From: Brumimicrobium glaciale
GTDB lineage: Bacteria; Bacteroidota; Bacteroidia; Flavobacteriales_D; Crocinitomicaceae
Assembly (NCBI RefSeq): GCF_004152935.1
Contig: NZ_SETE01000002.1
Location: 558,001-622,000 of the forward strand
Reading direction: 5' to 3'
DNA: 64,000 nucleotides
In this document: positions 1 through 64,000 of the stretch, piece after piece
Layout: every line of letters starts with the position of its first letter
Numbering within the stretch: the first letter of the stretch is position 1
The notes under the pieces: model-generated
Database searches by the model: none
Seen by the model: only the letters and a program-made list of their open reading frames with translations
What the model was told of the DNA's origin: nothing
Translations under genes and position numbers: made by a program

Positions 1-39
1 TGATCCAAGTAAAGCTATAAATAAGTATTTTTTTATCAT
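1..39 (-). CDS. N-terminus of a secreted or membrane protein, cut by window edge
   Basis: An ATG on the minus strand at position 39 opens a frame that runs off the left edge of the window. The 13 visible residues are MIKKYLFIALLGS, a positively charged start followed by a hydrophobic run, as in a Sec signal peptide. Nothing can be said about the mature protein. The roughly 300 bases to the next gene hold only AT-rich sequence. Confidence 0.5.
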   Translation of the reverse strand, partial: MIKKYLFIALLGS

Positions 40-337
40 TTGTAGTGTTTTCACAAGTATAAAAAAATCCTACATAGCATGCTAATTATTAATTCATTAG
101 TTGAATTTACCCGCTAATAAAATGACTGTTTTTAATAAATGAGACAATTAATAGCTGTTGTTTTTTGGTTATATTCTGTCTTTTATTAAGTATATAATTG
201 TGGTTATTCCCCAATTTACAGAGAAGTGTTTAAGCTGTTTTTTTGGAATGTTAAATGTGGTGCGTTTTATGAAAAAAAGAATCATACTGAATCGACATAA
301 TAGAGCATTTGCAAAAGTTATTAAAGCTTTAGACATA

Positions 338-3298
338 CTAAACAATTTCCTCTATCCCTGATTTCCATGTTACAAATCCTTTTTTGTTGTCTGAATAATC
401 GTGGATGATTCTTGTGAAATTTTGATGGCTATTTTCCAAAAACACCTGTCTCCCTTGTTCTCTAATAATTCCCAATTGTTTATCAATTTGCTTTACTTCT
501 TCAATTAAAGATTCCTTGTTGTTGGCAGTTTTCCAAATATAAGTTGCTTCTTCAGTATCTAAAGTCTCCAAGACAATAAAGTAATTATTCTCACCAGAAA
601 GAAGGAAAACAAACGAAAATGGCTTTAAAACAAATCGAATTTTCATGACTTGTTTTTCGTGTCTATCCGCTAAATATTGAATGTGTTCTGAATGTTTGTA
701 TTGTTTATTTTTCAGAATTTCATTTAGTAAATCTTCTGCGTTATCGTAAACCCGTCCTCCTTCTTGTAGTTCATCTGAAGTTAAAACATTTTTCTTTTTT
801 GTGCCGAATTGCTTTAGTAATCCCTTATTTAAAAATTGAATTTTTACTCCCTCAACTACTTCTTTATTTATTTTCTCGATATCAGTGGATGAAGCTAATT
901 GAGAAACTAATTTTCCATTTTCAAACTCAGCAAACAACCCCACTGAAATATTTTTAGATTTTAATACTTTGATTAAATACGGTTTAAGCACTTCAAATTC
1001 AGGACGAATTTCAATGTTTTCGATGTAAAACTCAAGAGTTATATTCATTTCCTTTATAGGATAAGTAAATCCGACATTTCCGTAATTAAACTCCAATTCC
1101 TCAATCGGTATTTTGATTTTCTTTTCTATGGATAAAAGGTCATTTGAAGTTTTAATTTCTTTGTCTGGTTCATCAAACAAAGTTGTTTGTCTACTGATTT
1201 TCCTATAATATGTATTCCGTTTTAAAAAGAGTTTGTTGAGATAATCAATTTTAAAATCCCTGTAATCGTAAATAATAGGATTTATTTCAGAGCGCTGAAC
1301 TCTACCGATGTATTGGATTAACTTTCCTTCAAATGAAAAAGGATAAACTAAAAATAAACAGCTAATGTTTTGCAAATCTGTTCCCTCACCAAAATATTGT
1401 CCAGTAGTTATTAATACTTGAAAATTACCTTCGTTTAATATTTCCCATTTATATTTTTTTGAAATTTCTGAATCTTCTCCGCTTAATGTGATGGTTTCAT
1501 AAGATTGTTTCAAAAACAAATTCAACGAATCAATATGTTCCTTTCGTTCGGTAATAATTACCGCCTTTTTACCTTGATTCAATTCAGTTTTCACATCCGC
1601 TAATATCAGCTTATTTCGTGCAGTATCGTGAATCAATATTTTTGATAATACTTCGAAATTATCCGTTTTAGAATTGTAAGGAACAGCTAATTCTGTATTC
1701 CGAATGATAATTTTCGCATGTTTATAATTTTCTATTTCTGTAGTTTGAATATTGGCAATAATTTCTCCCAAATGCGTAAAAATCATTTTTCCGTCACTGT
1801 ATTTTCTAAAAGGTGTAGCGGTCAATCCATACAGATAATAACTTTTTAATTTCTCAATAGTTTTCCTGAAAGTCTCTGCTGGAACGTGGTGACATTCATC
1901 CACAATGATAGTTCCAAATTGATCTTGAATAGATTCTATTTGTTTAGGTAAACTTTGAATCGTTGCAACCGTAATTTGTTTACCGATTTTTGACCTGCCT
2001 TTCCCTATAACACCAATATCTTTTTTAGGAATACCCAAAAATGCTTCAATTCGATCTGTCCATTGCTCCAATAATTGTTTTCGGTGAACAATAATTAAAG
2101 CAGGCTGACTTTTATCAGCAATTATTTTTAACCCAACCACTGTTTTTCCAGAACCTGGCGGAGCTACAATGACACCAAAATCCTTTTTAGCAACCGTTTC
2201 AATTACATTCTTTTGATGGGATCGTAAAGAAGCATTAAATCCATAAGGAGTTGATGGCTTTAGCTTTCTTTCATCGGCAAAGTCAAATTCGATTTGTGCT
2301 TCTCTACAAAATCTTAAAAGCTTTCCGATAAAACCCCTTGGAATGAAAATCTCATTTTCCGATTCCTCAACCAGTTTGAAATAACGAGTAGTTTCATAAG
2401 TATTTCTACCAGATTTCTTTTTAATGAAAAATTCAGAATTGGCAAAGTTTAATTCTTCTTTTAAATAATTGATAAGTATTGGCGTTAATCCAATTCTGCT
2501 TATTTTTACATTATTGTTCAATGAAATCCCTAGTTTTCCGTTTGTAGGAGGTTGTTTTACAACACTAACATCAGGTTTTAATCCTTTATGAAATTCATCT
2601 AAATAATCAATTGAAACCCTTTGAATGTTTTTCAGAAAAGACCATTGTTTAGGTAATGGTTCAAAAGTTTCAGGATTTACAAAACAACTATTCCCTTTTT
2701 CAAAAGTTGGCTTAAAAAGTGGCAAAGCGATAAGATTTCCAAATCCTTTCCCTGAAAGATAATCCTGATTAGGAAACAATCTATCAAAACTTGAGCTTTT
2801 ATCAAAGATTGAAAATGCTCCCGATTCTTCTAAAATAGAAATGAATATTTTCCGACTTCGTATTGCAGGATAAGGTTGATCAAAAAATATCCAAACATGT
2901 CCTCCATTCCCAGAACGTGAACGCTCCAAATAAGCTGGTATTTTATGCTCTTGGCAAGCATCTAGAAAAACAATCACCTCCTTTTCCCAGTTCTCTTTAT
3001 CAAAATCAGCAACTAAAAACCAAGTGGTATTGTCATGCAATAAAGGATAAATTCCGATGTGATGATAACCATCCAAATGTTTTTGAATTTGTTCATCCGA
3101 ATATTTCAGATAAGATTTCTCTGTGAAATTTTGGAATGTACCTCCATTCATTCTATGCATTCGATAACGATAAGGATCATAAAAATAAGCAGGCATATAG
3201 CCTGATTTCTTTCCTTTCTCCCAACGAATAGCAAACACATCATCTCTCCCGTTGAAAAGGGATTTGAATACATTGATATTGTCAGAAGTACTTTCCAT
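338..3298 (-). CDS. Archaeo-eukaryotic-type primase fused to an SF2 helicase (TOTE-type conflict-system protein)
   Basis: This 986-residue protein joins a primase-like module to a DEAD/DEAH-type helicase. The N-terminal part (about 20-200) carries the metal-binding pair in VADFD (D98, D100) and a GGH motif (132-134), typical of archaeo-eukaryotic primases. The helicase core has Walker A APPGSGKT (379-386), Walker B DECH (467-470), motif III TATP (493-496) and an arginine-finger motif QYIGRVQR (about 662-669). The remaining 300 residues form an unassigned C-terminal region. Databases label this primase class as belonging to TOTE conflict systems, thought to act against invading nucleic acid; that role is inferred, not shown here. 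A small gene ends 11 bp upstream, so the two are probably co-transcribed. No nuclease domain was recognised in the protein. The neighbouring higBA pair supports an accessory or defence setting. Confidence 0.82.
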   Translation of the reverse strand: MESTSDNINVFKSLFNGRDDVFAIRWEKGKKSGYMPAYFYDPYRYRMHRMNGGTFQNFTEKSYLKYSDEQIQKHLDGYHHIGIYPLLHDNTTWFLVADFDKENWEKEVIVFLDACQEHKIPAYLERSRSGNGGHVWIFFDQPYPAIRSRKIFISILEESGAFSIFDKSSSFDRLFPNQDYLSGKGFGNLIALPLFKPTFEKGNSCFVNPETFEPLPKQWSFLKNIQRVSIDYLDEFHKGLKPDVSVVKQPPTNGKLGISLNNNVKISRIGLTPILINYLKEELNFANSEFFIKKKSGRNTYETTRYFKLVEESENEIFIPRGFIGKLLRFCREAQIEFDFADERKLKPSTPYGFNASLRSHQKNVIETVAKKDFGVIVAPPGSGKTVVGLKIIADKSQPALIIVHRKQLLEQWTDRIEAFLGIPKKDIGVIGKGRSKIGKQITVATIQSLPKQIESIQDQFGTIIVDECHHVPAETFRKTIEKLKSYYLYGLTATPFRKYSDGKMIFTHLGEIIANIQTTEIENYKHAKIIIRNTELAVPYNSKTDNFEVLSKILIHDTARNKLILADVKTELNQGKKAVIITERKEHIDSLNLFLKQSYETITLSGEDSEISKKYKWEILNEGNFQVLITTGQYFGEGTDLQNISCLFLVYPFSFEGKLIQYIGRVQRSEINPIIYDYRDFKIDYLNKLFLKRNTYYRKISRQTTLFDEPDKEIKTSNDLLSIEKKIKIPIEELEFNYGNVGFTYPIKEMNITLEFYIENIEIRPEFEVLKPYLIKVLKSKNISVGLFAEFENGKLVSQLASSTDIEKINKEVVEGVKIQFLNKGLLKQFGTKKKNVLTSDELQEGGRVYDNAEDLLNEILKNKQYKHSEHIQYLADRHEKQVMKIRFVLKPFSFVFLLSGENNYFIVLETLDTEEATYIWKTANNKESLIEEVKQIDKQLGIIREQGRQVFLENSHQNFTRIIHDYSDNKKGFVTWKSGIEEIV

Positions 3299-3309
3299 TA
3301 ACTATAAAG

Positions 3310-3627
3310 TTAACCCCAATCTTCATATTCTCTTTCCTTCATGGGGGTTTTTCTTATTTCAGTTATGTTTTTTAGAATTATATTTAAGGTCTTTTTGAAT
3401 TCAATTTTATTTACATTGTTTCCAAAAAACAATTCTTCGATTATGTATTCAAAATTCTTTTCGCCAAGCCAATGTTTGATTAAAGCTTCTGCATTATTTA
3501 AATAATCATCATCGTCTTTACACTGAGAAGCTAAAAGTCCAAATTGCAAGGTTAAGTCGCGATTAAACTTCTCAGCTTCACTGAGGATACCGTTGTATGT
3601 TGGGATTGATAAATCGTCTGTATCCAT
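3310..3627 (-). CDS. Small acidic protein, likely partner of the primase-helicase
   Basis: The protein is 105 residues from the ATG at 3627; an upstream in-frame start would add 29 residues but has no better support. It is soluble, with no signal peptide or membrane segment, and contains acidic stretches (QCKDDDDY) and mostly helical-looking sequence. I do not recognise the family. It ends 11 bp before the primase-helicase gene on the same strand, so the two form a probable operon and it may be an accessory or regulatory subunit. That role is inferred from position only. Confidence 0.6.
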   Translation of the reverse strand: MDTDDLSIPTYNGILSEAEKFNRDLTLQFGLLASQCKDDDDYLNNAEALIKHWLGEKNFEYIIEELFFGNNVNKIEFKKTLNIILKNITEIRKTPMKEREYEDWG

Positions 3628-3826
3628 TTTGATTAGAGTTTTAAGGTTACTTTCTATATTTTTTTTATTTATCCGATAACTAACTGAAATTATAGCGTCA
3701 AGTTTATAAAACAAATGCTGCCTTTTAAATTCTCGATTTCCTTCTGTTTGATATATAACTATTTAAGAATTATTTTCTAGCATTATTAATTGTTTAAATA
3801 TATCACCAATCAATATAAACTACAAT

Positions 3827-3930
3827 CTTTTCCTAAAATTTCATTCATGAAATTTCCCTGCGCGCTGTACGGACGATTTGCAAATCGTCCCTACCAGAGC
3901 TCGGGCTTTAACGCTTGCGTTAAAGACGCA
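3827..3930 (+). repeat. Two-palindrome dispersed repeat, copy 1
   Basis: About 100 bp containing two perfect or near-perfect palindromes: a 20-bp one (GGACGATTTG and its complement, 3871-3890) and an 18-bp one (TTTAACGC-TT-GCGTTAAA, 3907-3924), joined by a 16-base linker. Related copies lie at 5226-5304 and 9002-9106 in the same orientation. It resembles REP-type intergenic repeats of two hairpins. Confidence 0.85.
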
Positions 3931-3943
3931 AAAACCTTTGATA

Positions 3944-4153
3944 TCACATTACAATTCTAAAATTCAATGATAAATCCCTCGATGATTCATCACGACCGCG
4001 AACCATAATTTTTGGAAAAATCAGCGTTTCTAATGATTTAAAATTCTCTATTTGCTTTAACGAATAAGAATCAGATAATTTTAAATGACAATTCAATTGA
4101 CTAAAGGCAGTCTGGGTTGAGATGAGAGATAAGATTATGAATAGATTTTTCAT
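3944..4153 (-). CDS. Short secreted protein, possibly truncated
   Basis: A 69-residue frame with a clear signal peptide (MKNLFIILSLISTQTAFSQ) and about 50 residues of mature protein without recognisable motif. The frame stops just before repeat copy 1, so the gene may be the leftover 5' part of a longer secreted protein cut by the repeat. Expression is uncertain. Confidence 0.4.
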   Translation of the reverse strand: MKNLFIILSLISTQTAFSQLNCHLKLSDSYSLKQIENFKSLETLIFPKIMVRGRDESSRDLSLNFRIVM

Positions 4154-4193
4154 TCCGAAATGTAGTTATTTTCATTAAAAAGGGAATAAACCA

Positions 4194-4415
4194 TTATTCA
4201 AACTCTACTAATTGAACCTCTTTATTTACAAAGAAATCATATTTCTCCTGATGGAAATCTTTAAAAAACACAGTGTGCTCTCTTTCCCAGAATGCAATTC
4301 TTATTGAAGAATTGGTTTTCTTTGATTTGATAATTAATGCTTCCTTTTTCTCGAACTCAAAGGTTACGTGAGGTAGTACTTCAATTATTTTGACAAGGTC
4401 TGTTTTTACTTTCAT
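4194..4415 (-). CDS. Small hypothetical protein
   Basis: A 73-residue soluble protein with ATG start, rich in charged and aromatic residues and with a beta-strand-like pattern. It has no signal peptide. The family is not recognised. It lies between the short secreted ORF and higA on the same strand, with about 40 and 115 bp gaps, so it is probably a separate transcription unit. Confidence 0.45.
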   Translation of the reverse strand: MKVKTDLVKIIEVLPHVTFEFEKKEALIIKSKKTNSSIRIAFWEREHTVFFKDFHQEKYDFFVNKEVQLVEFE

Positions 4416-4529
4416 TTGATGAATGATGACGGTTTTTCAATTGGCTATTAGTTAATATTTCTATGGAGTCATATTATCCGTCATTTTGATGTTTCATTTT
4501 TTATTCTTAACCATTTGATTTCATATTGA

Positions 4530-4880
4530 TCAAGCCAATAAAATATCAGCGGGTATTTTCAATTCTTTGTATAAAGTTTTAATCATTCCCAATGTAAGTT
4601 TTCTCTTTCTATTAAGTATCTCACTCACTCTACTTTGGCTACCCAAATATTTAACCATATCAGCATTGGTCATTCCCATTTGTTCCATTCGGAATTTAAT
4701 CGCATCAATTGGATCAGGAGGCGCAATTGGATAATGTTTCAACTCATAGGATTCAACTAAGGTTACAAGCAAGTCTAATTCATCGCCTTCCATAGTATCT
4801 TTTTTTGCTCCCCACAGTTCTTCGATTCTGTCAATTGCAGCAGTATAATCTTCCTCTGTTTTAATTGGTCGTATATTCAT
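4530..4880 (-). CDS. higA: HigA-family antitoxin with C-terminal HTH
   Basis: A 116-residue antitoxin of the long HigA type (COG5499-like). Residues about 1-60 match the conserved N-terminal region (ELWGAK, ESYELKHYPI), and about 65-116 form an XRE-like helix-turn-helix (MGMTNADMVKYLGSQSRVSE) ending in the usual LKIPADILLA. The ATG at 4880 lies 2 bp after the stop of the toxin gene; an upstream TTG is less likely. Such antitoxins bind and neutralise the cognate HigB and repress the operon promoter. The toxin-first order is typical of higBA loci. Confidence 0.88.
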   Translation of the reverse strand: MNIRPIKTEEDYTAAIDRIEELWGAKKDTMEGDELDLLVTLVESYELKHYPIAPPDPIDAIKFRMEQMGMTNADMVKYLGSQSRVSEILNRKRKLTLGMIKTLYKELKIPADILLA

Positions 4881-4882
4881 AA

Positions 4883-5182
4883 TCAAATAGTTTTAGCATC
4901 AATTTTATCATATTCCTTATGTGTTCCTACAAATCTTATGAAGATTACCTGAAACTCATAATCTATAGCAACTACTAATCTGTAATCATTGCCTTTAATA
5001 TTAAAAACAACTCTAGTATTTCCGACAATACTTGCATTTTTAAATTGCTTTTTCAAATCATTAGAATTTTCCCAATCAGCAGTTTTCGCAACTTGATACC
5101 AAGCTCTCAAAGAAATTTCTGAGTCAGCATACTTTTGTTCCTCAAAAAATTCTCTTAGTCTTCGAAAAGCAATAATTCTCAT
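4883..5182 (-). CDS. higB: HigB-type mRNA interferase toxin
   Basis: A 99-residue RelE-superfamily toxin. The start MRIIAFRRLREFFE, the internal SLRAWYQVAKTADWENSNDL and the end FIRFVGTHKEYDKIDAKTI are diagnostic of the HigB_toxin family, which cleaves mRNA on the ribosome. The ATG at 5182 is preferred over a longer frame starting at 5335, because the extension runs through a dispersed repeat and because a promoter abuts this ATG. It forms an operon with higA, which begins 2 bp downstream. No lesion is visible, so the module appears functional. Confidence 0.9.
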   Translation of the reverse strand: MRIIAFRRLREFFEEQKYADSEISLRAWYQVAKTADWENSNDLKKQFKNASIVGNTRVVFNIKGNDYRLVVAIDYEFQVIFIRFVGTHKEYDKIDAKTI

Positions 5183-5186
5183 GCTA

Positions 5187-5217
5187 CAAATATACGAAAC
5201 AAATTGTGATTTCCCAA
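5187..5217 (-). promoter_or_regulatory. Bacteroidota-type promoter of higBA, apparently leaderless
   Basis: On the minus strand, TATATTTG (5187-5194, consensus TAnnTTTG) is preceded by TTG (5215-5217) at a 20-nt spacing. The higB ATG begins only 4 nt downstream of the -7 box, so transcription should start at or within the start codon. Confidence 0.6.
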
Positions 5218-5225
5218 TTTGGGAT

Positions 5226-5304
5226 ATTTCATTCATAAAATTTGCCTGCGCGCTGTACGTCCGTACTACCAGTGCTCGAGGCTTTAACGCTAGCGTTAAA
5301 GAGG
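5226..5304 (+). repeat. Two-palindrome dispersed repeat, copy 2 (first palindrome collapsed)
   Basis: This is the same family as 3827-3930 and 9002-9106. The second palindrome, TTTAACGCTAGCGTTAAA, is intact (5283-5300), but most of the first has been deleted, leaving only ACGTCCGTAC. It overlaps the upstream side of the higB promoter region. Confidence 0.75.
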
Positions 5305-5407
5305 GAAAACAAATTCCATCCTTTCCAACATTCATCGTTCATAATTCATCATTAAACATATTTCGAAAGGTTTCACATCGCTCCCACTCTCTTTCTCACT
5401 CTCTTTT

Positions 5408-5525
5408 CCTAAGCCCTATCCTCTTCCGCTCCACATCCAACTGAATCACCTCCACCTCCAAATGCTCATGCAATTTCACATAATCTGCCGGATTCTCAAC
5501 ATAAACATCCGCCATATTCGATTTA
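5408..5525 (-). pseudogene. Decayed copy of the tex 3' end (S1 domain tail)
   Basis: Read on the minus strand, this stretch encodes SNMADVYVENPADYVKLHEH and then a VERKRIGL tail, nearly the same as the last 40 residues of Tex encoded at 9129-9255. The DNA match is about 118 bp and roughly 85% by eye, including an identical 27-bp block. Homology stops abruptly at 5525. It has the same orientation as intact tex and sits at the far end of the segment separating the two copies. No start codon or upstream tex sequence remains. Confidence 0.85.
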
Positions 5526-5609
5526 ATAATTAGCAATATTTTCAAATCCATCTCAAATTTGGACTACAACTCAAATTCATTTATATTTACAAACTCATTT
5601 AAGAAACCT

Positions 5610-8600
5610 ATGAAAAATAAATTAATATTTTCGCTTTTATTGCTATTGTTTTCAAGTTTTGGATTTAGCCAAGAAGCTGTTATTGAATGGCAAAAATCTT
5701 TAGGTGGATCTGGACAGGATGAGGCAAAATCTGTTCAACAAACAACAGATGGCGGATATATTATTACTGGTTTGTCTTATTCGAATGATGGAGATGTGAC
5801 AGTAAATAATGGTTATAGTGATTATTGGATTGTGAAATTAGATGCAATTGGTAGTATCAGTTGGCAGAAATCATTAGGCGGCTCTTCGTCCGATATTGCA
5901 TGGTCAATTCAACAAACATCAGATGGAGGATATATAGTTGCAGGAAGTTCTTTCTCAAATGATGGAGATGTAACAGGAAATAATGGATCGAGCGACTATT
6001 GGGTTGTTAAACTAGATGCAAATGGAGGTACAAATTGGCAAAAATCATTAGGCGGCTCTGGTAATGATGTTGCATATTCTATTCAACAAACAACGGATGG
6101 TGGATTTATAGTTGCTGGGAGTTCTTCTTCAAATGATGGAGATATAACAGGAAATAATGGATTTATTGACTATTGGGTTGTTAAATTAGATGCAACTGGA
6201 AACATAAATTGGCAAAAATCATTGGGTGGCTCTGGACAAGACAAAGCAACATCAGTTCAACAAACAACAGATGGTGGATATATTATTGCTGGATTTTCAT
6301 ATTCTAATGACGGAGATTTAACAGTAAATAATGGAGGGTGTGACTATTGGATTATAAAGTTAGATACAAATGGAAACATCATTTGGCAAAAATCAATAGG
6401 TGGCTCTGGAAATGATGAAGCATGGTCAATCCAACAAACTATGGATGGTGGCTATATTGTTGGTGGATACTCTAATTCAAATGATGGAGATGTAAATGGT
6501 AATTATGGAGCACAAGATTATTGGGTTGTTAAACTAAATACAGCAGGAAATATAACTTGGCAAAAATCATTAGGTGGCTCTGGATATGATAGAGCGCTCT
6601 CAATCCATCAAACAGCTGATAAAGGTTATATTATTGCTGGATATTCTGACTCTGACGACGGGAATACAACTGTAAGCAACGGAGGTCAAGACAGTTGGAT
6701 AGCTAAATTAAATACAATTGGAAATATCATTTGGCAGAAATCATTAGGCGGCTCTTCGTCCGATATTCCATGGTCAATTCAACAAACATCAGATGGAGGA
6801 TATATTATTGCTGGAACATCTAATTCCAATGATGGAGACGTAACTAATAATAATGGATCATTTGACTATTGGATTGTAAAACTAGAGGATATTCCTAACA
6901 TATTCGGAAAAACATACAACGACCTAAATGGAAATTGCATTAAGGAAAGTTCTGAGCCTAGTTTGTCGGGGATGCATTTGATTATTAATCCGGGTGGCTA
7001 TATTGCACAAATCAACACTAACGGTATGTGGTATCTTGATTCACTGCCAATCGGAACTTATACCGTGACAATTGACACCACAAATTTAAACTGGACACCA
7101 ACCTGTTTTGCATCACAAACCTTCATAGTTACTGATCCACAAATTTTTACACCCGGACCCAATTTTGGATTAATAAATAATAATCCTTGTAGTAGTCCTG
7201 AAATTAGTATTCAAGCACCTTTTCTGAGAAGATGTTTTAACGACCAAGTTATTTACGTTCAAGCTTGTAATAAAATCACAGCAACTGGTGTCCTTAGCGC
7301 ATCTTATGCAACAGTGGAGTTAGATTCACTTTTTACACCAACTTCCTCATCTTTACCGTATACAAGTCTTGGAAATAACACATATCAATTTGATTTAGGC
7401 GATCTCAATCCAGGTCAATGTGTAAGTTTTACTATCAACACCACGATTAGTTGTAATGCATTTTTAGGTGAAACACTTTGTATGGATGCAAAATTATATC
7501 CAATAGACAGTTGTGCTTTAGATACAATACCACCAACCCCATTGCCTTCAAATTATGGAAACAACACTAACCTTGTTATGCCTCAACCCTGCACATTACC
7601 TTGGGATAACTCAAGCTTACAAGTCGATGGATGGTGTCAAGGAAATTCTGTTCAGTTCTCGATAACTAATAATGGTGATTTAGTAAATGGTGATATGGAA
7701 TGTTATGCTCCTATTTTTCTCTATGTAAATGATACTTTAGTGAGCATAGATTCTGTTCAACTTCAAGGACAAGAGACAATTTACCTCTCTTATCCCGCAA
7801 ATGGCCAAACTTGGATTTTAGCAGCGGAACAACATCCTTTACATCCTGGAAATTCTCATCCTAATGCCCATGTTGAATTATGTGGATCTGATTCGACTCA
7901 GTGGATATCTAACATGGTAAATAACTTTCCATTGGATGATGCAGATCCCTTTGTTGACATCTACTGCGATGTTGTAACAGGAAGTTATGATCCTAATGAT
8001 AAGAGAGGTTTTCCTTCAGGTATTTCAGATCAAAACTATGTAAAACCAAATCAGCAATTGCAGTATATCGTTAGATTCCAAAACACTGGAACAGATACTG
8101 CTTTTACTGTTGTAATTCGAGACACCTTAGATATTGATTTAAATATTTTTACTGTTACACCTGGAGCATCGAGTCATAACTATACTTTTAAAAAGTACGG
8201 CCAGAGAGTGCTAGAATGGACATTTGACCATATTCTTTTACCAGACAGCACAACAAATGAGCCTGGAAGTAATGGATTTGTAACGTTTACTGTTGATCAA
8301 GTTCCTAACCTTCCAAACGGCACTATCATAAATAATCAAGCAGATATTTATTTCGATTTCAATTCTCCGATAATTACAAATGAAACGGTTCATCGCATAA
8401 ATGATATGATTGCGAGTTCACCTCTTCAGGTAAATGAAATTTTGCTCATTGAAGGAAATGTTATTAAGGTTTATCCTAATCCAAACAGTGGAATGTTATT
8501 CATAGAATTAGAAAAAATCGTTGAGCCAATTGATTACAAAATCACAAATATCAATGGTCGAATAGTGTCATCTGGAAAGCTTTCTCAACAAAAAAACAAG

Positions 8601-8681
8601 ATAGATATTCGTAATTTAAGCACAGGATTGTATTTAATTCATATCGATAAAAGTGAAACTATTAAGATAATAAAGAGATAG
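5610..8681 (+). CDS. T9SS-exported surface protein with seven propeller-like repeats
   Basis: The protein is 1023 residues from the ATG at 5610, giving a signal peptide MKNKLIFSLLLLLFSSFGFS; the longer frame from 5559 is unlikely. Seven tandem 58-residue repeats follow (about 28-430), each with WQKSLGGSG, DGGYI and DYWIVKLD, a number that fits a seven-bladed beta-propeller. Next come a SdrD/CNA-B-like domain (FGKTYNDLNGNCIKES), a cysteine-containing region, and a DUF11/DUF7619-like domain (SYDPNDK ... NNQADIYFDFNSPI). The C-terminus is a T9SS type A sorting domain (VYPNPNSG ... LSTGLYLIHI). It should cross the outer membrane through T9SS and remain at the surface; its ligand is unknown. It stands alone, between a tex remnant and intact tex. 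Confidence 0.85.
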   Translation: MKNKLIFSLLLLLFSSFGFSQEAVIEWQKSLGGSGQDEAKSVQQTTDGGYIITGLSYSNDGDVTVNNGYSDYWIVKLDAIGSISWQKSLGGSSSDIAWSIQQTSDGGYIVAGSSFSNDGDVTGNNGSSDYWVVKLDANGGTNWQKSLGGSGNDVAYSIQQTTDGGFIVAGSSSSNDGDITGNNGFIDYWVVKLDATGNINWQKSLGGSGQDKATSVQQTTDGGYIIAGFSYSNDGDLTVNNGGCDYWIIKLDTNGNIIWQKSIGGSGNDEAWSIQQTMDGGYIVGGYSNSNDGDVNGNYGAQDYWVVKLNTAGNITWQKSLGGSGYDRALSIHQTADKGYIIAGYSDSDDGNTTVSNGGQDSWIAKLNTIGNIIWQKSLGGSSSDIPWSIQQTSDGGYIIAGTSNSNDGDVTNNNGSFDYWIVKLEDIPNIFGKTYNDLNGNCIKESSEPSLSGMHLIINPGGYIAQINTNGMWYLDSLPIGTYTVTIDTTNLNWTPTCFASQTFIVTDPQIFTPGPNFGLINNNPCSSPEISIQAPFLRRCFNDQVIYVQACNKITATGVLSASYATVELDSLFTPTSSSLPYTSLGNNTYQFDLGDLNPGQCVSFTINTTISCNAFLGETLCMDAKLYPIDSCALDTIPPTPLPSNYGNNTNLVMPQPCTLPWDNSSLQVDGWCQGNSVQFSITNNGDLVNGDMECYAPIFLYVNDTLVSIDSVQLQGQETIYLSYPANGQTWILAAEQHPLHPGNSHPNAHVELCGSDSTQWISNMVNNFPLDDADPFVDIYCDVVTGSYDPNDKRGFPSGISDQNYVKPNQQLQYIVRFQNTGTDTAFTVVIRDTLDIDLNIFTVTPGASSHNYTFKKYGQRVLEWTFDHILLPDSTTNEPGSNGFVTFTVDQVPNLPNGTIINNQADIYFDFNSPIITNETVHRINDMIASSPLQVNEILLIEGNVIKVYPNPNSGMLFIELEKIVEPIDYKITNINGRIVSSGKLSQQKNKIDIRNLSTGLYLIHIDKSETIKIIKR

Positions 8682-8862
8682 AAGTACTGACTAAATGATT
8701 TTCTAAATGCCCTTATAACCCACCGCGATAAGAGCTGATAGATTGTAGTGATTTGTATTGTGGTTTTGCCCATCAGTAGCAGTTGTTGCAAAATTTGCAA
8801 CAACTCTATCTTATTGTAATTTATTATCGATAAAAAGTATCTCCAATTTGTTGGTTTAGTAG

Positions 8863-8885
8863 AAAAATCGGAATTTCCGATTTTT
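8863..8885 (+). terminator. Palindromic terminator-like hairpin
   Basis: AAAAATCGGAA and its complement form an 11-bp perfect stem followed by a T-rich run. A second hairpin (GTTGTTGCAAA...TTTGCAACAAC) lies at 8782-8804. Both are in the 447-bp gap after the T9SS gene and could end its transcript; otherwise that gap holds only repeat copy 3. Confidence 0.5.
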
Positions 8886-9001
8886 CTTTTTAAGTCTTTA
8901 TCAAAAAGGTTCGATTATGATAATAATTCAGAATAAAAAATTATATCGCTCATCTTTCTATTTCTTTTTATACCATTAATTACGAATCAATCACAACCGC
9001 G

Positions 9002-9106
9002 ATTCTTTTCTTAAAATTTAATACATGAAGTTTCCCTACGAGCTGTAAGGACGATTTGCAAATCGTCCCTACCAGTGCTCGGTCTTTAACGCTAGCGTTA
9101 AAGAGG
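9002..9106 (+). repeat. Two-palindrome dispersed repeat, copy 3
   Basis: Both palindromes are perfect here: 20 bp at 9049-9068 and 18 bp at 9085-9102. The copy ends 23 bp from the tex stop codon. Flanking bases from 9002 also match copy 1 (TCTTTTCTTAAAATTT), so the repeat is about 100 bp, not just the palindromes. Confidence 0.85.
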
Positions 9107-9128
9107 TGAAACAATTAATTATCAATTT

Positions 9129-11237
9129 TTACACCCTCTTCAATCCTATCCTCTTCCGCTCCACATCCAACAATATAACCTCGACAACCACATGCTCATG
9201 CAGCTTAATATAATCCGCAGGATTCTCAACATATACATCCGCCATATTTGACTTATGAATTAAGCCATTCTCTTTGATTCCGATATTCACAAATGCACCG
9301 AAATTTGTCACATTCGTCACAATTCCATTCAGCACTTTGCCTACCGATAAATCACCAATCGTCTTGACCGTACTATCAAATTCCAGTACCTCAACTTTCT
9401 TTCTTGGATCTCTTCCTGGCTTTTTTAATTCTTTAATAATGTCTTCAAATGTAAAAGCATCTATATAAGGAAAGTCTTTTTGATTCAAACCATTCAACAC
9501 TTCTGCATTTCCAATTAAAGCAGAAACAGTCATTTTTAATTGCTTGGCCATTTTCTCAATCGCTGGATAAGTTTCTGGATGAACAGCCGAATTGTCTAAC
9601 GGATTTTTACCATCCAAAATTCTTAAAAATCCAGCACATTGTTCGAAGGCTTTTTCACCTAGTCTTTTGACTTTCTTTAATTCTAGTCGAGATTTAATTC
9701 CGTTATTTTCTCGTCGGTATTCAACAATATTTTCTGCTAGCTGTGGCCCTAATCCAGAAACGTAACTCATTAAATAGGGTGATGCGGTATTGAGGTTCAC
9801 TCCTACTTCGTTTACACAAGAAATTACAACATCATCTAAACTTTCTTTGAGGAGTTTTTGGTCTACTTCATGCTGATATTGACCAACTCCAATCGATTTT
9901 GGGTCAATTTTCACCAATTCTGCCAAAGGATCCATTAATCTTCTACCAATAGAAACCGAACCTCTTACTGTGACATCATAATCAGGGAATTCTTGTCGGG
10001 CAATTGCACTTGCACTGTAAACGGACGCTCCATCTTCAGAAACTACAAAAATCGCAACTTCAGTTTTGAATTTTATTTGTTTCACCATGAATTCTGTTTC
10101 CCTACTTGCAGTTCCATTCCCAATGGCAATTGCGTCAATTTTATACTTTTCAGTCAATTCTAAAATCTTATTTTTCGCTTTTTCTAATTCATTTTGTGGT
10201 GCGTGAGGGTAAATATTAACGTTCTCTAATAATTCTCCTGCTTCATCCAAACACACAACTTTACAACCCGAGCGAAACCCTGGATCGATAGCTAGAATTC
10301 TTTTCTTTCCTAAAGCTGGTGCTAATAAAAGCTGTCTTAGGTTTTCAGAAAATACATCAATTGCCGTTTTATCTGCTTCTTTTTTCTTCTCTGATAAAGC
10401 TTCATTTTCCAATGCTGGATGCAACAATCGTTTGTATGCATCGTGATAAGCCATTTCGATTTGCTCATTCATTGGAGAATTGTTCTTCACATAAAGTCGA
10501 TTCATGAAATCAAAAATATAGTCTTCATCTACCACAACTTTCATTCTCAAAAAGCCTTCATTGTTCGCCCTGTAAATTGCTAGAAAACGATAAGATGGAC
10601 ATTTTTTTAAAGACGAAGAATAGTCAAAATAATCACGGTATTTCTCTGCTTCTTTCGCTTTTGATTTCACCACTTTTGAAGTCAGTAAACTTTGATTTTC
10701 GTAAGACTTTCTCAATCGACTTCTGACCACACTATTTTCATTGATCCATTCAGCGATAATGTCTCTTGCTCCAGCTAATGCATCTTCAGCGTTTTTCACT
10801 TCTCCTTTTACAAAATTTTTAGCTGCAGCTTGTGGGGATTGATTTCCTTGCGACATGATGATTTTTGCCAAGCCTTCTAAACCTAACAGTCTGGCAGATT
10901 CAGCTCTGGTTTTTCGTTTTTTCTTGAACGGCAAATAAAGATCTTCTAATTCATTGATATTAAAACAGCCGCTGATTTTCTTCTTCAATTCATCCGTCAA
11001 TTCACCTTGCTCATCAATGGCTTTTAAAATCGTTTCTTGACGTTGAGAAATCTGCTTGTATTTATCGGCAACATCTCGAATTTCTGCAATCTGAACCTCA
11101 TCGAGTCCGCCAGTCGCTTCTTTTCTATAGCGTGAAATAAACGGAATTGTTCCTCCTTCATTCAGCAATTTTAGAGTTGCTTCAATGTTTTTATCTTTGA
11201 TTTGTGTTTCCCCAACGATGTAACTTAGTTCTGTCAT
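9129..11237 (-). CDS. tex: Tex, RNA-binding transcription accessory protein
   Basis: A 702-residue Tex protein. The N-terminal helical region has SRYRKEATGGLDEVQIAEIR (about 36-55). The YqgF-like RNase H fold begins around ILAIDPGFRSGCKV (about 314), the helix-hairpin-helix part includes NTASPYLMSYVSGLGPQLAE (about 480), and the C-terminal S1 domain spans about 627-702 (VGKVLNGIVTNVTNFGAFVN). Tex binds nucleic acid and associates with transcription; in Gram-positive bacteria the homologue helps rescue stalled ribosomes. Length is normal for Bacteroidota. It is monocistronic. A degenerate copy of its 3' end lies at 5408-5525. Confidence 0.95.
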   Translation of the reverse strand: MTELSYIVGETQIKDKNIEATLKLLNEGGTIPFISRYRKEATGGLDEVQIAEIRDVADKYKQISQRQETILKAIDEQGELTDELKKKISGCFNINELEDLYLPFKKKRKTRAESARLLGLEGLAKIIMSQGNQSPQAAAKNFVKGEVKNAEDALAGARDIIAEWINENSVVRSRLRKSYENQSLLTSKVVKSKAKEAEKYRDYFDYSSSLKKCPSYRFLAIYRANNEGFLRMKVVVDEDYIFDFMNRLYVKNNSPMNEQIEMAYHDAYKRLLHPALENEALSEKKKEADKTAIDVFSENLRQLLLAPALGKKRILAIDPGFRSGCKVVCLDEAGELLENVNIYPHAPQNELEKAKNKILELTEKYKIDAIAIGNGTASRETEFMVKQIKFKTEVAIFVVSEDGASVYSASAIARQEFPDYDVTVRGSVSIGRRLMDPLAELVKIDPKSIGVGQYQHEVDQKLLKESLDDVVISCVNEVGVNLNTASPYLMSYVSGLGPQLAENIVEYRRENNGIKSRLELKKVKRLGEKAFEQCAGFLRILDGKNPLDNSAVHPETYPAIEKMAKQLKMTVSALIGNAEVLNGLNQKDFPYIDAFTFEDIIKELKKPGRDPRKKVEVLEFDSTVKTIGDLSVGKVLNGIVTNVTNFGAFVNIGIKENGLIHKSNMADVYVENPADYIKLHEHVVVEVILLDVERKRIGLKRV

Positions 11238-11327
11238 TTATCCATTTTTAAGAAGGCTAAATTTAGTAAATTCAATGAGTGAAATGGAGATAAACACCAG
11301 TTAATGTTATATTGAATTAGGATGGTT

Positions 11328-11520
11328 AGTTGCGCTGTATTGGAACGCGGATGACGCGGATCTTCGAACGCAGATTATCGCAGATTTTTTTTTTAATTTG
11401 TTAATTTGAATATCGACTTTTATTAAATGAAGATGACTAATTCGAAGCACCTCTCCCTTTGAAGAGCCTGTCCCGAAAGAATCGGGAGAGATACCGAGGG
11501 AGGACTTTTTAATCATTTCA
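11328..11520. repeat. Degenerate dispersed repeats upstream of the dehydrogenase gene
   Basis: Contains the ACGCGGAT-type repeat (11343-11385), related to 15134-15262 and to parts of 61067-61472. It also has a small hairpin TCCCGA-AAGAA-TCGGGA (11471-11487) lying within an AGGGAGAG-like repeat. No gene was seen in this 374-bp gap. Confidence 0.6.
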
Positions 11521-11611
11521 TGATATGGATAAATTATTACAATACCCTCATAATAGAATTAAACTTTTTATATTTAAGTTTGTTAGATTGAACAGACTTA
11601 AAACAAACAAT

Positions 11612-12859
11612 ATGAAGATCATTTACACCACAATACTCTTGGCTGCAACCTTAACATCTTGCAGCAATGCGAATTCCACATCTGAAAAAATTCAGGTGGT
11701 CGCAAATCAGGAAATCAGTGATACCTTACCTCCTGTAGAAACCAAAAAAGGAAATGCGGATTATAAACCCGCTTTTGAGGGGCAAACAAGAATTGCTGGG
11801 GTAAAGACGACCACGCCTTATGAATTCAAAGTAATTACGGAATCTTTAAATGCGCCGTGGGGTGTTGTAGAACTTCCAGATGGTAGATTGTTAATCACTG
11901 AAACGGAAGGCGTAATGCGAATTGTAGACGCTTCGAGTGGGAAAGTGAGTGAAGAAATCACTGGAATTCCAGAAGTAGACGATCGTGGTCAAGGTGGATT
12001 ATTGGGTTTGACTTTATCTCCTGATTTTTCAAATGACAGAATGATATTTTGGGCTTTTACCGAAAAAGTAGATAAAGGAAACCATACAGCAATTGCGAAA
12101 GGAAAATTGTCAAAAGATGAAAAATCAATCGAAAATGCGCAAGTTATTTATCGCGCATCACCAACTTATGATGGGAAATTGCATTATGGAGGACGAGTAA
12201 TATTTGATAAAGAAGGAAATTTATTTGTAAGCATTGGAGAACGTTCAGACAAAGAAACACGAGTGAAATCTCAAGATTTGAGTACTTCATTTGGTAAGAT
12301 AGTTCATATCACAACCGAAGGAAAACCTGTTGCAGGAAATCCTTTTGAAGATCAAGCCGATGCACGTCCAGAAATTTACAGTTATGGTCACCGTAATCCT
12401 CAAGGATTGGCTTTCCACCCAGAAACAGGTGAATTGTGGTGCAACGAATTTGGCCCACGAGGTGGAGATGAATTAAATTTAATTAAATCAGGGAAAAACT
12501 ACGGTTGGCCAGTAATTACTTATGGAATTGAATATATCGGAACTAAAATTGGTGATCCTGTCATTCAGCAAAAAGAAGGAATGGAACAACCAGTTTACTA
12601 TTGGGATCCTGTACTTTCTCCAAGCGGAATGACTTTCTATAAAGGAAACAAAATTCCAGAATGGGAAAACAATCTTTTCCTTGGAGGATTAAACAGCAAT
12701 CACATTGCAAGATTGGTTATCGAAGGAAATAAAGTCGTTGGAGAAGAAAGAATTTTAGCGGACGAAGGAGAACGTTTTAGAGATATTACACAAGGGAAGA
12801 ATGGTGAATTGTATGTTGTTACTCAAGGTGGGAAGCTTTATTCAATTGATGGGAAATAA
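11612..12859 (+). CDS. PQQ-dependent sugar dehydrogenase-like lipoprotein (GSDH family)
   Basis: The protein is 415 residues from the ATG at 11612, which places a lipobox (LTSC) at the end of the signal peptide. The longer frame from 11525 lacks a sensible N-terminus. The domain is the six-bladed glucose/sorbosone dehydrogenase propeller: APWGVVELPDGRLLITETEG, GQGGLLGLTLSPDF, SYGHRNPQGLAFHPETGELW and GPRGGDELNLIKSGKNYGWP are the classic blades, including the catalytic-type histidine before RNPQGLA. Family members oxidise aldoses in the periplasm with PQQ. The substrate here is unknown. A strong terminator hairpin follows, so the gene is probably monocistronic. Confidence 0.88.
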   Translation: MKIIYTTILLAATLTSCSNANSTSEKIQVVANQEISDTLPPVETKKGNADYKPAFEGQTRIAGVKTTTPYEFKVITESLNAPWGVVELPDGRLLITETEGVMRIVDASSGKVSEEITGIPEVDDRGQGGLLGLTLSPDFSNDRMIFWAFTEKVDKGNHTAIAKGKLSKDEKSIENAQVIYRASPTYDGKLHYGGRVIFDKEGNLFVSIGERSDKETRVKSQDLSTSFGKIVHITTEGKPVAGNPFEDQADARPEIYSYGHRNPQGLAFHPETGELWCNEFGPRGGDELNLIKSGKNYGWPVITYGIEYIGTKIGDPVIQQKEGMEQPVYYWDPVLSPSGMTFYKGNKIPEWENNLFLGGLNSNHIARLVIEGNKVVGEERILADEGERFRDITQGKNGELYVVTQGGKLYSIDGK

Positions 12860-12878
12860 TTTTTAATGTTTAATTATT

Positions 12879-12924
12879 AATGGTTAACGTCAAATTTACA
12901 ATTTAATACTTGACGTTAACCATT
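12879..12924 (+). terminator. Strong hairpin after the dehydrogenase gene
   Basis: A perfect 15-bp stem (AATGGTTAACGTCAA, 12879-12893, with its complement at 12910-12924) around a 16-nt loop, 20 bp after the stop codon. There is no long U-tract, so it may act as an RNA-stabilising 3' hairpin. Confidence 0.55.
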
Positions 12925-12963
12925 GATAAAACAAAGTTGTTTAGCTCTCCTTTTCCTCCCTTC

Positions 12964-13026
12964 ACCAACGGTAAAAAACTCTGCGACCTTTGCGATTCCT
13001 TTGCGGCTTCGCGGTTAATTTTTAAA
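12964..13026. repeat. TTTGCGACC-type dispersed repeat
   Basis: Ends in GCGGTTAATTTTT and contains several degenerate CTTTGCG words. A related copy lies at about 55046-55089, also directly upstream of a gene. It belongs to the same loose class as the CGCAGAG clusters at 32.4, 33.1 and 57.4 kb. Confidence 0.55.
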
Positions 13027-13038
13027 ATCTCACTTTAA

Positions 13039-15120
13039 ATGCACAAATTTCTTCCACTCACATTATCTATATTTTCATTTGCATTTCTTTTCGGACAAAA
13101 ACCAGACAGCGTTTCTAAGTCCCAAGAAATTGAATTCGAAGCAGTGGAAATCATTGCTTATTTCTCCAAACAACCTTTGTTGGGATTAACCTCATCAGCT
13201 CAGAATATTTCTTCTCGTCAAATTGAAATCCAACAGACCACGACTCTTTTACCAGCATTGAATACAGTTCCCGGAATTCGAATGGAAGAACGTTCTCCGG
13301 GAAGTTATCGATTGGCAATGCGTGGAAGTTTGATTCGTTCTCCTTTTGGGATTCGAAATACTAAGATTTATATGGATGAATTTCCTTTGACTGATGCTGG
13401 CGGAAATACATATTTGAATTTGTTAGATCCTGCTTCAATTTCTTCGATTCATGTTTTAAAAGGTCCAGATGGTTCACTTTATGGTGCTAATTCTGGTGGT
13501 GTAATTCGAATTCAACCCAAAGGATTTGATGTCAATAAAAACCAAGGTTCATTGTTATTAGGCGGAGGCTCTTTCGGATTATTTCAAGAGCAACTTTCCA
13601 TTCAGCGAAAAGTAAATGATAAATATTCATTTTCAGTTGATCAATCTTTTACACGTTCAGATGGTTATCGTGAGAATTCAGCATTGGATAAAAAGACTTT
13701 CCAAACGGCTCATAATTTGCAATATTCAAAGCATAATGAATTGCGGATTTTGGCTTTGTATTCTGATTTACATTATGAAACTCCAGGGGGATTAACAGAG
13801 TTTCAATTCAAAGAAAATCCAACAATGGCCCGTCCAGCTGGTGGGCCAAATCCATCTGCAAGCGAACAAAATGCGGGGATTTATAACAAAACTTTTTTCG
13901 GAGGAATTGCGCATGATGCCCAAATTACCAAAAATCTCTCTCATACAATTAGCATTTTTGGTTCACATACTGAATTTGAAAATCCTTTCATTACGAATTA
14001 TGAATTTAGAACAGAGAAAAATCTAGGATTACGCACCTACCTTTCTTATAAAGACACAATCAAAGAAAATATTCAATGGCAAATGCAATTGGGTTTTGAA
14101 GGTCAAAAAGGATGGAACGAAATTGAGAATTATGATAACAATCAAGGAGTAAAAGGTAATCCACAAGCAAAAGACAATTTAGACAATTCACAAGGAAGTT
14201 ACTTCTATCGTGCAATGGCCAACCTATACAAACGTTGGACAATTGAAGCTTCGGTTGGCTTGAATCAAGCTAAAATCAATTACAATACGCTTTTTCCAAT
14301 AGCCCAAAATTCAAGTGGAGCAATCAATTTCGGGAATATTTTAATGCCTAGAGTTGCGACTTCTTATTTAATTACAAAAACGTTGGCTGTTCGAGGAAGC
14401 ATCTCAAAAGGGTATTCTCCACCCACAATTGCTGAAGTTCGTTCTTCCAATAATACCATCAACACAGAATTAAAACCTGAAACAGGGATCAATTATGAAG
14501 TTGGAATGCGCTGGGAAACTTCCAACAGAAGATTTATTGCGGATGTGAGTTTATACAATTACAAAATGAACAATGGAATTGTAAGGCAAATCAACGAAGA
14601 TGGAGCTGACTTTTATGTGAATGCAGGAGAAATCAATCAACAAGGAATTGAAGCTTCGGTTTGGGCGTTTATTTTGAAGCCGAATTCTAGTCGATTTATC
14701 CGAAAGTTGAATTTACAATCTGCTGCTACATTTAATTATTATCGTTTTGGAAAATATCAGGTTAAAGAAAATGACTTTTCTCAAAACAAGGTAACTGCGG
14801 TTCCTGATTGGGTATTATCAAACACATTGACCATCACTTTCCCAAAAAGGTTTGGATTAAATATTTCTCATAATTATACTTCATCAATGCCTTTGAATGA
14901 TGCAAACACTGTCTTTTCAGAAGAATTTCATTTGGTGCAGTTAAAAGGAACATGGAATTGGAAAATATCTTCAAAATTAGAAATCCAATTTTTCGCAGGA
15001 ATAGATAATTTAATGAACGAAAAATACAGTTTAGGAAATGATATCAATGCTTTTGGAAATCGCTATTTTAATCCAGCGGCGAGTAGAAATTACTTTGGAG
15101 GTGTGAAGTTGGGGTTTTAG
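13039..15120 (+). CDS. TonB-dependent outer membrane receptor
   Basis: A 693-residue receptor with signal peptide (cut near FLFGQ). The plug domain spans about 55-165 (LLPALNTVPGIRMEERSPGS, MRGS, VLKGPDGSLYGANSGGVIRI), followed by a 22-strand-type barrel. The TonB-dependent C-terminal motif (FFAGIDNLMNEKYSLGNDIN) and the terminal aromatic F are present. It resembles siderophore or ferric-complex receptors of the FecA/FhuA kind, but no ligand can be assigned. No carboxypeptidase-like N-terminal extension or SusD partner is present. It is not clearly linked to an operon; repeats lie on both sides. Confidence 0.92.
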   Translation: MHKFLPLTLSIFSFAFLFGQKPDSVSKSQEIEFEAVEIIAYFSKQPLLGLTSSAQNISSRQIEIQQTTTLLPALNTVPGIRMEERSPGSYRLAMRGSLIRSPFGIRNTKIYMDEFPLTDAGGNTYLNLLDPASISSIHVLKGPDGSLYGANSGGVIRIQPKGFDVNKNQGSLLLGGGSFGLFQEQLSIQRKVNDKYSFSVDQSFTRSDGYRENSALDKKTFQTAHNLQYSKHNELRILALYSDLHYETPGGLTEFQFKENPTMARPAGGPNPSASEQNAGIYNKTFFGGIAHDAQITKNLSHTISIFGSHTEFENPFITNYEFRTEKNLGLRTYLSYKDTIKENIQWQMQLGFEGQKGWNEIENYDNNQGVKGNPQAKDNLDNSQGSYFYRAMANLYKRWTIEASVGLNQAKINYNTLFPIAQNSSGAINFGNILMPRVATSYLITKTLAVRGSISKGYSPPTIAEVRSSNNTINTELKPETGINYEVGMRWETSNRRFIADVSLYNYKMNNGIVRQINEDGADFYVNAGEINQQGIEASVWAFILKPNSSRFIRKLNLQSAATFNYYRFGKYQVKENDFSQNKVTAVPDWVLSNTLTITFPKRFGLNISHNYTSSMPLNDANTVFSEEFHLVQLKGTWNWKISSKLEIQFFAGIDNLMNEKYSLGNDINAFGNRYFNPAASRNYFGGVKLGF

Positions 15121-15133
15121 GGAATTTGCGCTT

Positions 15134-15262
15134 TAATGGAACACGGATGACGCGGATCTCCGAACGCGGATTTAACGCAGATTTTTTACTTGATTCTTAA
15201 GATCCGTGAAAATCCACGTTGCTTCTAGAAGTATCCGCGTCATCCGCGTTCCAATGAACCCT
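15134..15262. repeat. Inverted pair of ACGCGGAT-type repeats
   Basis: The left arm GGAACACGGATGACGCGGAT (about 15139) and the right arm ATCCGCGTCATCCGCGTTCC face each other about 80 bp apart and could form a long imperfect stem. The same words occur at 11343 and at 61067-61472. Confidence 0.7.
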
Positions 15263-15299
15263 GCGCCTAAGCTGAATTATCACGCATTGAAAATTGAAG

Positions 15300-15353
15300 T
15301 ATAATGCACTTTCGTGCCGTTTAAAGAATAAATCTTACAAATAGTGCATTATA
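15300..15353. promoter_or_regulatory. Spaced inverted repeat upstream of the CoA-transferase gene
   Basis: TATAATGCACT (15300-15310) and AGTGCATTATA (15343-15353) are 11-bp perfect inverted repeats separated by 32 nt, ending about 49 bp before the start codon. A promoter-like TATCTTTA lies just downstream at about 15372. It may be an operator pair; no regulator is identifiable. Confidence 0.35.
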
Positions 15354-15401
15354 ATACAATCCATAATTAACTATCTTTACAAATAAGAAAAGCGAATTTC
15401 A

Positions 15402-16481
15402 ATGTCTACACAATCTATTTTCAAAAACCTTAAAGTAATTGATTTATCAACAGTTTTGGCAGGTCCATCAGTTGGTTCATTTTTCGCTGAATTGGGTGCT
15501 GATGTCATTAAGGTTGAAAATCCTGTATATCCAGATATTACCCGTTCTTGGAAATTACCAATGGAAAATCAATCAAGTTCTGTTTCCGCTTATTTTTCGA
15601 GTATCAATTACAAGAAAACTTATCAGCAACTGAATTTAAAATTAGAATCTGACAGAGAAAAGCTTTATGAATTGGTAAAGACTGCTGATATTCTATTGAT
15701 GAATTTCAAATTTGGAGATCAAGAGAAATTAAAGATTACGGATGAAATTCTTCGTGAATTCAATTCTCAATTAATCATCGGGAAAATCAATGGATATGGT
15801 GATAAAAGTGATCGTGTCGCTTATGATTTAATCTTACAAGCAGAATCTGGAATTATGTCTATGAACGGAACTCCAGAAAGTGGTCCTGTAAAAATGCCTG
15901 TTGCTTTTATAGATGTTTTAGCAGCTCATCATTTAAAAGAAGGGCTTTTGATTGAGTTAATTTCCAAAAAAAGCAATGAGAATTACAAAGGAAAAAGTGT
16001 GACGGTTTCACTTTACGAAGCTGCTGTAAGTTCTTTGGCAAATCAAGCTTCGAATTATTTAATGAATAATGCTGTTCCACAAAGAATTGGTTCTTTACAT
16101 CCTAATATCGCTCCTTATGGCGAGCTTTTCAACACTTCAGATGACAGAACAATAACTTTTGCAATTGGAAGTAATACGCATTTCAGTAAGCTGTGTGACT
16201 ATTTGAATTTATCAGCATTAGCAATGAACAACCGCTATTCTACTGTTCAGGAAAGAGTAAAAAACAGAACTGAATTATTTGAGTTATTGAAAGTAAAAGT
16301 GGTTGAACATTCAGCAGATGAAACTTTGGAATACATGAATGAACACTTTGTTCCTTGTGGAGAAATTAAGAATCTAAAAGCTGTTTTTGAGACTAATCTT
16401 GCTCAAGATTTAGTGAGAAGCGAGGTCATTGATGGAGTGGAAACTAAGCGTGTTACAGGGATTGCTTTTCGTTCCAAATAG
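15402..16481 (+). CDS. Class III CoA-transferase (CaiB/BaiF family)
   Basis: A 359-residue family III CoA-transferase. The N-terminus FKNLKVIDLSTVLAGPSVGS and LGADVIKVENP are diagnostic, as are the mid-protein ADILLMNFKFGDQEKL and SVYDLILQAESGIMSMNGTP-like segment with the family's conserved aspartate region. The protein transfers CoA between carboxylic acids, acting in the cytosol, but the acid is not predictable. It is slightly shorter than the 380-400 residue norm. The gene is isolated on both sides, with an inverted repeat upstream, so no pathway context helps. Confidence 0.88.
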   Translation: MSTQSIFKNLKVIDLSTVLAGPSVGSFFAELGADVIKVENPVYPDITRSWKLPMENQSSSVSAYFSSINYKKTYQQLNLKLESDREKLYELVKTADILLMNFKFGDQEKLKITDEILREFNSQLIIGKINGYGDKSDRVAYDLILQAESGIMSMNGTPESGPVKMPVAFIDVLAAHHLKEGLLIELISKKSNENYKGKSVTVSLYEAAVSSLANQASNYLMNNAVPQRIGSLHPNIAPYGELFNTSDDRTITFAIGSNTHFSKLCDYLNLSALAMNNRYSTVQERVKNRTELFELLKVKVVEHSADETLEYMNEHFVPCGEIKNLKAVFETNLAQDLVRSEVIDGVETKRVTGIAFRSK

Positions 16482-16852
16482 TAACTGGCTTCCGTAATTA
16501 GACAAGCTCTATAACTCTTCGTTCTAAAACCTTCAAAATATGCTAACTTCAAATAATAATATAAAATTTTAGTCTCTAAAAACGAGTGACTACTTTTTAA
16601 TACAATTTACAACTTGAGATATACATACTTTTAAGAAAGAAGAACATGTAAATCATTCAAAATCTTTTGATGACTTAAAAATAATTGTATATTTGATCAA
16701 TCAAAAAAACCAATTAAATATATTTGTTACACATTTTTTTATTTCGTGTTAAAAACAAAATATTAGCTAAACAAAAAACTACTTAAATATATCCCATTTT
16801 TAAAATAGTTAAAAAAGCATCAATGCTTTAAAAATGAATTCAGTCTACAAAT
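16482..16852. other. AT-rich intergenic region, nothing recognised
   Basis: About 370 bp with no plausible gene, repeat or strong hairpin on either strand. It presumably contains the nagB promoter, but no clear TAnnTTTG box was found close to the nagB start. Confidence 0.5.
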
Positions 16853-17629
16853 ATGTCTAACAATTATAGCAAACATACATTACTTAAAAGCCCAACATTA
16901 TTTTCTAATGCTGTGCAAGCCTCACTTTACACAGCGAAACAGATAGCTGAACTTATTCTTGAAAAACAAAAACAGGGTTTACCAGCAGTTTTGGGATTAG
17001 CGACTGGAAACACACCTAAAAAAGTTTATAAAGAATTGATCCGTTTGCATCAATATGAAGGCTTGAGTTTTCACAATGTCGTTAGCTTCAATCTTGATGA
17101 GTATTACCCAATTGGCTCAGAAAACGATCAGAGCTATACTTACTTTATGAATCAGAATTTATTTAGTTATATAGATATCCAACCCAAAAATATTCACGTA
17201 CCACATACAGATTCTTCACCAGATCAAATAACACAATACTGTCTAGATTATGAATCTAAAATAGCCGGTTTTGGTGGTATAGATTTGCAATTATTAGGAA
17301 TTGGTCGCAATGGTCACATCGGTTTTAATGAACCTGGTTCTAGCTTTGATTCTACAACACGCTTGGTAAATTTAGACTCCATTACAAGAGAAGATGCCAT
17401 AACAGATTTTGGGACGCTCAACAAAGTTCCTCATCAAGCGATAAGTATTGGTATTCATACCATAATACAAGCAAAAAAAATCTTATTACTCGCATTAGGA
17501 GAAAGAAAATCTGAGATCATTAATGAAGCCATAAACGGTGAAATATCTATCCAAGTTCCTGCTTCTATTCTTCAAACAATGCCACAAGTTGAGTATGTGC
17601 TAGATAATGAAGCGGCTAGATTGATATAG
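16853..17629 (+). CDS. nagB: Glucosamine-6-phosphate deaminase
   Basis: A 258-residue NagB that converts glucosamine-6-phosphate to fructose-6-phosphate and ammonia in the cytosol. Diagnostic motifs are LGLATGNTPKKVYKELIRLH (about 42-61), SFNLDEYYP with the catalytic-type aspartate (about 81), GIGRNGHIGFNEPGSSFDST (about 145-164) with the active-site His/Glu region, and the C-terminal VPASILQTMPQVEYVLDNEA. Length matches single-domain NagB (about 260). It stands alone, with a terminator downstream; no nagA or transporter is near, so it may serve amino-sugar turnover, not a dedicated catabolic operon. Confidence 0.94.
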   Translation: MSNNYSKHTLLKSPTLFSNAVQASLYTAKQIAELILEKQKQGLPAVLGLATGNTPKKVYKELIRLHQYEGLSFHNVVSFNLDEYYPIGSENDQSYTYFMNQNLFSYIDIQPKNIHVPHTDSSPDQITQYCLDYESKIAGFGGIDLQLLGIGRNGHIGFNEPGSSFDSTTRLVNLDSITREDAITDFGTLNKVPHQAISIGIHTIIQAKKILLLALGERKSEIINEAINGEISIQVPASILQTMPQVEYVLDNEAARLI

Positions 17630-17700
17630 ATTGAACAACAATTGACTGAAAGTACCATTGATTCGTACGAGAATAATATTCTATGAAAATCAAAAGATAT

Positions 17701-17740
17701 AGACAAAAGAGGTTAGACAATAGACCCTCTTTTTTGTCTT
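17701..17740 (+). terminator. Terminator after nagB
   Basis: AGACAAAAGAGG pairs with CCTCTTTTTTGTCT across a loop of about 13 nt, with the T-run inside and after the right arm, about 70 bp downstream of the stop codon. Confidence 0.65.
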
Positions 17741-17741
17741 T

Positions 17742-18119
17742 CTCACAAAACTAAGCACTTATTATCGAGACCCATACAAGCTAAGTCGAGACGAATTAAT
17801 CCCGATGGATTGTCAGGAACATAGTATTCCACCTCTTTTTGAGACCAATAAAATTATGCATTCAATTAAACATTATATTTTGATTGGGCTACAAAGATAG
17901 GTCGTTAATCACTAGTTTTAACGTTGTGTTTTTCAATAATTACAGCCGATAATCGCATCAATTATTTTTTTCAGAAGTTAAACTATATTAAAAAGGAAGA
18001 AGGGATTCCTCAGTTGTTAAAACCTAAGCTATTCTCAACTATCCGAATGACAGTACATAGGGAAGTCTTTTTAAATAATTACGACTTATTTTGGTAACCC
18101 AATATTTTCATAAAAATGA
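17742..18119. repeat. Intergenic region with degenerate dispersed repeat
   Basis: No gene was seen. The stretch from about 17995 (GAAGGGATTCCTC ... CCGAATGACAG) matches a repeat also present at 61182-61240 and, inverted, at 61345-61356. The rest is unremarkable AT-rich sequence. Confidence 0.5.
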
Positions 18120-18123
18120 CAAA

Positions 18124-18143
18124 GGGCGAAAATTAATTCGCCC
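18124..18143 (-). terminator. Terminator of the thioredoxin gene
   Basis: GGGCGAA and TTCGCCC form a 7-bp stem around AATTAA, about 30 bp downstream of the minus-strand stop codon, followed on that strand by a T-rich tract. Confidence 0.6.
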
Positions 18144-18172
18144 CTAAATTTATCGTCAATGAAAAAAATATA

Positions 18173-18607
18173 TTATTTCACAAAATCATTTACCTCTGAA
18201 AGAAGCTGCGTATCTCTTACTGCTCCTAGAATTCTTTTTTCAACTTTACCTTCTGCATTGATCAACATCATTGTTGGGTAGGCACGAACTTGATATCTTT
18301 TAGCAATTGCTGGACCTTCACCTTTTTCCATATCTATTTTGATATTGATGAAATTTTTATTGAATACTTCTCCAACTTTTTCATTTTTGAATGTCGTTCT
18401 GTCCATCATTTTACATGGTCCACACCACACTGCATAAGCATCTAGAAAAATTAATTTCTTTTCTTTTTTAGCTTTTTGAATTGCTTCCTCAAATGAAAGC
18501 GTTTCAAAATTAATTCCTGCTTCATCATTATTAGCAGGCGCCCAAACGAAAGAAGATGCAATTAATGCAAATACAATCGTAATAACACTTAGATATTTCA
18601 TATTCAT
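18173..18607 (-). CDS. Periplasmic thioredoxin-like protein
   Basis: A 144-residue protein with signal peptide (to about 24, SSFVWA) and one thioredoxin fold of the DUF255/thioredoxin_7 kind. The redox motif is WCGPCK (about 62-67), followed by the cis-proline segment VRAYPTMMLI (about 109-118). Either of two ATGs (18607 or 18601) could be used. It is likely a periplasmic disulfide reductase or cytochrome-maturation-type helper; the partner is unknown. The gene is monocistronic and divergent from menE; the shared 100-bp gap contains TAACTTTA, a weak -7 box reading towards this gene. Confidence 0.88.
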   Translation of the reverse strand: MNMKYLSVITIVFALIASSFVWAPANNDEAGINFETLSFEEAIQKAKKEKKLIFLDAYAVWCGPCKMMDRTTFKNEKVGEVFNKNFINIKIDMEKGEGPAIAKRYQVRAYPTMMLINAEGKVEKRILGAVRDTQLLSEVNDFVK

Positions 18608-18709
18608 ATTTTTATTATGCTAAAGTTACAAAACTAGATTTAAAATCAGCATATTTGGATTAATATTAAAACAACGTGATTCAAATTCCGTGCCCTTTAA
18701 ATAGATTGA

Positions 18710-19702
18710 ATGCGCTTACAAAAACTAGACATTTCAAAAGACAGTATTTCAGATATTGAGACCTTCATTTCAATATGGAATAATGATAGCCAATCGATTA
18801 CTCAGCTGAGTTCTGGCTCTACTGGACCTCCAAAAGCAATAGAAATTTTAAAGTCAAAAATGGAAGCTTCGGCAAAAATGACAGGTAAATTCTTGGACTT
18901 AGACAATTGTGAATCAGCGCTCCTATGTATGTCAATAGATTATATTGGAGGAAAAATGATGGTGGTGCGTTCTCTCCTATTTGACCTCACATTGTATGTA
19001 ACAAATGTCACTCGTAATCCACTCAAAAACCTTTCTCACACTATAGATTTCGTGGCAATGGTTCCCATACAAGTGGAAGAAACGCTACAAGAGAATCCAG
19101 AAAAATTGAATTACATCAAGCATTTAATTATTGGAGGTGCGCCAGTTTCGGATGAATTGATTGAAAAGATTAAGAATTTTGAATGTAACGCCTACTCTAC
19201 TTTTGGAATGACGGAAACGGTTTCTCATATTGCTTTGCGAAATTTAAAAAATGAAAACGAACCGTATCGAGCAATTGGAAATACGAAATTCTCAACTAAA
19301 GATGATTGTTTGGTAATTGATTGTGAAGAATTAGAGATTAAAGGATTAAAAACAACCGACATTATTCAATTAATTGATGAAAAAAGCTTTCATTGGTTAG
19401 GTCGTGCTGACTTCGTAATTAATTCAGGTGGAGTTAAAATTCACCCTGAAGAAGTCGAACGAAAAATTGCAAACGTCATTGATTCTACGGACTTTATTAT
19501 TGGTCAAATTGATGATCAGAAATTGGGAAGTAAAGTTGTTTTTATTGGTGAATCTTACTTAGATACAAAAGATTTAAAAGAGAAGATTGACAATGAATTG
19601 ACAAAATATGAACGTCCAAAAGCTTACTTTTTTATATCTTCGTTAATCAAAACACCATCGGGGAAAATTGACCGAAATAAAACTACCGCAGAAATTCTAT
19701 GA
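18710..19702 (+). CDS. menE: o-Succinylbenzoate-CoA ligase (MenE-like), short form
   Basis: A 330-residue ANL-superfamily adenylating enzyme. It has the phosphate-binding loop SSGSTGPPKAIEILKSKM (about 36-53), STFGMTETVSH (A5 region), HWLGRADFVINSGGVKIHPE (A8) and the C-terminal lysine loop KTPSGKIDRNK. Such compact versions are the usual MenE of Bacteroidota and activate o-succinylbenzoate in menaquinone synthesis. The stop overlaps the start of the J-domain gene (ATGA), so they are co-transcribed. No other men gene is in the window, which leaves some doubt about substrate. Confidence 0.8.
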   Translation: MRLQKLDISKDSISDIETFISIWNNDSQSITQLSSGSTGPPKAIEILKSKMEASAKMTGKFLDLDNCESALLCMSIDYIGGKMMVVRSLLFDLTLYVTNVTRNPLKNLSHTIDFVAMVPIQVEETLQENPEKLNYIKHLIIGGAPVSDELIEKIKNFECNAYSTFGMTETVSHIALRNLKNENEPYRAIGNTKFSTKDDCLVIDCEELEIKGLKTTDIIQLIDEKSFHWLGRADFVINSGGVKIHPEEVERKIANVIDSTDFIIGQIDDQKLGSKVVFIGESYLDTKDLKEKIDNELTKYERPKAYFFISSLIKTPSGKIDRNKTTAEIL

Positions 19703-20637
19703 GTATGAAGCGTTATTTTGAAATACTAGGAATTCCACCAATTAAGAATGAGGAAATCGTTAAGAGAGCTTATCGCAAAAAAGCGATGAAATATCACCCT
19801 GATAGAAATCCTTCTGAAGCAGCAAAAGACAAATTTATTCAAGTTACAGAAGCTTATGATCAAATTCTTCTGGCTCTTGAACAGGCGAAAAAACCTAAAT
19901 ATACTTCTCAAAATACTACGTATACACAAACGAATACAACAGGGCGTCCTCACCAATCAAGAACGCATACAAATACACAGCAAAGTAAAAGTCCCCAACA
20001 AAGTAAAACCAACACAGAATGGGAAGAAAGAGTGAAAAAAGCTCGTCAGCGCTACGAAAAAATGCAGCGCAAAGAAGCGTTGGAAAACGAGCGTTATTAT
20101 AGAGACATAACGTCTGGACGAAATTGGAAAAGATTCAAAATCATCATGATTGCTTGTTCATTTATTAGTCTTCTCATCATATTAGATTCGCATTTTTTTT
20201 CAACACAAACAATTCCGTCATCAGTTGAGAGCAAAGATTCTCAACCAGCTTACGGAAGGAGTCCAAACATGAATTCATTGCAAGTGGTTTTTGATAACGG
20301 TCAAAAAGCTTGGATTGCGCGAGATTTCCTCTCATTGACTAACAATAATTTTATCTATCTGGAAAGGACGCCTTTATTTAAAGACATTAAATATGTGAAG
20401 TTTTATGAACACGATAGGTGGTTTTATTATACACCAATCTACAGTCAATCGTTCACTTTTCCATTAATTCCTATAGTATTACTAATTCCTTTACTAACCT
20501 TCTTTATTAAGAATAAAACAATTTACTTTAGCGTTCTTTACCATGTAAGCGTCAAAGTTATGCCTGTATTCTTGGTGGTTCTTCTTTTTTCAAATGACAG
20601 ATGGGCACAGTTGATCACTTTAGGAATGATGGGTTGA
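19699..20637 (+). CDS. DnaJ-domain membrane protein
   Basis: A 312-residue protein with an N-terminal J domain (about 4-62) including the HPD motif in KYHPDRNPSEAAKDKF. A T/Q/S-rich linker (about 70-115) follows, then a charged coiled stretch (KKARQRYEKMQRKEALENER), a membrane segment (about 150-170) and two more near the C-terminus (about 255-310). It lacks zinc-finger and substrate domains of canonical DnaJ, so it is a specialised J-protein that probably recruits DnaK to the membrane. It overlaps menE by 4 bp. Its target is unknown. Confidence 0.85.
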   Translation: MSMKRYFEILGIPPIKNEEIVKRAYRKKAMKYHPDRNPSEAAKDKFIQVTEAYDQILLALEQAKKPKYTSQNTTYTQTNTTGRPHQSRTHTNTQQSKSPQQSKTNTEWEERVKKARQRYEKMQRKEALENERYYRDITSGRNWKRFKIIMIACSFISLLIILDSHFFSTQTIPSSVESKDSQPAYGRSPNMNSLQVVFDNGQKAWIARDFLSLTNNNFIYLERTPLFKDIKYVKFYEHDRWFYYTPIYSQSFTFPLIPIVLLIPLLTFFIKNKTIYFSVLYHVSVKVMPVFLVVLLFSNDRWAQLITLGMMG

Positions 20638-20665
20638 TTTTTTGATGTTGAATTGGATAAACGAT

Positions 20666-21268
20666 TTATTTTTGGTTGATGCGGACAGTTGTGATGAGCG
20701 CAAACTCATCATTTAAAACCTTCCACAATTCATTGACTGGCAACCCCATCACATTGTAAAAACATCCTTCAATTTTTTCAACGCCAATCATACCAATCCA
20801 TTCTTGAATTCCGTAAGCTCCGGCTTTGTCGTAAGGTTGGTATTTGGTAACGTAATAATCAATTTCTTCGGTTGTTAATTTCTTAAAGAATACTTTTGTG
20901 CGAACAGAAAATGATTTTTCGTGGTTTGGATTAAACAGATAAACTCCAGTTACCACTTCATTGATGCTGTCAGATAATTGTTCTAACATTTGAACAGCAT
21001 CTGCATAATCTTTCGGTTTTTCTAAAATCTGATTGTTATGAATTACTACCGTATCGGAAGTCAGTAAAACCTCATCTTCAAGAATAGAAGCTTTGAGCGG
21101 TTCTGCTTTTAATTTTGATAAATATTCAGGAACATCATAATGCGAAAGTTCTTTAGGAAAAACCTCTTCAACTTCCTTTTTGCGAATTTCACAGCTTATT
21201 CCAAGTTGTTCAACCAATTGTTTTCTGCGTGGAGAAGCGGAACCTAATATTATCTTTTTCGAGAACAT
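20666..21268 (-). CDS. maf: Maf-family nucleotide pyrophosphatase
   Basis: A 200-residue Maf/YceF/YhdE-like protein. The N-terminal GSASPRRKQLVEQLGI, SDTVVIHNNQILEKPKDYAD (with the catalytic-type aspartate) and YDKAGAYGIQEWIG are diagnostic. The family hydrolyses dTTP, UTP or modified nucleotides and affects cell division. It is the last gene of the minus-strand queE-porE-ubiA-maf operon, 10 bp after the prenyltransferase gene. Confidence 0.93.
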   Translation of the reverse strand: MFSKKIILGSASPRRKQLVEQLGISCEIRKKEVEEVFPKELSHYDVPEYLSKLKAEPLKASILEDEVLLTSDTVVIHNNQILEKPKDYADAVQMLEQLSDSINEVVTGVYLFNPNHEKSFSVRTKVFFKKLTTEEIDYYVTKYQPYDKAGAYGIQEWIGMIGVEKIEGCFYNVMGLPVNELWKVLNDEFALITTVRINQK

Positions 21269-21278
21269 AATTTATGTT

Positions 21279-22235
21279 TTAATTCAGCAATTGGATAACC
21301 CAAAACAATGGTAAAATCATTCCAAATATCATTGTGAACTTAATTCCTAGATTAGCTTGTTTAAGATTTTTTTGATTTATTGGTCTAAATAAAATCATTA
21401 ATGTAATAACAGAAGAAATTGCACTCAAAAGCAAAGGAACTAATGCTATTCCATCGATATAACCTGTTCTCCAAAACCAAATAATTGGAATGGTTAAAGT
21501 CATTGTAATGAGCACAAAAATGATTGCTATTGTACGCGATTTTTGAAGTCCATAAACAATTGGAATCGTTCGTGCTTTTAAAACCAAATCACCTTTTACA
21601 TCTTCCATGTCTTTGATTATTTCTCGTGTCCAATTGAGAACAAAAGCAAATAATCCTAGTCCAAGTCCTATGTAAAGCGGAAAGAATCTGTAATTATTCA
21701 AATGAAACGGATGTGCTTCTTCAAGAACTACTGTTTTGAAATAATCTTGATAATAAATCCCAACCAATACAGGCACTAAGGCTGTCAACATCGCGATAAC
21801 GACATTTCCAATGACTAAAGTTCTTTTCAAATGCATAGAATAGAACCACAATAAATTGATAGACAATAGATGAATAAATACATACCAAAAAGTATCTAAT
21901 ACAAGTCCTAAATGAATAGCAATTCCGAAGGCCACAAAGTTGAGCACCCAATGAAAGACAATTGCCCATCTTCTTTTGATGTGCTTCATTATGATGGTTC
22001 TTTCTGGTCTGTTGATTCGATCTGCTCTTACATCAAAATAATCGTTGATGATATTTCCTGCAGCTGCAATCATAACAGTTGAAATTACCAACAAGAAAAA
22101 GTTGAATGATTGAACTAGCATTATTCCATCATTGAAACTCGAATAAACGAGGTCTAAATATCCACCAACACTGTACATTGTTACAGCGATGATCAATAAA
22201 TTGATTGGACGAATTAATCTTAAAAAATGAATCAT
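21279..22235 (-). CDS. UbiA-family prenyltransferase
   Basis: A 318-residue integral membrane protein with eight to nine hydrophobic segments. The first aspartate-rich motif is NIINDYFDVRADRINRPER (about 62-80), and the second is NWTREIIKDMEDVKGD (about 203-218). Databases often name Bacteroidota members geranylgeranylglycerol-phosphate geranylgeranyltransferase; the true acceptor is not evident, and a role in quinone or other prenyl lipid synthesis is equally possible. The stop overlaps the start region of the upstream OmpA-family gene by 4 bp, so translation is coupled. Confidence 0.85.
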   Translation of the reverse strand: MIHFLRLIRPINLLIIAVTMYSVGGYLDLVYSSFNDGIMLVQSFNFFLLVISTVMIAAAGNIINDYFDVRADRINRPERTIIMKHIKRRWAIVFHWVLNFVAFGIAIHLGLVLDTFWYVFIHLLSINLLWFYSMHLKRTLVIGNVVIAMLTALVPVLVGIYYQDYFKTVVLEEAHPFHLNNYRFFPLYIGLGLGLFAFVLNWTREIIKDMEDVKGDLVLKARTIPIVYGLQKSRTIAIIFVLITMTLTIPIIWFWRTGYIDGIALVPLLLSAISSVITLMILFRPINQKNLKQANLGIKFTMIFGMILPLFWVIQLLN

Positions 22236-24253
22236 TTTACAATTCTATATTCTGTTCTTCTATTTTCTTGGTGTGCTTTTTCCTTGCCAGCTTCTGTAGC
22301 TATTTTTCCAATTTGCTCATCAGAATTAATTGGTTTTGCCTCTCCATAGCCTTTATAAGACAAACGATTCGCATCAATTCCTTTTGTTATTAAGAAATCA
22401 TAAACTGCTTTTGCTCTGTCTTGAGATAATTTTTGATTGTCATCGTTATCACCTCTCGTATCCGTATGACCGCCAATTTCAATCTTTATTTTGCTGTTTT
22501 GAGTCATTAAAGCCGAGAGTTTATTTAACTCAACATAAGATGCTTTTCGTAAAGTTGATTTTCCTAAATCAAAGAATACATTGGCCAATAAAACAGGCTG
22601 TTCGTCACTTAAAGGAACTAAAGGAATCTCCATAAAAATAGGTTTATCGCTTCCTGCTATCATGTCAAAATTCTTAGAAAAGAAACTATAACCTGGGAAA
22701 GAAACATTCAGTGCATATTCTTTTTTTGTTGGCAAAGCAACCAAGAATTCTCCAGTAATAGGATCTGCTTCAGAAGCAATAACCTGTTCTCCTGTTGCCA
22801 AATCGATTAACTCAAACTCTCCTTTTAAAGGTTTTCTAGTTGTTGCGTCAAAAACTAAACCTTCAAAATAAGTTGTTTTGATTGGACGATATTCTTCTGG
22901 TAATTCAAAGTAATAAATATCTAATTTCCCTTCTCCTCCATCTCTATCTGAAGCAAAAAATGCGATTTCTCCATCTGGCCCAACCAATAATGAATTTTCA
23001 TTGCTTTCGGTATTAATTGGATATCCTAAATTGACAGGATTACCCCAATTTCCTAAAGGATCTTTTCTTGACATATAAATATCCGTTCCACCCATTCCTA
23101 CGTGTCCATTAGACGCAAAATATAAAGTTTGTCCATCAGGATGAATCATCACTGAAGATTCAGACATTTCGGTATTGATATTATTTGGCAATTGAACTGC
23201 CCTTCCCCAAGAACCGTCTGACAATTTTTTACTCATGAAAATATCACTTCTGTGGCGATTATTTTTACCTACTCTTCTGATAAAATAAAGTGTCTTTCCG
23301 TCTGCTGAAAGTGAAGGTTGTGTCTCCCAATTGTAACTATTCACCTCACCAGGAAGATTCTCAGGATTTGTCCATTCTCCACCTATTTTTTCAGTAATGA
23401 ATAAATCACAACTTCCTTTTCCTTCACGATTTCTACCGTAATATGTTCCTGTGATATCTGTACAACCTACAAAGATAAGCGTTCTTCCATCAGCTGATAT
23501 TGTTGGCGCGCCCTCATTTTGCTCTGTGTTAATATTGGGTGGCATTGGAACAGCGGTTGACCAAGTATTATTTTCTGTTAATGTGGAAATAAAGAAATCT
23601 TCTTGGCCTCTTGGCATACCATCATTATTCGGAATTTCTCTAGTGAAAAGTAAAGTTTTACCGTCAACAGTTATCGTTGGAAAATACTCAGGATGTTCTG
23701 TATTAATAGATGTCCCAATATTTACAGGGCTTATCTTCGATGGATTTTTCATTGCGAAAATTGAAAACTCAGCATTGGCTTTCAATTTATGTGCAATCAT
23801 AATTAAGTGTTCTGGTGTTGACCTACTATTGGATTGCAAAACCATATCTGCAAAGAAAATAGCATCTTCAAATTCATGATTTCGGAGTTGTTGATCACTA
23901 ATATCGATGTACAATTGTCCATTCAAATTAGCAGAAGGTTGAATTTCCAAAGATTTTTTAAAATGAAAAACGGACTCTTTGGGTTGATTCGTTATTCTGT
24001 AATATTCACCAATCAATTGGTGTGCTTCCAAAAAGTTATTGTCTTTTTCTAAAGCTTTTTTCAGTAGGTCAATTCCAGATTGATAATTTGGTCGACCTCT
24101 TTCCATATCGAAATTTTCTTGAGGAGCGTTTCTTGCTTCTTCAAAAAGCTTAATTGCCTTTTTACTTTTTGTTCCATATCCCATTTGGGCAGTTGCGCAA
24201 CTTGAAAAAAGCAAAAGAGAAAGTGTGAAAAGTAAACTGATATATTTTGTCAT
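22232..24253 (-). CDS. PorE-like OmpA-family lipoprotein (TPR, PD40 propeller, CRD, OmpA)
   Basis: A 673-residue outer membrane lipoprotein (lipobox FSSC near residue 19). The order is TPR-like repeats (about 30-165), WD40-like PD40 propeller blades (about 180-420; repeated SADGKTL and HPDGQTLYFASN), a carboxypeptidase-regulatory-like domain (about 445-530) and an OmpA peptidoglycan-binding domain (about 550-673; IGGHTDTRGDNDDNQKLSQD). Length and domain order match PorE of Porphyromonas gingivalis, a T9SS component that ties the machinery to peptidoglycan. Paralogues with the same order exist, so PorE identity is likely but not certain. T9SS cargo in this window shows the system is present. 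Confidence 0.8.
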   Translation of the reverse strand: MTKYISLLFTLSLLLFSSCATAQMGYGTKSKKAIKLFEEARNAPQENFDMERGRPNYQSGIDLLKKALEKDNNFLEAHQLIGEYYRITNQPKESVFHFKKSLEIQPSANLNGQLYIDISDQQLRNHEFEDAIFFADMVLQSNSRSTPEHLIMIAHKLKANAEFSIFAMKNPSKISPVNIGTSINTEHPEYFPTITVDGKTLLFTREIPNNDGMPRGQEDFFISTLTENNTWSTAVPMPPNINTEQNEGAPTISADGRTLIFVGCTDITGTYYGRNREGKGSCDLFITEKIGGEWTNPENLPGEVNSYNWETQPSLSADGKTLYFIRRVGKNNRHRSDIFMSKKLSDGSWGRAVQLPNNINTEMSESSVMIHPDGQTLYFASNGHVGMGGTDIYMSRKDPLGNWGNPVNLGYPINTESNENSLLVGPDGEIAFFASDRDGGEGKLDIYYFELPEEYRPIKTTYFEGLVFDATTRKPLKGEFELIDLATGEQVIASEADPITGEFLVALPTKKEYALNVSFPGYSFFSKNFDMIAGSDKPIFMEIPLVPLSDEQPVLLANVFFDLGKSTLRKASYVELNKLSALMTQNSKIKIEIGGHTDTRGDNDDNQKLSQDRAKAVYDFLITKGIDANRLSYKGYGEAKPINSDEQIGKIATEAGKEKAHQENRRTEYRIVK

Positions 24254-24256
24254 ATC

Positions 24257-24880
24257 CTAAGGTATATTCATGTATTTATGCGTCTGTAATGAAATTCTCC
24301 ATCTTGGATTATCTTTTACATAATCGATAATCAATGGCAACATTTGTGCCTCTTTTGACCATTCAGGTTGAAGATACAGTAAACAATCGTCATTCACTTT
24401 TGCAGCATGTTCTTCTGCCCAAGAGAAATCATTTTTATTGAAAATTACAATTTTGAGTTCGTTTGCTTTGATATAGGCTTCGTCAACAGGTTTTTTAAAT
24501 TTCTTAGGTGAAAAGCAATACCAATCCACTTTCGCATCCAAAGGATAACAACCAGAAGTTTCAATTGCGACTTCTTTATAATTATCTTGTAATGCCGAAA
24601 CGAGTGTTTCAATAGGATACATTGCCGGTTCACCACCCGTAATTACAACAAAGTCTGTAGGTGTTGAATTCACCCCATCCAATAAAGTTTCCAAAGAAGT
24701 ATCAGGATGATCTTTAGCCTCCCAACTTTCTTTTACATCACACCAAACACAACCCACATCACAGCCACCTGTGCGAATAAAGTAAGCAGCTCTCCCTGAA
24801 TAATGTCCTTCTCCCTGAATAGTGTAAAATGACTCCATTACAGGCCAAGATGTGCGTTTTGATTCAATACTATTTTCCAT
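24257..24880 (-). CDS. queE: 7-Carboxy-7-deazaguanine synthase
   Basis: A 207-residue radical SAM enzyme of queuosine/7-deazaguanine synthesis. The substrate pocket start FYTIQGEGHYSGRAAYFIRT (about 18-37) and the cluster-binding CDVGCVWC (Cx3Cx2C) are characteristic, as is VVITGGEPAMYPIETL. It converts carboxytetrahydropterin to CDG in the cytosol. It is the first gene of the operon and lies 3 bp upstream of the OmpA-family gene. A promoter abuts its start codon. Confidence 0.93.
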   Translation of the reverse strand: MENSIESKRTSWPVMESFYTIQGEGHYSGRAAYFIRTGGCDVGCVWCDVKESWEAKDHPDTSLETLLDGVNSTPTDFVVITGGEPAMYPIETLVSALQDNYKEVAIETSGCYPLDAKVDWYCFSPKKFKKPVDEAYIKANELKIVIFNKNDFSWAEEHAAKVNDDCLLYLQPEWSKEAQMLPLIIDYVKDNPRWRISLQTHKYMNIP

Positions 24881-24885
24881 TACTT

Positions 24886-24914
24886 CAAAAGTAGTGAAAA
24901 CCTTTTAAACTCAA
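24886..24914 (-). promoter_or_regulatory. Promoter of the queE-porE-ubiA-maf operon
   Basis: On the minus strand, TACTTTTG (24886-24893) fits TAnnTTTG, with TTG at 24912-24914 (18-nt spacing). The ATG is only 5 nt downstream, so the transcript is probably leaderless or nearly so. Confidence 0.6.
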
Positions 24915-25132
24915 TTAAGAATTATCAATTAGGAATTACGAATTCTGTACAATTCCGTAATTGATGATTTCGCTTTTACTTTTGCATCTCCAATACTTAG
25001 ATAGTATTATCTCAATAACTCCAAACAAAATTGGATTAACTATAAAATTAAAATAGGATAGGATAGAGAACTAATAATTGAATCATGAATTTTAAAATTC
25101 GTAATTCGTAATTATCCAATTCGTAATTGATT

Positions 25133-25489
25133 TTAGTTCATCAAAGTAATATACCAATCTTGTTTCAATTTGGCATATTCATCTTGAAAAGCTTCTAATT
25201 GTTCCTGAGCGATTTTTTCATTGCTTTTTGAGCGATTCTTTAACTCATAGTAAGTATCTTTTATCAAGGCTACAATATTAGATCCTAACAAGAATTCACT
25301 TGTTCTAGGGTTCACATTATAGGTCTCATAAACGATGTCAATTCGTTTTTTATCGTCTTCCGAATGAACACTATGTGGTTCATTTCTAGTTATTTTCTCG
25401 TAAATAGGAAGTAATGTAGCACTCAATTCTACAAAATGGCGCATTACATATACAGCTGAATTTAACGACTTGATGTTTTTTGCTTCCAT
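25133..25489 (-). CDS. Hypothetical soluble protein
   Basis: A 118-residue, mostly helical, charged protein without signal peptide or membrane segment. The family is not recognised. The ATG at 25489 is the only reasonable start. It is flanked by gaps of 252 and 625 bp, so it is monocistronic. The left gap contains short imperfect repeats of AATTCGTAATT type. Confidence 0.55.
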   Translation of the reverse strand: MEAKNIKSLNSAVYVMRHFVELSATLLPIYEKITRNEPHSVHSEDDKKRIDIVYETYNVNPRTSEFLLGSNIVALIKDTYYELKNRSKSNEKIAQEQLEAFQDEYAKLKQDWYITLMN

Positions 25490-26053
25490 GGTGTTTGGTT
25501 TCTTACTAGACGCATGAATGAAGGGATAGGTTGGTTTGTGGTGTGAAAAAAGTTATGAATGCATAGAAAAATACTCGTCAAAAACTTAATCAAATTGTAG
25601 AATAAGAGCTCATTACAATAGTATAGAATTAAATTTTATTTTGAAATTTTATATGAATGCTTGATCAACTAGAAAATTAAATATTTGAAAGAAAAAAAGG
25701 GATTCCTTCTCGCTGTGTTCTGTCGGAAAGTGAGGATGGTTTGTTGTGGGGTTTTAAAAAAAATAGATAAATCTCATTTTAAAGTTTTAGGTGTCAAATA
25801 ATTAAACATAAATAGAGCGCTTCTGTAATCATGTATGGACTGAACCCACTATGGAGTGAAAGTAGCATAGGTTCAAATGAGAATAAAATTCTATAACCAT
25901 CTAAAATCAAGATGTTAGATATTAGGTCTTAGACTTATCGTCTTTTGTCTAAAACCTATTGCCTGATACAAAGCTTTTTAGAAGCTAAAACTAGATTTAC
26001 TAAAGTGCATATTTTTAACTATTTCTGAGACCAATAAAGCTTAATTGTTAAAA
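25490..26053. other. Intergenic region with weak dispersed-repeat traces
   Basis: No gene was seen on either strand. Around 25693 there is an AAAGGGATTCCTTC trace of the repeat found at 17995 and 61182. At 25910-25970 the words TAGGTCTTAGAC and GTCTAAAACCTA are an imperfect inverted repeat. Confidence 0.45.
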
Positions 26054-26088
26054 TAAAAAATCCCTCAGATTGCTCAAAGGGATTTTTT
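26054..26088 (-). terminator. Terminator of the 26.1-kb membrane protein gene
   Basis: AAAAAATCCCT and AGGGATTTTTT form an A/T-flanked stem that can work on both strands, 27 bp from the minus-strand stop codon. Confidence 0.7.
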
Positions 26089-26114
26089 ACTATTAAATTA
26101 TGAAAAACGCTTAA

Positions 26115-26648
26115 TTAACCTACTGCAATTTTATGTTCAAATACGACCGTTGAAGATGCATTCGTTGAATTAATTACTTCATTATAATTCGAAACCCAAT
26201 CGTTGGCCAATTGTATTTCGCCACTTAACATTCTGTTATTATCTTCATCAAAGAGTCTAAAACAAATGATTTCATCCCTTTTATTTTTAGGATAAAAACA
26301 AATATTTAAACTGTGTGTAACTTTATCTCTTTCTCCATGGTAATCAACATCGCGCACTTCACGATCCACTTTACAAATTGATATTTCAGATAAAGCAATG
26401 TGACGTGTTTCGTAACTCACTCCATCCACTTCAACAAAATAAGCTAACTGATTTACATTATCAATTCCTAATGCTAAATTCCCTACAGACTCCCATTTAT
26501 CAAGTTGAAAGCCATTTTTATTAGCGTACTCTTTTAAATTTTTGATTAAACCTCTCTCTGTACTTTTGCTTTTGCGGTACATGATAATAAAAGGTAAAAC
26601 GATTGCGATGATGGAGATTACTCCAATTAAAATATTTCCAGTTTCCAT
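26115..26648 (-). CDS. Hypothetical single-pass membrane protein
   Basis: A 177-residue protein with one N-terminal membrane helix (about 5-24, ILIGVISIIAIVLPFIIMY) and a beta-rich soluble domain probably facing the cytoplasm (positive KSK after the helix). The domain contains two cysteines and a DYHGERDKVTHSLNICF stretch. The family is not recognised. The gene is monocistronic, with a terminator. Confidence 0.6.
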   Translation of the reverse strand: METGNILIGVISIIAIVLPFIIMYRKSKSTERGLIKNLKEYANKNGFQLDKWESVGNLALGIDNVNQLAYFVEVDGVSYETRHIALSEISICKVDREVRDVDYHGERDKVTHSLNICFYPKNKRDEIICFRLFDEDNNRMLSGEIQLANDWVSNYNEVINSTNASSTVVFEHKIAVG

Positions 26649-26774
26649 TTTTTATGTTTTAAATCCGATGTTTCACGGGGTGAATTTCTTTTTAACAATT
26701 TAAAGATGTGCTATTTATTAAAGCACAAGAATTATGACCAAGCGCATTGGTCATTTCAATAAAGCAAAAGAATT

Positions 26775-27143
26775 TTACCAGAAATTATGGAAAGGGAAAA
26801 TGATATCCTCTGTTCGGAATTGTAACTCCAAGGTTTTAGATTCCTTGATAGAACTGATGTTATTTTGAACAATCAGTTTACTCAAATACTGAGTCGCAAT
26901 AAATGCCTTGTCAGTTCCACCATCAAAAGCAGGGGTAATTGGAGCGATAGAAACACCGTATCCTTCCGCACTAATTGCTTGTGGGAAGAGTATTTTGGAT
27001 AATTCTGTTAAATGAACTCCTTCTGTTTGTTGTTGGTCAGAGAAATTTGTGTCAAACGATGGTAATGCAACTGTGCTGAATACCGATAGACAGTAAACAG
27101 TAAAACAGAGTGTCAGAAAAATATTTTTAAATATCGTTTTCAC
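26775..27143 (-). CDS. Hypothetical secreted protein
   Basis: A 122-residue frame beginning at a GTG, with a signal-peptide-like start (MKTIFKNIFLTLCFTVYCLS) and a mature part lacking cysteine or known motif. It is divergent from the copper oxidase gene, sharing a 220-bp gap, which makes a link to copper handling possible but unsupported. Coding status is moderately likely. Confidence 0.45.
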   Translation of the reverse strand: MKTIFKNIFLTLCFTVYCLSVFSTVALPSFDTNFSDQQQTEGVHLTELSKILFPQAISAEGYGVSIAPITPAFDGGTDKAFIATQYLSKLIVQNNISSIKESKTLELQFRTEDIIFPFHNFW

Positions 27144-27364
27144 AGGACAAATGTAAATTAAATTATAATTAGAAAATTGATTTTATGATATTTTATAAGT
27201 GGAATAAATCAATTCAAGCATTCAAGGATTGAAAGATTCAATAATTCAGAGATTAGAGGTTTCCAAGACAAAAGTAGATCAATTAACATACTTTAGTACT
27301 CTTGAACCTAGAGAAATAGATGAGATTGTATATTTTGACGCATTGCAAAACTAAAATTTTAATT

Positions 27365-29695
27365 ATGATAAAATATTTACTTTTCTGCATCTCATTTTTC
27401 ATTTGCACCCCTTTGATTTTCAGTCAAAAAAACGAAGAAAACACTGAGAACTTACCAGTTAGAGAACATACATTGACTATTCGAAAAGAAATGGTTAATA
27501 AAGCAGGAAAAGAAGTTATGGGAATGACAGTCAATGGAACAATTCCTGGACCGACTTTAGAATTCGAAGAAGGAGAATACGCCGTTATTTACGTGAAAAA
27601 TGAAATGGATGTAGAAACGTCAGTGCATTGGCATGGATTTTTACTTCCTAACTTTTATGACGGCGTACCTTACCTTACAACTCCACCAATTAAACCAGGA
27701 ACGACGCTTAAATATGAATTTCCAATTCGACAATCGGGTACATATTGGTATCATTCGCACACCATGTTACAGGAACAAAGCGGTGTATTTGGTTCAATTG
27801 TAATTCACCCAAAAGAAAAAGAGTTAGCTTATGATAAGGACTTAGTATTGATTTTATCAGACTGGACAAATGAAAAACCTAAGAATGTATTGCGAAATTT
27901 AAAACGTGGGAATGAATGGTACGGAATTAAAAAAGGAACTTCTACTCCACTGAATCAAGTGATTAGTCGGGGAGCTTTAGGAGCACAACTTAACTTTTGG
28001 AAACAACGCATGGAAGGTGCTGATATCGCTGATATTTATTACCCAGCATTTTTAGTGAATGGAGAAGATTCTATTTCCTATCCCGATTTTAATCCGGGAG
28101 AAAAAGTACGTTTACGTATAATAAATGGTGCTGCTTCTTCCTCTTTTTGGATGACTTTTGGTGGAGAAAAGCCGATTTTAGTTTCCGCTGATGGTTTAAA
28201 CGTTGAGCCAATAGCTAAAAACAAAACATTTATTGCCATTGCAGAGACTTATGATTTCATCGTGACAATTCCAGAAAATGGTCAAATAGAATTTCAAGCG
28301 ATGGCACAAGATGGTTCAGGAAAATCAAATGCTTATTTAGGAAAAGGTGAAATTCTTCCAGCAGAAGACATTCCAGTTCCAGATAAAATTGAAATGATGA
28401 AAAAAATGGCGAAAATGGACATGAAAATGGGTGCTCCAGCTATTAAATTTCGTCCAAAGAAAGATGAACGTCACGCCATGATGGAAAAGTATGGAATGAA
28501 AATGGAGGGAATGGACAAAGGTGAAGATGAAATGAATCATGAGATGTCAAAGAAAGAACATCAAGAAATGAGTAAAGATTCTTCTGAGATGAAAGACATG
28601 GATCATTCCAAAATGGATCATTCTAAGATGAAAAATATGGATATGGATATGGATATGGATATGGAAGGGATGGATATGAACTCAGAATACAACTACGATT
28701 ATTTAAAAGCAAAAGAAAAAACGATTTATCCTGATTCAGTTCACGTGAACAATATTCTTATGAATCTGACTGGAAACATGAACCGTTATATATGGAGTAT
28801 AAATGGTGTTCCATTAGGTGAAACAGACAACATTAAAATCAATAGCGATGAAGTTACACGAATGACTTTCAACAATCTTACAATGATGCACCATCCAATG
28901 CATTTACACGGTCACTTTTTTAGAGTTATTAATAAAAACGGAGAATATTCACCTTTAAAACACACCGTAAACGTTGCTCCAATGGAGAAAGTTACCATTG
29001 AGTTTTATAAAAATGGAGGCGATGAAAATGGAGATTGGTTTTTCCATTGTCACGTACTTTACCACATGATGAGTGGAATGGCGCGTGTAATTAGTTACGA
29101 TACACCTCGTGATCCTAGAATGGAGGATTATCCAATGAAAAATATAACTAAAGAAGGGAATAAATTCTTTGCTTGGCATACACTAGATCTCGCTTCAAAT
29201 GATGTGGATTATGACTTTGTAGCTTCCAACATGCGAAATCAATTCAATTTATCAGCAGAATATGGATGGAATCAAAATTTTGAAGGAGAATTTACCTATG
29301 AAAGATATTTACAAGATTACTTTCGCGTTTTTGGTGGAGTGAATGTAGAAAACGAAAAAAGTGAAAACTTAGATGATTTTTCTACAACTGCTGTTGCAGG
29401 TATTCGTTATTTGACACCATTTCTATTTAATTTGGATGTTAGAATAGATAATAAATTACGTCCACAAATTAGTTTGGAAAAGGAGATTATGATTTTCCCA
29501 AGAACAGTGCTTTTTGGAGAAGTTGAATACCAAGCAGATTTTGGCTGGGTTGATGAATTTAAACCAGGAATTAATTACAGAGAAGAAGTGGTTTGGAATG
29601 CTGGAATTGAATTTCTGATGACTAAGCATTTTTCATTAATGGCAAGTTATGATAATCGATTTGGAGTTGGTGGAGGATTATCGATAAGATTCTAA
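27365..29695 (+). CDS. Copper oxidase CopA fused to CopB-like outer membrane barrel
   Basis: The protein is 776 residues from the ATG at 27365, which gives a signal peptide ending near FSQ; the longer frame from 27320 is not credible. Three cupredoxin domains carry the four copper motifs of multicopper oxidases: HWHG, YWYHSHTMLQEQ, HHPMHLHGHFFRV and FFHCHVLYHMMSGMAR. A Met/His/Asp-rich insert (about 340-445; repeated MDHSKM and MDMD) should bind Cu(I). The last 190 residues are not oxidase but a beta-barrel-like domain resembling CopB (YLQDYFRVFGGVNVEN; terminal IRF). The product should detoxify copper at the outer membrane. It is monocistronic, with no cop regulator nearby. Confidence 0.88.
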   Translation: MIKYLLFCISFFICTPLIFSQKNEENTENLPVREHTLTIRKEMVNKAGKEVMGMTVNGTIPGPTLEFEEGEYAVIYVKNEMDVETSVHWHGFLLPNFYDGVPYLTTPPIKPGTTLKYEFPIRQSGTYWYHSHTMLQEQSGVFGSIVIHPKEKELAYDKDLVLILSDWTNEKPKNVLRNLKRGNEWYGIKKGTSTPLNQVISRGALGAQLNFWKQRMEGADIADIYYPAFLVNGEDSISYPDFNPGEKVRLRIINGAASSSFWMTFGGEKPILVSADGLNVEPIAKNKTFIAIAETYDFIVTIPENGQIEFQAMAQDGSGKSNAYLGKGEILPAEDIPVPDKIEMMKKMAKMDMKMGAPAIKFRPKKDERHAMMEKYGMKMEGMDKGEDEMNHEMSKKEHQEMSKDSSEMKDMDHSKMDHSKMKNMDMDMDMDMEGMDMNSEYNYDYLKAKEKTIYPDSVHVNNILMNLTGNMNRYIWSINGVPLGETDNIKINSDEVTRMTFNNLTMMHHPMHLHGHFFRVINKNGEYSPLKHTVNVAPMEKVTIEFYKNGGDENGDWFFHCHVLYHMMSGMARVISYDTPRDPRMEDYPMKNITKEGNKFFAWHTLDLASNDVDYDFVASNMRNQFNLSAEYGWNQNFEGEFTYERYLQDYFRVFGGVNVENEKSENLDDFSTTAVAGIRYLTPFLFNLDVRIDNKLRPQISLEKEIMIFPRTVLFGEVEYQADFGWVDEFKPGINYREEVVWNAGIEFLMTKHFSLMASYDNRFGVGGGLSIRF

Positions 29696-30211
29696 ATCAC
29701 TATTGTCCGATTAACATAACTCTTCCATCACTGAATGAAATTTCCGATTAACAAAATTCTTTTTTCATTTTTTTATTCAATTCCTAAATTGCTTTTAAAT
29801 TATTTTCATGAGCTAGCTTCACGTCGGTTCTTGATAAAAAAACGAAACAAAAAAATCATCCCGATTATACATCGGGACCAAGGCATTCATATGACACCAT
29901 GAGATTTTCTTATGCTGAATGCTATATTTCTTTGCAAGAAATGTAATTCTGCATGAAAACTCACTTTCGCTGAGGAATCCCAAGCGCTTCGATTTTAGCA
30001 TTTATGAAAATTCAAGCCTATAGTTTTTAAGAAGAGCTACAAACTAGAAAAACTATCGAATCTGGAATGAATTAGAATTTTTAATCGGAAAGCAATGATT
30101 CTAAATATCATTTAAACAATAGTTAAGACTCAAATAAAATCAAAAAGTGAATTTTCATATTTGATTCTCACGAATAATTATTATTTTCATTGTCAAACCT
30201 TTTTTCAAAAT
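29696..30211. other. Intergenic region with a micro-hairpin and repeat traces
   Basis: About 500 bp without a credible gene. A micro-hairpin TCCCGAT-TATAC-ATCGGGA (29859-29877) sits inside an AAAAAATCA...AAGGC stretch, as if inserted there. A minus-strand frame at 29819-30001 is judged non-coding. Confidence 0.5.
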
Positions 30212-30655
30212 ATGGAAAAGACGGATAAATCAGCAATACTAAAAGGAGCGATAACCACAGGCGTCATCAATGCCATTATCAACGGTGGAATCCAATATTT
30301 CCTATTGAATGACAAAGAAGTCATTCCAATTTCTGTTGATGCGATTACAAATACGGAAGTCACTGTTTTAGGAACAGCGGTCTCTTTAGCAATTACATTA
30401 TCAATAATTCTTACATTAATTGGCTATTTTACCTTGAAAGGAGAAAAAGTAAAATTCTTTCCAACTGCCTTTTGGTTAACCATCAAACATGGATTTTTTA
30501 CTTTTGGGGTAATTACATCTGTAGCAGTTTTATGGCAAAAGTATATGGGAACAGTAGAAGTTTCATTGATTTGGGGATTAGTAATTATAGGAGTAATCAC
30601 GGGAATTGTTTCTGCAGTCATTAATTATTTAACGTTGAAAAACATTCAAAAATAA
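30212..30655 (+). CDS. Small four-helix membrane protein
   Basis: The protein is 147 residues from the ATG at 30212. Four hydrophobic segments lie at about 10-30, 48-72, 90-105 and 118-142. The sequence is rich in Gly, Ile and Thr, with no known motif (GAITTGVINAIINGGIQYF). The family is not recognised. It is followed after 22 bp by the amidohydrolase gene and is probably co-transcribed. Confidence 0.65.
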   Translation: MEKTDKSAILKGAITTGVINAIINGGIQYFLLNDKEVIPISVDAITNTEVTVLGTAVSLAITLSIILTLIGYFTLKGEKVKFFPTAFWLTIKHGFFTFGVITSVAVLWQKYMGTVEVSLIWGLVIIGVITGIVSAVINYLTLKNIQK

Positions 30656-30677
30656 GCAATCACAATATTTAAAAATC

Positions 30678-32402
30678 ATGAAGAAAATTATTTATTCACT
30701 GTTCTTTCTTGCTTTATTTTCCAGCTGTGGCCAGAATGAAACACAAGAAACAGCTCAAAAAGATGAGACGCCAACTCAAATGTATTTCAATGGTGAAATT
30801 CTCACAATGGAAACAGATGAAGTCGTTTATGTTGAAGCAGTTGTTGAACAAGAAGGAAAAATCGTTTTCGTAGGGAGTCAAAAAGACGCTGAAGAAAAGT
30901 ATGGAAATGCAAAGAAAATCGATTTAAAAGGAAAGACAATGCTTCCTGGATTTATCGATCCACATTCTCATTTTGGAATGGTTTCGAATACTATGGGACA
31001 AGTAGATTTGAATCCGGCGCCCGTTGGAGATGTGAATAACATTCCAGCCATTATGGAGAAAATGAAGCAATATAAAGCGGACAATAACATTCCAGATGGT
31101 GAATGGATTTATGGTTGGGGATATGACGATGGACAATTAGAAGAAAAACGTCACCCAAATAAAAGAGAGCTTGATGCTGTTTTGCCGAACAATCCAGTTT
31201 ACTTGCAGCATACGAGTGGACATATGGGCGTTGCGAATTCTGCTGCACTTGCGAAATTTGATGTTACAGCGGAATCAAAAAATCCAGATGGAGGAAATAT
31301 AGAACATTTCCCAAATTCAACAGAACCAACAGGATTAGTTCAAGAAACTGCGATGTATCCATTTGTAGAGAAAATGATGGGAGTGATGGCAGCAGCACAA
31401 GCCGAACATTTTGGGACAACACAAGATTATTATGCAGCAAACGGAATTACAACTGCTCATGATGGAATGACAGGTCGCAGCACGATACAATTTTACCAAG
31501 ATCAAGCAGATGCTGGAAAAATGAAAATTGACTTGGTTGTTTTAGCTGGCTATTCTGAACTAGAAGACAACATCAATGATTCTACATTGGTTTTTAAGGA
31601 ATACAAAAACGGATTTAAAACGCAAGGAACTAAAATTGTTGCAGATGGTTCGCCACAAGGGAAAACAGCTTTTTTCACGAAGCCTTTCTTAACAGAAGTC
31701 CCTGGTTGTGCGCATCAATGTAGAGGATTACCGAGTTTAACACAAGAAGCACTCGATAAATTATTCTTGACCGCTTATGATAACAACAATCAATTATTTA
31801 TTCATTGCAATGGTGATGCAACGGTTGACATGATTATGAAAGCGCACGAAAACGCATGTGAGGAATTAAATCACCCGTTAGATAAAGACCGCAGAACTAT
31901 TATTATTCACGCTCAATTCTCTAGACAAGATCAACTAGAAAAGTTTGTAGAATACAATATGCAACCTTCCTTCTTTACAAATCACGCTTATTTCTGGGGT
32001 GATGTTCACGTAGAAAATTTAGGAAAAGAAAGAGCAGATTTCTTGAGTCCAATGGCTACTTCGATTAAATTAGGTTTAAAACCAACAAATCATTCTGATG
32101 CAACGGTTACGCCTATTGATCCAATATTTACTATTTGGTCGGCAGTAAATCGTATTTCTCGTTCAGGTAAAATCATAGGAGAAAATGAAAGAGTAACGCC
32201 TTACCAAGCGATTCAAGCAATAACTAGCAATGCTGCATATGAATTATACGACGAAGATTTGAAAGGAACATTGACGAAAGGAAAACTCGCTGACTTTGTG
32301 ATTTTGGATAAGAATCCTTTGAAAGTTGAAGCTGGGAGTATTAAAGATATTCAGGTTGTGGAGACTGTGAAGGAAGGGAAGTCGGTTTACTTGAGGGAAT
32401 AA
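30678..32402 (+). CDS. Amidohydrolase lipoprotein (YtcJ-like)
   Basis: A 574-residue amidohydrolase_3 family protein. A lipobox (LFSSC near residue 15) predicts a periplasm-facing lipoprotein. The metal-binding start is MLPGFIDPHSHFGM (about 90-103), later ligands are in LFIHCNGDATVDM and IIIHAQFSR, and the C-terminal aspartate is in PTNHSDATVTP. The typical LTKGKLADFVILDKNPL ends the composite domain. Such enzymes hydrolyse amides or imides of unknown identity; the lipid anchor is a common Bacteroidota variant. A GxxExxY gene and repeats follow. Confidence 0.9.
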   Translation: MKKIIYSLFFLALFSSCGQNETQETAQKDETPTQMYFNGEILTMETDEVVYVEAVVEQEGKIVFVGSQKDAEEKYGNAKKIDLKGKTMLPGFIDPHSHFGMVSNTMGQVDLNPAPVGDVNNIPAIMEKMKQYKADNNIPDGEWIYGWGYDDGQLEEKRHPNKRELDAVLPNNPVYLQHTSGHMGVANSAALAKFDVTAESKNPDGGNIEHFPNSTEPTGLVQETAMYPFVEKMMGVMAAAQAEHFGTTQDYYAANGITTAHDGMTGRSTIQFYQDQADAGKMKIDLVVLAGYSELEDNINDSTLVFKEYKNGFKTQGTKIVADGSPQGKTAFFTKPFLTEVPGCAHQCRGLPSLTQEALDKLFLTAYDNNNQLFIHCNGDATVDMIMKAHENACEELNHPLDKDRRTIIIHAQFSRQDQLEKFVEYNMQPSFFTNHAYFWGDVHVENLGKERADFLSPMATSIKLGLKPTNHSDATVTPIDPIFTIWSAVNRISRSGKIIGENERVTPYQAIQAITSNAAYELYDEDLKGTLTKGKLADFVILDKNPLKVEAGSIKDIQVVETVKEGKSVYLRE

Positions 32403-32415
32403 GGAAAAAAAAAGA

Positions 32416-32625
32416 ATTACGCGGAGTTTCGCTGAGATGCAGAGATACGCAGAGAAGAAAAAAGAAGTAAAGGAGGATAAAAAAGAATGACGCAGAGGTA
32501 CGCTGAGGCGCAAAGATGCGCAGAGAAAAAAAAGAAATAAAGCGAATAAAGAGGAACCAATTTGCGCCACCCTTCTTATCATTGCGAAACTCCGCTCCTC
32601 TGCGTGTCTCTGCGTAATTCTTCCC
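32416..32625. repeat. CGCAGAG-type repeat cluster, left of the GxxExxY gene
   Basis: Two direct copies of a roughly 75-bp unit (from about 32416 and 32489), each with ACGCAGAG/GCGCAAAG words followed by an A-rich AGAAAAAAGAA stretch. An opposite-facing copy (CTCTGCGTGTCTCTGCG) lies at about 32590-32625 next to the GxxExxY stop. The first unit is the inverted counterpart of 33186-33233. Confidence 0.75.
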
Positions 32626-32630
32626 TTTCT

Positions 32631-33008
32631 TTAAAGTCCGTTCACCATTCTTCTAATCCCATGCTTCAATAGTTTGGTTTTGAAATTTAGAATTAAACCC
32701 AACTTATAATTTCCAAGCTTCAAATATGTCATTAATTGAGCTTCATGAATATCAATTATAGCATCAACAGACTTTAGTTCAATGACAATCTTCTTTTCAA
32801 CTAATAAATCTATTCTGTAACCATGATTTAAAGTTAAGTCTTTATAAACTATAGGCATTTTCAATTCTTGCTCAACAAGGAATCCTATTTTCTCTAATTC
32901 ATAAATTAAACATTTTTGATAAGCCGACTCTAATAGTCCGGGACCTAATTTATTATGCACTTCTATCGCACAACCAATAATTACTGAGGAAATTTCATTT
33001 TCTTTCAT
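32631..33008 (-). CDS. GxxExxY protein (PD-(D/E)XK-like nuclease fold)
   Basis: A 125-residue protein of the GxxExxY family (PDDEXK_3). The name motif is GLLESAY (about 25-31), inside VHNKLGPGLLESAYQKCL. Putative nuclease residues are D in YRIDLLV (about 68) and ExK in VIELKSV (about 77-79), the layout of a PD-(D/E)XK active site. The family's function is unknown. Here the gene is bracketed by inverted copies of CGCAGAG-type repeats with no other gene between them, suggesting a minimal mobile or repeat-dispersing unit. Its leader resembles that of the IS200-type transposase at 41.7 kb. Confidence 0.9.
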   Translation of the reverse strand: MKENEISSVIIGCAIEVHNKLGPGLLESAYQKCLIYELEKIGFLVEQELKMPIVYKDLTLNHGYRIDLLVEKKIVIELKSVDAIIDIHEAQLMTYLKLGNYKLGLILNFKTKLLKHGIRRMVNGL

Positions 33009-33107
33009 TATATTTTGATTTAGTGGTTAACTCTAAATTAAGATAGTGAAAGTTTTGAGTTCTCAGATACAAATAGAAATAAAAATAAAAGATAAAAAAA
33101 TCTCTCT

Positions 33108-33245
33108 TCTTCATCTCTGTGAGCCTCCGCGAAAACCATCCTCATGTTTTTCTCCTCTGAAAGCTTCTCTAATCTCTGCGTCACCTTTCCCCTCTTTTTC
33201 TTCTCCGCGAATCTCTGCACCTTTGCGAATCTCTGCGTTCCTTTC
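33108..33245. repeat. CTCTGCG-type repeat cluster, right of the GxxExxY gene
   Basis: At least two units in the orientation opposite to those at 32416-32530. The segment 33186-33233 is, in reverse complement, about 85% like 32416-32462 by eye, including GTGCAGAGATTCGCGGAGAA. Frames called through this region on both strands are repeat artefacts. Confidence 0.75.
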
Positions 33246-33288
33246 ACCTCTCTTATTTAGACTCATTCAAAATACCCTGTTAATGGTA

Positions 33289-33319
33289 TTGCAGAAAACC
33301 ATCTTCTACTCTATTTTTG
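33289..33319 (+). promoter_or_regulatory. Promoter of feoA, apparently leaderless
   Basis: TTG (33289-33291), 20-nt spacing, then TATTTTTG (33312-33319). The feoA ATG follows after 4 nt, the same geometry as at higB. Confidence 0.6.
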
Positions 33320-33323
33320 TGTC

Positions 33324-33554
33324 ATGGAAGATAGAAGCATCACAACATTGCGTAAAGGAGCTAGCGGAATAATTACTGAAATCAGACACAGTAAGGTTTC
33401 TCAGCGTTTAATAGAAATGGGATTAACTCCAGGAACTCCATTTGAGATCCGTTCAATTTCACCATTTGGCGATCCAATTGCTATTCGTTTAAATGATTTT
33501 GCAATAAGCTTGAGATTGTCTGATGCATTGAATATTATGGTACGCTCAAAATAG
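33324..33554 (+). CDS. feoA: FeoA-domain protein
   Basis: A 76-residue FeoA/SH3-like protein: LRKGASGIITEIR, then RLIEMGLTPGTPFEIRSISP with the family's MGLTPG motif, and a beta-rich end (FAISLRLSDALNIMV). FeoA is an accessory to the FeoB ferrous iron transporter in the cytosol. No feoB follows here; a ZIP-type transporter gene comes next after 170 bp. The ATG at 33324 is fixed by the promoter and by the short domain length; a longer overlapping frame is an artefact. Confidence 0.9.
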   Translation: MEDRSITTLRKGASGIITEIRHSKVSQRLIEMGLTPGTPFEIRSISPFGDPIAIRLNDFAISLRLSDALNIMVRSK

Positions 33555-33725
33555 AGAATCTCTATAAACTCTAATACTTATACAGTAGAATTAATGTTCT
33601 ACCACTTATTTTATTTTTCTATTTAAGCTTCCTTTTTCAGCGTTTCCAACTTCTAACAGTCGATTTTTAAACTTCCACTTCAATTTCCTTTGTTATTTCT
33701 CACCAAAAAGAATAACTTCACTGTA

Positions 33726-34433
33726 ATGATGCAAGAACTAATTATTTTCTCAGGATTAGCGGGAATTACTGTTTTTATTGGTGGACTTTTAGCGAATTAT
33801 TTTAATCACCACGTAAAAGATACACCAGTTAAATATGAAATCACACATACGATGATGTCGTTTGGTGCAGGGATTATTTTATCGGCATTAGCTTTAGTTC
33901 TGATTCCAAAAGCATTGGAAGAATTGGAGTTAATCCCTATGGTTTTATCCTTTTTATCAGGTGCTTTATCTTTCATGTTTATTGATCGATACTTAGCGAA
34001 AAAAGGAGGTCAAACTGCTACGCTACTGGCTATGATGATGGATTTTATTCCTGAAGCCATTGCATTAGGTGCTGTTTTTGTAATCGATCCAAACATGGCA
34101 ATGTTACTCGCCGTTTTTATCGGACTCCAAAATTTACCAGAAGCTTTTAATTCATTTAGGGATTTAGTCCAAAGCGGATTCACTCCAAAAAAAACATTAA
34201 TCATCTTCTTTTTCTTAAGTTTCTTCGGAATTGTTGGAGCTTTAATCGGACATTACTTTTTGAGTAATCACCAAGGACTGACAGCTCATCTGATGAACTT
34301 TGCAAGTGGTGGAATTCTCTATTTATTGATTCAAGATATTATTCCAGAAAGTAAGTTGAGTAGAAACTATTTAACCTCTCTGGGAGCTACTTTGGGTTTT
34401 TTAGTGGGAATAATTGGTGAAAAGTTGGTTTAA
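33726..34433 (+). CDS. ZIP-family divalent metal transporter
   Basis: The protein is 235 residues from the ATG at 33726, with about eight membrane segments. The family signature helix is DFIPEAIALGAVF (about 112-124) with its metal-binding proline/glutamate, followed by GLQNLPEAFNSFRD (about 142-155) and LYLLIQDIIPES near the end. ZIP proteins import zinc, iron or manganese. The histidine usual before PE is replaced here by F/I or N/L, so selectivity may differ. It lies downstream of feoA on the same strand, which hints at iron or manganese. Confidence 0.82.
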   Translation: MMQELIIFSGLAGITVFIGGLLANYFNHHVKDTPVKYEITHTMMSFGAGIILSALALVLIPKALEELELIPMVLSFLSGALSFMFIDRYLAKKGGQTATLLAMMMDFIPEAIALGAVFVIDPNMAMLLAVFIGLQNLPEAFNSFRDLVQSGFTPKKTLIIFFFLSFFGIVGALIGHYFLSNHQGLTAHLMNFASGGILYLLIQDIIPESKLSRNYLTSLGATLGFLVGIIGEKLV

Positions 34434-34774
34434 ACTCAATTAATGCGCCATGGAAACTTAATTACTACCTGTAAACTGAATAAATCTTAACTTTCTTTCC
34501 AATCTTTGATAATTACGTTAATATTTATTTCATTCAGAAAAAATAATTATTAAGTTTGGCAATGGAATCAAATAAAGTAGCTTAGAAAGTATAATAAATT
34601 TAAATTTTGCACACTATTTATCGCATGTAAAATGAACAGTTTCACTTTCAATAAAATCTATTTTAAAAAAAATATTAATATTATAAACTTTACAATGGAG
34701 TCTAGAAACCATTTTAAAAAACGGGGCGAATCTGAAAAGCCATAAGAGTAGGAAAACTTAAAACATTACTTATT
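34434..34774. other. AT-rich intergenic region, nothing recognised
   Basis: About 340 bp with no convincing gene, hairpin or repeat. A 37-codon frame near 34632 has no coding character. Confidence 0.45.
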
Positions 34775-35059
34775 ATGATCAAAAAAATCAAATCAATTGT
34801 AGCTTTATTAGCTATCGTCGCTATGGTGTCAAGCTGTTCTTTGACCCTTCCTGTTAACGCTACAAGTAATCCAATTGGAGACAAAGTGGGTACTGCAAAA
34901 GCAACTGGTTTCTTGGGTATTTTATTTTTTGATGCAGATGCTAGCATTAGTACTGCTGCTAAAAATGGTGGAATTACACAAATTTCTACAGTTGATATCA
35001 AGCACACTAGTATCTTGAATATTCTCGTTACTTACGAAACTATCGTAACAGGAAAATAA
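34775..35059 (+). CDS. TRL-like lipoprotein
   Basis: A 94-residue lipoprotein with lipobox (VSSC near residue 21). The mature part (NPIGDKVGTAKATGFLGILF and the final ISTVDIKHTSILNILVTYET) matches the TRL-like family, found as small envelope lipoproteins of unknown function in many Gram-negatives. It begins a run of three lipoprotein genes and a SOUL gene on the same strand. Confidence 0.82.
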   Translation: MIKKIKSIVALLAIVAMVSSCSLTLPVNATSNPIGDKVGTAKATGFLGILFFDADASISTAAKNGGITQISTVDIKHTSILNILVTYETIVTGK

Positions 35060-35110
35060 CTTTACTTATAGGAAGGAGAGTTAATACTTTCCTTCCTCTA
35101 TCATTCCTTT

Positions 35111-35611
35111 ATGAAAAAATTTATCATTTTCTCACTATTACTTTTCTTTACCGCTTGCACTTCAAACTCAGATAATCAAAAAAGCTTAGATCTTTTCAAT
35201 GGTTCAACATTTGAATTAAATGAAAGTGAAAAAGAACTAGCTATGACATTACACATTAAGGAAAGCTACCTTGATCTTATTAAAGAAAAAAGCTTACAAA
35301 TCCCATTATTTAAAATTGTTAAAGGTCCAAAATATCATATTTTCATTGGTCTACCTGTAAATACTTCATTGACAGAAATATTTAAAGCACCGCTGTTTAA
35401 TGACAGTATTAAACTTGAATTTAAAACCGATACTACTTCCTATGACTATAAAAAATTCAAATATGAAGAGAATTATATTTCTGAATATGTTTCAGAAAAA
35501 GAGGGTAATTTAATTTATATTTTATCGGTTACAGATTCAGAAGAAATTTCAGATAGTTTATTTAATTTTGAAAAACTATCTAACAGATTACAATTAAAAA
35601 ACAACGAATAA
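35111..35611 (+). CDS. Hypothetical lipoprotein
   Basis: A 166-residue protein with a lipobox (FFTAC near residue 16) and a charged, mixed alpha/beta mature part. The family is not recognised. Its stop overlaps the next start (TAATG), so the two genes are translationally coupled. It lies 51 bp after the TRL-like gene. Confidence 0.7.
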   Translation: MKKFIIFSLLLFFTACTSNSDNQKSLDLFNGSTFELNESEKELAMTLHIKESYLDLIKEKSLQIPLFKIVKGPKYHIFIGLPVNTSLTEIFKAPLFNDSIKLEFKTDTTSYDYKKFKYEENYISEYVSEKEGNLIYILSVTDSEEISDSLFNFEKLSNRLQLKNNE

Positions 35612-36180
35612 TGAGATTAGTAAAAAGTACATTTAACCAATCAGCCACTTTAGGAGTTTTACTTATCATTTCTATACTATTTCTACTTTCCAGTTGTATG
35701 TCTATAAAACCAGGATCTTCAAAATCTGGAAAAAAATATTACGAATCCTTTTATGTTGGTGAAGGTGGAACGCAATATTTCATTAAGCCTATAAGCTTTG
35801 AAAAAGAAAAAGGAAAAGATGAAGTGTTTTTGGATTTCACTTTTCGATACAGAGACAATATGAATAGCAATGCTGTCATTAATTACAGCGTTCAAATAGA
35901 TGAAATCATCAGAGAAGTGGATAGCTTGGTAATTATCAATGCATCAAATTCGATGACCAGTTCAGTTAATAAATTATTATTTAACACCAGAGAAGGTGAT
36001 GGATTTCAATCGCGTTATTCAACAGAAGTACCGCTGAAAAAATTGAAAGATTTATTTGGAAATAATGAATGGGCAGTAAAAGTTTACGCTACTGGAAAAG
36101 AGCATATTTTTTATCCTTCAAATAAATCGAAAAAAAAGATTAAAATACTGAACGATAACGTGTTTATTTTGTTTAACTAA
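35611..36180 (+). CDS. Hypothetical lipoprotein, coupled to the upstream one
   Basis: A 189-residue protein with a long n-region, a hydrophobic core and a lipobox (LLSSC near residue 30). The mature part is beta-rich (YYESFYVGEGGTQYFIKPIS). The family is not recognised. The 1-bp overlap with the upstream lipoprotein gene suggests the two products work together. Confidence 0.7.
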   Translation: MRLVKSTFNQSATLGVLLIISILFLLSSCMSIKPGSSKSGKKYYESFYVGEGGTQYFIKPISFEKEKGKDEVFLDFTFRYRDNMNSNAVINYSVQIDEIIREVDSLVIINASNSMTSSVNKLLFNTREGDGFQSRYSTEVPLKKLKDLFGNNEWAVKVYATGKEHIFYPSNKSKKKIKILNDNVFILFN

Positions 36181-36202
36181 GTAGAACAAATAAATAGCAA
36201 GA

Positions 36203-36805
36203 ATGAAAGTTGTCTTAATTATAATTGGAGTTATAGTTGCCCTTTTTATTGCAGTGCAAGTTTTCGCTATGAGTACACAAAGAAACACGGAGTCTTATCC
36301 TTTTATTGTCATTAAAAAATATGATAATTTTGAAGTGCGTGAATACGAAGCAAGTTTATTTACTTCGGTTAAACTACCTTATAAAGAATATAAAAAAGCG
36401 TCGAGTAAAGGATTTTCCATTTTGGCAGGTTATATCTTTGGCGGAAATGAAAAAAACGAGAAAATCGCCATGACTTCTCCTGTTGCCATGTCGCTTGAAG
36501 ACTCAATGACAGTAATGTTTATGGTACCAAAAGACAAAAGTAAAGAATCCCTTCCTAAGCCAAATGAGTCTCAAATTCAATTCAAAGAAGAACCTGCAAA
36601 AACTGTTGCTGCTATAACTTTTGGTGGTTGGGCAAGTGATGAAAAAATTCAGGATTATAAAAAGCAATTAACTGACGCTTTAGATGCAGAAGGAATAACT
36701 TACACAAAACATTTTTTCTTTTTGGGTTATAATCCTCCTTTTGATATGGTGAATAGAAAAAATGAAGTGATTGTTGAATTGGATTTAGGAGTTGAAAAGC
36801 CATAA
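36203..36805 (+). CDS. SOUL/HBP-family haem-binding protein
   Basis: A 200-residue protein with one N-terminal membrane helix (about 3-22) and a SOUL domain: ESYPFIVIKKYDNFEVREYE, SSKGFSILAGYIFGGNEKNE and the conserved IAMTSPVAM, ending in FFLGYNPPFDMVNRKNEVIV. Eukaryotic relatives bind haem or porphyrin; the bacterial role is unclear. It follows the lipoprotein pair by 22 bp and is likely in the same operon. Confidence 0.9.
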   Translation: MKVVLIIIGVIVALFIAVQVFAMSTQRNTESYPFIVIKKYDNFEVREYEASLFTSVKLPYKEYKKASSKGFSILAGYIFGGNEKNEKIAMTSPVAMSLEDSMTVMFMVPKDKSKESLPKPNESQIQFKEEPAKTVAAITFGGWASDEKIQDYKKQLTDALDAEGITYTKHFFFLGYNPPFDMVNRKNEVIVELDLGVEKP

Positions 36806-36960
36806 AATCTAGAATATCCGCTAAGTTTTCAAGCATATTCGAACAATTTCTATTCAAAAAAGCATTTCAATCAATCTTTAAAAATATTTTCGCATAATAA
36901 TATCTGATTTTATTGGTTATAAACGTGTACAAAAAATGTAAACGAAAACCTGCTGAAATT

Positions 36961-37722
36961 ATGAAATCGATATTATTTCTGACTGTAATCACATTCTTTT
37001 CAACTGGTATTATTGCTCAAGAAAAACTCATTCATGTTTTTGTAGCGCTTTGTGACAATGATTCTCAAGGAATTGTTCCTGTTCCAAAATCTATAGGAGA
37101 TGGCACAAAACCAAATACTAATCTTTATTGGGGAGCAGGATATGGAATGAGAAATTTCTTCGATAAAAAAACAACAGATTGGGTTTTAATCGCTGATTTA
37201 GAATCGGAAAACCCAATGATTTTAGACAGAATACTTTTCAAGCATAGAACCAAAGACATTTACCTTTTAGCAGATGCTTACAATGGACGAAACATTAAAG
37301 AATGTACCGAGAATTTCCTATTGAGTTCTAATGGACAAAGTCCCGAAACAATTACCTATCAAAACAAACAATTTGAGTTTGGAGGCGGCGCTGATTTATT
37401 TGTTTATATCGGCCACAATGGTTTAATGGATTTCGATTTGAATCCTAAATTCAAAGAAAACAAAAACCCGAAAGACGTGATGATTTTGGGTTGTTATTCC
37501 AAGTCGTATTTCAAGGAACACATCAAAAAAGCCAATGCCAATCCGGTACTTTGGACAACTCATTTAATGGCTCCAGAAGCTTACGTTCTTCATGGCGCTT
37601 TGAACGGTTATGTCATTAATGAAACTGGAGCTCAAATTGATGAAAGAGCGGCTCAGGCTTATAATACATATCAAAAATGCGGGATTAAAGGAGCACGTGG
37701 GTTGTTTACGAGTGGATTTTAG
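36961..37722 (+). CDS. Secreted protein with caspase-like (clan CD) His/Cys layout
   Basis: The protein is 253 residues from the ATG at 36961, giving a signal peptide ending near IIAQ. After strand-like HVFVALCDND come segments resembling the caspase/gingipain fold: a hydrophobic strand then histidine in LFVYIGHNG (H152), and a second strand then cysteine in VMILGCYSKSYF (C178), the usual catalytic dyad spacing. The family is not named to my knowledge. A secreted cysteine peptidase is inferred, not proven; the GHN in place of the common GHG is a difference. The gene is flanked by short gaps and may be monocistronic. Confidence 0.6.
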   Translation: MKSILFLTVITFFSTGIIAQEKLIHVFVALCDNDSQGIVPVPKSIGDGTKPNTNLYWGAGYGMRNFFDKKTTDWVLIADLESENPMILDRILFKHRTKDIYLLADAYNGRNIKECTENFLLSSNGQSPETITYQNKQFEFGGGADLFVYIGHNGLMDFDLNPKFKENKNPKDVMILGCYSKSYFKEHIKKANANPVLWTTHLMAPEAYVLHGALNGYVINETGAQIDERAAQAYNTYQKCGIKGARGLFTSGF

Positions 37723-37801
37723 GGCGGATGGTTTTGATTATAAATAATGAACAAACTCTAATTATCATTGTATCTTTAACCTTAAAATCTAATGCAAATT
37801 T

Positions 37802-38224
37802 ATGAAAGCAGAAGAATTACAAGAGACTATCCTAGAATTGTGGGGCATTGTCAAGAAACTTGAAGACAATTACAAAGAGGACAATAGAAAATTCACAGTT
37901 GATGGTCATTTATTAGGAAGTATAGGAGAGGTTTATGCAAAAGAAAAATTCAACTTGAAATTATTGGGAAATTCTGAAAAGTGTCATGATGCCATTAATG
38001 AATTAACTAATGAAAAATATCAGATTAAAATAACTCAACGCAATAAGGTTGGTTTAAGATATGAACCAGATAATCTAATTGTCATAAAAATTGAAGAAAC
38101 TGGTATACCCATCATTACTTATAACGGATGTGGAAAGCTTGTTTGGGAAAGTATAAAACATAAAAAAAGCAAGCAAAAATTTATTTCGATTAATCAATTA
38201 AAAAATTTAAAAAAGAATGTTTAA
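37802..38224 (+). CDS. DUF6998-like putative nuclease-fold protein
   Basis: A 140-residue cytosolic protein. LLGSIGEVYAKEKFNLKLLG, CHDAINE and YQIKITQRN give an E...D...QxK series like degenerate PD-(D/E)XK nucleases, as in the DUF6998 family. A restriction-like or DNA-binding role is possible; catalysis is not assured because the central acidic residue is Q. Its stop overlaps the following cytochrome gene by 8 bp, an unexpected pairing. A TATCTTTA box about 35 bp upstream may be its promoter. Confidence 0.6.
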   Translation: MKAEELQETILELWGIVKKLEDNYKEDNRKFTVDGHLLGSIGEVYAKEKFNLKLLGNSEKCHDAINELTNEKYQIKITQRNKVGLRYEPDNLIVIKIEETGIPIITYNGCGKLVWESIKHKKSKQKFISINQLKNLKKNV

Positions 38225-39146
38225 ATCAAATACAACCTTTAATATTTCACTATTCTTAATAGGAATTCTATTCATCTCCTTGAATTTCAATTCATCAACT
38301 GAGGAAATTTCCAAATACGATGAAAATTCTCCAAGAACTTTATTGGTGAAATATGGAGAGCAAGTATTTGAAAATGAAAAATGTTCTCGTTGTCATGTGC
38401 TCAATGTTGAAGATGAAAATAAAAGAAAGAAAAGTTTGGATGGTTATGGTGGATTAAAATCATCAACATTCATCGCAACACTTTTAATTAATCCTAAAGA
38501 TGTAAATCCGGGTACAAGGATGCCTTCATTCAAAAAACTGTTAACTACAAATCTTGAAAAAAGTGTTTTAAGAGATGTTTTCAAAGATATAAGTATTTCA
38601 GATGCGGATTTTGAAACTGCTTGGAAAACTATAAATCAGGAAGCGAATTCATTAAAAAAAGAAATAGATAAGGAAGGCGTTTACACACATCCTATATCTG
38701 AAGCTACTGCTTTGATTGCTTTTTTGCAAAATATCCCAAGTAGTGAAGCTCAGAAAGAAATTAATCAAATTAAAAAACAGGAAGTAGATAAAGAAAATAA
38801 AGCGGAAGGTTTTTTTATTAAAAATAGCGATAGCATTGTTGAACAATTGGCCAAAAACGACAAAAACATTTCTCTTGGAAAAGAATTATACGAAAATCGA
38901 TGTGCAATGTGTCATGGCGAGAATGGAGAAGGAATGATTGGTCCAAATTTAACTGATGATTATTGGATAAATGGAGGGAGCACAAAAGATATTTCGGAAA
39001 TTATAATCAATGGTTCACCTAGAGGAATGCCAGCTTCAAAGAGTGTCCTGACTCCAATAGAAATTGGTCAAATCGTAACTTACATGATGGCTATTAAAGG
39101 TACAAATCATCCTGATGGTAAAGAGCCTCAAGGTGAGAAAGAATAA
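38217..39146 (+). CDS. Dihaem cytochrome c resembling CcoO and CcoP domains joined
   Basis: A 309-residue protein with an N-terminal membrane anchor or signal (about 8-26) and two haem motifs: CSRCH (about 56-60) and CAMCH (about 229-233). The first domain, with INPKDVNPGTRMPSFKKL and a closing ATALIAFLQ, resembles CcoO of cbb3 oxidases. The second, with GPNLTDDYWINGGSTKDI and IKGTNHPDGKEPQGE, resembles the C-terminal part of CcoP. Both would face the periplasm. No cbb3 catalytic subunit is in the window, so the electron partner is unknown. It overlaps the putative nuclease gene by 8 bp. Confidence 0.85.
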   Translation: MFKSNTTFNISLFLIGILFISLNFNSSTEEISKYDENSPRTLLVKYGEQVFENEKCSRCHVLNVEDENKRKKSLDGYGGLKSSTFIATLLINPKDVNPGTRMPSFKKLLTTNLEKSVLRDVFKDISISDADFETAWKTINQEANSLKKEIDKEGVYTHPISEATALIAFLQNIPSSEAQKEINQIKKQEVDKENKAEGFFIKNSDSIVEQLAKNDKNISLGKELYENRCAMCHGENGEGMIGPNLTDDYWINGGSTKDISEIIINGSPRGMPASKSVLTPIEIGQIVTYMMAIKGTNHPDGKEPQGEKE

Positions 39147-39224
39147 AATCTTATAAGAAAACAAAAGCCTCTATTCCACTGAAATTTATTCTAAATTAGC
39201 ACATTAATTTTCAATTTTGATAAA

Positions 39225-40118
39225 ATGAATAAACTAATAAAACCATTTCTTTTATTATTCCTTTTTGGAAGCTTTCAAAGTTTCAGTCAAGAAAGAGATA
39301 GTTTATCAGAAACGCAACTTCCGAAAGAAATTTACACTACATTTTCTTTTGGATTAACGAATCCTATTTACCGAGATTTTGCCACTTCTCCCCTATTTTA
39401 TAGCGGAATTGGAATTGAATTGAATTCAGCTCGATTGATGCGTTCAGAAAAACGAGAAAGTTTATTTGAAGTAGGACTTGGAATTAGTGCTCAAACTGCA
39501 CGCGTTCCAAAAAGTGATTTCATTCAACCGGGAAGCTTTGCAGGTTATGGAAAGTTTCAAATATTCTACCAAGAATTATGGAAAATTGAAGCGCTTTCGG
39601 ACATTAAATACAACACGAAAGTTGGAGGAGCAATTGTGAGTACTCAAAATGTGAGGGCTAATCCTGATTTACAAAACAATACTATGGGTTTGGAAAATAT
39701 TTCAAATTTAATGGCATCAGCGCAATGGTCACTTGATGTTTCTAGAACAGAAACTAAGCAATTGAATCTTTGGTTCTGGAAACCCACTTTAAAACCTGTA
39801 AAAAGAGATTTAAGAATCTTACTTAATGTTGGTCTTTTGAATTTCAATTATCGTCCTGGCTATGCTTATTCCTATGATAGTGAATTAAATGGAATGGAAA
39901 CCAATCCTGTTGAATGGGCTTTTGAAAATTATAAATGGTCACTGAATGGTTGGAGATTAAAAACACAAGTAGAATACATCAAATATCTTCCGAATGGGAA
40001 TGCCACAAGCTTATCCTACGTTTGGGAAGCAGCGCATGCTCCAGGGAAATTTGAGGACTTTCAAATGGCGAGTCACCAGCTTAAATACACAATTTATTTT
40101 CACGCTAAAACAAAATAA
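39225..40118 (+). CDS. Hypothetical secreted or outer membrane beta protein
   Basis: A 297-residue protein with signal peptide (cut near SFSQ, about 21). The mature part has alternating hydrophobic strands and aromatic residues (RRVLNVGLLNFNYRPG-like), consistent with an outer membrane barrel, but no named family is recognised. It lies 3 bp upstream of the S41 peptidase gene and is co-transcribed with it. Confidence 0.65.
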   Translation: MNKLIKPFLLLFLFGSFQSFSQERDSLSETQLPKEIYTTFSFGLTNPIYRDFATSPLFYSGIGIELNSARLMRSEKRESLFEVGLGISAQTARVPKSDFIQPGSFAGYGKFQIFYQELWKIEALSDIKYNTKVGGAIVSTQNVRANPDLQNNTMGLENISNLMASAQWSLDVSRTETKQLNLWFWKPTLKPVKRDLRILLNVGLLNFNYRPGYAYSYDSELNGMETNPVEWAFENYKWSLNGWRLKTQVEYIKYLPNGNATSLSYVWEAAHAPGKFEDFQMASHQLKYTIYFHAKTK

Positions 40119-40121
40119 ATC

Positions 40122-41117
40122 ATGAAACATTTACTTTTAATATTATCGGTTTTACTTTTGACTTCGTGTGAGAAAGTTTTGTTCAAAAAAGATATGGGTT
40201 CAGCAAATCCGTTAGATAATTTCGATTATTTATGGAATGAAGTCGATAAGAAATACAGCTACTTTGAATTGAAAAACATCGATTGGAATGAAATGCGAGA
40301 TACGTATCGTCCTATGCTGAATGAAAATTCATCAGAAGTGGAATTATTCACCGTTTTAGCTTCTATGTTAAACGAATTAAAGGATGATCACACAAATTTG
40401 ATTTCTCCTTTTAATGTTTCGGTTTATAATGTAGCACTCAATGGAGCAAAGAATTATCGTGCAAGAACAATTGATGAATTTTACCTAACAGATCCTTGGA
40501 GAACAGGAGCTTTAAAACACGACTTCTTGAGCAACGGCGAAGTTGGATATATTCGCTATGGAAGTTTTATGTCAAACTTCAGCGATGCACAAATGGACTT
40601 GGTCTTAGAAAGATATAAAGACACCAAAGGAATTATTTTAGACTTGCGTGAAAACGGTGGAGGAAGTATCTTCAATATTCCGAAATTATTGGGCAGATTT
40701 ACTCAGTCAAAAACATTGGTTGGTTATAGTATTACAAGAGATGGTGAAGCGCATGATGATTTTGGAGAGAAAGAGAATTTTTACATTACTCCGCATGGAA
40801 ATGTTCAATATTTGAAACCAGTAATCGTGTTAATTGACAGAGGTTCGTACAGCGCGACAACGTTCTTTGCTGTTGCAACAAAAGCGTTTCCAAATATCAC
40901 ACTGATTGGCGATGCAACTGGCGGTGGAGGAGGTTTACCAAATGGTGGTCAACTTCCTAATGGCTGGACTTATCGATTTAGCATAAGTCAATTACTTGAT
41001 TTGAATGGAAATAATTATGCTGAAAATGGCGTTCCAGCAGATATAAATGTGGCTTTTGATTGGAATGATTTGGAGACGGATGAAATTTTAGAGCGAGGAA
41101 TTTTGGAGATAAAATAG
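40122..41117 (+). CDS. S41-family peptidase lipoprotein
   Basis: A 331-residue protein with a lipobox (LLTSC near residue 16). The tail-specific protease-like domain has LNELKDDHTNL (about 87-97), GIILDLRENGGGSIFNI (about 168-184) and the catalytic serine segment DRGSYSATTFFAVATKAF (about 240-257), then GDATGGGGGLP. No PDZ domain is evident between the helical N-terminus and the core. It should act in the periplasm or at the outer membrane. It shares an operon with the upstream outer membrane-like protein. Confidence 0.88.
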   Translation: MKHLLLILSVLLLTSCEKVLFKKDMGSANPLDNFDYLWNEVDKKYSYFELKNIDWNEMRDTYRPMLNENSSEVELFTVLASMLNELKDDHTNLISPFNVSVYNVALNGAKNYRARTIDEFYLTDPWRTGALKHDFLSNGEVGYIRYGSFMSNFSDAQMDLVLERYKDTKGIILDLRENGGGSIFNIPKLLGRFTQSKTLVGYSITRDGEAHDDFGEKENFYITPHGNVQYLKPVIVLIDRGSYSATTFFAVATKAFPNITLIGDATGGGGGLPNGGQLPNGWTYRFSISQLLDLNGNNYAENGVPADINVAFDWNDLETDEILERGILEIK

Positions 41118-41137
41118 AAAAACAATAAAATCGAAAA

Positions 41138-41239
41138 CATGGGGTTTTACCCCATGCGGAAATACACCATCCCGCTGGGATTTACATTGAGTGAACCCTG
41201 AAGGGGTGGTGTATTTCCGCATGGGATTTTAATCCCATG
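41138..41239. repeat. Paired two-hairpin (BIME-like) repeat next to a transposase
   Basis: Two units in inverted orientation. Each has a CATGGG...CCCATG hairpin, a linker CGGAAATACACC and a small CCC...GGG hairpin; 13 nt separate the units. The whole 102 bp folds into one long stem (21-bp arms with one mismatch). It lies 24 bp past the transposase stop codon. Confidence 0.85.
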
Positions 41240-41262
41240 ACTAAAGATTTTTTTGTTTTTTT

Positions 41263-41715
41263 TCAGTCCCAAAGATATTTTTCATCATAGTCCATATTCT
41301 CATCTTCTAAAAGTTGAATATATTCTTCTTTAAATGTTTTCTTGGAATGATGGGCATGTTGGTTTTTGATATAATTTATCACAATTGGCGCATCATTATC
41401 TCTTAAAGCAAATGCAGCATATCCCCTTTGCCAACTGAAATTCTCAAGACTTTCATCTTTCGTTTTCATCCATTTCGAAGATTTAGCTTTTACGTTTCTA
41501 AGTAAATCCATTAATGCAACCCTGCTCGATAGCTTGCATAATATATGAACGTGATCTGTATATCCACCAACAATTATGGCTTGACATCCCATTGCGTTGC
41601 ACACACCGCCAAGATAGGCATGCAATTCCTTTTCGATAGGGCCTTTTATAAACTCTTTCCTGTATTTTGTGCTAAACACGATGTGTAAGTAATTCTTAAC
41701 ATTTGATTGTCCCAT
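41263..41715 (-). CDS. IS200-type Y1 transposase (RAYT-like)
   Basis: A 150-residue HUH tyrosine transposase. KNYLHIVFSTKYRKEFIKGP opens the domain, HVH in YTDHVHILCKLS (about 56-58) is the HUH motif, and the catalytic tyrosine is in VINYIKNQ (about 120). FSWQRGYAAFAL is typical of the IS200/IS605 and REP-associated families. The gene looks intact. A paired-hairpin repeat lies directly downstream, the arrangement of RAYT genes that act on REP sequences; no second IS end was identified upstream. Confidence 0.92.
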   Translation of the reverse strand: MGQSNVKNYLHIVFSTKYRKEFIKGPIEKELHAYLGGVCNAMGCQAIIVGGYTDHVHILCKLSSRVALMDLLRNVKAKSSKWMKTKDESLENFSWQRGYAAFALRDNDAPIVINYIKNQHAHHSKKTFKEEYIQLLEDENMDYDEKYLWD

Positions 41716-41846
41716 GGTGATTTATTTTAGGTTAATTTGATGGCTATTTTCCATCTTAATTTTATGCCGTTTGATTTAGATTTTGACACGTCTCTAAATT
41801 AAGATAGAAAAACTTTTGGGATAAAAAATAAGATTTCTTTATTTTA

Positions 41847-42083
41847 TTAAGTTATTTGATTTACAGCCTCGGCAAAATCATGGTCTTTTTTAGTCACTTT
41901 CATCCCTTCATCGTGAGTGGTAACTTCAATTCTAACATTTTTGTAATCATGTAAAATGATATCAGGATGATGTTTTTGAGCTTCTGCAATTTCACCTACT
42001 TTGTTTGTAAAATCAAGAGCTTTCTTAAAATTTTCGAATTCAAATTCTTTTTTCAATTTATTGTCTTCTTCTTTCCAATTCAT
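41847..42083 (-). CDS. Pterin-4a-carbinolamine dehydratase
   Basis: The protein is 78 residues from the ATG at 42083; the frame from 42110 adds nine residues of little value. The family core [20 protein letters not shown] (about 36-55) holds the catalytic HHP, and [20 protein letters not shown] completes the fold. It recycles the pterin cofactor of aromatic amino acid hydroxylases; homologues also serve unknown roles. The gene is monocistronic and divergent from the SbcD-like gene. Confidence 0.9.
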
Positions 42084-42220
42084 ATTTTTTGTATTTTTGA
42101 GTGAGTTCATAAGGTAGAGATTTCTTTTTATTTAGAAAACAGTTTAATGCCAAAATTGTATAAACCAAACAATCCTCTTATCTTCATGAATCGAAAAATC
42201 ATCACAATTAAATCAAATTT

Positions 42221-43516
42221 ATGGCACTCAAAATTCTAGTCACAGGAGATATTCATATCGGGAAGAAATCATCAAGTGTTAAGCAGGATACAGACGAAAG
42301 CGCTACGAAATCTACATGGGCGAAAATCGTTGATTATGCTATAATGAATGATGTGGCTGTTTTGGCGCTTACTGGAGATGTTGTGGATCAAGACAATCGT
42401 TATTTTGAAGCTATTGGACCTTTGCAGACCGGATTTGAGAAATTAAAGAAAGCTGGAATTGATGTTTTTATGGTTTCGGGAAATCATGATTTTGATGTAC
42501 TTTCTCAATTGGTCGACTCTAATTCTTACGAAAATGTTCATTTATTGGGGAAAAATGGAACTTGGGAAATGAAAACCTTTGCTAAGAATGGCGAATACAT
42601 TCAATTTGTGGGATGGTCATTTCCGAAAAGACACTTCAATGAAGATCCATTGATGACTTTTAATATTGAAGGAATTGATTCTAGTTTGACGACAATTGGA
42701 CTTTTGCATGGAGATGTTGATGTTCCTGACAGTAATTATGCGCCAATTGATTTGAATAATTTTTCGAATCTTCCTGTGAATGCTTGGATGTTGGGACATA
42801 TTCACAAACCTCAAATATTGAGAGCTGCTGAACCTTTGGTTTATTATCCAGGATCTCCGCATGCTTTGAGTTCGAAGGAAACGGGGATTCATGGACCAGT
42901 TTTATTGACTATACACTCTACTACTTCGATTGAAAAAATTCAGATTCCTTTATCGCCAGTGAGGTATGAAACTATCGCGATTGATATTACGGATCAAATT
43001 ACTGAAGCTGATGTTAGAAATAAATTGACTTCTACTTTATATGATGATGCAAAATCAAGAATTATGGAATTGGAGAAAGTTTCATTTTTGATTTATGACA
43101 TTCATTTAGTAGGTCAGCACAGTAAAATCAAGGAACTAGAAACTTGGGTTAAACCAATAATCGACGCTTATGATCAAGAAATTGATGCTACCGAAACCCG
43201 AATTTCGGTAAGAAAAGTGGTAATGAATGTCCGACCGAAAGTTGATAATTTAAAAGAATTGGCTTTGGAGTCTTCTCCTGCAGGAATTTTAGCGAATACA
43301 ATTATTGCTTTAAATAATGGCGAGACAACTGATTTTTCGGAGAAACTGCTTTTGCAATGGAAATCGATTCATTCAAATATTAAACAAGCTCCCGTTTATC
43401 AACCGTTGAATACTTCGGAAAGCTTCGATCTTGAAGAAAATCATAATGCAGAAAAGTATATCCTTAATGAATGTAATCGCATTCTTACAGAACTAATCGA
43501 ACAACAGAATCAATGA
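42221..43516 (+). CDS. SbcD/Mre11-like metallophosphoesterase (YhaO type)
   Basis: A 431-residue calcineurin-like phosphoesterase. Metal and catalytic motifs in order are GDIHIG (about 9), GDVVDQDN (about 53), SGNHDFD (about 87), LLHGDVD (about 161) and GHIHKPQ (about 191). The C-terminal half is the capping domain. It pairs with the next gene by ATGA overlap, as Mre11 pairs with Rad50 or YhaO with YhaN. It is a probable nuclease subunit in DNA end processing. Confidence 0.87.
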   Translation: MALKILVTGDIHIGKKSSSVKQDTDESATKSTWAKIVDYAIMNDVAVLALTGDVVDQDNRYFEAIGPLQTGFEKLKKAGIDVFMVSGNHDFDVLSQLVDSNSYENVHLLGKNGTWEMKTFAKNGEYIQFVGWSFPKRHFNEDPLMTFNIEGIDSSLTTIGLLHGDVDVPDSNYAPIDLNNFSNLPVNAWMLGHIHKPQILRAAEPLVYYPGSPHALSSKETGIHGPVLLTIHSTTSIEKIQIPLSPVRYETIAIDITDQITEADVRNKLTSTLYDDAKSRIMELEKVSFLIYDIHLVGQHSKIKELETWVKPIIDAYDQEIDATETRISVRKVVMNVRPKVDNLKELALESSPAGILANTIIALNNGETTDFSEKLLLQWKSIHSNIKQAPVYQPLNTSESFDLEENHNAEKYILNECNRILTELIEQQNQ

Positions 43517-46500
43517 AAAAATCACCTTACATATTAAAAGAGCTGTCGATTAAAAAAATGCCGGGATTTCCATCTGGCATGGAATCTTTGAATGATTTGG
43601 CCGCAAATGTGAATATCATCACTGGCCCAAATGCTTCGGGTAAAAGCTCGACTGCTCGTGCAATTCAAGAATTGATTTGGCACAACAACACCAAAGGTTT
43701 ACGCCTTCAAGGTTCTGTTAAAATTGACAATGACGCTTGGGAAATTGATATCGATTCTGGTCGAATTCGCACTGAAAGAAACGGAATAGATGAACAACTC
43801 AAAGGACTTCCATCTTTAGAAGGACACAAACGTTATTTACTAGCTTTGCACAACTTTGTGGAAGGTGATGAAAACGATTTAGCGAAGGAAATTGCTAAAC
43901 AATCGATTGGTGGATTTGATTTAGATGCTGCACAAAATGAGCTTGGTTATTCTGATAGAATTCAAAATTTAGGAGCGACAGATTTTAAGAAATTTAAAGA
44001 TTCAGAGAATAAATACAGAGCTATTCGAGAAGAACAAAAGTCTTTAAAGAGAGAAGAAGATTCGCTTGTTCAATTGAGAAGTCAAAAAGAAAAAGCTGAA
44101 ATAGCGAATAAACTGAATGAATTTTATACCAAAGTTGCTGAATACCTTGAATCGAAATTGATTTACAATCAGCTGACTGATCAAATTAATGAATTTCCAG
44201 AATCGATTACTAAATTGACTGGAAATGAACACAATCAAATTCAGGAATATGAAAAAGAAATTGAAGAATGTGTAATCAAAATTGACAAAGCTTCAGCTGA
44301 AATAGAAAAGAGTAAAAACGAATTAAAGAAGTTAACGATTTCAGCATCTGGAATTGAAGAAAAAACAATTTTAGAGATTCAAGAACGATTAGAGAAATTA
44401 GGAGATTTAGATAGAAACATTGCAGATTTCAAAAGTCAGATCATTCAAGAGAAAATAAAAGAGAAGACTGCTTTAAATAGTGTTGACGATTCAATTGATC
44501 CTTCAGAATGGAAGAATTTGAATATTCAAGATGTTACTGGATTAGACAAAATGTTACGTGATGCGCATCAAGCATTAGGAGAAAATAGATTTTTAAATTC
44601 AGAAATTGATTTACTTGAAGTAGAAGCGAAAAAGTTTCAAAAGGAAAATCTAAAATCAGAAACCTATACTTACGGAATAAAAACTTTAGCGGAATGGTTG
44701 AAAGACCCAACTGATTCAAAAGGAATTCCTCTAAAAACAGTGATTGTAATTTCTACTTCTGGAATAATCGCTGCGATTGTAACTTATTTCATTGGTTGGA
44801 TTGGAATTTTGTTGGGAATACTACTTTTTATAGCTGCGTATTTATTTGCAAAATCAGCAAATGGAAACGGCTCAAACTCTCTTGATATTCGCGAAAATGA
44901 CTTTAAAAAGTCGGGATTAAAATCACCATCAAGTTGGGATAATGAAAATGTAGCGAATCGAATTGATGAATTGATTGCTCAACTTTCTGATGGAAAAGAA
45001 TCAGAAAGAATTGGTCAAAGATTGAAGGATTGTCAATCTAAATTGAAGAATTTACAAATCAGAATGGATTCGCTCAATGCTGTTCGTCAACATTGGATAG
45101 AAAAACTACAAGCTGCTCCAGGATTTCCAGAAAGCAGTTCCAATGATTTCAGTAGTTTGTATTGGTTTTTGACTCACGTAAAAAATTGGCAGGAAGCGTT
45201 TATTCAACGAAAAGCTTTAGAAGTGAAAAGTTCCGAAGCAAAAGAACAATACGAAAACGAATTAAATAAAATCAATGCATTATTTAACAATTCTAACCTA
45301 ACTGAAACAAAGGATATAATTGAAGCCAAAGCGACTTTCTCTGAATTGAAAAAAGAAGAAATTATTCGTAGAAACGAGACGCAAATTATTCAACAGAAAG
45401 AAGAGGGTATTAATGAGCTATCAAATTTAAAAAAGAAAAGTAATGAAAGACGTTTAAGTATTTTTCAAACCATCGGAATAGATGAAAAGGACAAAGACAG
45501 TATTCAAGAATTGATTAAGCAATTAGCGGGATTTAAACTATTGGAGAAAGATTTCTATTCTTCAGAACAAGCTTTTCTGAAACTTGAAAGTCAATTACAC
45601 GCGCATTCTTTATTCAATGATTACGAAGAAGAAATTAAAGGTTTAGCAATTGATGAAGCGAAAGAAAAAGCGAATTTGAATAAAGAAATCGCCAATAAAA
45701 AAGAAGAGATTCAAAATGAAATTGTAGGAATTGAGACTTTAATTAATGACAAAAAGAAAGGTCACGAATTAGAAGATTTACTCACCGAAAAAGAAGAAGC
45801 TTTGGATGAATTACATCTACTTTATGAAAGAAATCTTGCTTCTACAACTGGAGAGTTAATTATCAGCGAATTAAAGAAAGAAACGCAAAATAAAAATCGT
45901 CCAGAAGTTTTTAAACGTGCTAATGAAATCTTTAATAAAATCACATTAGGACGTTATGAATTGAAATTAAACGAAAAAGAAGGTTCTAGTTTTGAAGCGA
46001 ATGACAAAGTGCTAAAACGCAGTTATAATTTATCTGAATTATCTACAGGAACGCGTGTTCAGCTTTTACTTTCTGTAAGATTAGCGTATGTAGAAACTGT
46101 AGAATCGGCAATCAAATTACCTTTATTAGCAGACGAACTTTTGGCAAATAGCGATGACGAACGTGCCAAAGCAATCATCGAAGCATTGATTGAAATTAGT
46201 CGAGAAGGCAGACAAGTATTTTACTTTACAGCACAAGCAGACGAAGTTGGAAAGTGGATGGCGCATTTAGCTCCAACAGATCTTGAATATAAAGTAATTC
46301 AATTGAACAGTAAAGGGAACGAAATTTATAATGCTGATCAGTTTCAACCAGAATTGAGTAATCTAATTTTTACGCAAGACATTCCAAAACCGATTGGAAA
46401 ATCACATAAAGAATATGGAGGGATTTTGGCTGTTCCTGCATTTAATTTACTAACTCAAGAAAACAGTGAACTTCATCTTTGGTATTTAATCGAAGATCTT

Positions 46501-46980
46501 GAATTGCTTTATTCTGCTTTAAACAGAGGATTGAAAACGTGGGGCCAATTAGAAAGTTACCACAAGAACAACGGAAAGATTGAGCATTTCGATGAAGTAA
46601 TTTTCAATCAACTTTCTGATCAAATTACAGTTTTAAATCGCTTTCAGGAACTACATAAAGTTGGACGTTCTAAGCAAATTGACAGAAGTATTTTACAAGA
46701 CTCAGGTGCTATATCAAGTTCGTTCATAGACAAAGTTTCAGAAAAGGTAATAGAGTTAAAAGGAGATCCAGTTTTATTAATTCAAGCATTAAGGAGCGGA
46801 GAAATCTTACGATTTAGGTCAGACAGCGCTGATGAATTGGAACATTATTTATTGACTGAAAGATTTATTGATGACAATGAAATTTTAGAAAATGAGGACA
46901 TTCTGGTTCGCATGCAGGCTTTGATTTCTAATTTAGATTTGCAAGCTGAGGACATAGAACGTTTTTTAAAGAGAATTTAA
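43513..46980 (+). CDS. SbcC/Rad50-like ATPase with membrane segment (YhaN type), extended C-terminus
   Basis: A 1155-residue SMC-like ATPase. The Walker A GPNASGKS is at about 38-45, long coiled coils follow, and the signature LSTGTR (about 842) and Walker B LLADELL (about 871) complete the ATPase. A pair of hydrophobic helices in the middle (about 409-448, TVIVISTSGIIAAIVTYF then WIGILLGILLFIAAYLFA) would anchor the coiled coil to the membrane, as in YhaN; there is no CxxC zinc hook. About 240 residues follow the ATPase core, a mostly helical extension not expected in SbcC. The stop is followed by a palindrome nest, and a decayed copy of the gene's 3' end lies at 48829-48963. Confidence 0.85.
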   Translation: MKKSPYILKELSIKKMPGFPSGMESLNDLAANVNIITGPNASGKSSTARAIQELIWHNNTKGLRLQGSVKIDNDAWEIDIDSGRIRTERNGIDEQLKGLPSLEGHKRYLLALHNFVEGDENDLAKEIAKQSIGGFDLDAAQNELGYSDRIQNLGATDFKKFKDSENKYRAIREEQKSLKREEDSLVQLRSQKEKAEIANKLNEFYTKVAEYLESKLIYNQLTDQINEFPESITKLTGNEHNQIQEYEKEIEECVIKIDKASAEIEKSKNELKKLTISASGIEEKTILEIQERLEKLGDLDRNIADFKSQIIQEKIKEKTALNSVDDSIDPSEWKNLNIQDVTGLDKMLRDAHQALGENRFLNSEIDLLEVEAKKFQKENLKSETYTYGIKTLAEWLKDPTDSKGIPLKTVIVISTSGIIAAIVTYFIGWIGILLGILLFIAAYLFAKSANGNGSNSLDIRENDFKKSGLKSPSSWDNENVANRIDELIAQLSDGKESERIGQRLKDCQSKLKNLQIRMDSLNAVRQHWIEKLQAAPGFPESSSNDFSSLYWFLTHVKNWQEAFIQRKALEVKSSEAKEQYENELNKINALFNNSNLTETKDIIEAKATFSELKKEEIIRRNETQIIQQKEEGINELSNLKKKSNERRLSIFQTIGIDEKDKDSIQELIKQLAGFKLLEKDFYSSEQAFLKLESQLHAHSLFNDYEEEIKGLAIDEAKEKANLNKEIANKKEEIQNEIVGIETLINDKKKGHELEDLLTEKEEALDELHLLYERNLASTTGELIISELKKETQNKNRPEVFKRANEIFNKITLGRYELKLNEKEGSSFEANDKVLKRSYNLSELSTGTRVQLLLSVRLAYVETVESAIKLPLLADELLANSDDERAKAIIEALIEISREGRQVFYFTAQADEVGKWMAHLAPTDLEYKVIQLNSKGNEIYNADQFQPELSNLIFTQDIPKPIGKSHKEYGGILAVPAFNLLTQENSELHLWYLIEDLELLYSALNRGLKTWGQLESYHKNNGKIEHFDEVIFNQLSDQITVLNRFQELHKVGRSKQIDRSILQDSGAISSSFIDKVSEKVIELKGDPVLLIQALRSGEILRFRSDSADELEHYLLTERFIDDNEILENEDILVRMQALISNLDLQAEDIERFLKRI

Positions 46981-47180
46981 CTTATTTCAAGAATAGCGAA
47001 AATTAATTTTATTGGCTCTGTTTGAAATACTGTTGGTACTCAATTTTAATCCTTTGAAAAATTAATAGTTCTACTACGAATTTAACTGTAACCTACATAA
47101 TTTGTATTTTAAAGTAATTATCCAAGTCATCATTTCATTTTTACAAGCAAGCATATGGAAACCTGTCTTTCAGCTGGTTA

Positions 47181-47373
47181 GTCCCGTCGGGACGGCATAT
47201 TAATAGCCAAGGACGTAAGTCCTTGGTTTAAAACAAATAGATATAATACAAAACCCAACAAAATCGACCTAATTGCATGCAATTAGGTCGATTTTGTTGG
47301 GTTTTGTTTCGGTTTGTATCGTTTGGCGGATGGACTTACGTCCATCCTTATTAACATGCCGTCCCTCTGGGAC
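47181..47373. repeat. Inverted two-hairpin units around a 60-bp perfect palindrome
   Basis: Unit 1 (47181-47226) is GTCCCGTCGGGAC, a 13-nt linker GGCATATTAATAG and CCAAGGACGTAAGTCCTTGG. Unit 2 (47328-47373) is the same design in reverse complement, with slightly different stems. Between them, 47248-47307 is a perfect 60-bp palindrome without spacer, centred on GCATGC. The 695-bp gap between yhaN and the permease gene holds nothing else recognisable. Confidence 0.88.
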
Positions 47374-47675
47374 TTAGAACAATAAATACTTAAATAACAG
47401 AGACTTATAAAATTAAGCGAAATGTATTTTAATAGAAAGTTTCTATTAAAATAAAAGTAGAACCAAATTAGCAATCGTTTAGCTTCATTGAAAACCATAG
47501 ATTTTAAATCTACTCACACAAAATCATATAGAACCATTTTATTTAGCATATATCACAAAAAGAACATTAGTTATATTCAATCTAAAGATGTAGTTTTATT
47601 CTCGATAAATGCATTATCATTGGTTAAGGAAAACCAGATAAAACACTAGTAAACTTACTCTTAAAACTATACACA

Positions 47676-48803
47676 ATGACGCTGTCCTTCCAAAGATTAT
47701 TTTTTGCTGTAGCATCAATATTTGCCCTTTTCGCAATCATGATTTTGGCAAAAACGATTCTTATTCCGCTAAGTATAGCATTGCTGAGTTCATTTATACT
47801 TCTACCAGTAGTAAAAAAACTCGAGAAATGGGGAGTCAATAAATCTCTTTCTGTAACGTTTTCCATTCTAGGAGTGTTTATAATAATTGGAGGGATTTTA
47901 CTTCTGTTTTCTACTCAATTCATCAAATTATCATCTGAATTTTCTGATTTTAAAGAAGAAATACTGACGGCTTTTACTGACCTTACTTTATACATCAACG
48001 AACATGTTCCTTTTCTACCAGATTTAGAAAAAGAAGATCTAATTGAAAAAATTAAAACCTGGGCTAGTGAATCAAGTGGAACCTTATTAAGTAAATCCAT
48101 CAGCGGAACGAGTGCATTTTTCGCTGGATTCATCATCTCTATTATTTTTACTTTCCTATTCTTAATTTACAGAAAAGGATTAACGAATGCATTCGCTAGT
48201 TTTGCTAAAGTAGAAAACAGGCCAAGAGTCGTTAAAATGTTAAAATCTGTTCAGCAGGTCGGACAAAAATATATTATTGGAATGGTTATTCTTATTAATT
48301 TGGTCGGATTAATCAACAGTGTAGGATTATGGATTATCGGTCTAGACAACCCCTTCTTTTTCGGATTCTTAGGCGCCACTTTCTCCATTCTTCCATATAT
48401 AGGAACAACCATCGGAACGATTATTCCAGCGGTATTTGCATTGGTTTCTTACGATACGATTTGGGTAGCTGTTGGAGTAATCATTCTATTTTGGGCTGTC
48501 CAATTGGTGACAGATAATTTCCTCACGCCAAAAATCGTAGGAAGTAGTTTGGATGTCAATGCCCTTGCCTCTATTTTAAGTATAATCGTTGGTGCTTCAG
48601 TTTGGGGAGCCGCAGGAATGATTCTGTTCCTTCCTTTTGCCGCAATGCTGAAGGTGGTTTGTGAAGAATTTGACGAACTGAAACCAATTGCTTTGCTGAT
48701 TGGGACCAAGAATTATGTAGATGATAATGGCAAGAAGAAAAATGTTGGGAAGTTTAAGAAAGCTTGGAGTTGGGTGAAAGGGAAGTTTGGGAAAGAGAAG
48801 TAG
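47676..48803 (+). CDS. AI-2E/PerM-family permease
   Basis: A 375-residue inner membrane protein with about eight membrane helices: a pair at the start (about 8-60), one near 68-85, then a cluster from about 150 to 340. The family's mid-protein loop and the segment FFGFLGATFSILPYIGTTIG (about 227-246) are typical, as is LAVGVIILFWAVQLVTDNFL-like sequence. Members are linked to autoinducer-2 export or Na+/H+ exchange; the substrate here is unknown. It lies between intact yhaN and a decayed duplicate of the yhaN 3' end. Confidence 0.88.
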   Translation: MTLSFQRLFFAVASIFALFAIMILAKTILIPLSIALLSSFILLPVVKKLEKWGVNKSLSVTFSILGVFIIIGGILLLFSTQFIKLSSEFSDFKEEILTAFTDLTLYINEHVPFLPDLEKEDLIEKIKTWASESSGTLLSKSISGTSAFFAGFIISIIFTFLFLIYRKGLTNAFASFAKVENRPRVVKMLKSVQQVGQKYIIGMVILINLVGLINSVGLWIIGLDNPFFFGFLGATFSILPYIGTTIGTIIPAVFALVSYDTIWVAVGVIILFWAVQLVTDNFLTPKIVGSSLDVNALASILSIIVGASVWGAAGMILFLPFAAMLKVVCEEFDELKPIALLIGTKNYVDDNGKKKNVGKFKKAWSWVKGKFGKEK

Positions 48804-48828
48804 GATGGTTATAAAAAGATTAATGGAC

Positions 48829-48963
48829 TTGAATTAGAACATTATTTATTGATATCAAGTAAATTTTAGGGAGTAAAGACATTATCATTCGCTTACAAAC
48901 TTTGATTTCTAATTTAGAATTGAGAAGTTCATGAAGCCGTAAAATTAATCAGACGAATTTTAA
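48829..48963 (+). pseudogene. Decayed copy of the yhaN-like gene 3' end
   Basis: GAATTAGAACATTATTTATT and CTTTGATTTCTAATTTAGA match 46834-46856 and 46919-46937 almost exactly, in the same order and orientation, with a small deletion and substitutions between them. The match ends near the original stop region (AGACGAATTTTAA). The reading frame is lost. Confidence 0.8.
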
Positions 48964-49060
48964 AAGAAAGTAAACCTTCAAGTTATCAGGTTGAAATAAT
49001 TACTTTTAGCTCTTTTTAAAACTACAAATGATACTTTAACTTTAATTCTACTCAACTACA

Positions 49061-49780
49061 ATGGCAAAATTAAAACCGAATGAAACCAGAGCAAAAACAG
49101 CTATCATACTTATATGGATTGTTTTAGGATTTGAAATTATCTCATTAATTTCAAGTTTTTTACAACTCAACCTACTCCACAATTCCGAAGCAGGTGAACT
49201 AATCACCATGGAAGAATTAAATAGCAATAATTTAAGAGTTCAGGTTATTGCAATAATGTATATCATAGTTTCAATAATTTCTGGTGTGACTTTTATCATG
49301 TGGTTTAGACGTGCATATTACAATTTACATCAAAAGGTTTCATATCTTTCTTATGACGATGGATGGGCTGCAGGAGCTTGGTTTGTTCCTATAATGAATT
49401 GGTTTCGTCCTTTGCAAATCATGAAAGAGTTATATACTTATACGCCAGAATTCCTCACAAATAAAGGTATTGAATTCGAAAACAAACTTCAGAAATGGTC
49501 TCTAATAGTCTGGTGGACTTTGTGGATTACAGGTGGTATATTGGGAAATATAGGGTCTCAATTAAGCAGAAGGGCTGAAGAAGCAGTAGAATTTATTTTT
49601 TCAACAAACATCTCAATTATAGGTAATGTTATTGGAATAGTACTCGCAATAATTACTGTGAAAATAATTTCAGATTATGCCAAAGTTGAACCGCTACTTT
49701 TCGAAACAGAAGATCTGAATGATCAAATTAACTCTGATTCGTTCAACATCGGAACCAGTACAACTCTTTTGGATGATTAA
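49061..49780 (+). CDS. DUF4328 membrane protein
   Basis: A 239-residue protein with four membrane segments (about 13-33, 62-85, 148-168 and 178-200). MWFRRAYYNLHQKVSYLSYD followed by WAAGAWFVPIMNWFRPLQIM is diagnostic of DUF4328. Function is unknown. It lies upstream of the ECF sigma pair with a 139-bp gap; TAACTTTA about 30 bp before the ATG may be the -7 box. Confidence 0.88.
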   Translation: MAKLKPNETRAKTAIILIWIVLGFEIISLISSFLQLNLLHNSEAGELITMEELNSNNLRVQVIAIMYIIVSIISGVTFIMWFRRAYYNLHQKVSYLSYDDGWAAGAWFVPIMNWFRPLQIMKELYTYTPEFLTNKGIEFENKLQKWSLIVWWTLWITGGILGNIGSQLSRRAEEAVEFIFSTNISIIGNVIGIVLAIITVKIISDYAKVEPLLFETEDLNDQINSDSFNIGTSTTLLDD

Positions 49781-49919
49781 AACACTGTATTCTGCTAAGC
49801 TACATCGAACTATTCTTAAGGTAAAAGTTAGAATTGAAAATTAGAATTGAAATAATTGATTAGTAATTCCTTAAACTTTTTTCATTTCTTTGTAAAATAA
49901 AACACTACTTTTAATACCG

Positions 49920-50471
49920 ATGAGTGAAAACGAAATAATCCAAAATGTTGCGAGCCTGCAATTAGGCGATCACGTTGCTTTGGAAAAGATATACGATAAC
50001 TATTCCCCTGCCCTATTTGGGTTGTGTTTAAAAATCGTAAAAGACGAAGCATTAGCACAAGATATTTTACAAGAAGCATTTGTAAAAATCTGGTCGAAGG
50101 TAAATACTTACGATAATAATAAAGGTTCATTTTTTACGTGGATGCTTAATATCACTCGGAATTTGGCCATTGACAACTATCGTAAAATTACAAGACATCA
50201 AACAATTTCAATCCAAAACAACGAAAAATCCGTACATATATTAAAGGATGATAAAATGGATATCCCAATTCATCATATTGGACTGAAGGATCTCGTTAAT
50301 GGATTACCCGATGAACAAGTAGAAATGATTGAATATTTATATTTTAAAGGGTATACTCAACAAGAAACTTCTGATGAGTTAAATATTCCACTTGGAACTG
50401 TTAAAACAAGATCGAGAACAGCTATTGCATCCTTGAGAGAAATTTTTAAATTATTCGTATTATGGATGTAA
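49920..50471 (+). CDS. ECF-family RNA polymerase sigma factor
   Basis: A 183-residue sigma-70 factor with region 2 (about 20-90: LEKIYDNYSPALFGLCLKIV, DILQEAFVKIWSKV, FTWMLNITRNLAIDNYRK) and region 4 (about 125-178: YFKGYTQQETSDELNIPLGT then VKTRSRTAIASLRE). It is typical of ECF sigma factors that pair with RskA-like anti-sigma proteins. It overlaps the next gene by 10 bp. Confidence 0.94.
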   Translation: MSENEIIQNVASLQLGDHVALEKIYDNYSPALFGLCLKIVKDEALAQDILQEAFVKIWSKVNTYDNNKGSFFTWMLNITRNLAIDNYRKITRHQTISIQNNEKSVHILKDDKMDIPIHHIGLKDLVNGLPDEQVEMIEYLYFKGYTQQETSDELNIPLGTVKTRSRTAIASLREIFKLFVLWM

Positions 50472-51295
50472 AAAACTATATTTCATCTGGCATATTAGAG
50501 CGCTATGTTTTTGGCGAAGTTTCTTCACAAGAGAAGCAAGAAGTAGCGTGTTTATCTAAAATTTATCCAGAAATTCAAAAAGAACTATTTGCACACCAAT
50601 TAGGTGTTGAGAAAATGGTTTCAAAATATTCAGTTACTCCTCCTCAAGAATTAAAGCAACAAATTCTTTTAAAGGTTAGCAACACGTCGCAAGATCATTC
50701 TACCACAGAGGACAAAGATGAAAAAATCATTTCTATTAATAGGACGAATCAAAAATTGGAATCGAATAAGAATATTTATAAATATCTAGCAGCAGCTTGT
50801 TCAGTAGGAATGATATTGTTATTGGCTGGTGGCTTTTATTTGAATAATCTTAACACTGATTTGAAAGGAACCATTGCAGCAAATGACAATAAAATAACTG
50901 ATCTAGAAGGTGATTACAATCAAATGGCTGCAACGAACGAATCTATAAATCAAAAGTTTGAGATAGTAACAAGTGCTAGTACTTCGAAAATTTTGATGAA
51001 GGGAACAGAGAGTCAACCCACTTCTTTGGCCAATGTATTTGTTAGTGAAGAAAATGAAAATGTTTATCTCCAAGTAGGGAATCTTCCAGGTATTTCTGAG
51101 AATAACGATTATCAACTTTGGGCAATTGTTGACGGAAAACCAGAAAGTTTAGGTGTATTTAATACAGAAAACAAAGAAGAATTACTTGAAATGAAGTATT
51201 TCCCTAAAGCACAAGCTTACGCTGTAACACTTGAGCCTAAAGGAGGTAGTGAATCACCAACAATGGAGAATATGTATGTTTATGGTGGGGTTTAG
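50462..51295 (+). CDS. RskA-like transmembrane anti-sigma factor
   Basis: A 277-residue protein. The cytosolic N-terminus (about 1-100; GILERYVFGEVSSQEKQEV) is the sigma-binding part, a single membrane helix lies at about 112-128 (SVGMILLLAGGFYLNN), and the periplasmic RskA domain follows (about 150-277; YQLWAIVDGKPESLGVF). It should hold the sigma factor encoded upstream until a periplasmic signal arrives. No zinc-finger HxxxCxxC is present. A strong terminator ends the operon. Confidence 0.9.
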   Translation: MDVKNYISSGILERYVFGEVSSQEKQEVACLSKIYPEIQKELFAHQLGVEKMVSKYSVTPPQELKQQILLKVSNTSQDHSTTEDKDEKIISINRTNQKLESNKNIYKYLAAACSVGMILLLAGGFYLNNLNTDLKGTIAANDNKITDLEGDYNQMAATNESINQKFEIVTSASTSKILMKGTESQPTSLANVFVSEENENVYLQVGNLPGISENNDYQLWAIVDGKPESLGVFNTENKEELLEMKYFPKAQAYAVTLEPKGGSESPTMENMYVYGGV

Positions 51296-51322
51296 GAATT
51301 TGAAAACATCTTATATTAATAG

Positions 51323-51353
51323 AAAAGAGAGCAGATTAGTCTGCTCTCTTTTT
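51323..51353 (+). terminator. Terminator of the sigma/anti-sigma operon
   Basis: AAAAGAGAGCAGA, a TTAG loop and TCTGCTCTCTTTT give a 13-bp perfect stem with a T-run, 28 bp after the stop. Confidence 0.85.
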
Positions 51354-51433
51354 GGTTTGCGAATGATGCTTATGTTTATTAGATAAAGTAAGATGTTATA
51401 AGAAAAATTGACCTTTATAAAGAAATTACGCCT

Positions 51434-52202
51434 ATGCGAATAAAGATTCCAAATAAAATAACAAGCGAATTATACGGTTATAATTAAATTATTCGATTCA
51501 TTAAAAGTGCAAGTGATATTAATAATACTACAATTGAATTAGATTTTGAACTTGTCTCATTTTTGGAGGCTAATTTATGTGCGGTTTTAGGAGTTTGTTT
51601 TGAAATTCTAGAAAAAAATGGTAATGAAATTAGACTTATCAACCTTCAACCCAAGGTAGAGAGAATAATGCGAAAAAACGCTTTCCTACTAAAGTATGGT
51701 TATGGAGCAATAGATGATTTTTATCAGACAACAATAACTTATCATAAATTTACTCCTGACAACGATGAAGGATTTAATGAGTATATAACGCAACAATTAC
51801 TAGCAATGTCGGGCTTTCCATCACATAGTAAAGCTTTAGGCAAGGCCATTTTACGTAATATTTTTGAAATTTTTGAAAATGCTAGAACTCATGGTTCTTG
51901 CGAATATATTCATACTTGTGGTCAGTTTTTTCCAAAAAAGCCAGATAAACCTCTTCACTTTACGATTGTAGATAAAGGAATTAACATTCAACAAAATGTA
52001 CGTGATTATTTAAAAAAGGACATTAAAGCTGATGAGGCAATCAAGTGGGCAATGGAAAAAGGAAATACAACAAAGGTAGGCGACACATCAGGAGGGTTAG
52101 GTTTAAATGTAATTTTTGAACTCAAGAAACTTAATTTTAGTTACAGATGATGGAGATTTTGAAAATATTTTTACTGGAAAGACATTAGTTTCTATGAGCT
52201 AG
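51434..52202 (+). pseudogene. Broken STAS-like/HATPase (GHKL) gene with two lesions
   Basis: A frame opens at the ATG 51434 (MRIKIPNKITSELYGYN), meets an in-frame TAA at 51485-51487, then continues in the same frame for over 200 codons. The product would have a STAS-like segment (IELDFELVSFLEANLCAVLG) and a GHKL ATPase with N box FENARTHG, G1 VDKGI and G2 SGGLGLN. Near 52130 the frame shifts: the sequence LVTDDGDFENIFTGKTLVSM continues in the next frame to a TAG at 52200-52202. A nonsense change plus a frameshift indicates a true pseudogene, unless both are sequencing errors. A truncated product from TTG 51563 is possible. Confidence 0.75.
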
Positions 52203-52577
52203 TTCTCTGTAGTCTTTCTTATTCATTTTCCCCATTCCTATAGGTTTACACTACCAATTTGAGAAGTTATCAAAACACATTTTCATTTAAAGCAATAACA
52301 TCTTCATTTCTTCCTTTCAAAATCTCAAAATGTTCCCATCGCCAAGCCCTGACGGAGATGAATAGCTTGCTGAACTTGCTTGCACAGTGTTTTAAGTTGG
52401 TGAAAGCGACCTACGGAAGCTCTTTGCCAGCTTTTTAAACACGTAACAAAGCGAGAAAGCAACTAGAAAACGCAGACAGATTAAGGCTCCCTAAAGAAAA
52501 AAATCAACCAATTATAACGCAACTAATTAAAGAATAAATAGTTATATTTACTGTACGTAATTCTAAATCAATAAAAA
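52203..52577. other. Gap with a GC-richer, non-coding island
   Basis: The part from about 52325 to 52495 is visibly less AT-rich than its surroundings (GCCAAGCCCTGACGGAGATG, AAGCGACCTACGGAAGCTCT) and has no open frame. It may be a dispersed repeat or a structured RNA; no known RNA family was recognised. Confidence 0.4.
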
Positions 52578-52808
52578 ATGTCAGACTTCACTATTTCACT
52601 TCCTTCCTCCCTACTCCGACTTTTAGAAGAAAAAGCCATTGAAATGGGGGTTGATAAAAACATCCTCATCGAGAAAGCGCTTAATAATTATTTAGACGAA
52701 TTGAATAGAAAGGAATATATCAAGTCTTTTAGACGCATGAGGAATGATAAGGATTTACTTGCTATTTCAGAGGAAGGGATGGATGACTATGCTCGTAATA
52801 TTATTTGA
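52578..52808 (+). CDS. Ribbon-helix-helix (CopG-type) antitoxin, apparently orphan
   Basis: A 76-residue protein with an N-terminal RHH DNA-binding domain (FTISLPSSLLRLLEEKAIEM then ILIEKALNNYLDEL) and a C-terminal tail (LLAISEEGMDDYARNII) of the kind that wraps PemK/MazF-type toxins. No toxin gene overlaps or follows; a terminator and a convergent gene come next. It may be a leftover of a toxin-antitoxin module or a stand-alone regulator. Confidence 0.75.
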   Translation: MSDFTISLPSSLLRLLEEKAIEMGVDKNILIEKALNNYLDELNRKEYIKSFRRMRNDKDLLAISEEGMDDYARNII

Positions 52809-52860
52809 ATCTTAACTTTTTAAAGGAAAAAGCTTCATTTTAACCTCGTTAAAAAACATA

Positions 52861-52893
52861 AAAAGCTGGTCCCAAATCGAGACCAGCTTTTTT
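52861..52893. terminator. Bidirectional terminator between convergent genes
   Basis: AAAAGCTGGTC and GACCAGCTTTTTT pair around a 9-nt loop, placed between the antitoxin gene and the minus-strand T9SS gene. Confidence 0.85.
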
Positions 52894-52926
52894 AAATTGC
52901 AGTAAAATTAGTAGTTTGAATTCCTT

Positions 52927-54660
52927 CTACTTTTTCACTATTTTCTTAATCACAACTCCTGAAATGTTGCTTATTTTCAAATAATAAACTCCATTTGGTA
53001 AATCTCCAATTTGAATCGTTTTCTGATTTTCAAATTTCATTAATGTCTGTCCTTGCGTATTCATCAATTGTCCTACAAAATTCACCTCATCCGTTTCAAT
53101 GTTTAAAACATCAGTTGCTGGATTTGGATAAATATTCACATTATTTACTGCATAATCTGATAAACCTAAATCTGAACAAGTCACTTGAACAGCTTGTGTT
53201 TGCTGAGTTTCATTTCCTACAGCGTCTACATAAGTCCAGTTAATTGTGTAAGTCCCTGCTGTTGCATAGCTCAAAGGATCAACTGTGGTTGCAATAATAA
53301 TTCCAGCACAGTTATCTGTTGCAACTGGGAAGTTTACAATAATACTATCACACGACAATTCCAAAGTTGGCAAAGGAGTTACATCCGCCATTGGTGCAGT
53401 TTCATCTTCAATCACAACTTCTTGTGTTTGCGTTTCTGTACCATTTGAATTTGTGTAAGTCCAAGTAACAGTAAAAGTTCCTTGCGTTGAATATGTCAAT
53501 GGATCATTAGTTGTCGCTGTGATTGTTCCTACATCTGCAGTTGGTGCGGTCAACGTAGCTTCACATTCTGCATTTACAGTTGCTAAAATTGCAACATCAG
53601 GAACCGGAACAGCACTTCCAGCTGGGAAAGTTTTTAGAATGCATTTATTTGCAATTGCAACACCAGTAGCTGATCCAGAATCAATTACAGTAAATGTTGT
53701 TCCGTCAACTACTTCAAAAAGTGAAGGTGCAGCAAATCCATCTGCTGAACAAATTGCGAAATCTCCAGTGTTTTCGTCGATATCAAACGAGCGACCGTAT
53801 CCAAATGACCATGAACCACCAGCCAATGTGCTTGTGTACGATGAAACCAATGGTAAAGTTGATGACGTTACTGTGTTATAGATGAATAATTCTTTATTTG
53901 ATAAATTCCAGAAATACAATTTCGAATCATATTTACGCAATAATGTTGATCCAGGAACGCCAGTTAAGATTTCAGTTCCTATTACATCACTATTTAAAAC
54001 ATCAACAGAAATCAATGATCCTGAACCATTCATTACCCAAACTAAATTTGTTAGTTCATCGAAAACCATTCCTTTGATAGTACCAATTCCTGGAGCAACA
54101 ACACCAGAAATAGTCTGCGTGAGTGTGTCCACTTTGATAACGTTTGATCCCATTTGAGCATAAATAAATCCATTCGCTTGCAACATGAATTGAGCTGTTG
54201 CGCTTATATTATTATTTGGGTCAGCAACAGGTGCAATTGTGTTATTCACTAAATCCACAAACTGAATTGTTTTCGGATTTCCAGTTGCAACGTACCCTTT
54301 AGTTTGACTCGCCATTACCAATGTTTGTGGTGCATCTGAAGTTGTAAAAGTATGTACTTCTGTGAATGCTGGATAATCAACAATAGTGATTCTGCCTGGT
54401 CCCGAAGGTTTTTCGATCATCAAAGCTTTGTTTCCAAAAACTCCAAAATCTTGTAAGACATCAAACCCTGCTGAGGAGTTTGCTGTTTGATACGCTCCTG
54501 CCGATGTTGACGTTGGATTTGTATAGTTAGTCACTGTGTAAACATCTGCATTTGTAGAACCAAAGTTTCCTTCGGCAACAACCTCTAGGTTGTAGAAAGT
54601 TTGCGCGTAACTAAACGCTGAAAAAATTACAAATAATAAAAAGGTAAATTGTGTTCTCAT
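52927..54660 (-). CDS. T9SS-exported beta-propeller protein (DUF5074/YncE-like), B12-riboswitch controlled
   Basis: A 577-residue protein with signal peptide (cut near FSYAQ). Residues about 25-345 form a YncE/DUF5074-like propeller (GNKALMIEKPSGPGRITIVD, TKGYVATGNPKTIQFVDLVN, GIGTIKGMVFDELTNLVWVM). Two HYR/Ig-like domains follow (about 355-495), then a T9SS type A sorting domain (NVNIYPNPATDVLNIET ... LPNGVYYLKI). A cobalamin riboswitch lies directly upstream, so it is made when B12 is scarce. In Bacteroides, BtuG is a surface propeller that captures B12 for BtuB; this protein may be a T9SS-attached counterpart. No btuB is adjacent. Confidence 0.85.
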   Translation of the reverse strand: MRTQFTFLLFVIFSAFSYAQTFYNLEVVAEGNFGSTNADVYTVTNYTNPTSTSAGAYQTANSSAGFDVLQDFGVFGNKALMIEKPSGPGRITIVDYPAFTEVHTFTTSDAPQTLVMASQTKGYVATGNPKTIQFVDLVNNTIAPVADPNNNISATAQFMLQANGFIYAQMGSNVIKVDTLTQTISGVVAPGIGTIKGMVFDELTNLVWVMNGSGSLISVDVLNSDVIGTEILTGVPGSTLLRKYDSKLYFWNLSNKELFIYNTVTSSTLPLVSSYTSTLAGGSWSFGYGRSFDIDENTGDFAICSADGFAAPSLFEVVDGTTFTVIDSGSATGVAIANKCILKTFPAGSAVPVPDVAILATVNAECEATLTAPTADVGTITATTNDPLTYSTQGTFTVTWTYTNSNGTETQTQEVVIEDETAPMADVTPLPTLELSCDSIIVNFPVATDNCAGIIIATTVDPLSYATAGTYTINWTYVDAVGNETQQTQAVQVTCSDLGLSDYAVNNVNIYPNPATDVLNIETDEVNFVGQLMNTQGQTLMKFENQKTIQIGDLPNGVYYLKISNISGVVIKKIVKK

Positions 54661-54764
54661 TTTAATAATGATTAAAAATTAATAAAATGGAAAAACAATA
54701 GAAAGCACAGACAAATGGCCAAAATGTCTCTCATTCTACTTTTTCTCCGAAAGTGAATTATTTA

Positions 54765-54920
54765 CATTCTGGCAGGTCTCCTGACTTAGCTCATTAATTA
54801 ACCTTCCCAACTGTCGAGTGACAGTCAGTGGTATTTCTAATTAAATACGAACTTTTACAGTTGCGGGAACAGTTTCTGATTTTCACAGAATTCCCTTTTC
54901 ATTCACAAAGTGAAACCGAA
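54765..54920 (-). ncRNA. Cobalamin riboswitch
   Basis: Read on the minus strand, the hallmarks occur in order: GGGAA..., GTGAAAATCAGAAACTGTTC, CCCGCAACTGTAA, CCACTG, GGGAAGG and the closing AGTCAGGAGACCTGCC. The element ends about 105 bp before the start of the T9SS propeller gene at 54660. It should repress that gene when cobalamin binds. Confidence 0.93.
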
Positions 54921-54965
54921 ATGTGGCGCGAAAGTAGTGATATTATTGGAAGGTTAGCTTTCTTT

Positions 54966-55022
54966 TTAATAATTAACCAAGACCATGAGATAAAATCTCG
55001 CCGCAGCTTGGTTAATTATTAA
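54966..55022. repeat. Long hairpin between divergent genes
   Basis: TTAATAATTAACCAAG (54966-54981) and its exact complement (55007-55022) enclose an inner stem GAGAT-AAA-ATCTC. It lies between the riboswitch and the FUSC gene promoter. It could be a REP-like element or a small RNA hairpin. Confidence 0.6.
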
Positions 55023-55109
55023 AAGCCATAAATTTCTTCTTCCTTGCGACCTCAGCGAAAATTTCTGCAACTTGGCGGTTAATTTTTAATTTGCCACAGG
55101 CACAATTCT

Positions 55110-55142
55110 TTGTATTAAAACCTTCAAGTTTCCTTACCTTTG
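55110..55142 (+). promoter_or_regulatory. Promoter of the FUSC permease gene
   Basis: TTG (55110-55112), 22-nt spacing and TACCTTTG (55135-55142), then the ATG at 55161. An upstream TTG codon in frame lies inside the -7 box and so cannot be the start. Confidence 0.6.
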
Positions 55143-55160
55143 CACCCTACAATTCCAAGC

Positions 55161-57416
55161 ATGACAAAAAGTAGACGCACAAGATTTGAGTTATTCATAA
55201 AAAGCTCCCACTTTTTCAGAGGTGTGGTCATTACTTTGTCGTTAATTATACCTTTGCTGTCCTTCAATGCGCTTGGTTATATGAGTCTTGCTCCATCGTT
55301 TATTTTTGGAGCTTTTCTAAACTCTCCAAGTGATATTCCTGGGAGTTTACGCAGAAAAGTCAACGGAACTTTAATCAGTATTTTACTCACGACTTTAATG
55401 ACCGTGCTGATTTTATATGCCAGACCCAATTTCTATTTAATTTTGTTTTTCATCAGTATTCTCACTTTTGGATTATCGTTTTTATCTGCTTTCGGATTTA
55501 GGGCTTCATTGGTTGGATTCTCAAGTTTATTAGCCATGACATTGGCCTTGGTGGTTGACAAAACTACATCTGCTGAGATCTGGATCCATGCTTTTTATAT
55601 GGTATTGGGTGGACTTTGGTACATTTTAGCTTCAGTGACTTTCCACAAAATCATTCCTAAAAAAGATGATGATCAACTCTTGTCGGAAACATTAAAACTG
55701 ACTGGAGAATACCTTGAAGTTCGTGCGAAACTATTAATTGAAGAAGGAGATAGAAAGCCATTAATCAAGCAAACTTTCGTTTTACAATCTCAAATTAATG
55801 AAAAACACGAAACTTTAAGAGAACTATTATTGGCTAGTCGTAAACGTTCTGGTCGTTCTCATTTCGATGAAAAACGTTTATTGATTTTTATTTCATTAGT
55901 TGATATTTATGAATTGGTGATTGCCAATAGCTGGGATTATGAAAGTTTTGATAAACTGTTTGGAAAAGAAAATAAGCACTTAGAAAAATTTAGTCGACTG
56001 AATATGTCGATGAGTGAACAATTATCAGCGCTTTCAACTGTGCTCATAACTAAATCAGCAATTCCGAGTAAAGAAAGTATAGAGAAATGTTTGAAAGAAG
56101 CGCACAATACCATTGCGGATTATATTGAAATTCACAAACTTCCACAAGCACGTGAAGGCGCTTTGATGATGCGGAATTTACACGATTTCCAGAAACAAAT
56201 ATTTCAAGAAGTCGAAGCTATTGGTTATGCTTTAGCGAACATAAATGATACTTCTAAAGTTACGCTTAAACGAAGTGAGGCAAAGCAATTCTTGACACTT
56301 CAAGAATATAAACCGAAGATTTTATTGCAACATTTTGCTTTAGATTCTGTGATTTTGCGCCATGCATTGCGATTGACAATTGCTATGGTCTTTGCTTATG
56401 TTTTGGGAAACATCTTTGAAATACAAAATGCATATTGGATTATGTTAACTGTTTTGGTAATTCTTCGTCCAAATTATGGATTAACAAAAGAGCGTGCAAA
56501 AGACAGAATTGTTGGAACTGTGATCGGTGGTGTAATTGCTTTTGGGATAGTCATCATTACTCAAAACCCTTATGTATACGGAGTTCTTGCAGTCATTTCT
56601 CTTATTCTGGCGTTTTCATTAATGCAGCAAAATTATAGATGGGCAGCTGCTTTTATTACTTTGAATGTTGTCTTTATCTACTCATTTATTCATCCGAATG
56701 CATTTTCCGTTATTCAATACCGCGTTATAGACACCGTTTTAGGAGGAGTCATTTCCTACTTGGCGATTGCGACTTTATTTCCGAGTTGGGAGGCGCTCAA
56801 CCTAAAAACAGTTTTATTTAAAGCGGTGAAGAAAAACAACGCTTATTTGAATGCAACACAAGAATTTTACATCGATAAAGAAGCTAATTCTCTTACTTAT
56901 AAATTAGCTCGAAAAGAGGCTTTTTTAGCTTTGAGCGAATTGAGTGCAGCATTTCAGAGAATTACACAAGATCCAAAATCTAAACAAGTAGAATTCAAAT
57001 TGATTTATGATATTGTAACGCTAAATCAAACTATTTTGTCTGGAATTGCTTCGTTAGGTAGTTTCATCCAAAGTCACAAAACGACTCCAATTTCTGTTGA
57101 AACGAGTGCATTATTTTCGAAAATAACGAATACTTTGTCCAGAACGGCAATTTTATTAGATACCGATCACCAATTCAAAGTTCAACCTCACGGAAATATC
57201 AAAGAAGCGAAAGAAAGGCTTTTGGAAAACTATCAGGTATTATCTGAAGAGCGTGATGCGAATATCAAGGAAGGTGTTTTAAAAATTAATAAAGCAGATT
57301 TGCATGAATTGCAAGAAGCGCACTTGGTGAGTAATCAGCTGATTTGGTTGGTGGCTTTGTCTAGTAATTTGAGAAAGGCTATTTTGAGGTATGAAACAAA
57401 CTTCGGAGATAAGTAA
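55161..57416 (+). CDS. FUSC-family (YccS-like) inner membrane protein
   Basis: The protein is 751 residues from the ATG at 55161. Two membrane blocks (about 22-165 and 395-540), each of five to six helices, alternate with cytosolic domains, as in YccS/YhfK and plant aluminium-activated transporter relatives. The second block has the FUSC core ILRHALRLTIAMVFAYVLGN and YWIMLTVLVILRPNYGLTKE followed by RIVGTVIGGVIAF. It probably exports aromatic acids or similar anions. It has its own promoter; CGCAGAG-type repeats follow the stop. Confidence 0.9.
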   Translation: MTKSRRTRFELFIKSSHFFRGVVITLSLIIPLLSFNALGYMSLAPSFIFGAFLNSPSDIPGSLRRKVNGTLISILLTTLMTVLILYARPNFYLILFFISILTFGLSFLSAFGFRASLVGFSSLLAMTLALVVDKTTSAEIWIHAFYMVLGGLWYILASVTFHKIIPKKDDDQLLSETLKLTGEYLEVRAKLLIEEGDRKPLIKQTFVLQSQINEKHETLRELLLASRKRSGRSHFDEKRLLIFISLVDIYELVIANSWDYESFDKLFGKENKHLEKFSRLNMSMSEQLSALSTVLITKSAIPSKESIEKCLKEAHNTIADYIEIHKLPQAREGALMMRNLHDFQKQIFQEVEAIGYALANINDTSKVTLKRSEAKQFLTLQEYKPKILLQHFALDSVILRHALRLTIAMVFAYVLGNIFEIQNAYWIMLTVLVILRPNYGLTKERAKDRIVGTVIGGVIAFGIVIITQNPYVYGVLAVISLILAFSLMQQNYRWAAAFITLNVVFIYSFIHPNAFSVIQYRVIDTVLGGVISYLAIATLFPSWEALNLKTVLFKAVKKNNAYLNATQEFYIDKEANSLTYKLARKEAFLALSELSAAFQRITQDPKSKQVEFKLIYDIVTLNQTILSGIASLGSFIQSHKTTPISVETSALFSKITNTLSRTAILLDTDHQFKVQPHGNIKEAKERLLENYQVLSEERDANIKEGVLKINKADLHELQEAHLVSNQLIWLVALSSNLRKAILRYETNFGDK

Positions 57417-57434
57417 GGAAAAGTTCTTCAGGGA

Positions 57435-57600
57435 AGAATGACGCAAAGATTCGCAGAGGGGCAGAGTCCCGTACAGTTGTCGGGACGCAGAGAGAGCCTA
57501 AAGCACTTGTTTTTTAAACGAGGATAAAAGAGAGGTTTTCACAGAGTTGCACGGAGGGAAAAGGAAGAATGACGCAAAGTTTCACAGAGAGGAAAAGTAA
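57435..57600. repeat. CGCAGAG-type repeats with an inserted micro-hairpin
   Basis: Two direct units beginning GAAGAATGACGCAAAG (57434 and about 57566) belong to the family at 32.4 and 33.1 kb. In the first, GTCCCGTACAGTTGTCGGGAC (one 21-base micro-hairpin, 57466-57486; stems TCCCG/CGGGA) interrupts the repeat between GCAGA and ACGCAGAG-like words. No GxxExxY gene is present here. Confidence 0.7.
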
Positions 57601-57613
57601 ACTTTAGAGACGA

Positions 57614-58168
57614 ATGAAAAAACAATATTCATACGAAAAACTTGGTAAAAGAACAGCGATAATTACATTCTTAATAGCCTCACTAATCTGTTTGTTATTT
57701 TTATTTACTGGAGATACGAAATATGGATTTAGGGGATATTTCTTTTTTCTCGGTGCTTTGGTAGTTAATTTTGGCATCATGATTTTTCTATTGGTAAAAG
57801 CTTCAAATTCTGAGAATTCTAAAAAAATTTACCGAAGTATTACTTGGATATTGTTGAATATTCCGGTGGCAATATTCTATTTTATGATGGGTATCTATTT
57901 TATTGGAACAATACGAATTACTATTGAAAATAACTCTGGATCAGATATTAAAAACATGAGTATTACTGGATGTGAAAACAAAAACATCGATTTGATTAAA
58001 AATGGAGAAACTGAAAATGTTTGGATAAATATTCCAAATGATTGTTCTATTCAACTGCATTATCAAAATGCTAAAGGTGATGCTCAATATGAAACTATCA
58101 TGAGTTATGTAACTTCAGGAATGGGTCGAAAAATAATCCATAAAGTAGGAAAAGGTGAAAACTGGTAA
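57614..58168 (+). CDS. Hypothetical membrane protein
   Basis: A 184-residue protein with three membrane segments (about 15-35, 42-62 and 74-98) and a C-terminal extracytoplasmic domain of about 85 residues with two cysteines (ITGCENKNIDLIKNGE, NDCSIQLHY), which looks like a small Ig-like fold. The family is not recognised. The alpha/beta hydrolase gene follows after 81 bp. Confidence 0.6.
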   Translation: MKKQYSYEKLGKRTAIITFLIASLICLLFLFTGDTKYGFRGYFFFLGALVVNFGIMIFLLVKASNSENSKKIYRSITWILLNIPVAIFYFMMGIYFIGTIRITIENNSGSDIKNMSITGCENKNIDLIKNGETENVWINIPNDCSIQLHYQNAKGDAQYETIMSYVTSGMGRKIIHKVGKGENW

Positions 58169-58249
58169 AACAAGCAAGCATTTTATATTGTCAAAAAGAA
58201 TATCTTTAAAACAAAAATGAAACGAGAGTATTTATTTTAAAACCCAATT

Positions 58250-59191
58250 ATGAAAAACATCAAGAAAGCCCTAAAATATATCTTCTCAATAATTGGATTT
58301 TTATTGCTTTTCTCCATACTTCTTGGACAAACAGATATTGGGAATTTTTATCAAGATGAAAATGGAGAAAACAGCTTTATTTCTATTGGAAATGAAAAAA
58401 TTAGATTCATCCAAAAAGGAAGTGGTAAAGATATTTTGTTTATTCACGGAACGCCAGGATCAATTGAAGATTGGACGATTATGATTGACAAATTAGCAAA
58501 AGATTTTAGGGTTACTGCTTTTGATAGATTGGGACATGGTTTTAGTTCTTCGAATGAATATACTTATCATTTAAAAGACAATGCTGAACTCGCTGAGCAA
58601 TTAATTAAGGAATTGAAATTAGAATCTCCGATGATTATTGGTCATTCTTATGGTGGTTCTGTTGCGGCTTATATGGCTGTTCATTCAGAAATGAAAAATC
58701 GGGAATATCTGATTATTGATTCGCCATTTTACAAAGTCGAACCAAACATCACTAATAGATTGGTCTCCGCTCCTATTTTAGGAAAAGGTATCGCTTTTAT
58801 TTCAGCTTTTACTATTGGGAAACATGAGATGAAAAAAGGAGTTTTATCCATGTTTAAATCTCCAGAAAATGAAAAAAATATTGATTTCTATATTGAAGAA
58901 AGACAAAATATTTGGTCTCAGCCGAAAGTGATTTACTCTAATGCAAAAGAGATTGTTAATCTACCAGAAGATTTAAAAGCTATATCAGGAAAATACAAGA
59001 ATATTGATGTTGAAATGACTTTTATTACAGCGGAAAATGCTAAAAGTACATTTAGAAAAGATGCTGAGAATTTACATAGCGAAGTTCAGAACAGTAAATT
59101 AATTTTGATTTCAAATACAGGACATTACATTCAATTGGAACAGTCCGGAAAAGTTTTGAAAATCATAAATGATAAAATGGAAGACGAATAG
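58250..59191 (+). CDS. Alpha/beta hydrolase
   Basis: A 313-residue protein with an N-terminal membrane anchor or signal (about 8-25). The hydrolase core has FIHGTPGSIEDW (oxyanion HG, about 65), FDRLGHGFSSS, the nucleophile elbow GHSYGG (serine about 128) and the final catalytic histidine in SNTGHYIQLEQ (about 294). The substrate is unknown. It is likely membrane-tethered on the periplasmic side. A tandem repeat array begins 15 bp after the stop. Confidence 0.88.
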   Translation: MKNIKKALKYIFSIIGFLLLFSILLGQTDIGNFYQDENGENSFISIGNEKIRFIQKGSGKDILFIHGTPGSIEDWTIMIDKLAKDFRVTAFDRLGHGFSSSNEYTYHLKDNAELAEQLIKELKLESPMIIGHSYGGSVAAYMAVHSEMKNREYLIIDSPFYKVEPNITNRLVSAPILGKGIAFISAFTIGKHEMKKGVLSMFKSPENEKNIDFYIEERQNIWSQPKVIYSNAKEIVNLPEDLKAISGKYKNIDVEMTFITAENAKSTFRKDAENLHSEVQNSKLILISNTGHYIQLEQSGKVLKIINDKMEDE

Positions 59192-59205
59192 TATATCGTT
59201 ATTCC

Positions 59206-59697
59206 TTCTTCGCTCTAGCTCCCTATTCTAACCCCAAAATTGAAACTTAAACATTCAAGAAAAACAAAACACCAAATCGAAGCCTTTTTCTCCGCTCTCA
59301 TTCCCTTTCTCACTCTATCCTAATTCCAAAATTGAAACCAAAACCTTCGAGAAAAACAAAACAACAAATCGAAGCCAAACCTCCGCTCTCATTCCCTTTC
59401 TCACTCTATTCTAACACTAAAATTGAAACCTAAACCTTCGAGAAAAGCAAAACAACAAATCGAAGCCTTTTTCTTCGCTCTTACTCTCTTTCTCACTCTA
59501 TTCTATTCTAACCCCAAAATTGAAACCTAAACATTCAAGAAAAGCAAAACAACAAATCGAAGCCCAAACTCCGCTCTCATTCTCTTTCTCACTCTATTCT
59601 AACCCCAAAATTGAAACCTAAACATTCAAGAAAAGCAAAACAACAAATCGAAGCCTTTTTCTCCGCTCTCATTCTCTTTCTCACTCTCTCCCCCCCA
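59206..59697. repeat. Minisatellite: five tandem copies of about 92 bp
   Basis: The word ATTGAAAC recurs at about 59239, 59331, 59421, 59519 and 59610, giving periods of 92, 90, 98 and 91. Each unit holds AAGCAAAACAACAAATCGAA and a pyrimidine-rich CTCTTTCTCACTCTATTCTA end. Copies differ by substitutions and small indels. No frame stays open through it. Similar TCTCTTTCTCACTCT text occurs at about 5390. Confidence 0.88.
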
Positions 59698-59701
59698 CTC
59701 T

Positions 59702-59794
59702 TCACTTCCCTCTATAAAATTTCCAAACCACTAATCCTATTAATGCAAAAAAATGCAGAATCACTAAGGTGAAGAATACGTAAGCTATTGTCAT
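59702..59794 (-). CDS. 30-residue membrane peptide, copy A
   Basis: An ATG at 59794 opens a 30-codon frame: MTIAYVFFTLVILHFF and then ALIGLVVWKFYRGK, one hydrophobic helix with a positive tail. It is too short for ordinary gene calling. The evidence that it is real is a homologous frame 195 bp upstream on the same strand (59989-60084) sharing M, Y, F, V, LH, G, V and WK at the same places. Function is unknown; tiny single-helix proteins often act as subunits of membrane complexes. Confidence 0.6.
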   Translation of the reverse strand: MTIAYVFFTLVILHFFALIGLVVWKFYRGK

Positions 59795-59988
59795 AATATG
59801 TAGTTGTGTTTTACAACACTAAACTAACATATTTTATTTATAAACGCTCTTTTATTTTACTCTTTTTGAAATCTCGAGGTGTAATCAGTCAAAAGATGTG
59901 CAGACTAGACTTGGTTAAAAAAGATGGTAACACCAATCACATTTACTTTGATATTCAGTCATGTAAGTTATATAACACAAGAAATAGA

Positions 59989-60084
59989 TTAGGGTTTTTT
60001 CTTGAAAATTTTCCAAAAAACATAACCAAAACCAACCACAATGTGAAGCATTACTATTCCAAAAATTATATAGGGTGTGCTCAT
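59989..60084 (-). CDS. 31-residue membrane peptide, copy B
   Basis: An ATG at 60084 opens a 31-codon frame: MSTPYIIFGIVMLHIV and then VGFGYVFWKIFKKKP, again one hydrophobic helix with a lysine-rich tail facing the cytoplasm. It aligns without gaps to copy A with 11 identities in 30 positions and mostly conservative changes elsewhere, including the central LH and the closing WK. The two look like tandem paralogues under protein-level selection. A weak TACTTTCG box lies about 25 bp upstream. Confidence 0.6.
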   Translation of the reverse strand: MSTPYIIFGIVMLHIVVGFGYVFWKIFKKKP

Positions 60085-60252
60085 ATTCTAATCGTTTAAA
60101 TTCTCATTACGAAAGTATCAAAATATTAAATAGACCAGATTAATAGTTCTTACAATTAATTGAAAACCGTTCAAAAGTCATGTTTCAATAAAAACATAAA
60201 TCGGTGAAAAAGTATCATTTTTAATTGTACATTTATTCAAAATACATACACT

Positions 60253-60435
60253 ATGAAAAAATTTGGAATAATTGAGCTTTCAGCTATACTTCTAATGACT
60301 TTCGGAATTACTTATTTGGACTTCGACAATTTGAATTTCCAAGACAATTACAAAGCCTATATTCAATTGATGATTGGAGGAGTATTGATCGTATATATAC
60401 TTTACAAAAGATCTCAGGCCAATAAAAGAGAATGA
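60253..60435 (+). CDS. Small two-helix membrane protein
   Basis: A 60-residue frame with ATG start and two hydrophobic segments (about 6-20 and 36-52) ending in a charged tail (YKRSQANKRE). The family is not recognised. Its coding pattern looks normal for the region, and it stands alone between the peptide genes and the CrtO-like gene. Confidence 0.55.
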   Translation: MKKFGIIELSAILLMTFGITYLDFDNLNFQDNYKAYIQLMIGGVLIVYILYKRSQANKRE

Positions 60436-60504
60436 TTTCCACAACAAAAACGCATGCTAAACAAATATTAATGAATCAATTTTTCTCTATTTAACTCAAC
60501 CCAT

Positions 60505-61071
60505 TTGAACTTATTAAAGAAAATCATATTTCCATTACTTTCCATTTTTCTAGCATTTAGAATGATCGAACTAATGAGGATTCTAATCTCGACAGAACCA
60601 AAAGAGTATGGATTTGGATTAACTTTCTTCTTTGCATTTCTACTCACGCTATACATCACCGGAATTTTCGCCTTTTTAGGTTTTGCTTATCCAACAAATA
60701 AAGTTTTACCCAAAAGCTATTACAAACTAAAGAATCCAAAAATCTTAGTTAAAATTAGCAGAATTCTTGGTGTTAAATATTTTCAAATGCTTCTCATGCT
60801 TGCCTTTTGGGGAACTAAGAAGAATAGAAAAAAATACTTTAATGGAACAAAATCTGGATTAAAAAACTTCATTTTTCAAACAAAACAATCAGAATTTGGT
60901 CATTTCGCCGCTTTGATTGGCATATCTATTCTTTCAATTATTCTAATTCCACGAGGATATTATTCTCTCGTAATTATCATGACAATAATAAATATCATTG
61001 GAAATTTGTATCCAATTTTATTGCAGAGATTGCATCGGGTGAGGATTTCGAAAATTATGGTTGATGAATGA
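60505..61071 (+). CDS. CrtO-like membrane acyltransferase family protein
   Basis: The protein is 188 residues from a TTG start; an ATG at codon 20 would remove most of the first helix, so TTG is preferred. Four hydrophobic segments (about 5-20, 38-60, 135-150 and 155-168) and the motifs KQSEFGHFAALIG and INIIGNLYPILLQRLHRVRI resemble glycosyl-diaponeurosporenoate acyltransferase (CrtO) relatives, in which a conserved His and a NxYPxxxQR segment recur. A role in acylating a lipid or carotenoid is inferred only. No carotenoid genes are adjacent. Confidence 0.55.
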   Translation: MNLLKKIIFPLLSIFLAFRMIELMRILISTEPKEYGFGLTFFFAFLLTLYITGIFAFLGFAYPTNKVLPKSYYKLKNPKILVKISRILGVKYFQMLLMLAFWGTKKNRKKYFNGTKSGLKNFIFQTKQSEFGHFAALIGISILSIILIPRGYYSLVIIMTIINIIGNLYPILLQRLHRVRISKIMVDE

Positions 61072-61472
61072 CACGGATCTCCGACCTATGATTTCCACGG
61101 ATTAAAAACCCATAATTTTTTATCTTGTATCACTAGTATTTATCTACCTGCAATTCTAAAATGTCTATTTCAAAAAAAAAGAAGGGATTCCTCTATTTTT
61201 TAAAACCGTTGGTTTTGAAAAACATTCGGAATGACAATCTTATAAGGAGGTTTTCGGGAGAAATATTGCTCAAGCTCCGCTTGAACAATATTTCTCCCGT
61301 CCCATAACACCCCAACACCTGTAATTCCGATGGAGTGCAACGACGAGGAATCCCTTATTTCTTAAGTTTTACACTTCTCCGCACCAAAATAAAATCCGTG
61401 TAAATCCGCGCTGCTTGCATCCGTTATGCGGTGACTGAGCTTGCCGAAGTCCCGCGTTCCGTCATCAAAACC
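61067..61472. repeat. Nested inverted repeats of three families
   Basis: The outermost pair are ACGGAT-type repeats (about 61067-61104 and 61386-61472). Inside is AAGGGATTCCTC (61182-61193) facing GAGGAATCCCTT (61345-61356). At the centre is a 21-bp-arm hairpin with a 3-nt loop (61255-61299; arms starting CGGGAGAAATATTG). The right outer arm is itself interrupted by GGTGACTGAGCTTGCCGAAG, a common dispersed word. The rest of the 524-bp gap before purL holds no gene. Confidence 0.75.
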
Positions 61473-61595
61473 ACCACCAACACAACCCCACCAACCATTC
61501 CCCTAAATACATTTTATTCAAGCCACTTTTTAAACCACATTCTCATTTTAAAAGCTTAAATTTGCAGCCATAAAATAACATTCAAATCCTATATA

Positions 61596-64000
61596 ATGAT
61601 TCACTTCTTTGGAAACGTAAACGGTAAAGTATTTACTGTTCAAACAACAAAAGAATTATCAACTGAAACTACTGCCAAATTGGTGTGGTTATTTGGTGAC
61701 CAACCAAAGATAGAACAAGCATCATTAGGTGCTTTTTTTGTTGGTCCTCGTGCGGCTATGATTACACCGTGGAGTACAAATGCAGTTGAAATTACACAAA
61801 ACATGGGGATTTCTGATATCCTCCGTATTGAAGAATTTCAAGCGGTAGATAAAGATACAACGGATTTTGACCCGATGATTTCTGAAAAATATGATGGTCT
61901 TCAACAAGATTCATTTAACGTTCAGATTGATCCAGAAGCGATTCTAAATATTGAAGACATTGCCGGATACAACCAAAAGGAAGGTTTGGCATTGAACGAT
62001 GAAGAGGTTGAATATTTGGAAACCATGGCTAAAAAAATCGGGCGTCCTTTAACGGATTCTGAAGTTTTTGGATTTTCACAAGTGAATTCAGAACACTGTC
62101 GTCACAAGATATTCAATGGAACGTTTGTTATTGATGGTGAAGAGAAAGAACGCTCTTTATTCAGAATGATCAGAGATACGGCAAAAGCAAATCCAAACGG
62201 AATCGTTTCGGCATACAAGGATAACGTGGCTTTTGTAAAAGGTCCAAACGTTGAACAGTTTGCTCCAAAACGTGCTGACATTCCAGAATATTACGACATA
62301 AAAAGATTCGATTCAGTTATTTCATTGAAGGCTGAAACGCATAACTTCCCAACAACTGTTGAGCCTTTTAACGGTGCTGCAACTGGTGCGGGTGGAGAAA
62401 TTAGAGATAGATTAGCAGGTGGGAAAGGTTCTTTGCCACTTGCTGGAACAGCGGTTTACATGACTTCTTATTCTCGTTTAGAGCAAGAGCGTCCATGGGA
62501 ACAAGCTTTCGAAGAAAGAAAATGGTTGTACCAAACGCCAATGGATATTTTAATCAAAGCGTCGAATGGTGCTTCTGATTTTGGAAATAAATTTGGCCAA
62601 CCTTTAATTACGGGTTCTGTTTTAACTTTTGAACACCACGATGCTGGGAATACGCATGCAGATGCTGACCACAGAAAATTAGGGTTTGATAAAGTCATCA
62701 TGCAAGCCGGTGGAATTGGTTATGGAAAAGCAGACCAAGCAATAAAAGGTATTCCACAAGAAGGCGATAAAATCGTTTTATTAGGTGGAGAAAATTACCG
62801 CATTGGAATGGGTGGAGCAGCAGTTTCAAGTGCTGATACTGGAGCGTTTTCTTCAGGAATAGAATTGAATGCTGTACAACGTTCTAATCCAGAAATGCAA
62901 AAACGTGCGGCAAACGCTGTTCGTGGAATGGTTGAAAGTGATGAGAACTTCATCGTTTCTATTCACGATCACGGAGCTGGAGGTCACTTAAACTGTTTGA
63001 GTGAATTAGTTGAAGATACTGGAGGATTAATCGATTTAGATAAACTTCCTGTTGGAGATCCTACTCTATCGGCTAAAGAAATTATCGGAAACGAATCACA
63101 AGAACGAATGGGTCTGGTGATTGCCGAAAAACATATTGAAACACTTCAGAAGATTGCAGATCGTGAGCGTTCTCCAATGTACACGGTAGGTGATGTTTCG
63201 AACAACAATCGCTTTACATTCCAATCGAAATCTACAGGTTTAAAACCAATGGATTTTGCTTTGACAGATATGTTTGGAAGTTCGCCAAAAACAATCATGA
63301 CAGACAGCACAGTTAAACGTGTTTATTCTGATTTAGATTATAAGAAAGATAAATTCTACGACTACCTAGACCAATTATTACAATTGGAAGCTGTAGGTTC
63401 AAAAGATTGGTTAACGAACAAGGTTGACCGTTGTGTGGGTGGGAAAGTTGCCAAACAACAATGTGCTGGTCCATTGCAATTGCCACTCAACAACGTTGGG
63501 GTGATGGCGTTGGATTACAAAGGAAAAGAAGGTGTTGCAACATCAATTGGACATGCTCCAATCGCAGCATTGATTGATCCAGCGGCAGGAAGTAGAAATG
63601 CAATTACTGAATCTTTAACGAACCTTATGTGGGCGCCGTTAGAAGAAGGTTTGAAAAGTGTTTCTTTATCTGCAAACTGGATGTGGCCTTGTAAAAACCC
63701 TGGAGAAGATGCGCGTCTATACAAAGCGGTGCAAGCGGTTTCAGATTTCTCTATCGCTTTAGGAATTAACGTTCCAACAGGGAAAGATTCATTATCGATG
63801 AAACAAAAATATCCAAACGACGAAGTAATTTCTCCGGGAACGGTGATTATTTCAGCGGCTGGACATTGTAATGCAATTTCAAAAGTAGTTGAGCCAGTTT
63901 TCAAAAAAGAAGCAGGTCCAATTTATTATATCAACGTTTCACAAGATGATTTCAAATTGGGCGGAAGTTCTTTCTCTCAAATTATGGGTCAATTGGGGAA
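61596..64000 (+). CDS. purL: Phosphoribosylformylglycinamidine synthase, 5' part
   Basis: The first 801 codons of a large (PurL/PurQ-fused type) FGAM synthase, cut by the window edge. MIHFFGNVNGKVFTVQTTKE begins the N-terminal domain. The substrate and ATP motifs include SQVNSEHCRHKIFNGTF (about 167-183), LKAETHNFPTTVEPFNGAAT followed by GAGGEIRD, SIHDHGAGGHLNCLSELVED (about 451-470) and GKDSLSMKQKY near the end. It converts FGAR to FGAM with glutamine and ATP in purine synthesis. The ATG at 61596 follows a TTAATTTG promoter-like box by about 30 bp. Confidence 0.95.
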   Translation, partial: MIHFFGNVNGKVFTVQTTKELSTETTAKLVWLFGDQPKIEQASLGAFFVGPRAAMITPWSTNAVEITQNMGISDILRIEEFQAVDKDTTDFDPMISEKYDGLQQDSFNVQIDPEAILNIEDIAGYNQKEGLALNDEEVEYLETMAKKIGRPLTDSEVFGFSQVNSEHCRHKIFNGTFVIDGEEKERSLFRMIRDTAKANPNGIVSAYKDNVAFVKGPNVEQFAPKRADIPEYYDIKRFDSVISLKAETHNFPTTVEPFNGAATGAGGEIRDRLAGGKGSLPLAGTAVYMTSYSRLEQERPWEQAFEERKWLYQTPMDILIKASNGASDFGNKFGQPLITGSVLTFEHHDAGNTHADADHRKLGFDKVIMQAGGIGYGKADQAIKGIPQEGDKIVLLGGENYRIGMGGAAVSSADTGAFSSGIELNAVQRSNPEMQKRAANAVRGMVESDENFIVSIHDHGAGGHLNCLSELVEDTGGLIDLDKLPVGDPTLSAKEIIGNESQERMGLVIAEKHIETLQKIADRERSPMYTVGDVSNNNRFTFQSKSTGLKPMDFALTDMFGSSPKTIMTDSTVKRVYSDLDYKKDKFYDYLDQLLQLEAVGSKDWLTNKVDRCVGGKVAKQQCAGPLQLPLNNVGVMALDYKGKEGVATSIGHAPIAALIDPAAGSRNAITESLTNLMWAPLEEGLKSVSLSANWMWPCKNPGEDARLYKAVQAVSDFSIALGINVPTGKDSLSMKQKYPNDEVISPGTVIISAAGHCNAISKVVEPVFKKEAGPIYYINVSQDDFKLGGSSFSQIMGQLG

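Follow-up and report, generated by a model that had tools for sequence, protein, structure and literature searches.

e14 is said to integrate at the 3' end of icd and to supply a substitute end. Insertion with long target duplication was reportedly described by Nobusato et al. 2000 (Gene 259:99). As passages of three papers present it (PMC1643837, PMC3031569, PMC4978471), this process is recognized by genome comparison and places genes or small modules, with no transposase of their own, between long and variable direct repeats of the target; in Helicobacter pylori the same passages tie it to restriction-modification genes. Homology-facilitated illegitimate recombination with displacement of gene ends is proposed, in part of Kirchberger et al. 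2017 (PMC5361080), for the T6SS effector-immunity arrays of Vibrio cholerae, and an excerpt of another study (PMC2884548) puts small inserts flanked by direct repeats at 10-18% of the variable segments of three species.

We describe here a locus of Brumimicrobium glaciale (Crocinitomicaceae, Flavobacteriales; 4.27 Mb in 12 contigs) where the end of a resident gene, yhaN, lies on both sides of an inserted gene. Whatever the mechanism, it is very probable that an insertion left this direct repeat. Coordinates are those of a 64-kb window (C2:558001-622000), the whole stretch of DNA analysed, unless C2 or another contig is named (Table 1). The window also contains a TOTE conflict system primase-helicase protein at 338-3298 and tandem repeats at 5688-6886 (period of about 174 bp) and 59223-59691 (period of about 92 bp).

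Table 1. Features of the yhaN locus, of the other genes with a displaced end and of a mirror repeat in a relative.
Feature	Coordinates	Strand	Remarks
yhaN/SbcC-like gene, intact, 1155 aa	43513..46980	+	gene with duplicated end
Intact yhaN 3' end	46833..46980	+	recurs downstream
Target duplication, 8 bp, left copy	47006..47013	.	ATTTTATT
MITE-like dispersed element, 522 bp	47014..47535	.	nested palindromes; imperfect terminal inverted repeats (16/26 bp)
Rfam RF01687 Acido-Lenti-1 match within MITE-like element	47180..47226	-	46.8 bits, gathering score 37
Target duplication, 8 bp, right copy	47536..47543	.	ATTTTATT
AI-2E family transporter, 375 aa	47676..48803	+	inserted gene; PF01594
Displaced, decayed yhaN 3' end copy	48830..48963	+	
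DUF4328 gene	49061..49780	+	missing here in B. oceani and B. aurantiacum
ECF sigma factor	49920..50471	+	in B. oceani directly follows yhaN, after 164 bp
tex intact end (gene 9129-11237)	9145..9262	-	parallel case
tex displaced end	5415..5532	-	parallel case; reading frame open
Case A	C2:11135-11908		displaced piece starts 121 bp before stop
Case B	C2:351928-352404		displaced piece starts 112 bp before stop
Case C	C2:396972-397919		displaced piece starts 64 bp before stop
Case D	C2:519233-521077		displaced piece starts 113 bp before stop
Case tex	C2:567129-569237		displaced piece starts 134 bp before stop
Case yhaN	C2:601513-604980		displaced piece starts 148 bp before stop
Case F, purL-like	C2:619596-623282		displaced piece starts 193 bp before stop
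Case E	C2:631686-632384		displaced piece starts 110 bp before stop
B. aurantiacum mirror repeat	L119:15247-15583 and 17463-17798		about 1.9 kb between

The name yhaN was taken from the sequence-only reading; the Pfam match to AAA_27 lies slightly under the cut-off (21.2 against 22 bits). That reading had claimed that the 3' end of the gene recurs in degraded form, downstream and in the same orientation, with an AI-2E-type permease in between, and both points were confirmed. The copy lies 2.0 kb downstream as two direct blocks on the same strand: 46833-46855 matches 48830-48852 (23 bp, 96%) and 46863-46941 matches 48844-48922 (79 bp, 78%). A gapped alignment extended the similarity to about 48963, with 95 of 134 aligned sites identical. 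When the end was searched against its own genome (40 of 46 first-look candidates scored), the second copy was recovered at E 5.7e-12 and the best unrelated match at 0.065. The displaced end has stops in all three frames and carries a 16-bp deletion. These long direct repeats (46833-46941 and 48830-48922) flank the inserted permease gene, identified by PF01594 and the only called gene of at least 90 aa between the two ends.

A decaying piece in tandem orientation would also be left by a complete second yhaN that arose by tandem duplication and decayed in place, the permease landing in it later. However, on the same strand of 46981-50000 the rest of yhaN gave no match better than E 0.1, and with no other part of the gene repeated nearby, a decayed full copy becomes unlikely. 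None of the relatives examined carries a second yhaN, each of the three genus relatives that have the gene giving a single match, and displaced pieces of similarly short length occur at eight genes of 0.5-3.7 kb. We regard this history as improbable.

The palindromes behind yhaN are real and belong to a dispersed 522-bp element with a target duplication of its own. Its insertion point is 33 bp behind yhaN; its ends, at 47014 and 47535, are sharp and the 8-bp duplication is exact. With 40 of 68 candidates scored, at least 25 near-full copies of the element's core (47150-47400) were counted across the genome. An alignment of seven dispersed copies showed that they share the sharp ends; the 8-bp duplication was exact in two of the seven (the yhaN copy included), matched at 7 of 8 positions in two and was not seen in three, and the terminal repeats agreed at 16-21 of 26 positions in five copies and at 12 and 6 in the other two. 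An ISL3 partner transposase (PF01610) was sought in the genome and none was found. The ten core copies listed on C2 all fall between called genes, and only the yhaN copy lies within any of the eight gene-end cases described below. The element is thus MITE-like and independent of the gene-end repeat: having its own edges and an exact duplication, it marks a separate event and very probably was not the agent of the yhaN repeat. One arm matches the Rfam family Acido-Lenti-1 on the minus strand; since this match sits in a mobile MITE-like element, it points to repeats among the members of that RNA family.

A Y1_Tnp (RAYT-like) gene at 41263-41715 adjoins an imperfect 145-bp inverted repeat (41118-41260), and the genome has nine Y1_Tnp matches. 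The suggestion that the palindromes formed part of the insertion route is not supported, given the element's own 8-bp duplication and the single core copy, among the ten listed on C2, that lies in a gene-end case. For the same two reasons we think it highly improbable that the gene end owes its displacement to the palindromic element or to the RAYT transposase found 5 kb upstream, even with palindromes between the two ends and a Y1_Tnp gene at hand.

In B. oceani the order is an sbcD-like gene, yhaN (once), 164 bp of spacer, the ECF sigma factor and an anti-sigma factor. In B. aurantiacum yhaN and sigma are separated by a small gene that looks MazF-like by eye, and B. mesophilum has neither sbcD nor yhaN at this place. 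Because the permease and DUF4328 genes are absent between yhaN and sigma in relatives, both are additions of this lineage, with the displaced yhaN end sitting between them. B. oceani also lacks DUF4328 at the locus, so more than one event separates the two genomes. DUF4328 was considered as the native neighbour of yhaN and rejected, its 58% relative in another genome (G001) occupying another setting. Of 240 family genomes searched, four have full-length yhaN: the source genome and 3 of the 9 others in its genus; the remaining 230 have none. The sbcD-yhaN pair (window 42221-46980) is itself patchy across the genus.

The nine other genus genomes hold permease relatives at 29-33% (best 33%), and among the other 239 family genomes only two better matches were found, at 57% in another genus and 35% in a third. 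A permease with no close relatives in its genus and two better matches in the family is as expected for acquired DNA. We found no donor in which yhaN stands beside such a permease: the family relatives of the permease adjoin no yhaN, the 1.5-kb flanks of the 57% relative read through without one, and that distant genus, which has the nearest permease, has no yhaN match. PADLOC gave no match on the permease cargo. A search for the native junction by spacer comparison gave no clear match in B. oceani; against B. mesophilum and B. aurantiacum, nearly all of 200 shuffles were topped by a few scores, which are not interpretable.

The yhaN end is not the only one displaced. Among 671 genes in 860 kb, eight have their end, or a piece no more than 110 bp from it, repeated downstream, in direct orientation and within non-coding DNA, and in all eight the displaced piece starts 64-193 bp before the stop. 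One is tex, whose end recurs at 84% over 118 bp and which had rightly been likened to yhaN. Over the same 860 kb, the last 150 bp of genes of at least 600 bp were compared with non-coding DNA up to 5 kb downstream, with four other 150-bp segments of each gene (first, quarter, half and three-quarter) as controls. Gene calls followed a simple longest-ORF rule; in this test and in the count of eight genes alike, matches of less than 50 bits, more than 30% inside called genes or less than 150 bp from the gene were left out. Gene ends proved the commoner, the last segment recurring downstream in 6 of 471 genes as compared with 2 of 1,884 control segments (Fisher p = 0.0012), or 4 against 2 when tex and yhaN, which had prompted the test, were removed (p = 0.017). 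By control position, the downstream recurrences were 0 (first), 1 (quarter), 0 (half) and 1 (three-quarter). Upstream, the same segments recurred 2, 1, 1, 1 and 0 times, four of these recurrences coming from one repetitive gene.

When 400-kb parts of three other genomes were scanned, downstream recurrence was seen for the last segment of 1 of 719 genes, over 38 bp, and for 1 of 2,876 control segments; gene-end cases numbered 8 of 671 in the source genome as compared with 2 of 1,002 in those three (p = 0.012). B. oceani had no displaced gene ends among 75 genes. A displaced purL piece was found in B. mesophilum (L181:3556-3658; 83% over 103 bp, without the last 140 bp), and the pieces in this species and in the source genome both lack the last 100-140 bp. 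The purL-like gene, at window positions 61596-64000, runs beyond the window edge, and small toxin-antitoxin-like genes were seen by eye behind purL in several relatives. The mirror arrangement, at 5' ends, was also observed: in B. aurantiacum a 337-bp direct repeat (95%) surrounds two divergent gene starts, and a B. mesophilum gene has 241 bp of its start repeated upstream at 88% (L182:4844-5254 and 7389-7627). On another contig a single gene is flanked by a 92-bp direct repeat (L043:3834-3922 and 5166-5254; 80%), the copies mostly non-coding. Given the 5' cases, the 3' bias is real in the sample and not absolute. The proposal of a recurrent insertion route at gene 3' ends thus stands in part: the excess is there (6 of 471 genes), but it was seen in the source genome only, and 5' mirror cases exist.

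The cargo is an AbiEi/AbiEii-type pair in case A, DUF3127 genes and others without a match in case C, an FkbM methyltransferase domain in case D, a protein with a beta-lactamase-family fold domain and one other in case E, and a DUF7619 protein with a sorting tail at tex; the cargo of case F gave no match and the insert of case B has no called gene. None of the inserts scanned showed a restriction-modification system. A tyrosine recombinase that integrates site-specifically at a gene end and provides a substitute 3' end would give an equal geometry (substitute end, cargo, displaced end), the recombinase since lost or acting from elsewhere, and an ORF behind tex in one relative (G005) resembles, by eye, the C terminus of such an enzyme. 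Against it, the called genes of the yhaN insert include no integrase, of the five PF00589 matches in the genome a single one falls on C2, at a distance of 174 kb, and the eight targets are unrelated and share no left-edge motif by eye. Site-specific integration is therefore unlikely.

Insertion with long target duplication has a better claim. The event itself would have copied about 150 bp of target, leaving two ends identical at birth, of which the outer one decayed. The inserts are indeed flanked by direct repeats of 64-155 bp, and in case C the repeat (83% over 155 bp) covers the end of one gene, the spacer behind it and 63 bp from the start of the following gene, both genes remaining whole. 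An outer end copied at insertion would be expected to lie at a greater distance from relatives than the intact one does. At yhaN this is so: at differing sites the displaced and intact ends agreed with B. oceani at 9 and 21, with B. aurantiacum at 7 and 16, and with G005 at 10 and 22. The purL-like gene (case F) gave 2:21 in B. oceani and 1:18, 3:20, 0:21 and 3:18 in four other relatives, and by identity its intact end was nearer for all five. The yhaN and purL copies thus resemble plain decay.

The ends of tex and gene A behave differently from a copy without function. With B. oceani the displaced tex end agreed at 19 and the intact end at 5 differing sites (p = 0.007; this and the p values below on the native end are single tests over four to seven cases). 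The signal came from B. oceani only among five relatives, which weighs against import of an end at tex; the other four gave 13:13, 13:8, 10:9 and 10:10. Gene A gave 5:4 and 6:3 in two relatives. By identity the displaced end was the nearer for all five relatives at tex and both at A, over slightly different lengths, and in comparison with B. oceani the intact end of tex shows no greater difference than the remainder of the gene. Differences between the two ends were in excess at third codon positions at tex (16 of 30 sites, p = 0.019) and A (6 of 8, p = 0.020), and seven cases pooled gave 47 of 110 (p = 0.025); none of B, C, D, yhaN (7 of 17) or E showed such an excess. The displaced tex and A ends also retain open frames. 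Together, the third-position excess and the open frames indicate that the two ends of these genes probably diverged as working genes, which is unexpected for a copy functionless from birth. The excess hints that one end was imported in two of the seven cases. For a hybrid gene formed at a single homologous junction, the signal is weak at tex and A and absent at yhaN.

B. oceani has TOTE-type genes behind tex, and the displaced tex end lies on the TOTE side here; B. mesophilum (G004) has an Lrp-type gene 1.1 kb behind gene A, and here the displaced A end lies 160 bp from an Lrp-type gene. What fits tex and A best is that the native end was pushed outwards and the intact end imported, or the outer end may have been imported together with its neighbours. 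At yhaN, where the displaced end is the farther and there is no codon signal, plain duplication and decay would give the same result, and this counts against end import there. The choice at yhaN thus lies between an imported end and duplication of the target; we lean slightly towards the former, and the latter is possible, if somewhat doubtful.

The leaning towards import translates into the following order of events. DNA with the permease gene would have recombined with the final 150 bp of yhaN and so entered behind it, most likely bringing along a homologous yhaN end of its own, attached to the permease. This end, once paired, would have anchored the insertion, one junction being homologous and the other, near the end, poorly so; the intact gene would retain one end and the other would be displaced outwards. 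The product would run from the complete yhaN through the insert to a second, identically oriented yhaN end and on into the old downstream DNA, and the outer end, with neither start nor function, would decay. The MITE would have jumped into the spacer later. Taken whole, from the incoming end joined to the permease to the later MITE, we hold this account to be slightly more likely than not.

A broader reading, which we offer tentatively and regard as doubtful, is that the lineage gains genes by swapping ends, with no integrase: cargo carrying the last 100-200 bp of a resident gene would recombine there, giving the gene a foreign C terminus and pushing the native end out. Gene 3' ends might then serve generally as landing sites, since an insertion there spares the gene and costs only a tail, and the direct repeats might let the insert leave as a circle carrying the same end. 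The yhaN-permease locus is in itself ordinary. Displaced gene ends are datable scars that record where, and on which side, single genes entered with no recognizable mobile element, and with this pattern sequence alone would suffice to count integrase-free gene gain in any genome. Should one of the two ends prove regularly foreign, the scars also show that resident proteins have their C termini replaced in such events.

With e14 in icd the cases share their geometry; unlike it, they involve many unrelated targets, and the yhaN insert has no integrase. As in the displacement described in part of the V. cholerae T6SS work (PMC5361080), a segment arriving with homology at one side would be anchored there and push the old 3' end downstream; whereas that account, in the same part, concerns toxin loci and useful displaced immunity genes, the Brumimicrobium genes are ordinary and their displaced ends useless. 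With the segments treated in PMC2884548 the likeness is one of small inserts with direct repeats, which the excerpt of that study explains by deletion between the repeats. Together with this end displacement by homology-facilitated illegitimate recombination, long target duplication is the closest parallel, in that with it direct repeats flank inserted single genes with no transposase of their own. Unlike the Helicobacter cases, those described here involve permease, AbiE, FkbM methyltransferase-like and secreted-protein genes, belong to the Bacteroidota and show an excess at 3' ends, and the copies at two Brumimicrobium genes may have differed from the start. Among the best 4 of 11,948 literature matches for long target duplication combined with names of Bacteroidota, none contains the phrase. 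The Brumimicrobium cases are further examples, and their route resembles the gene gain already described in Helicobacter.
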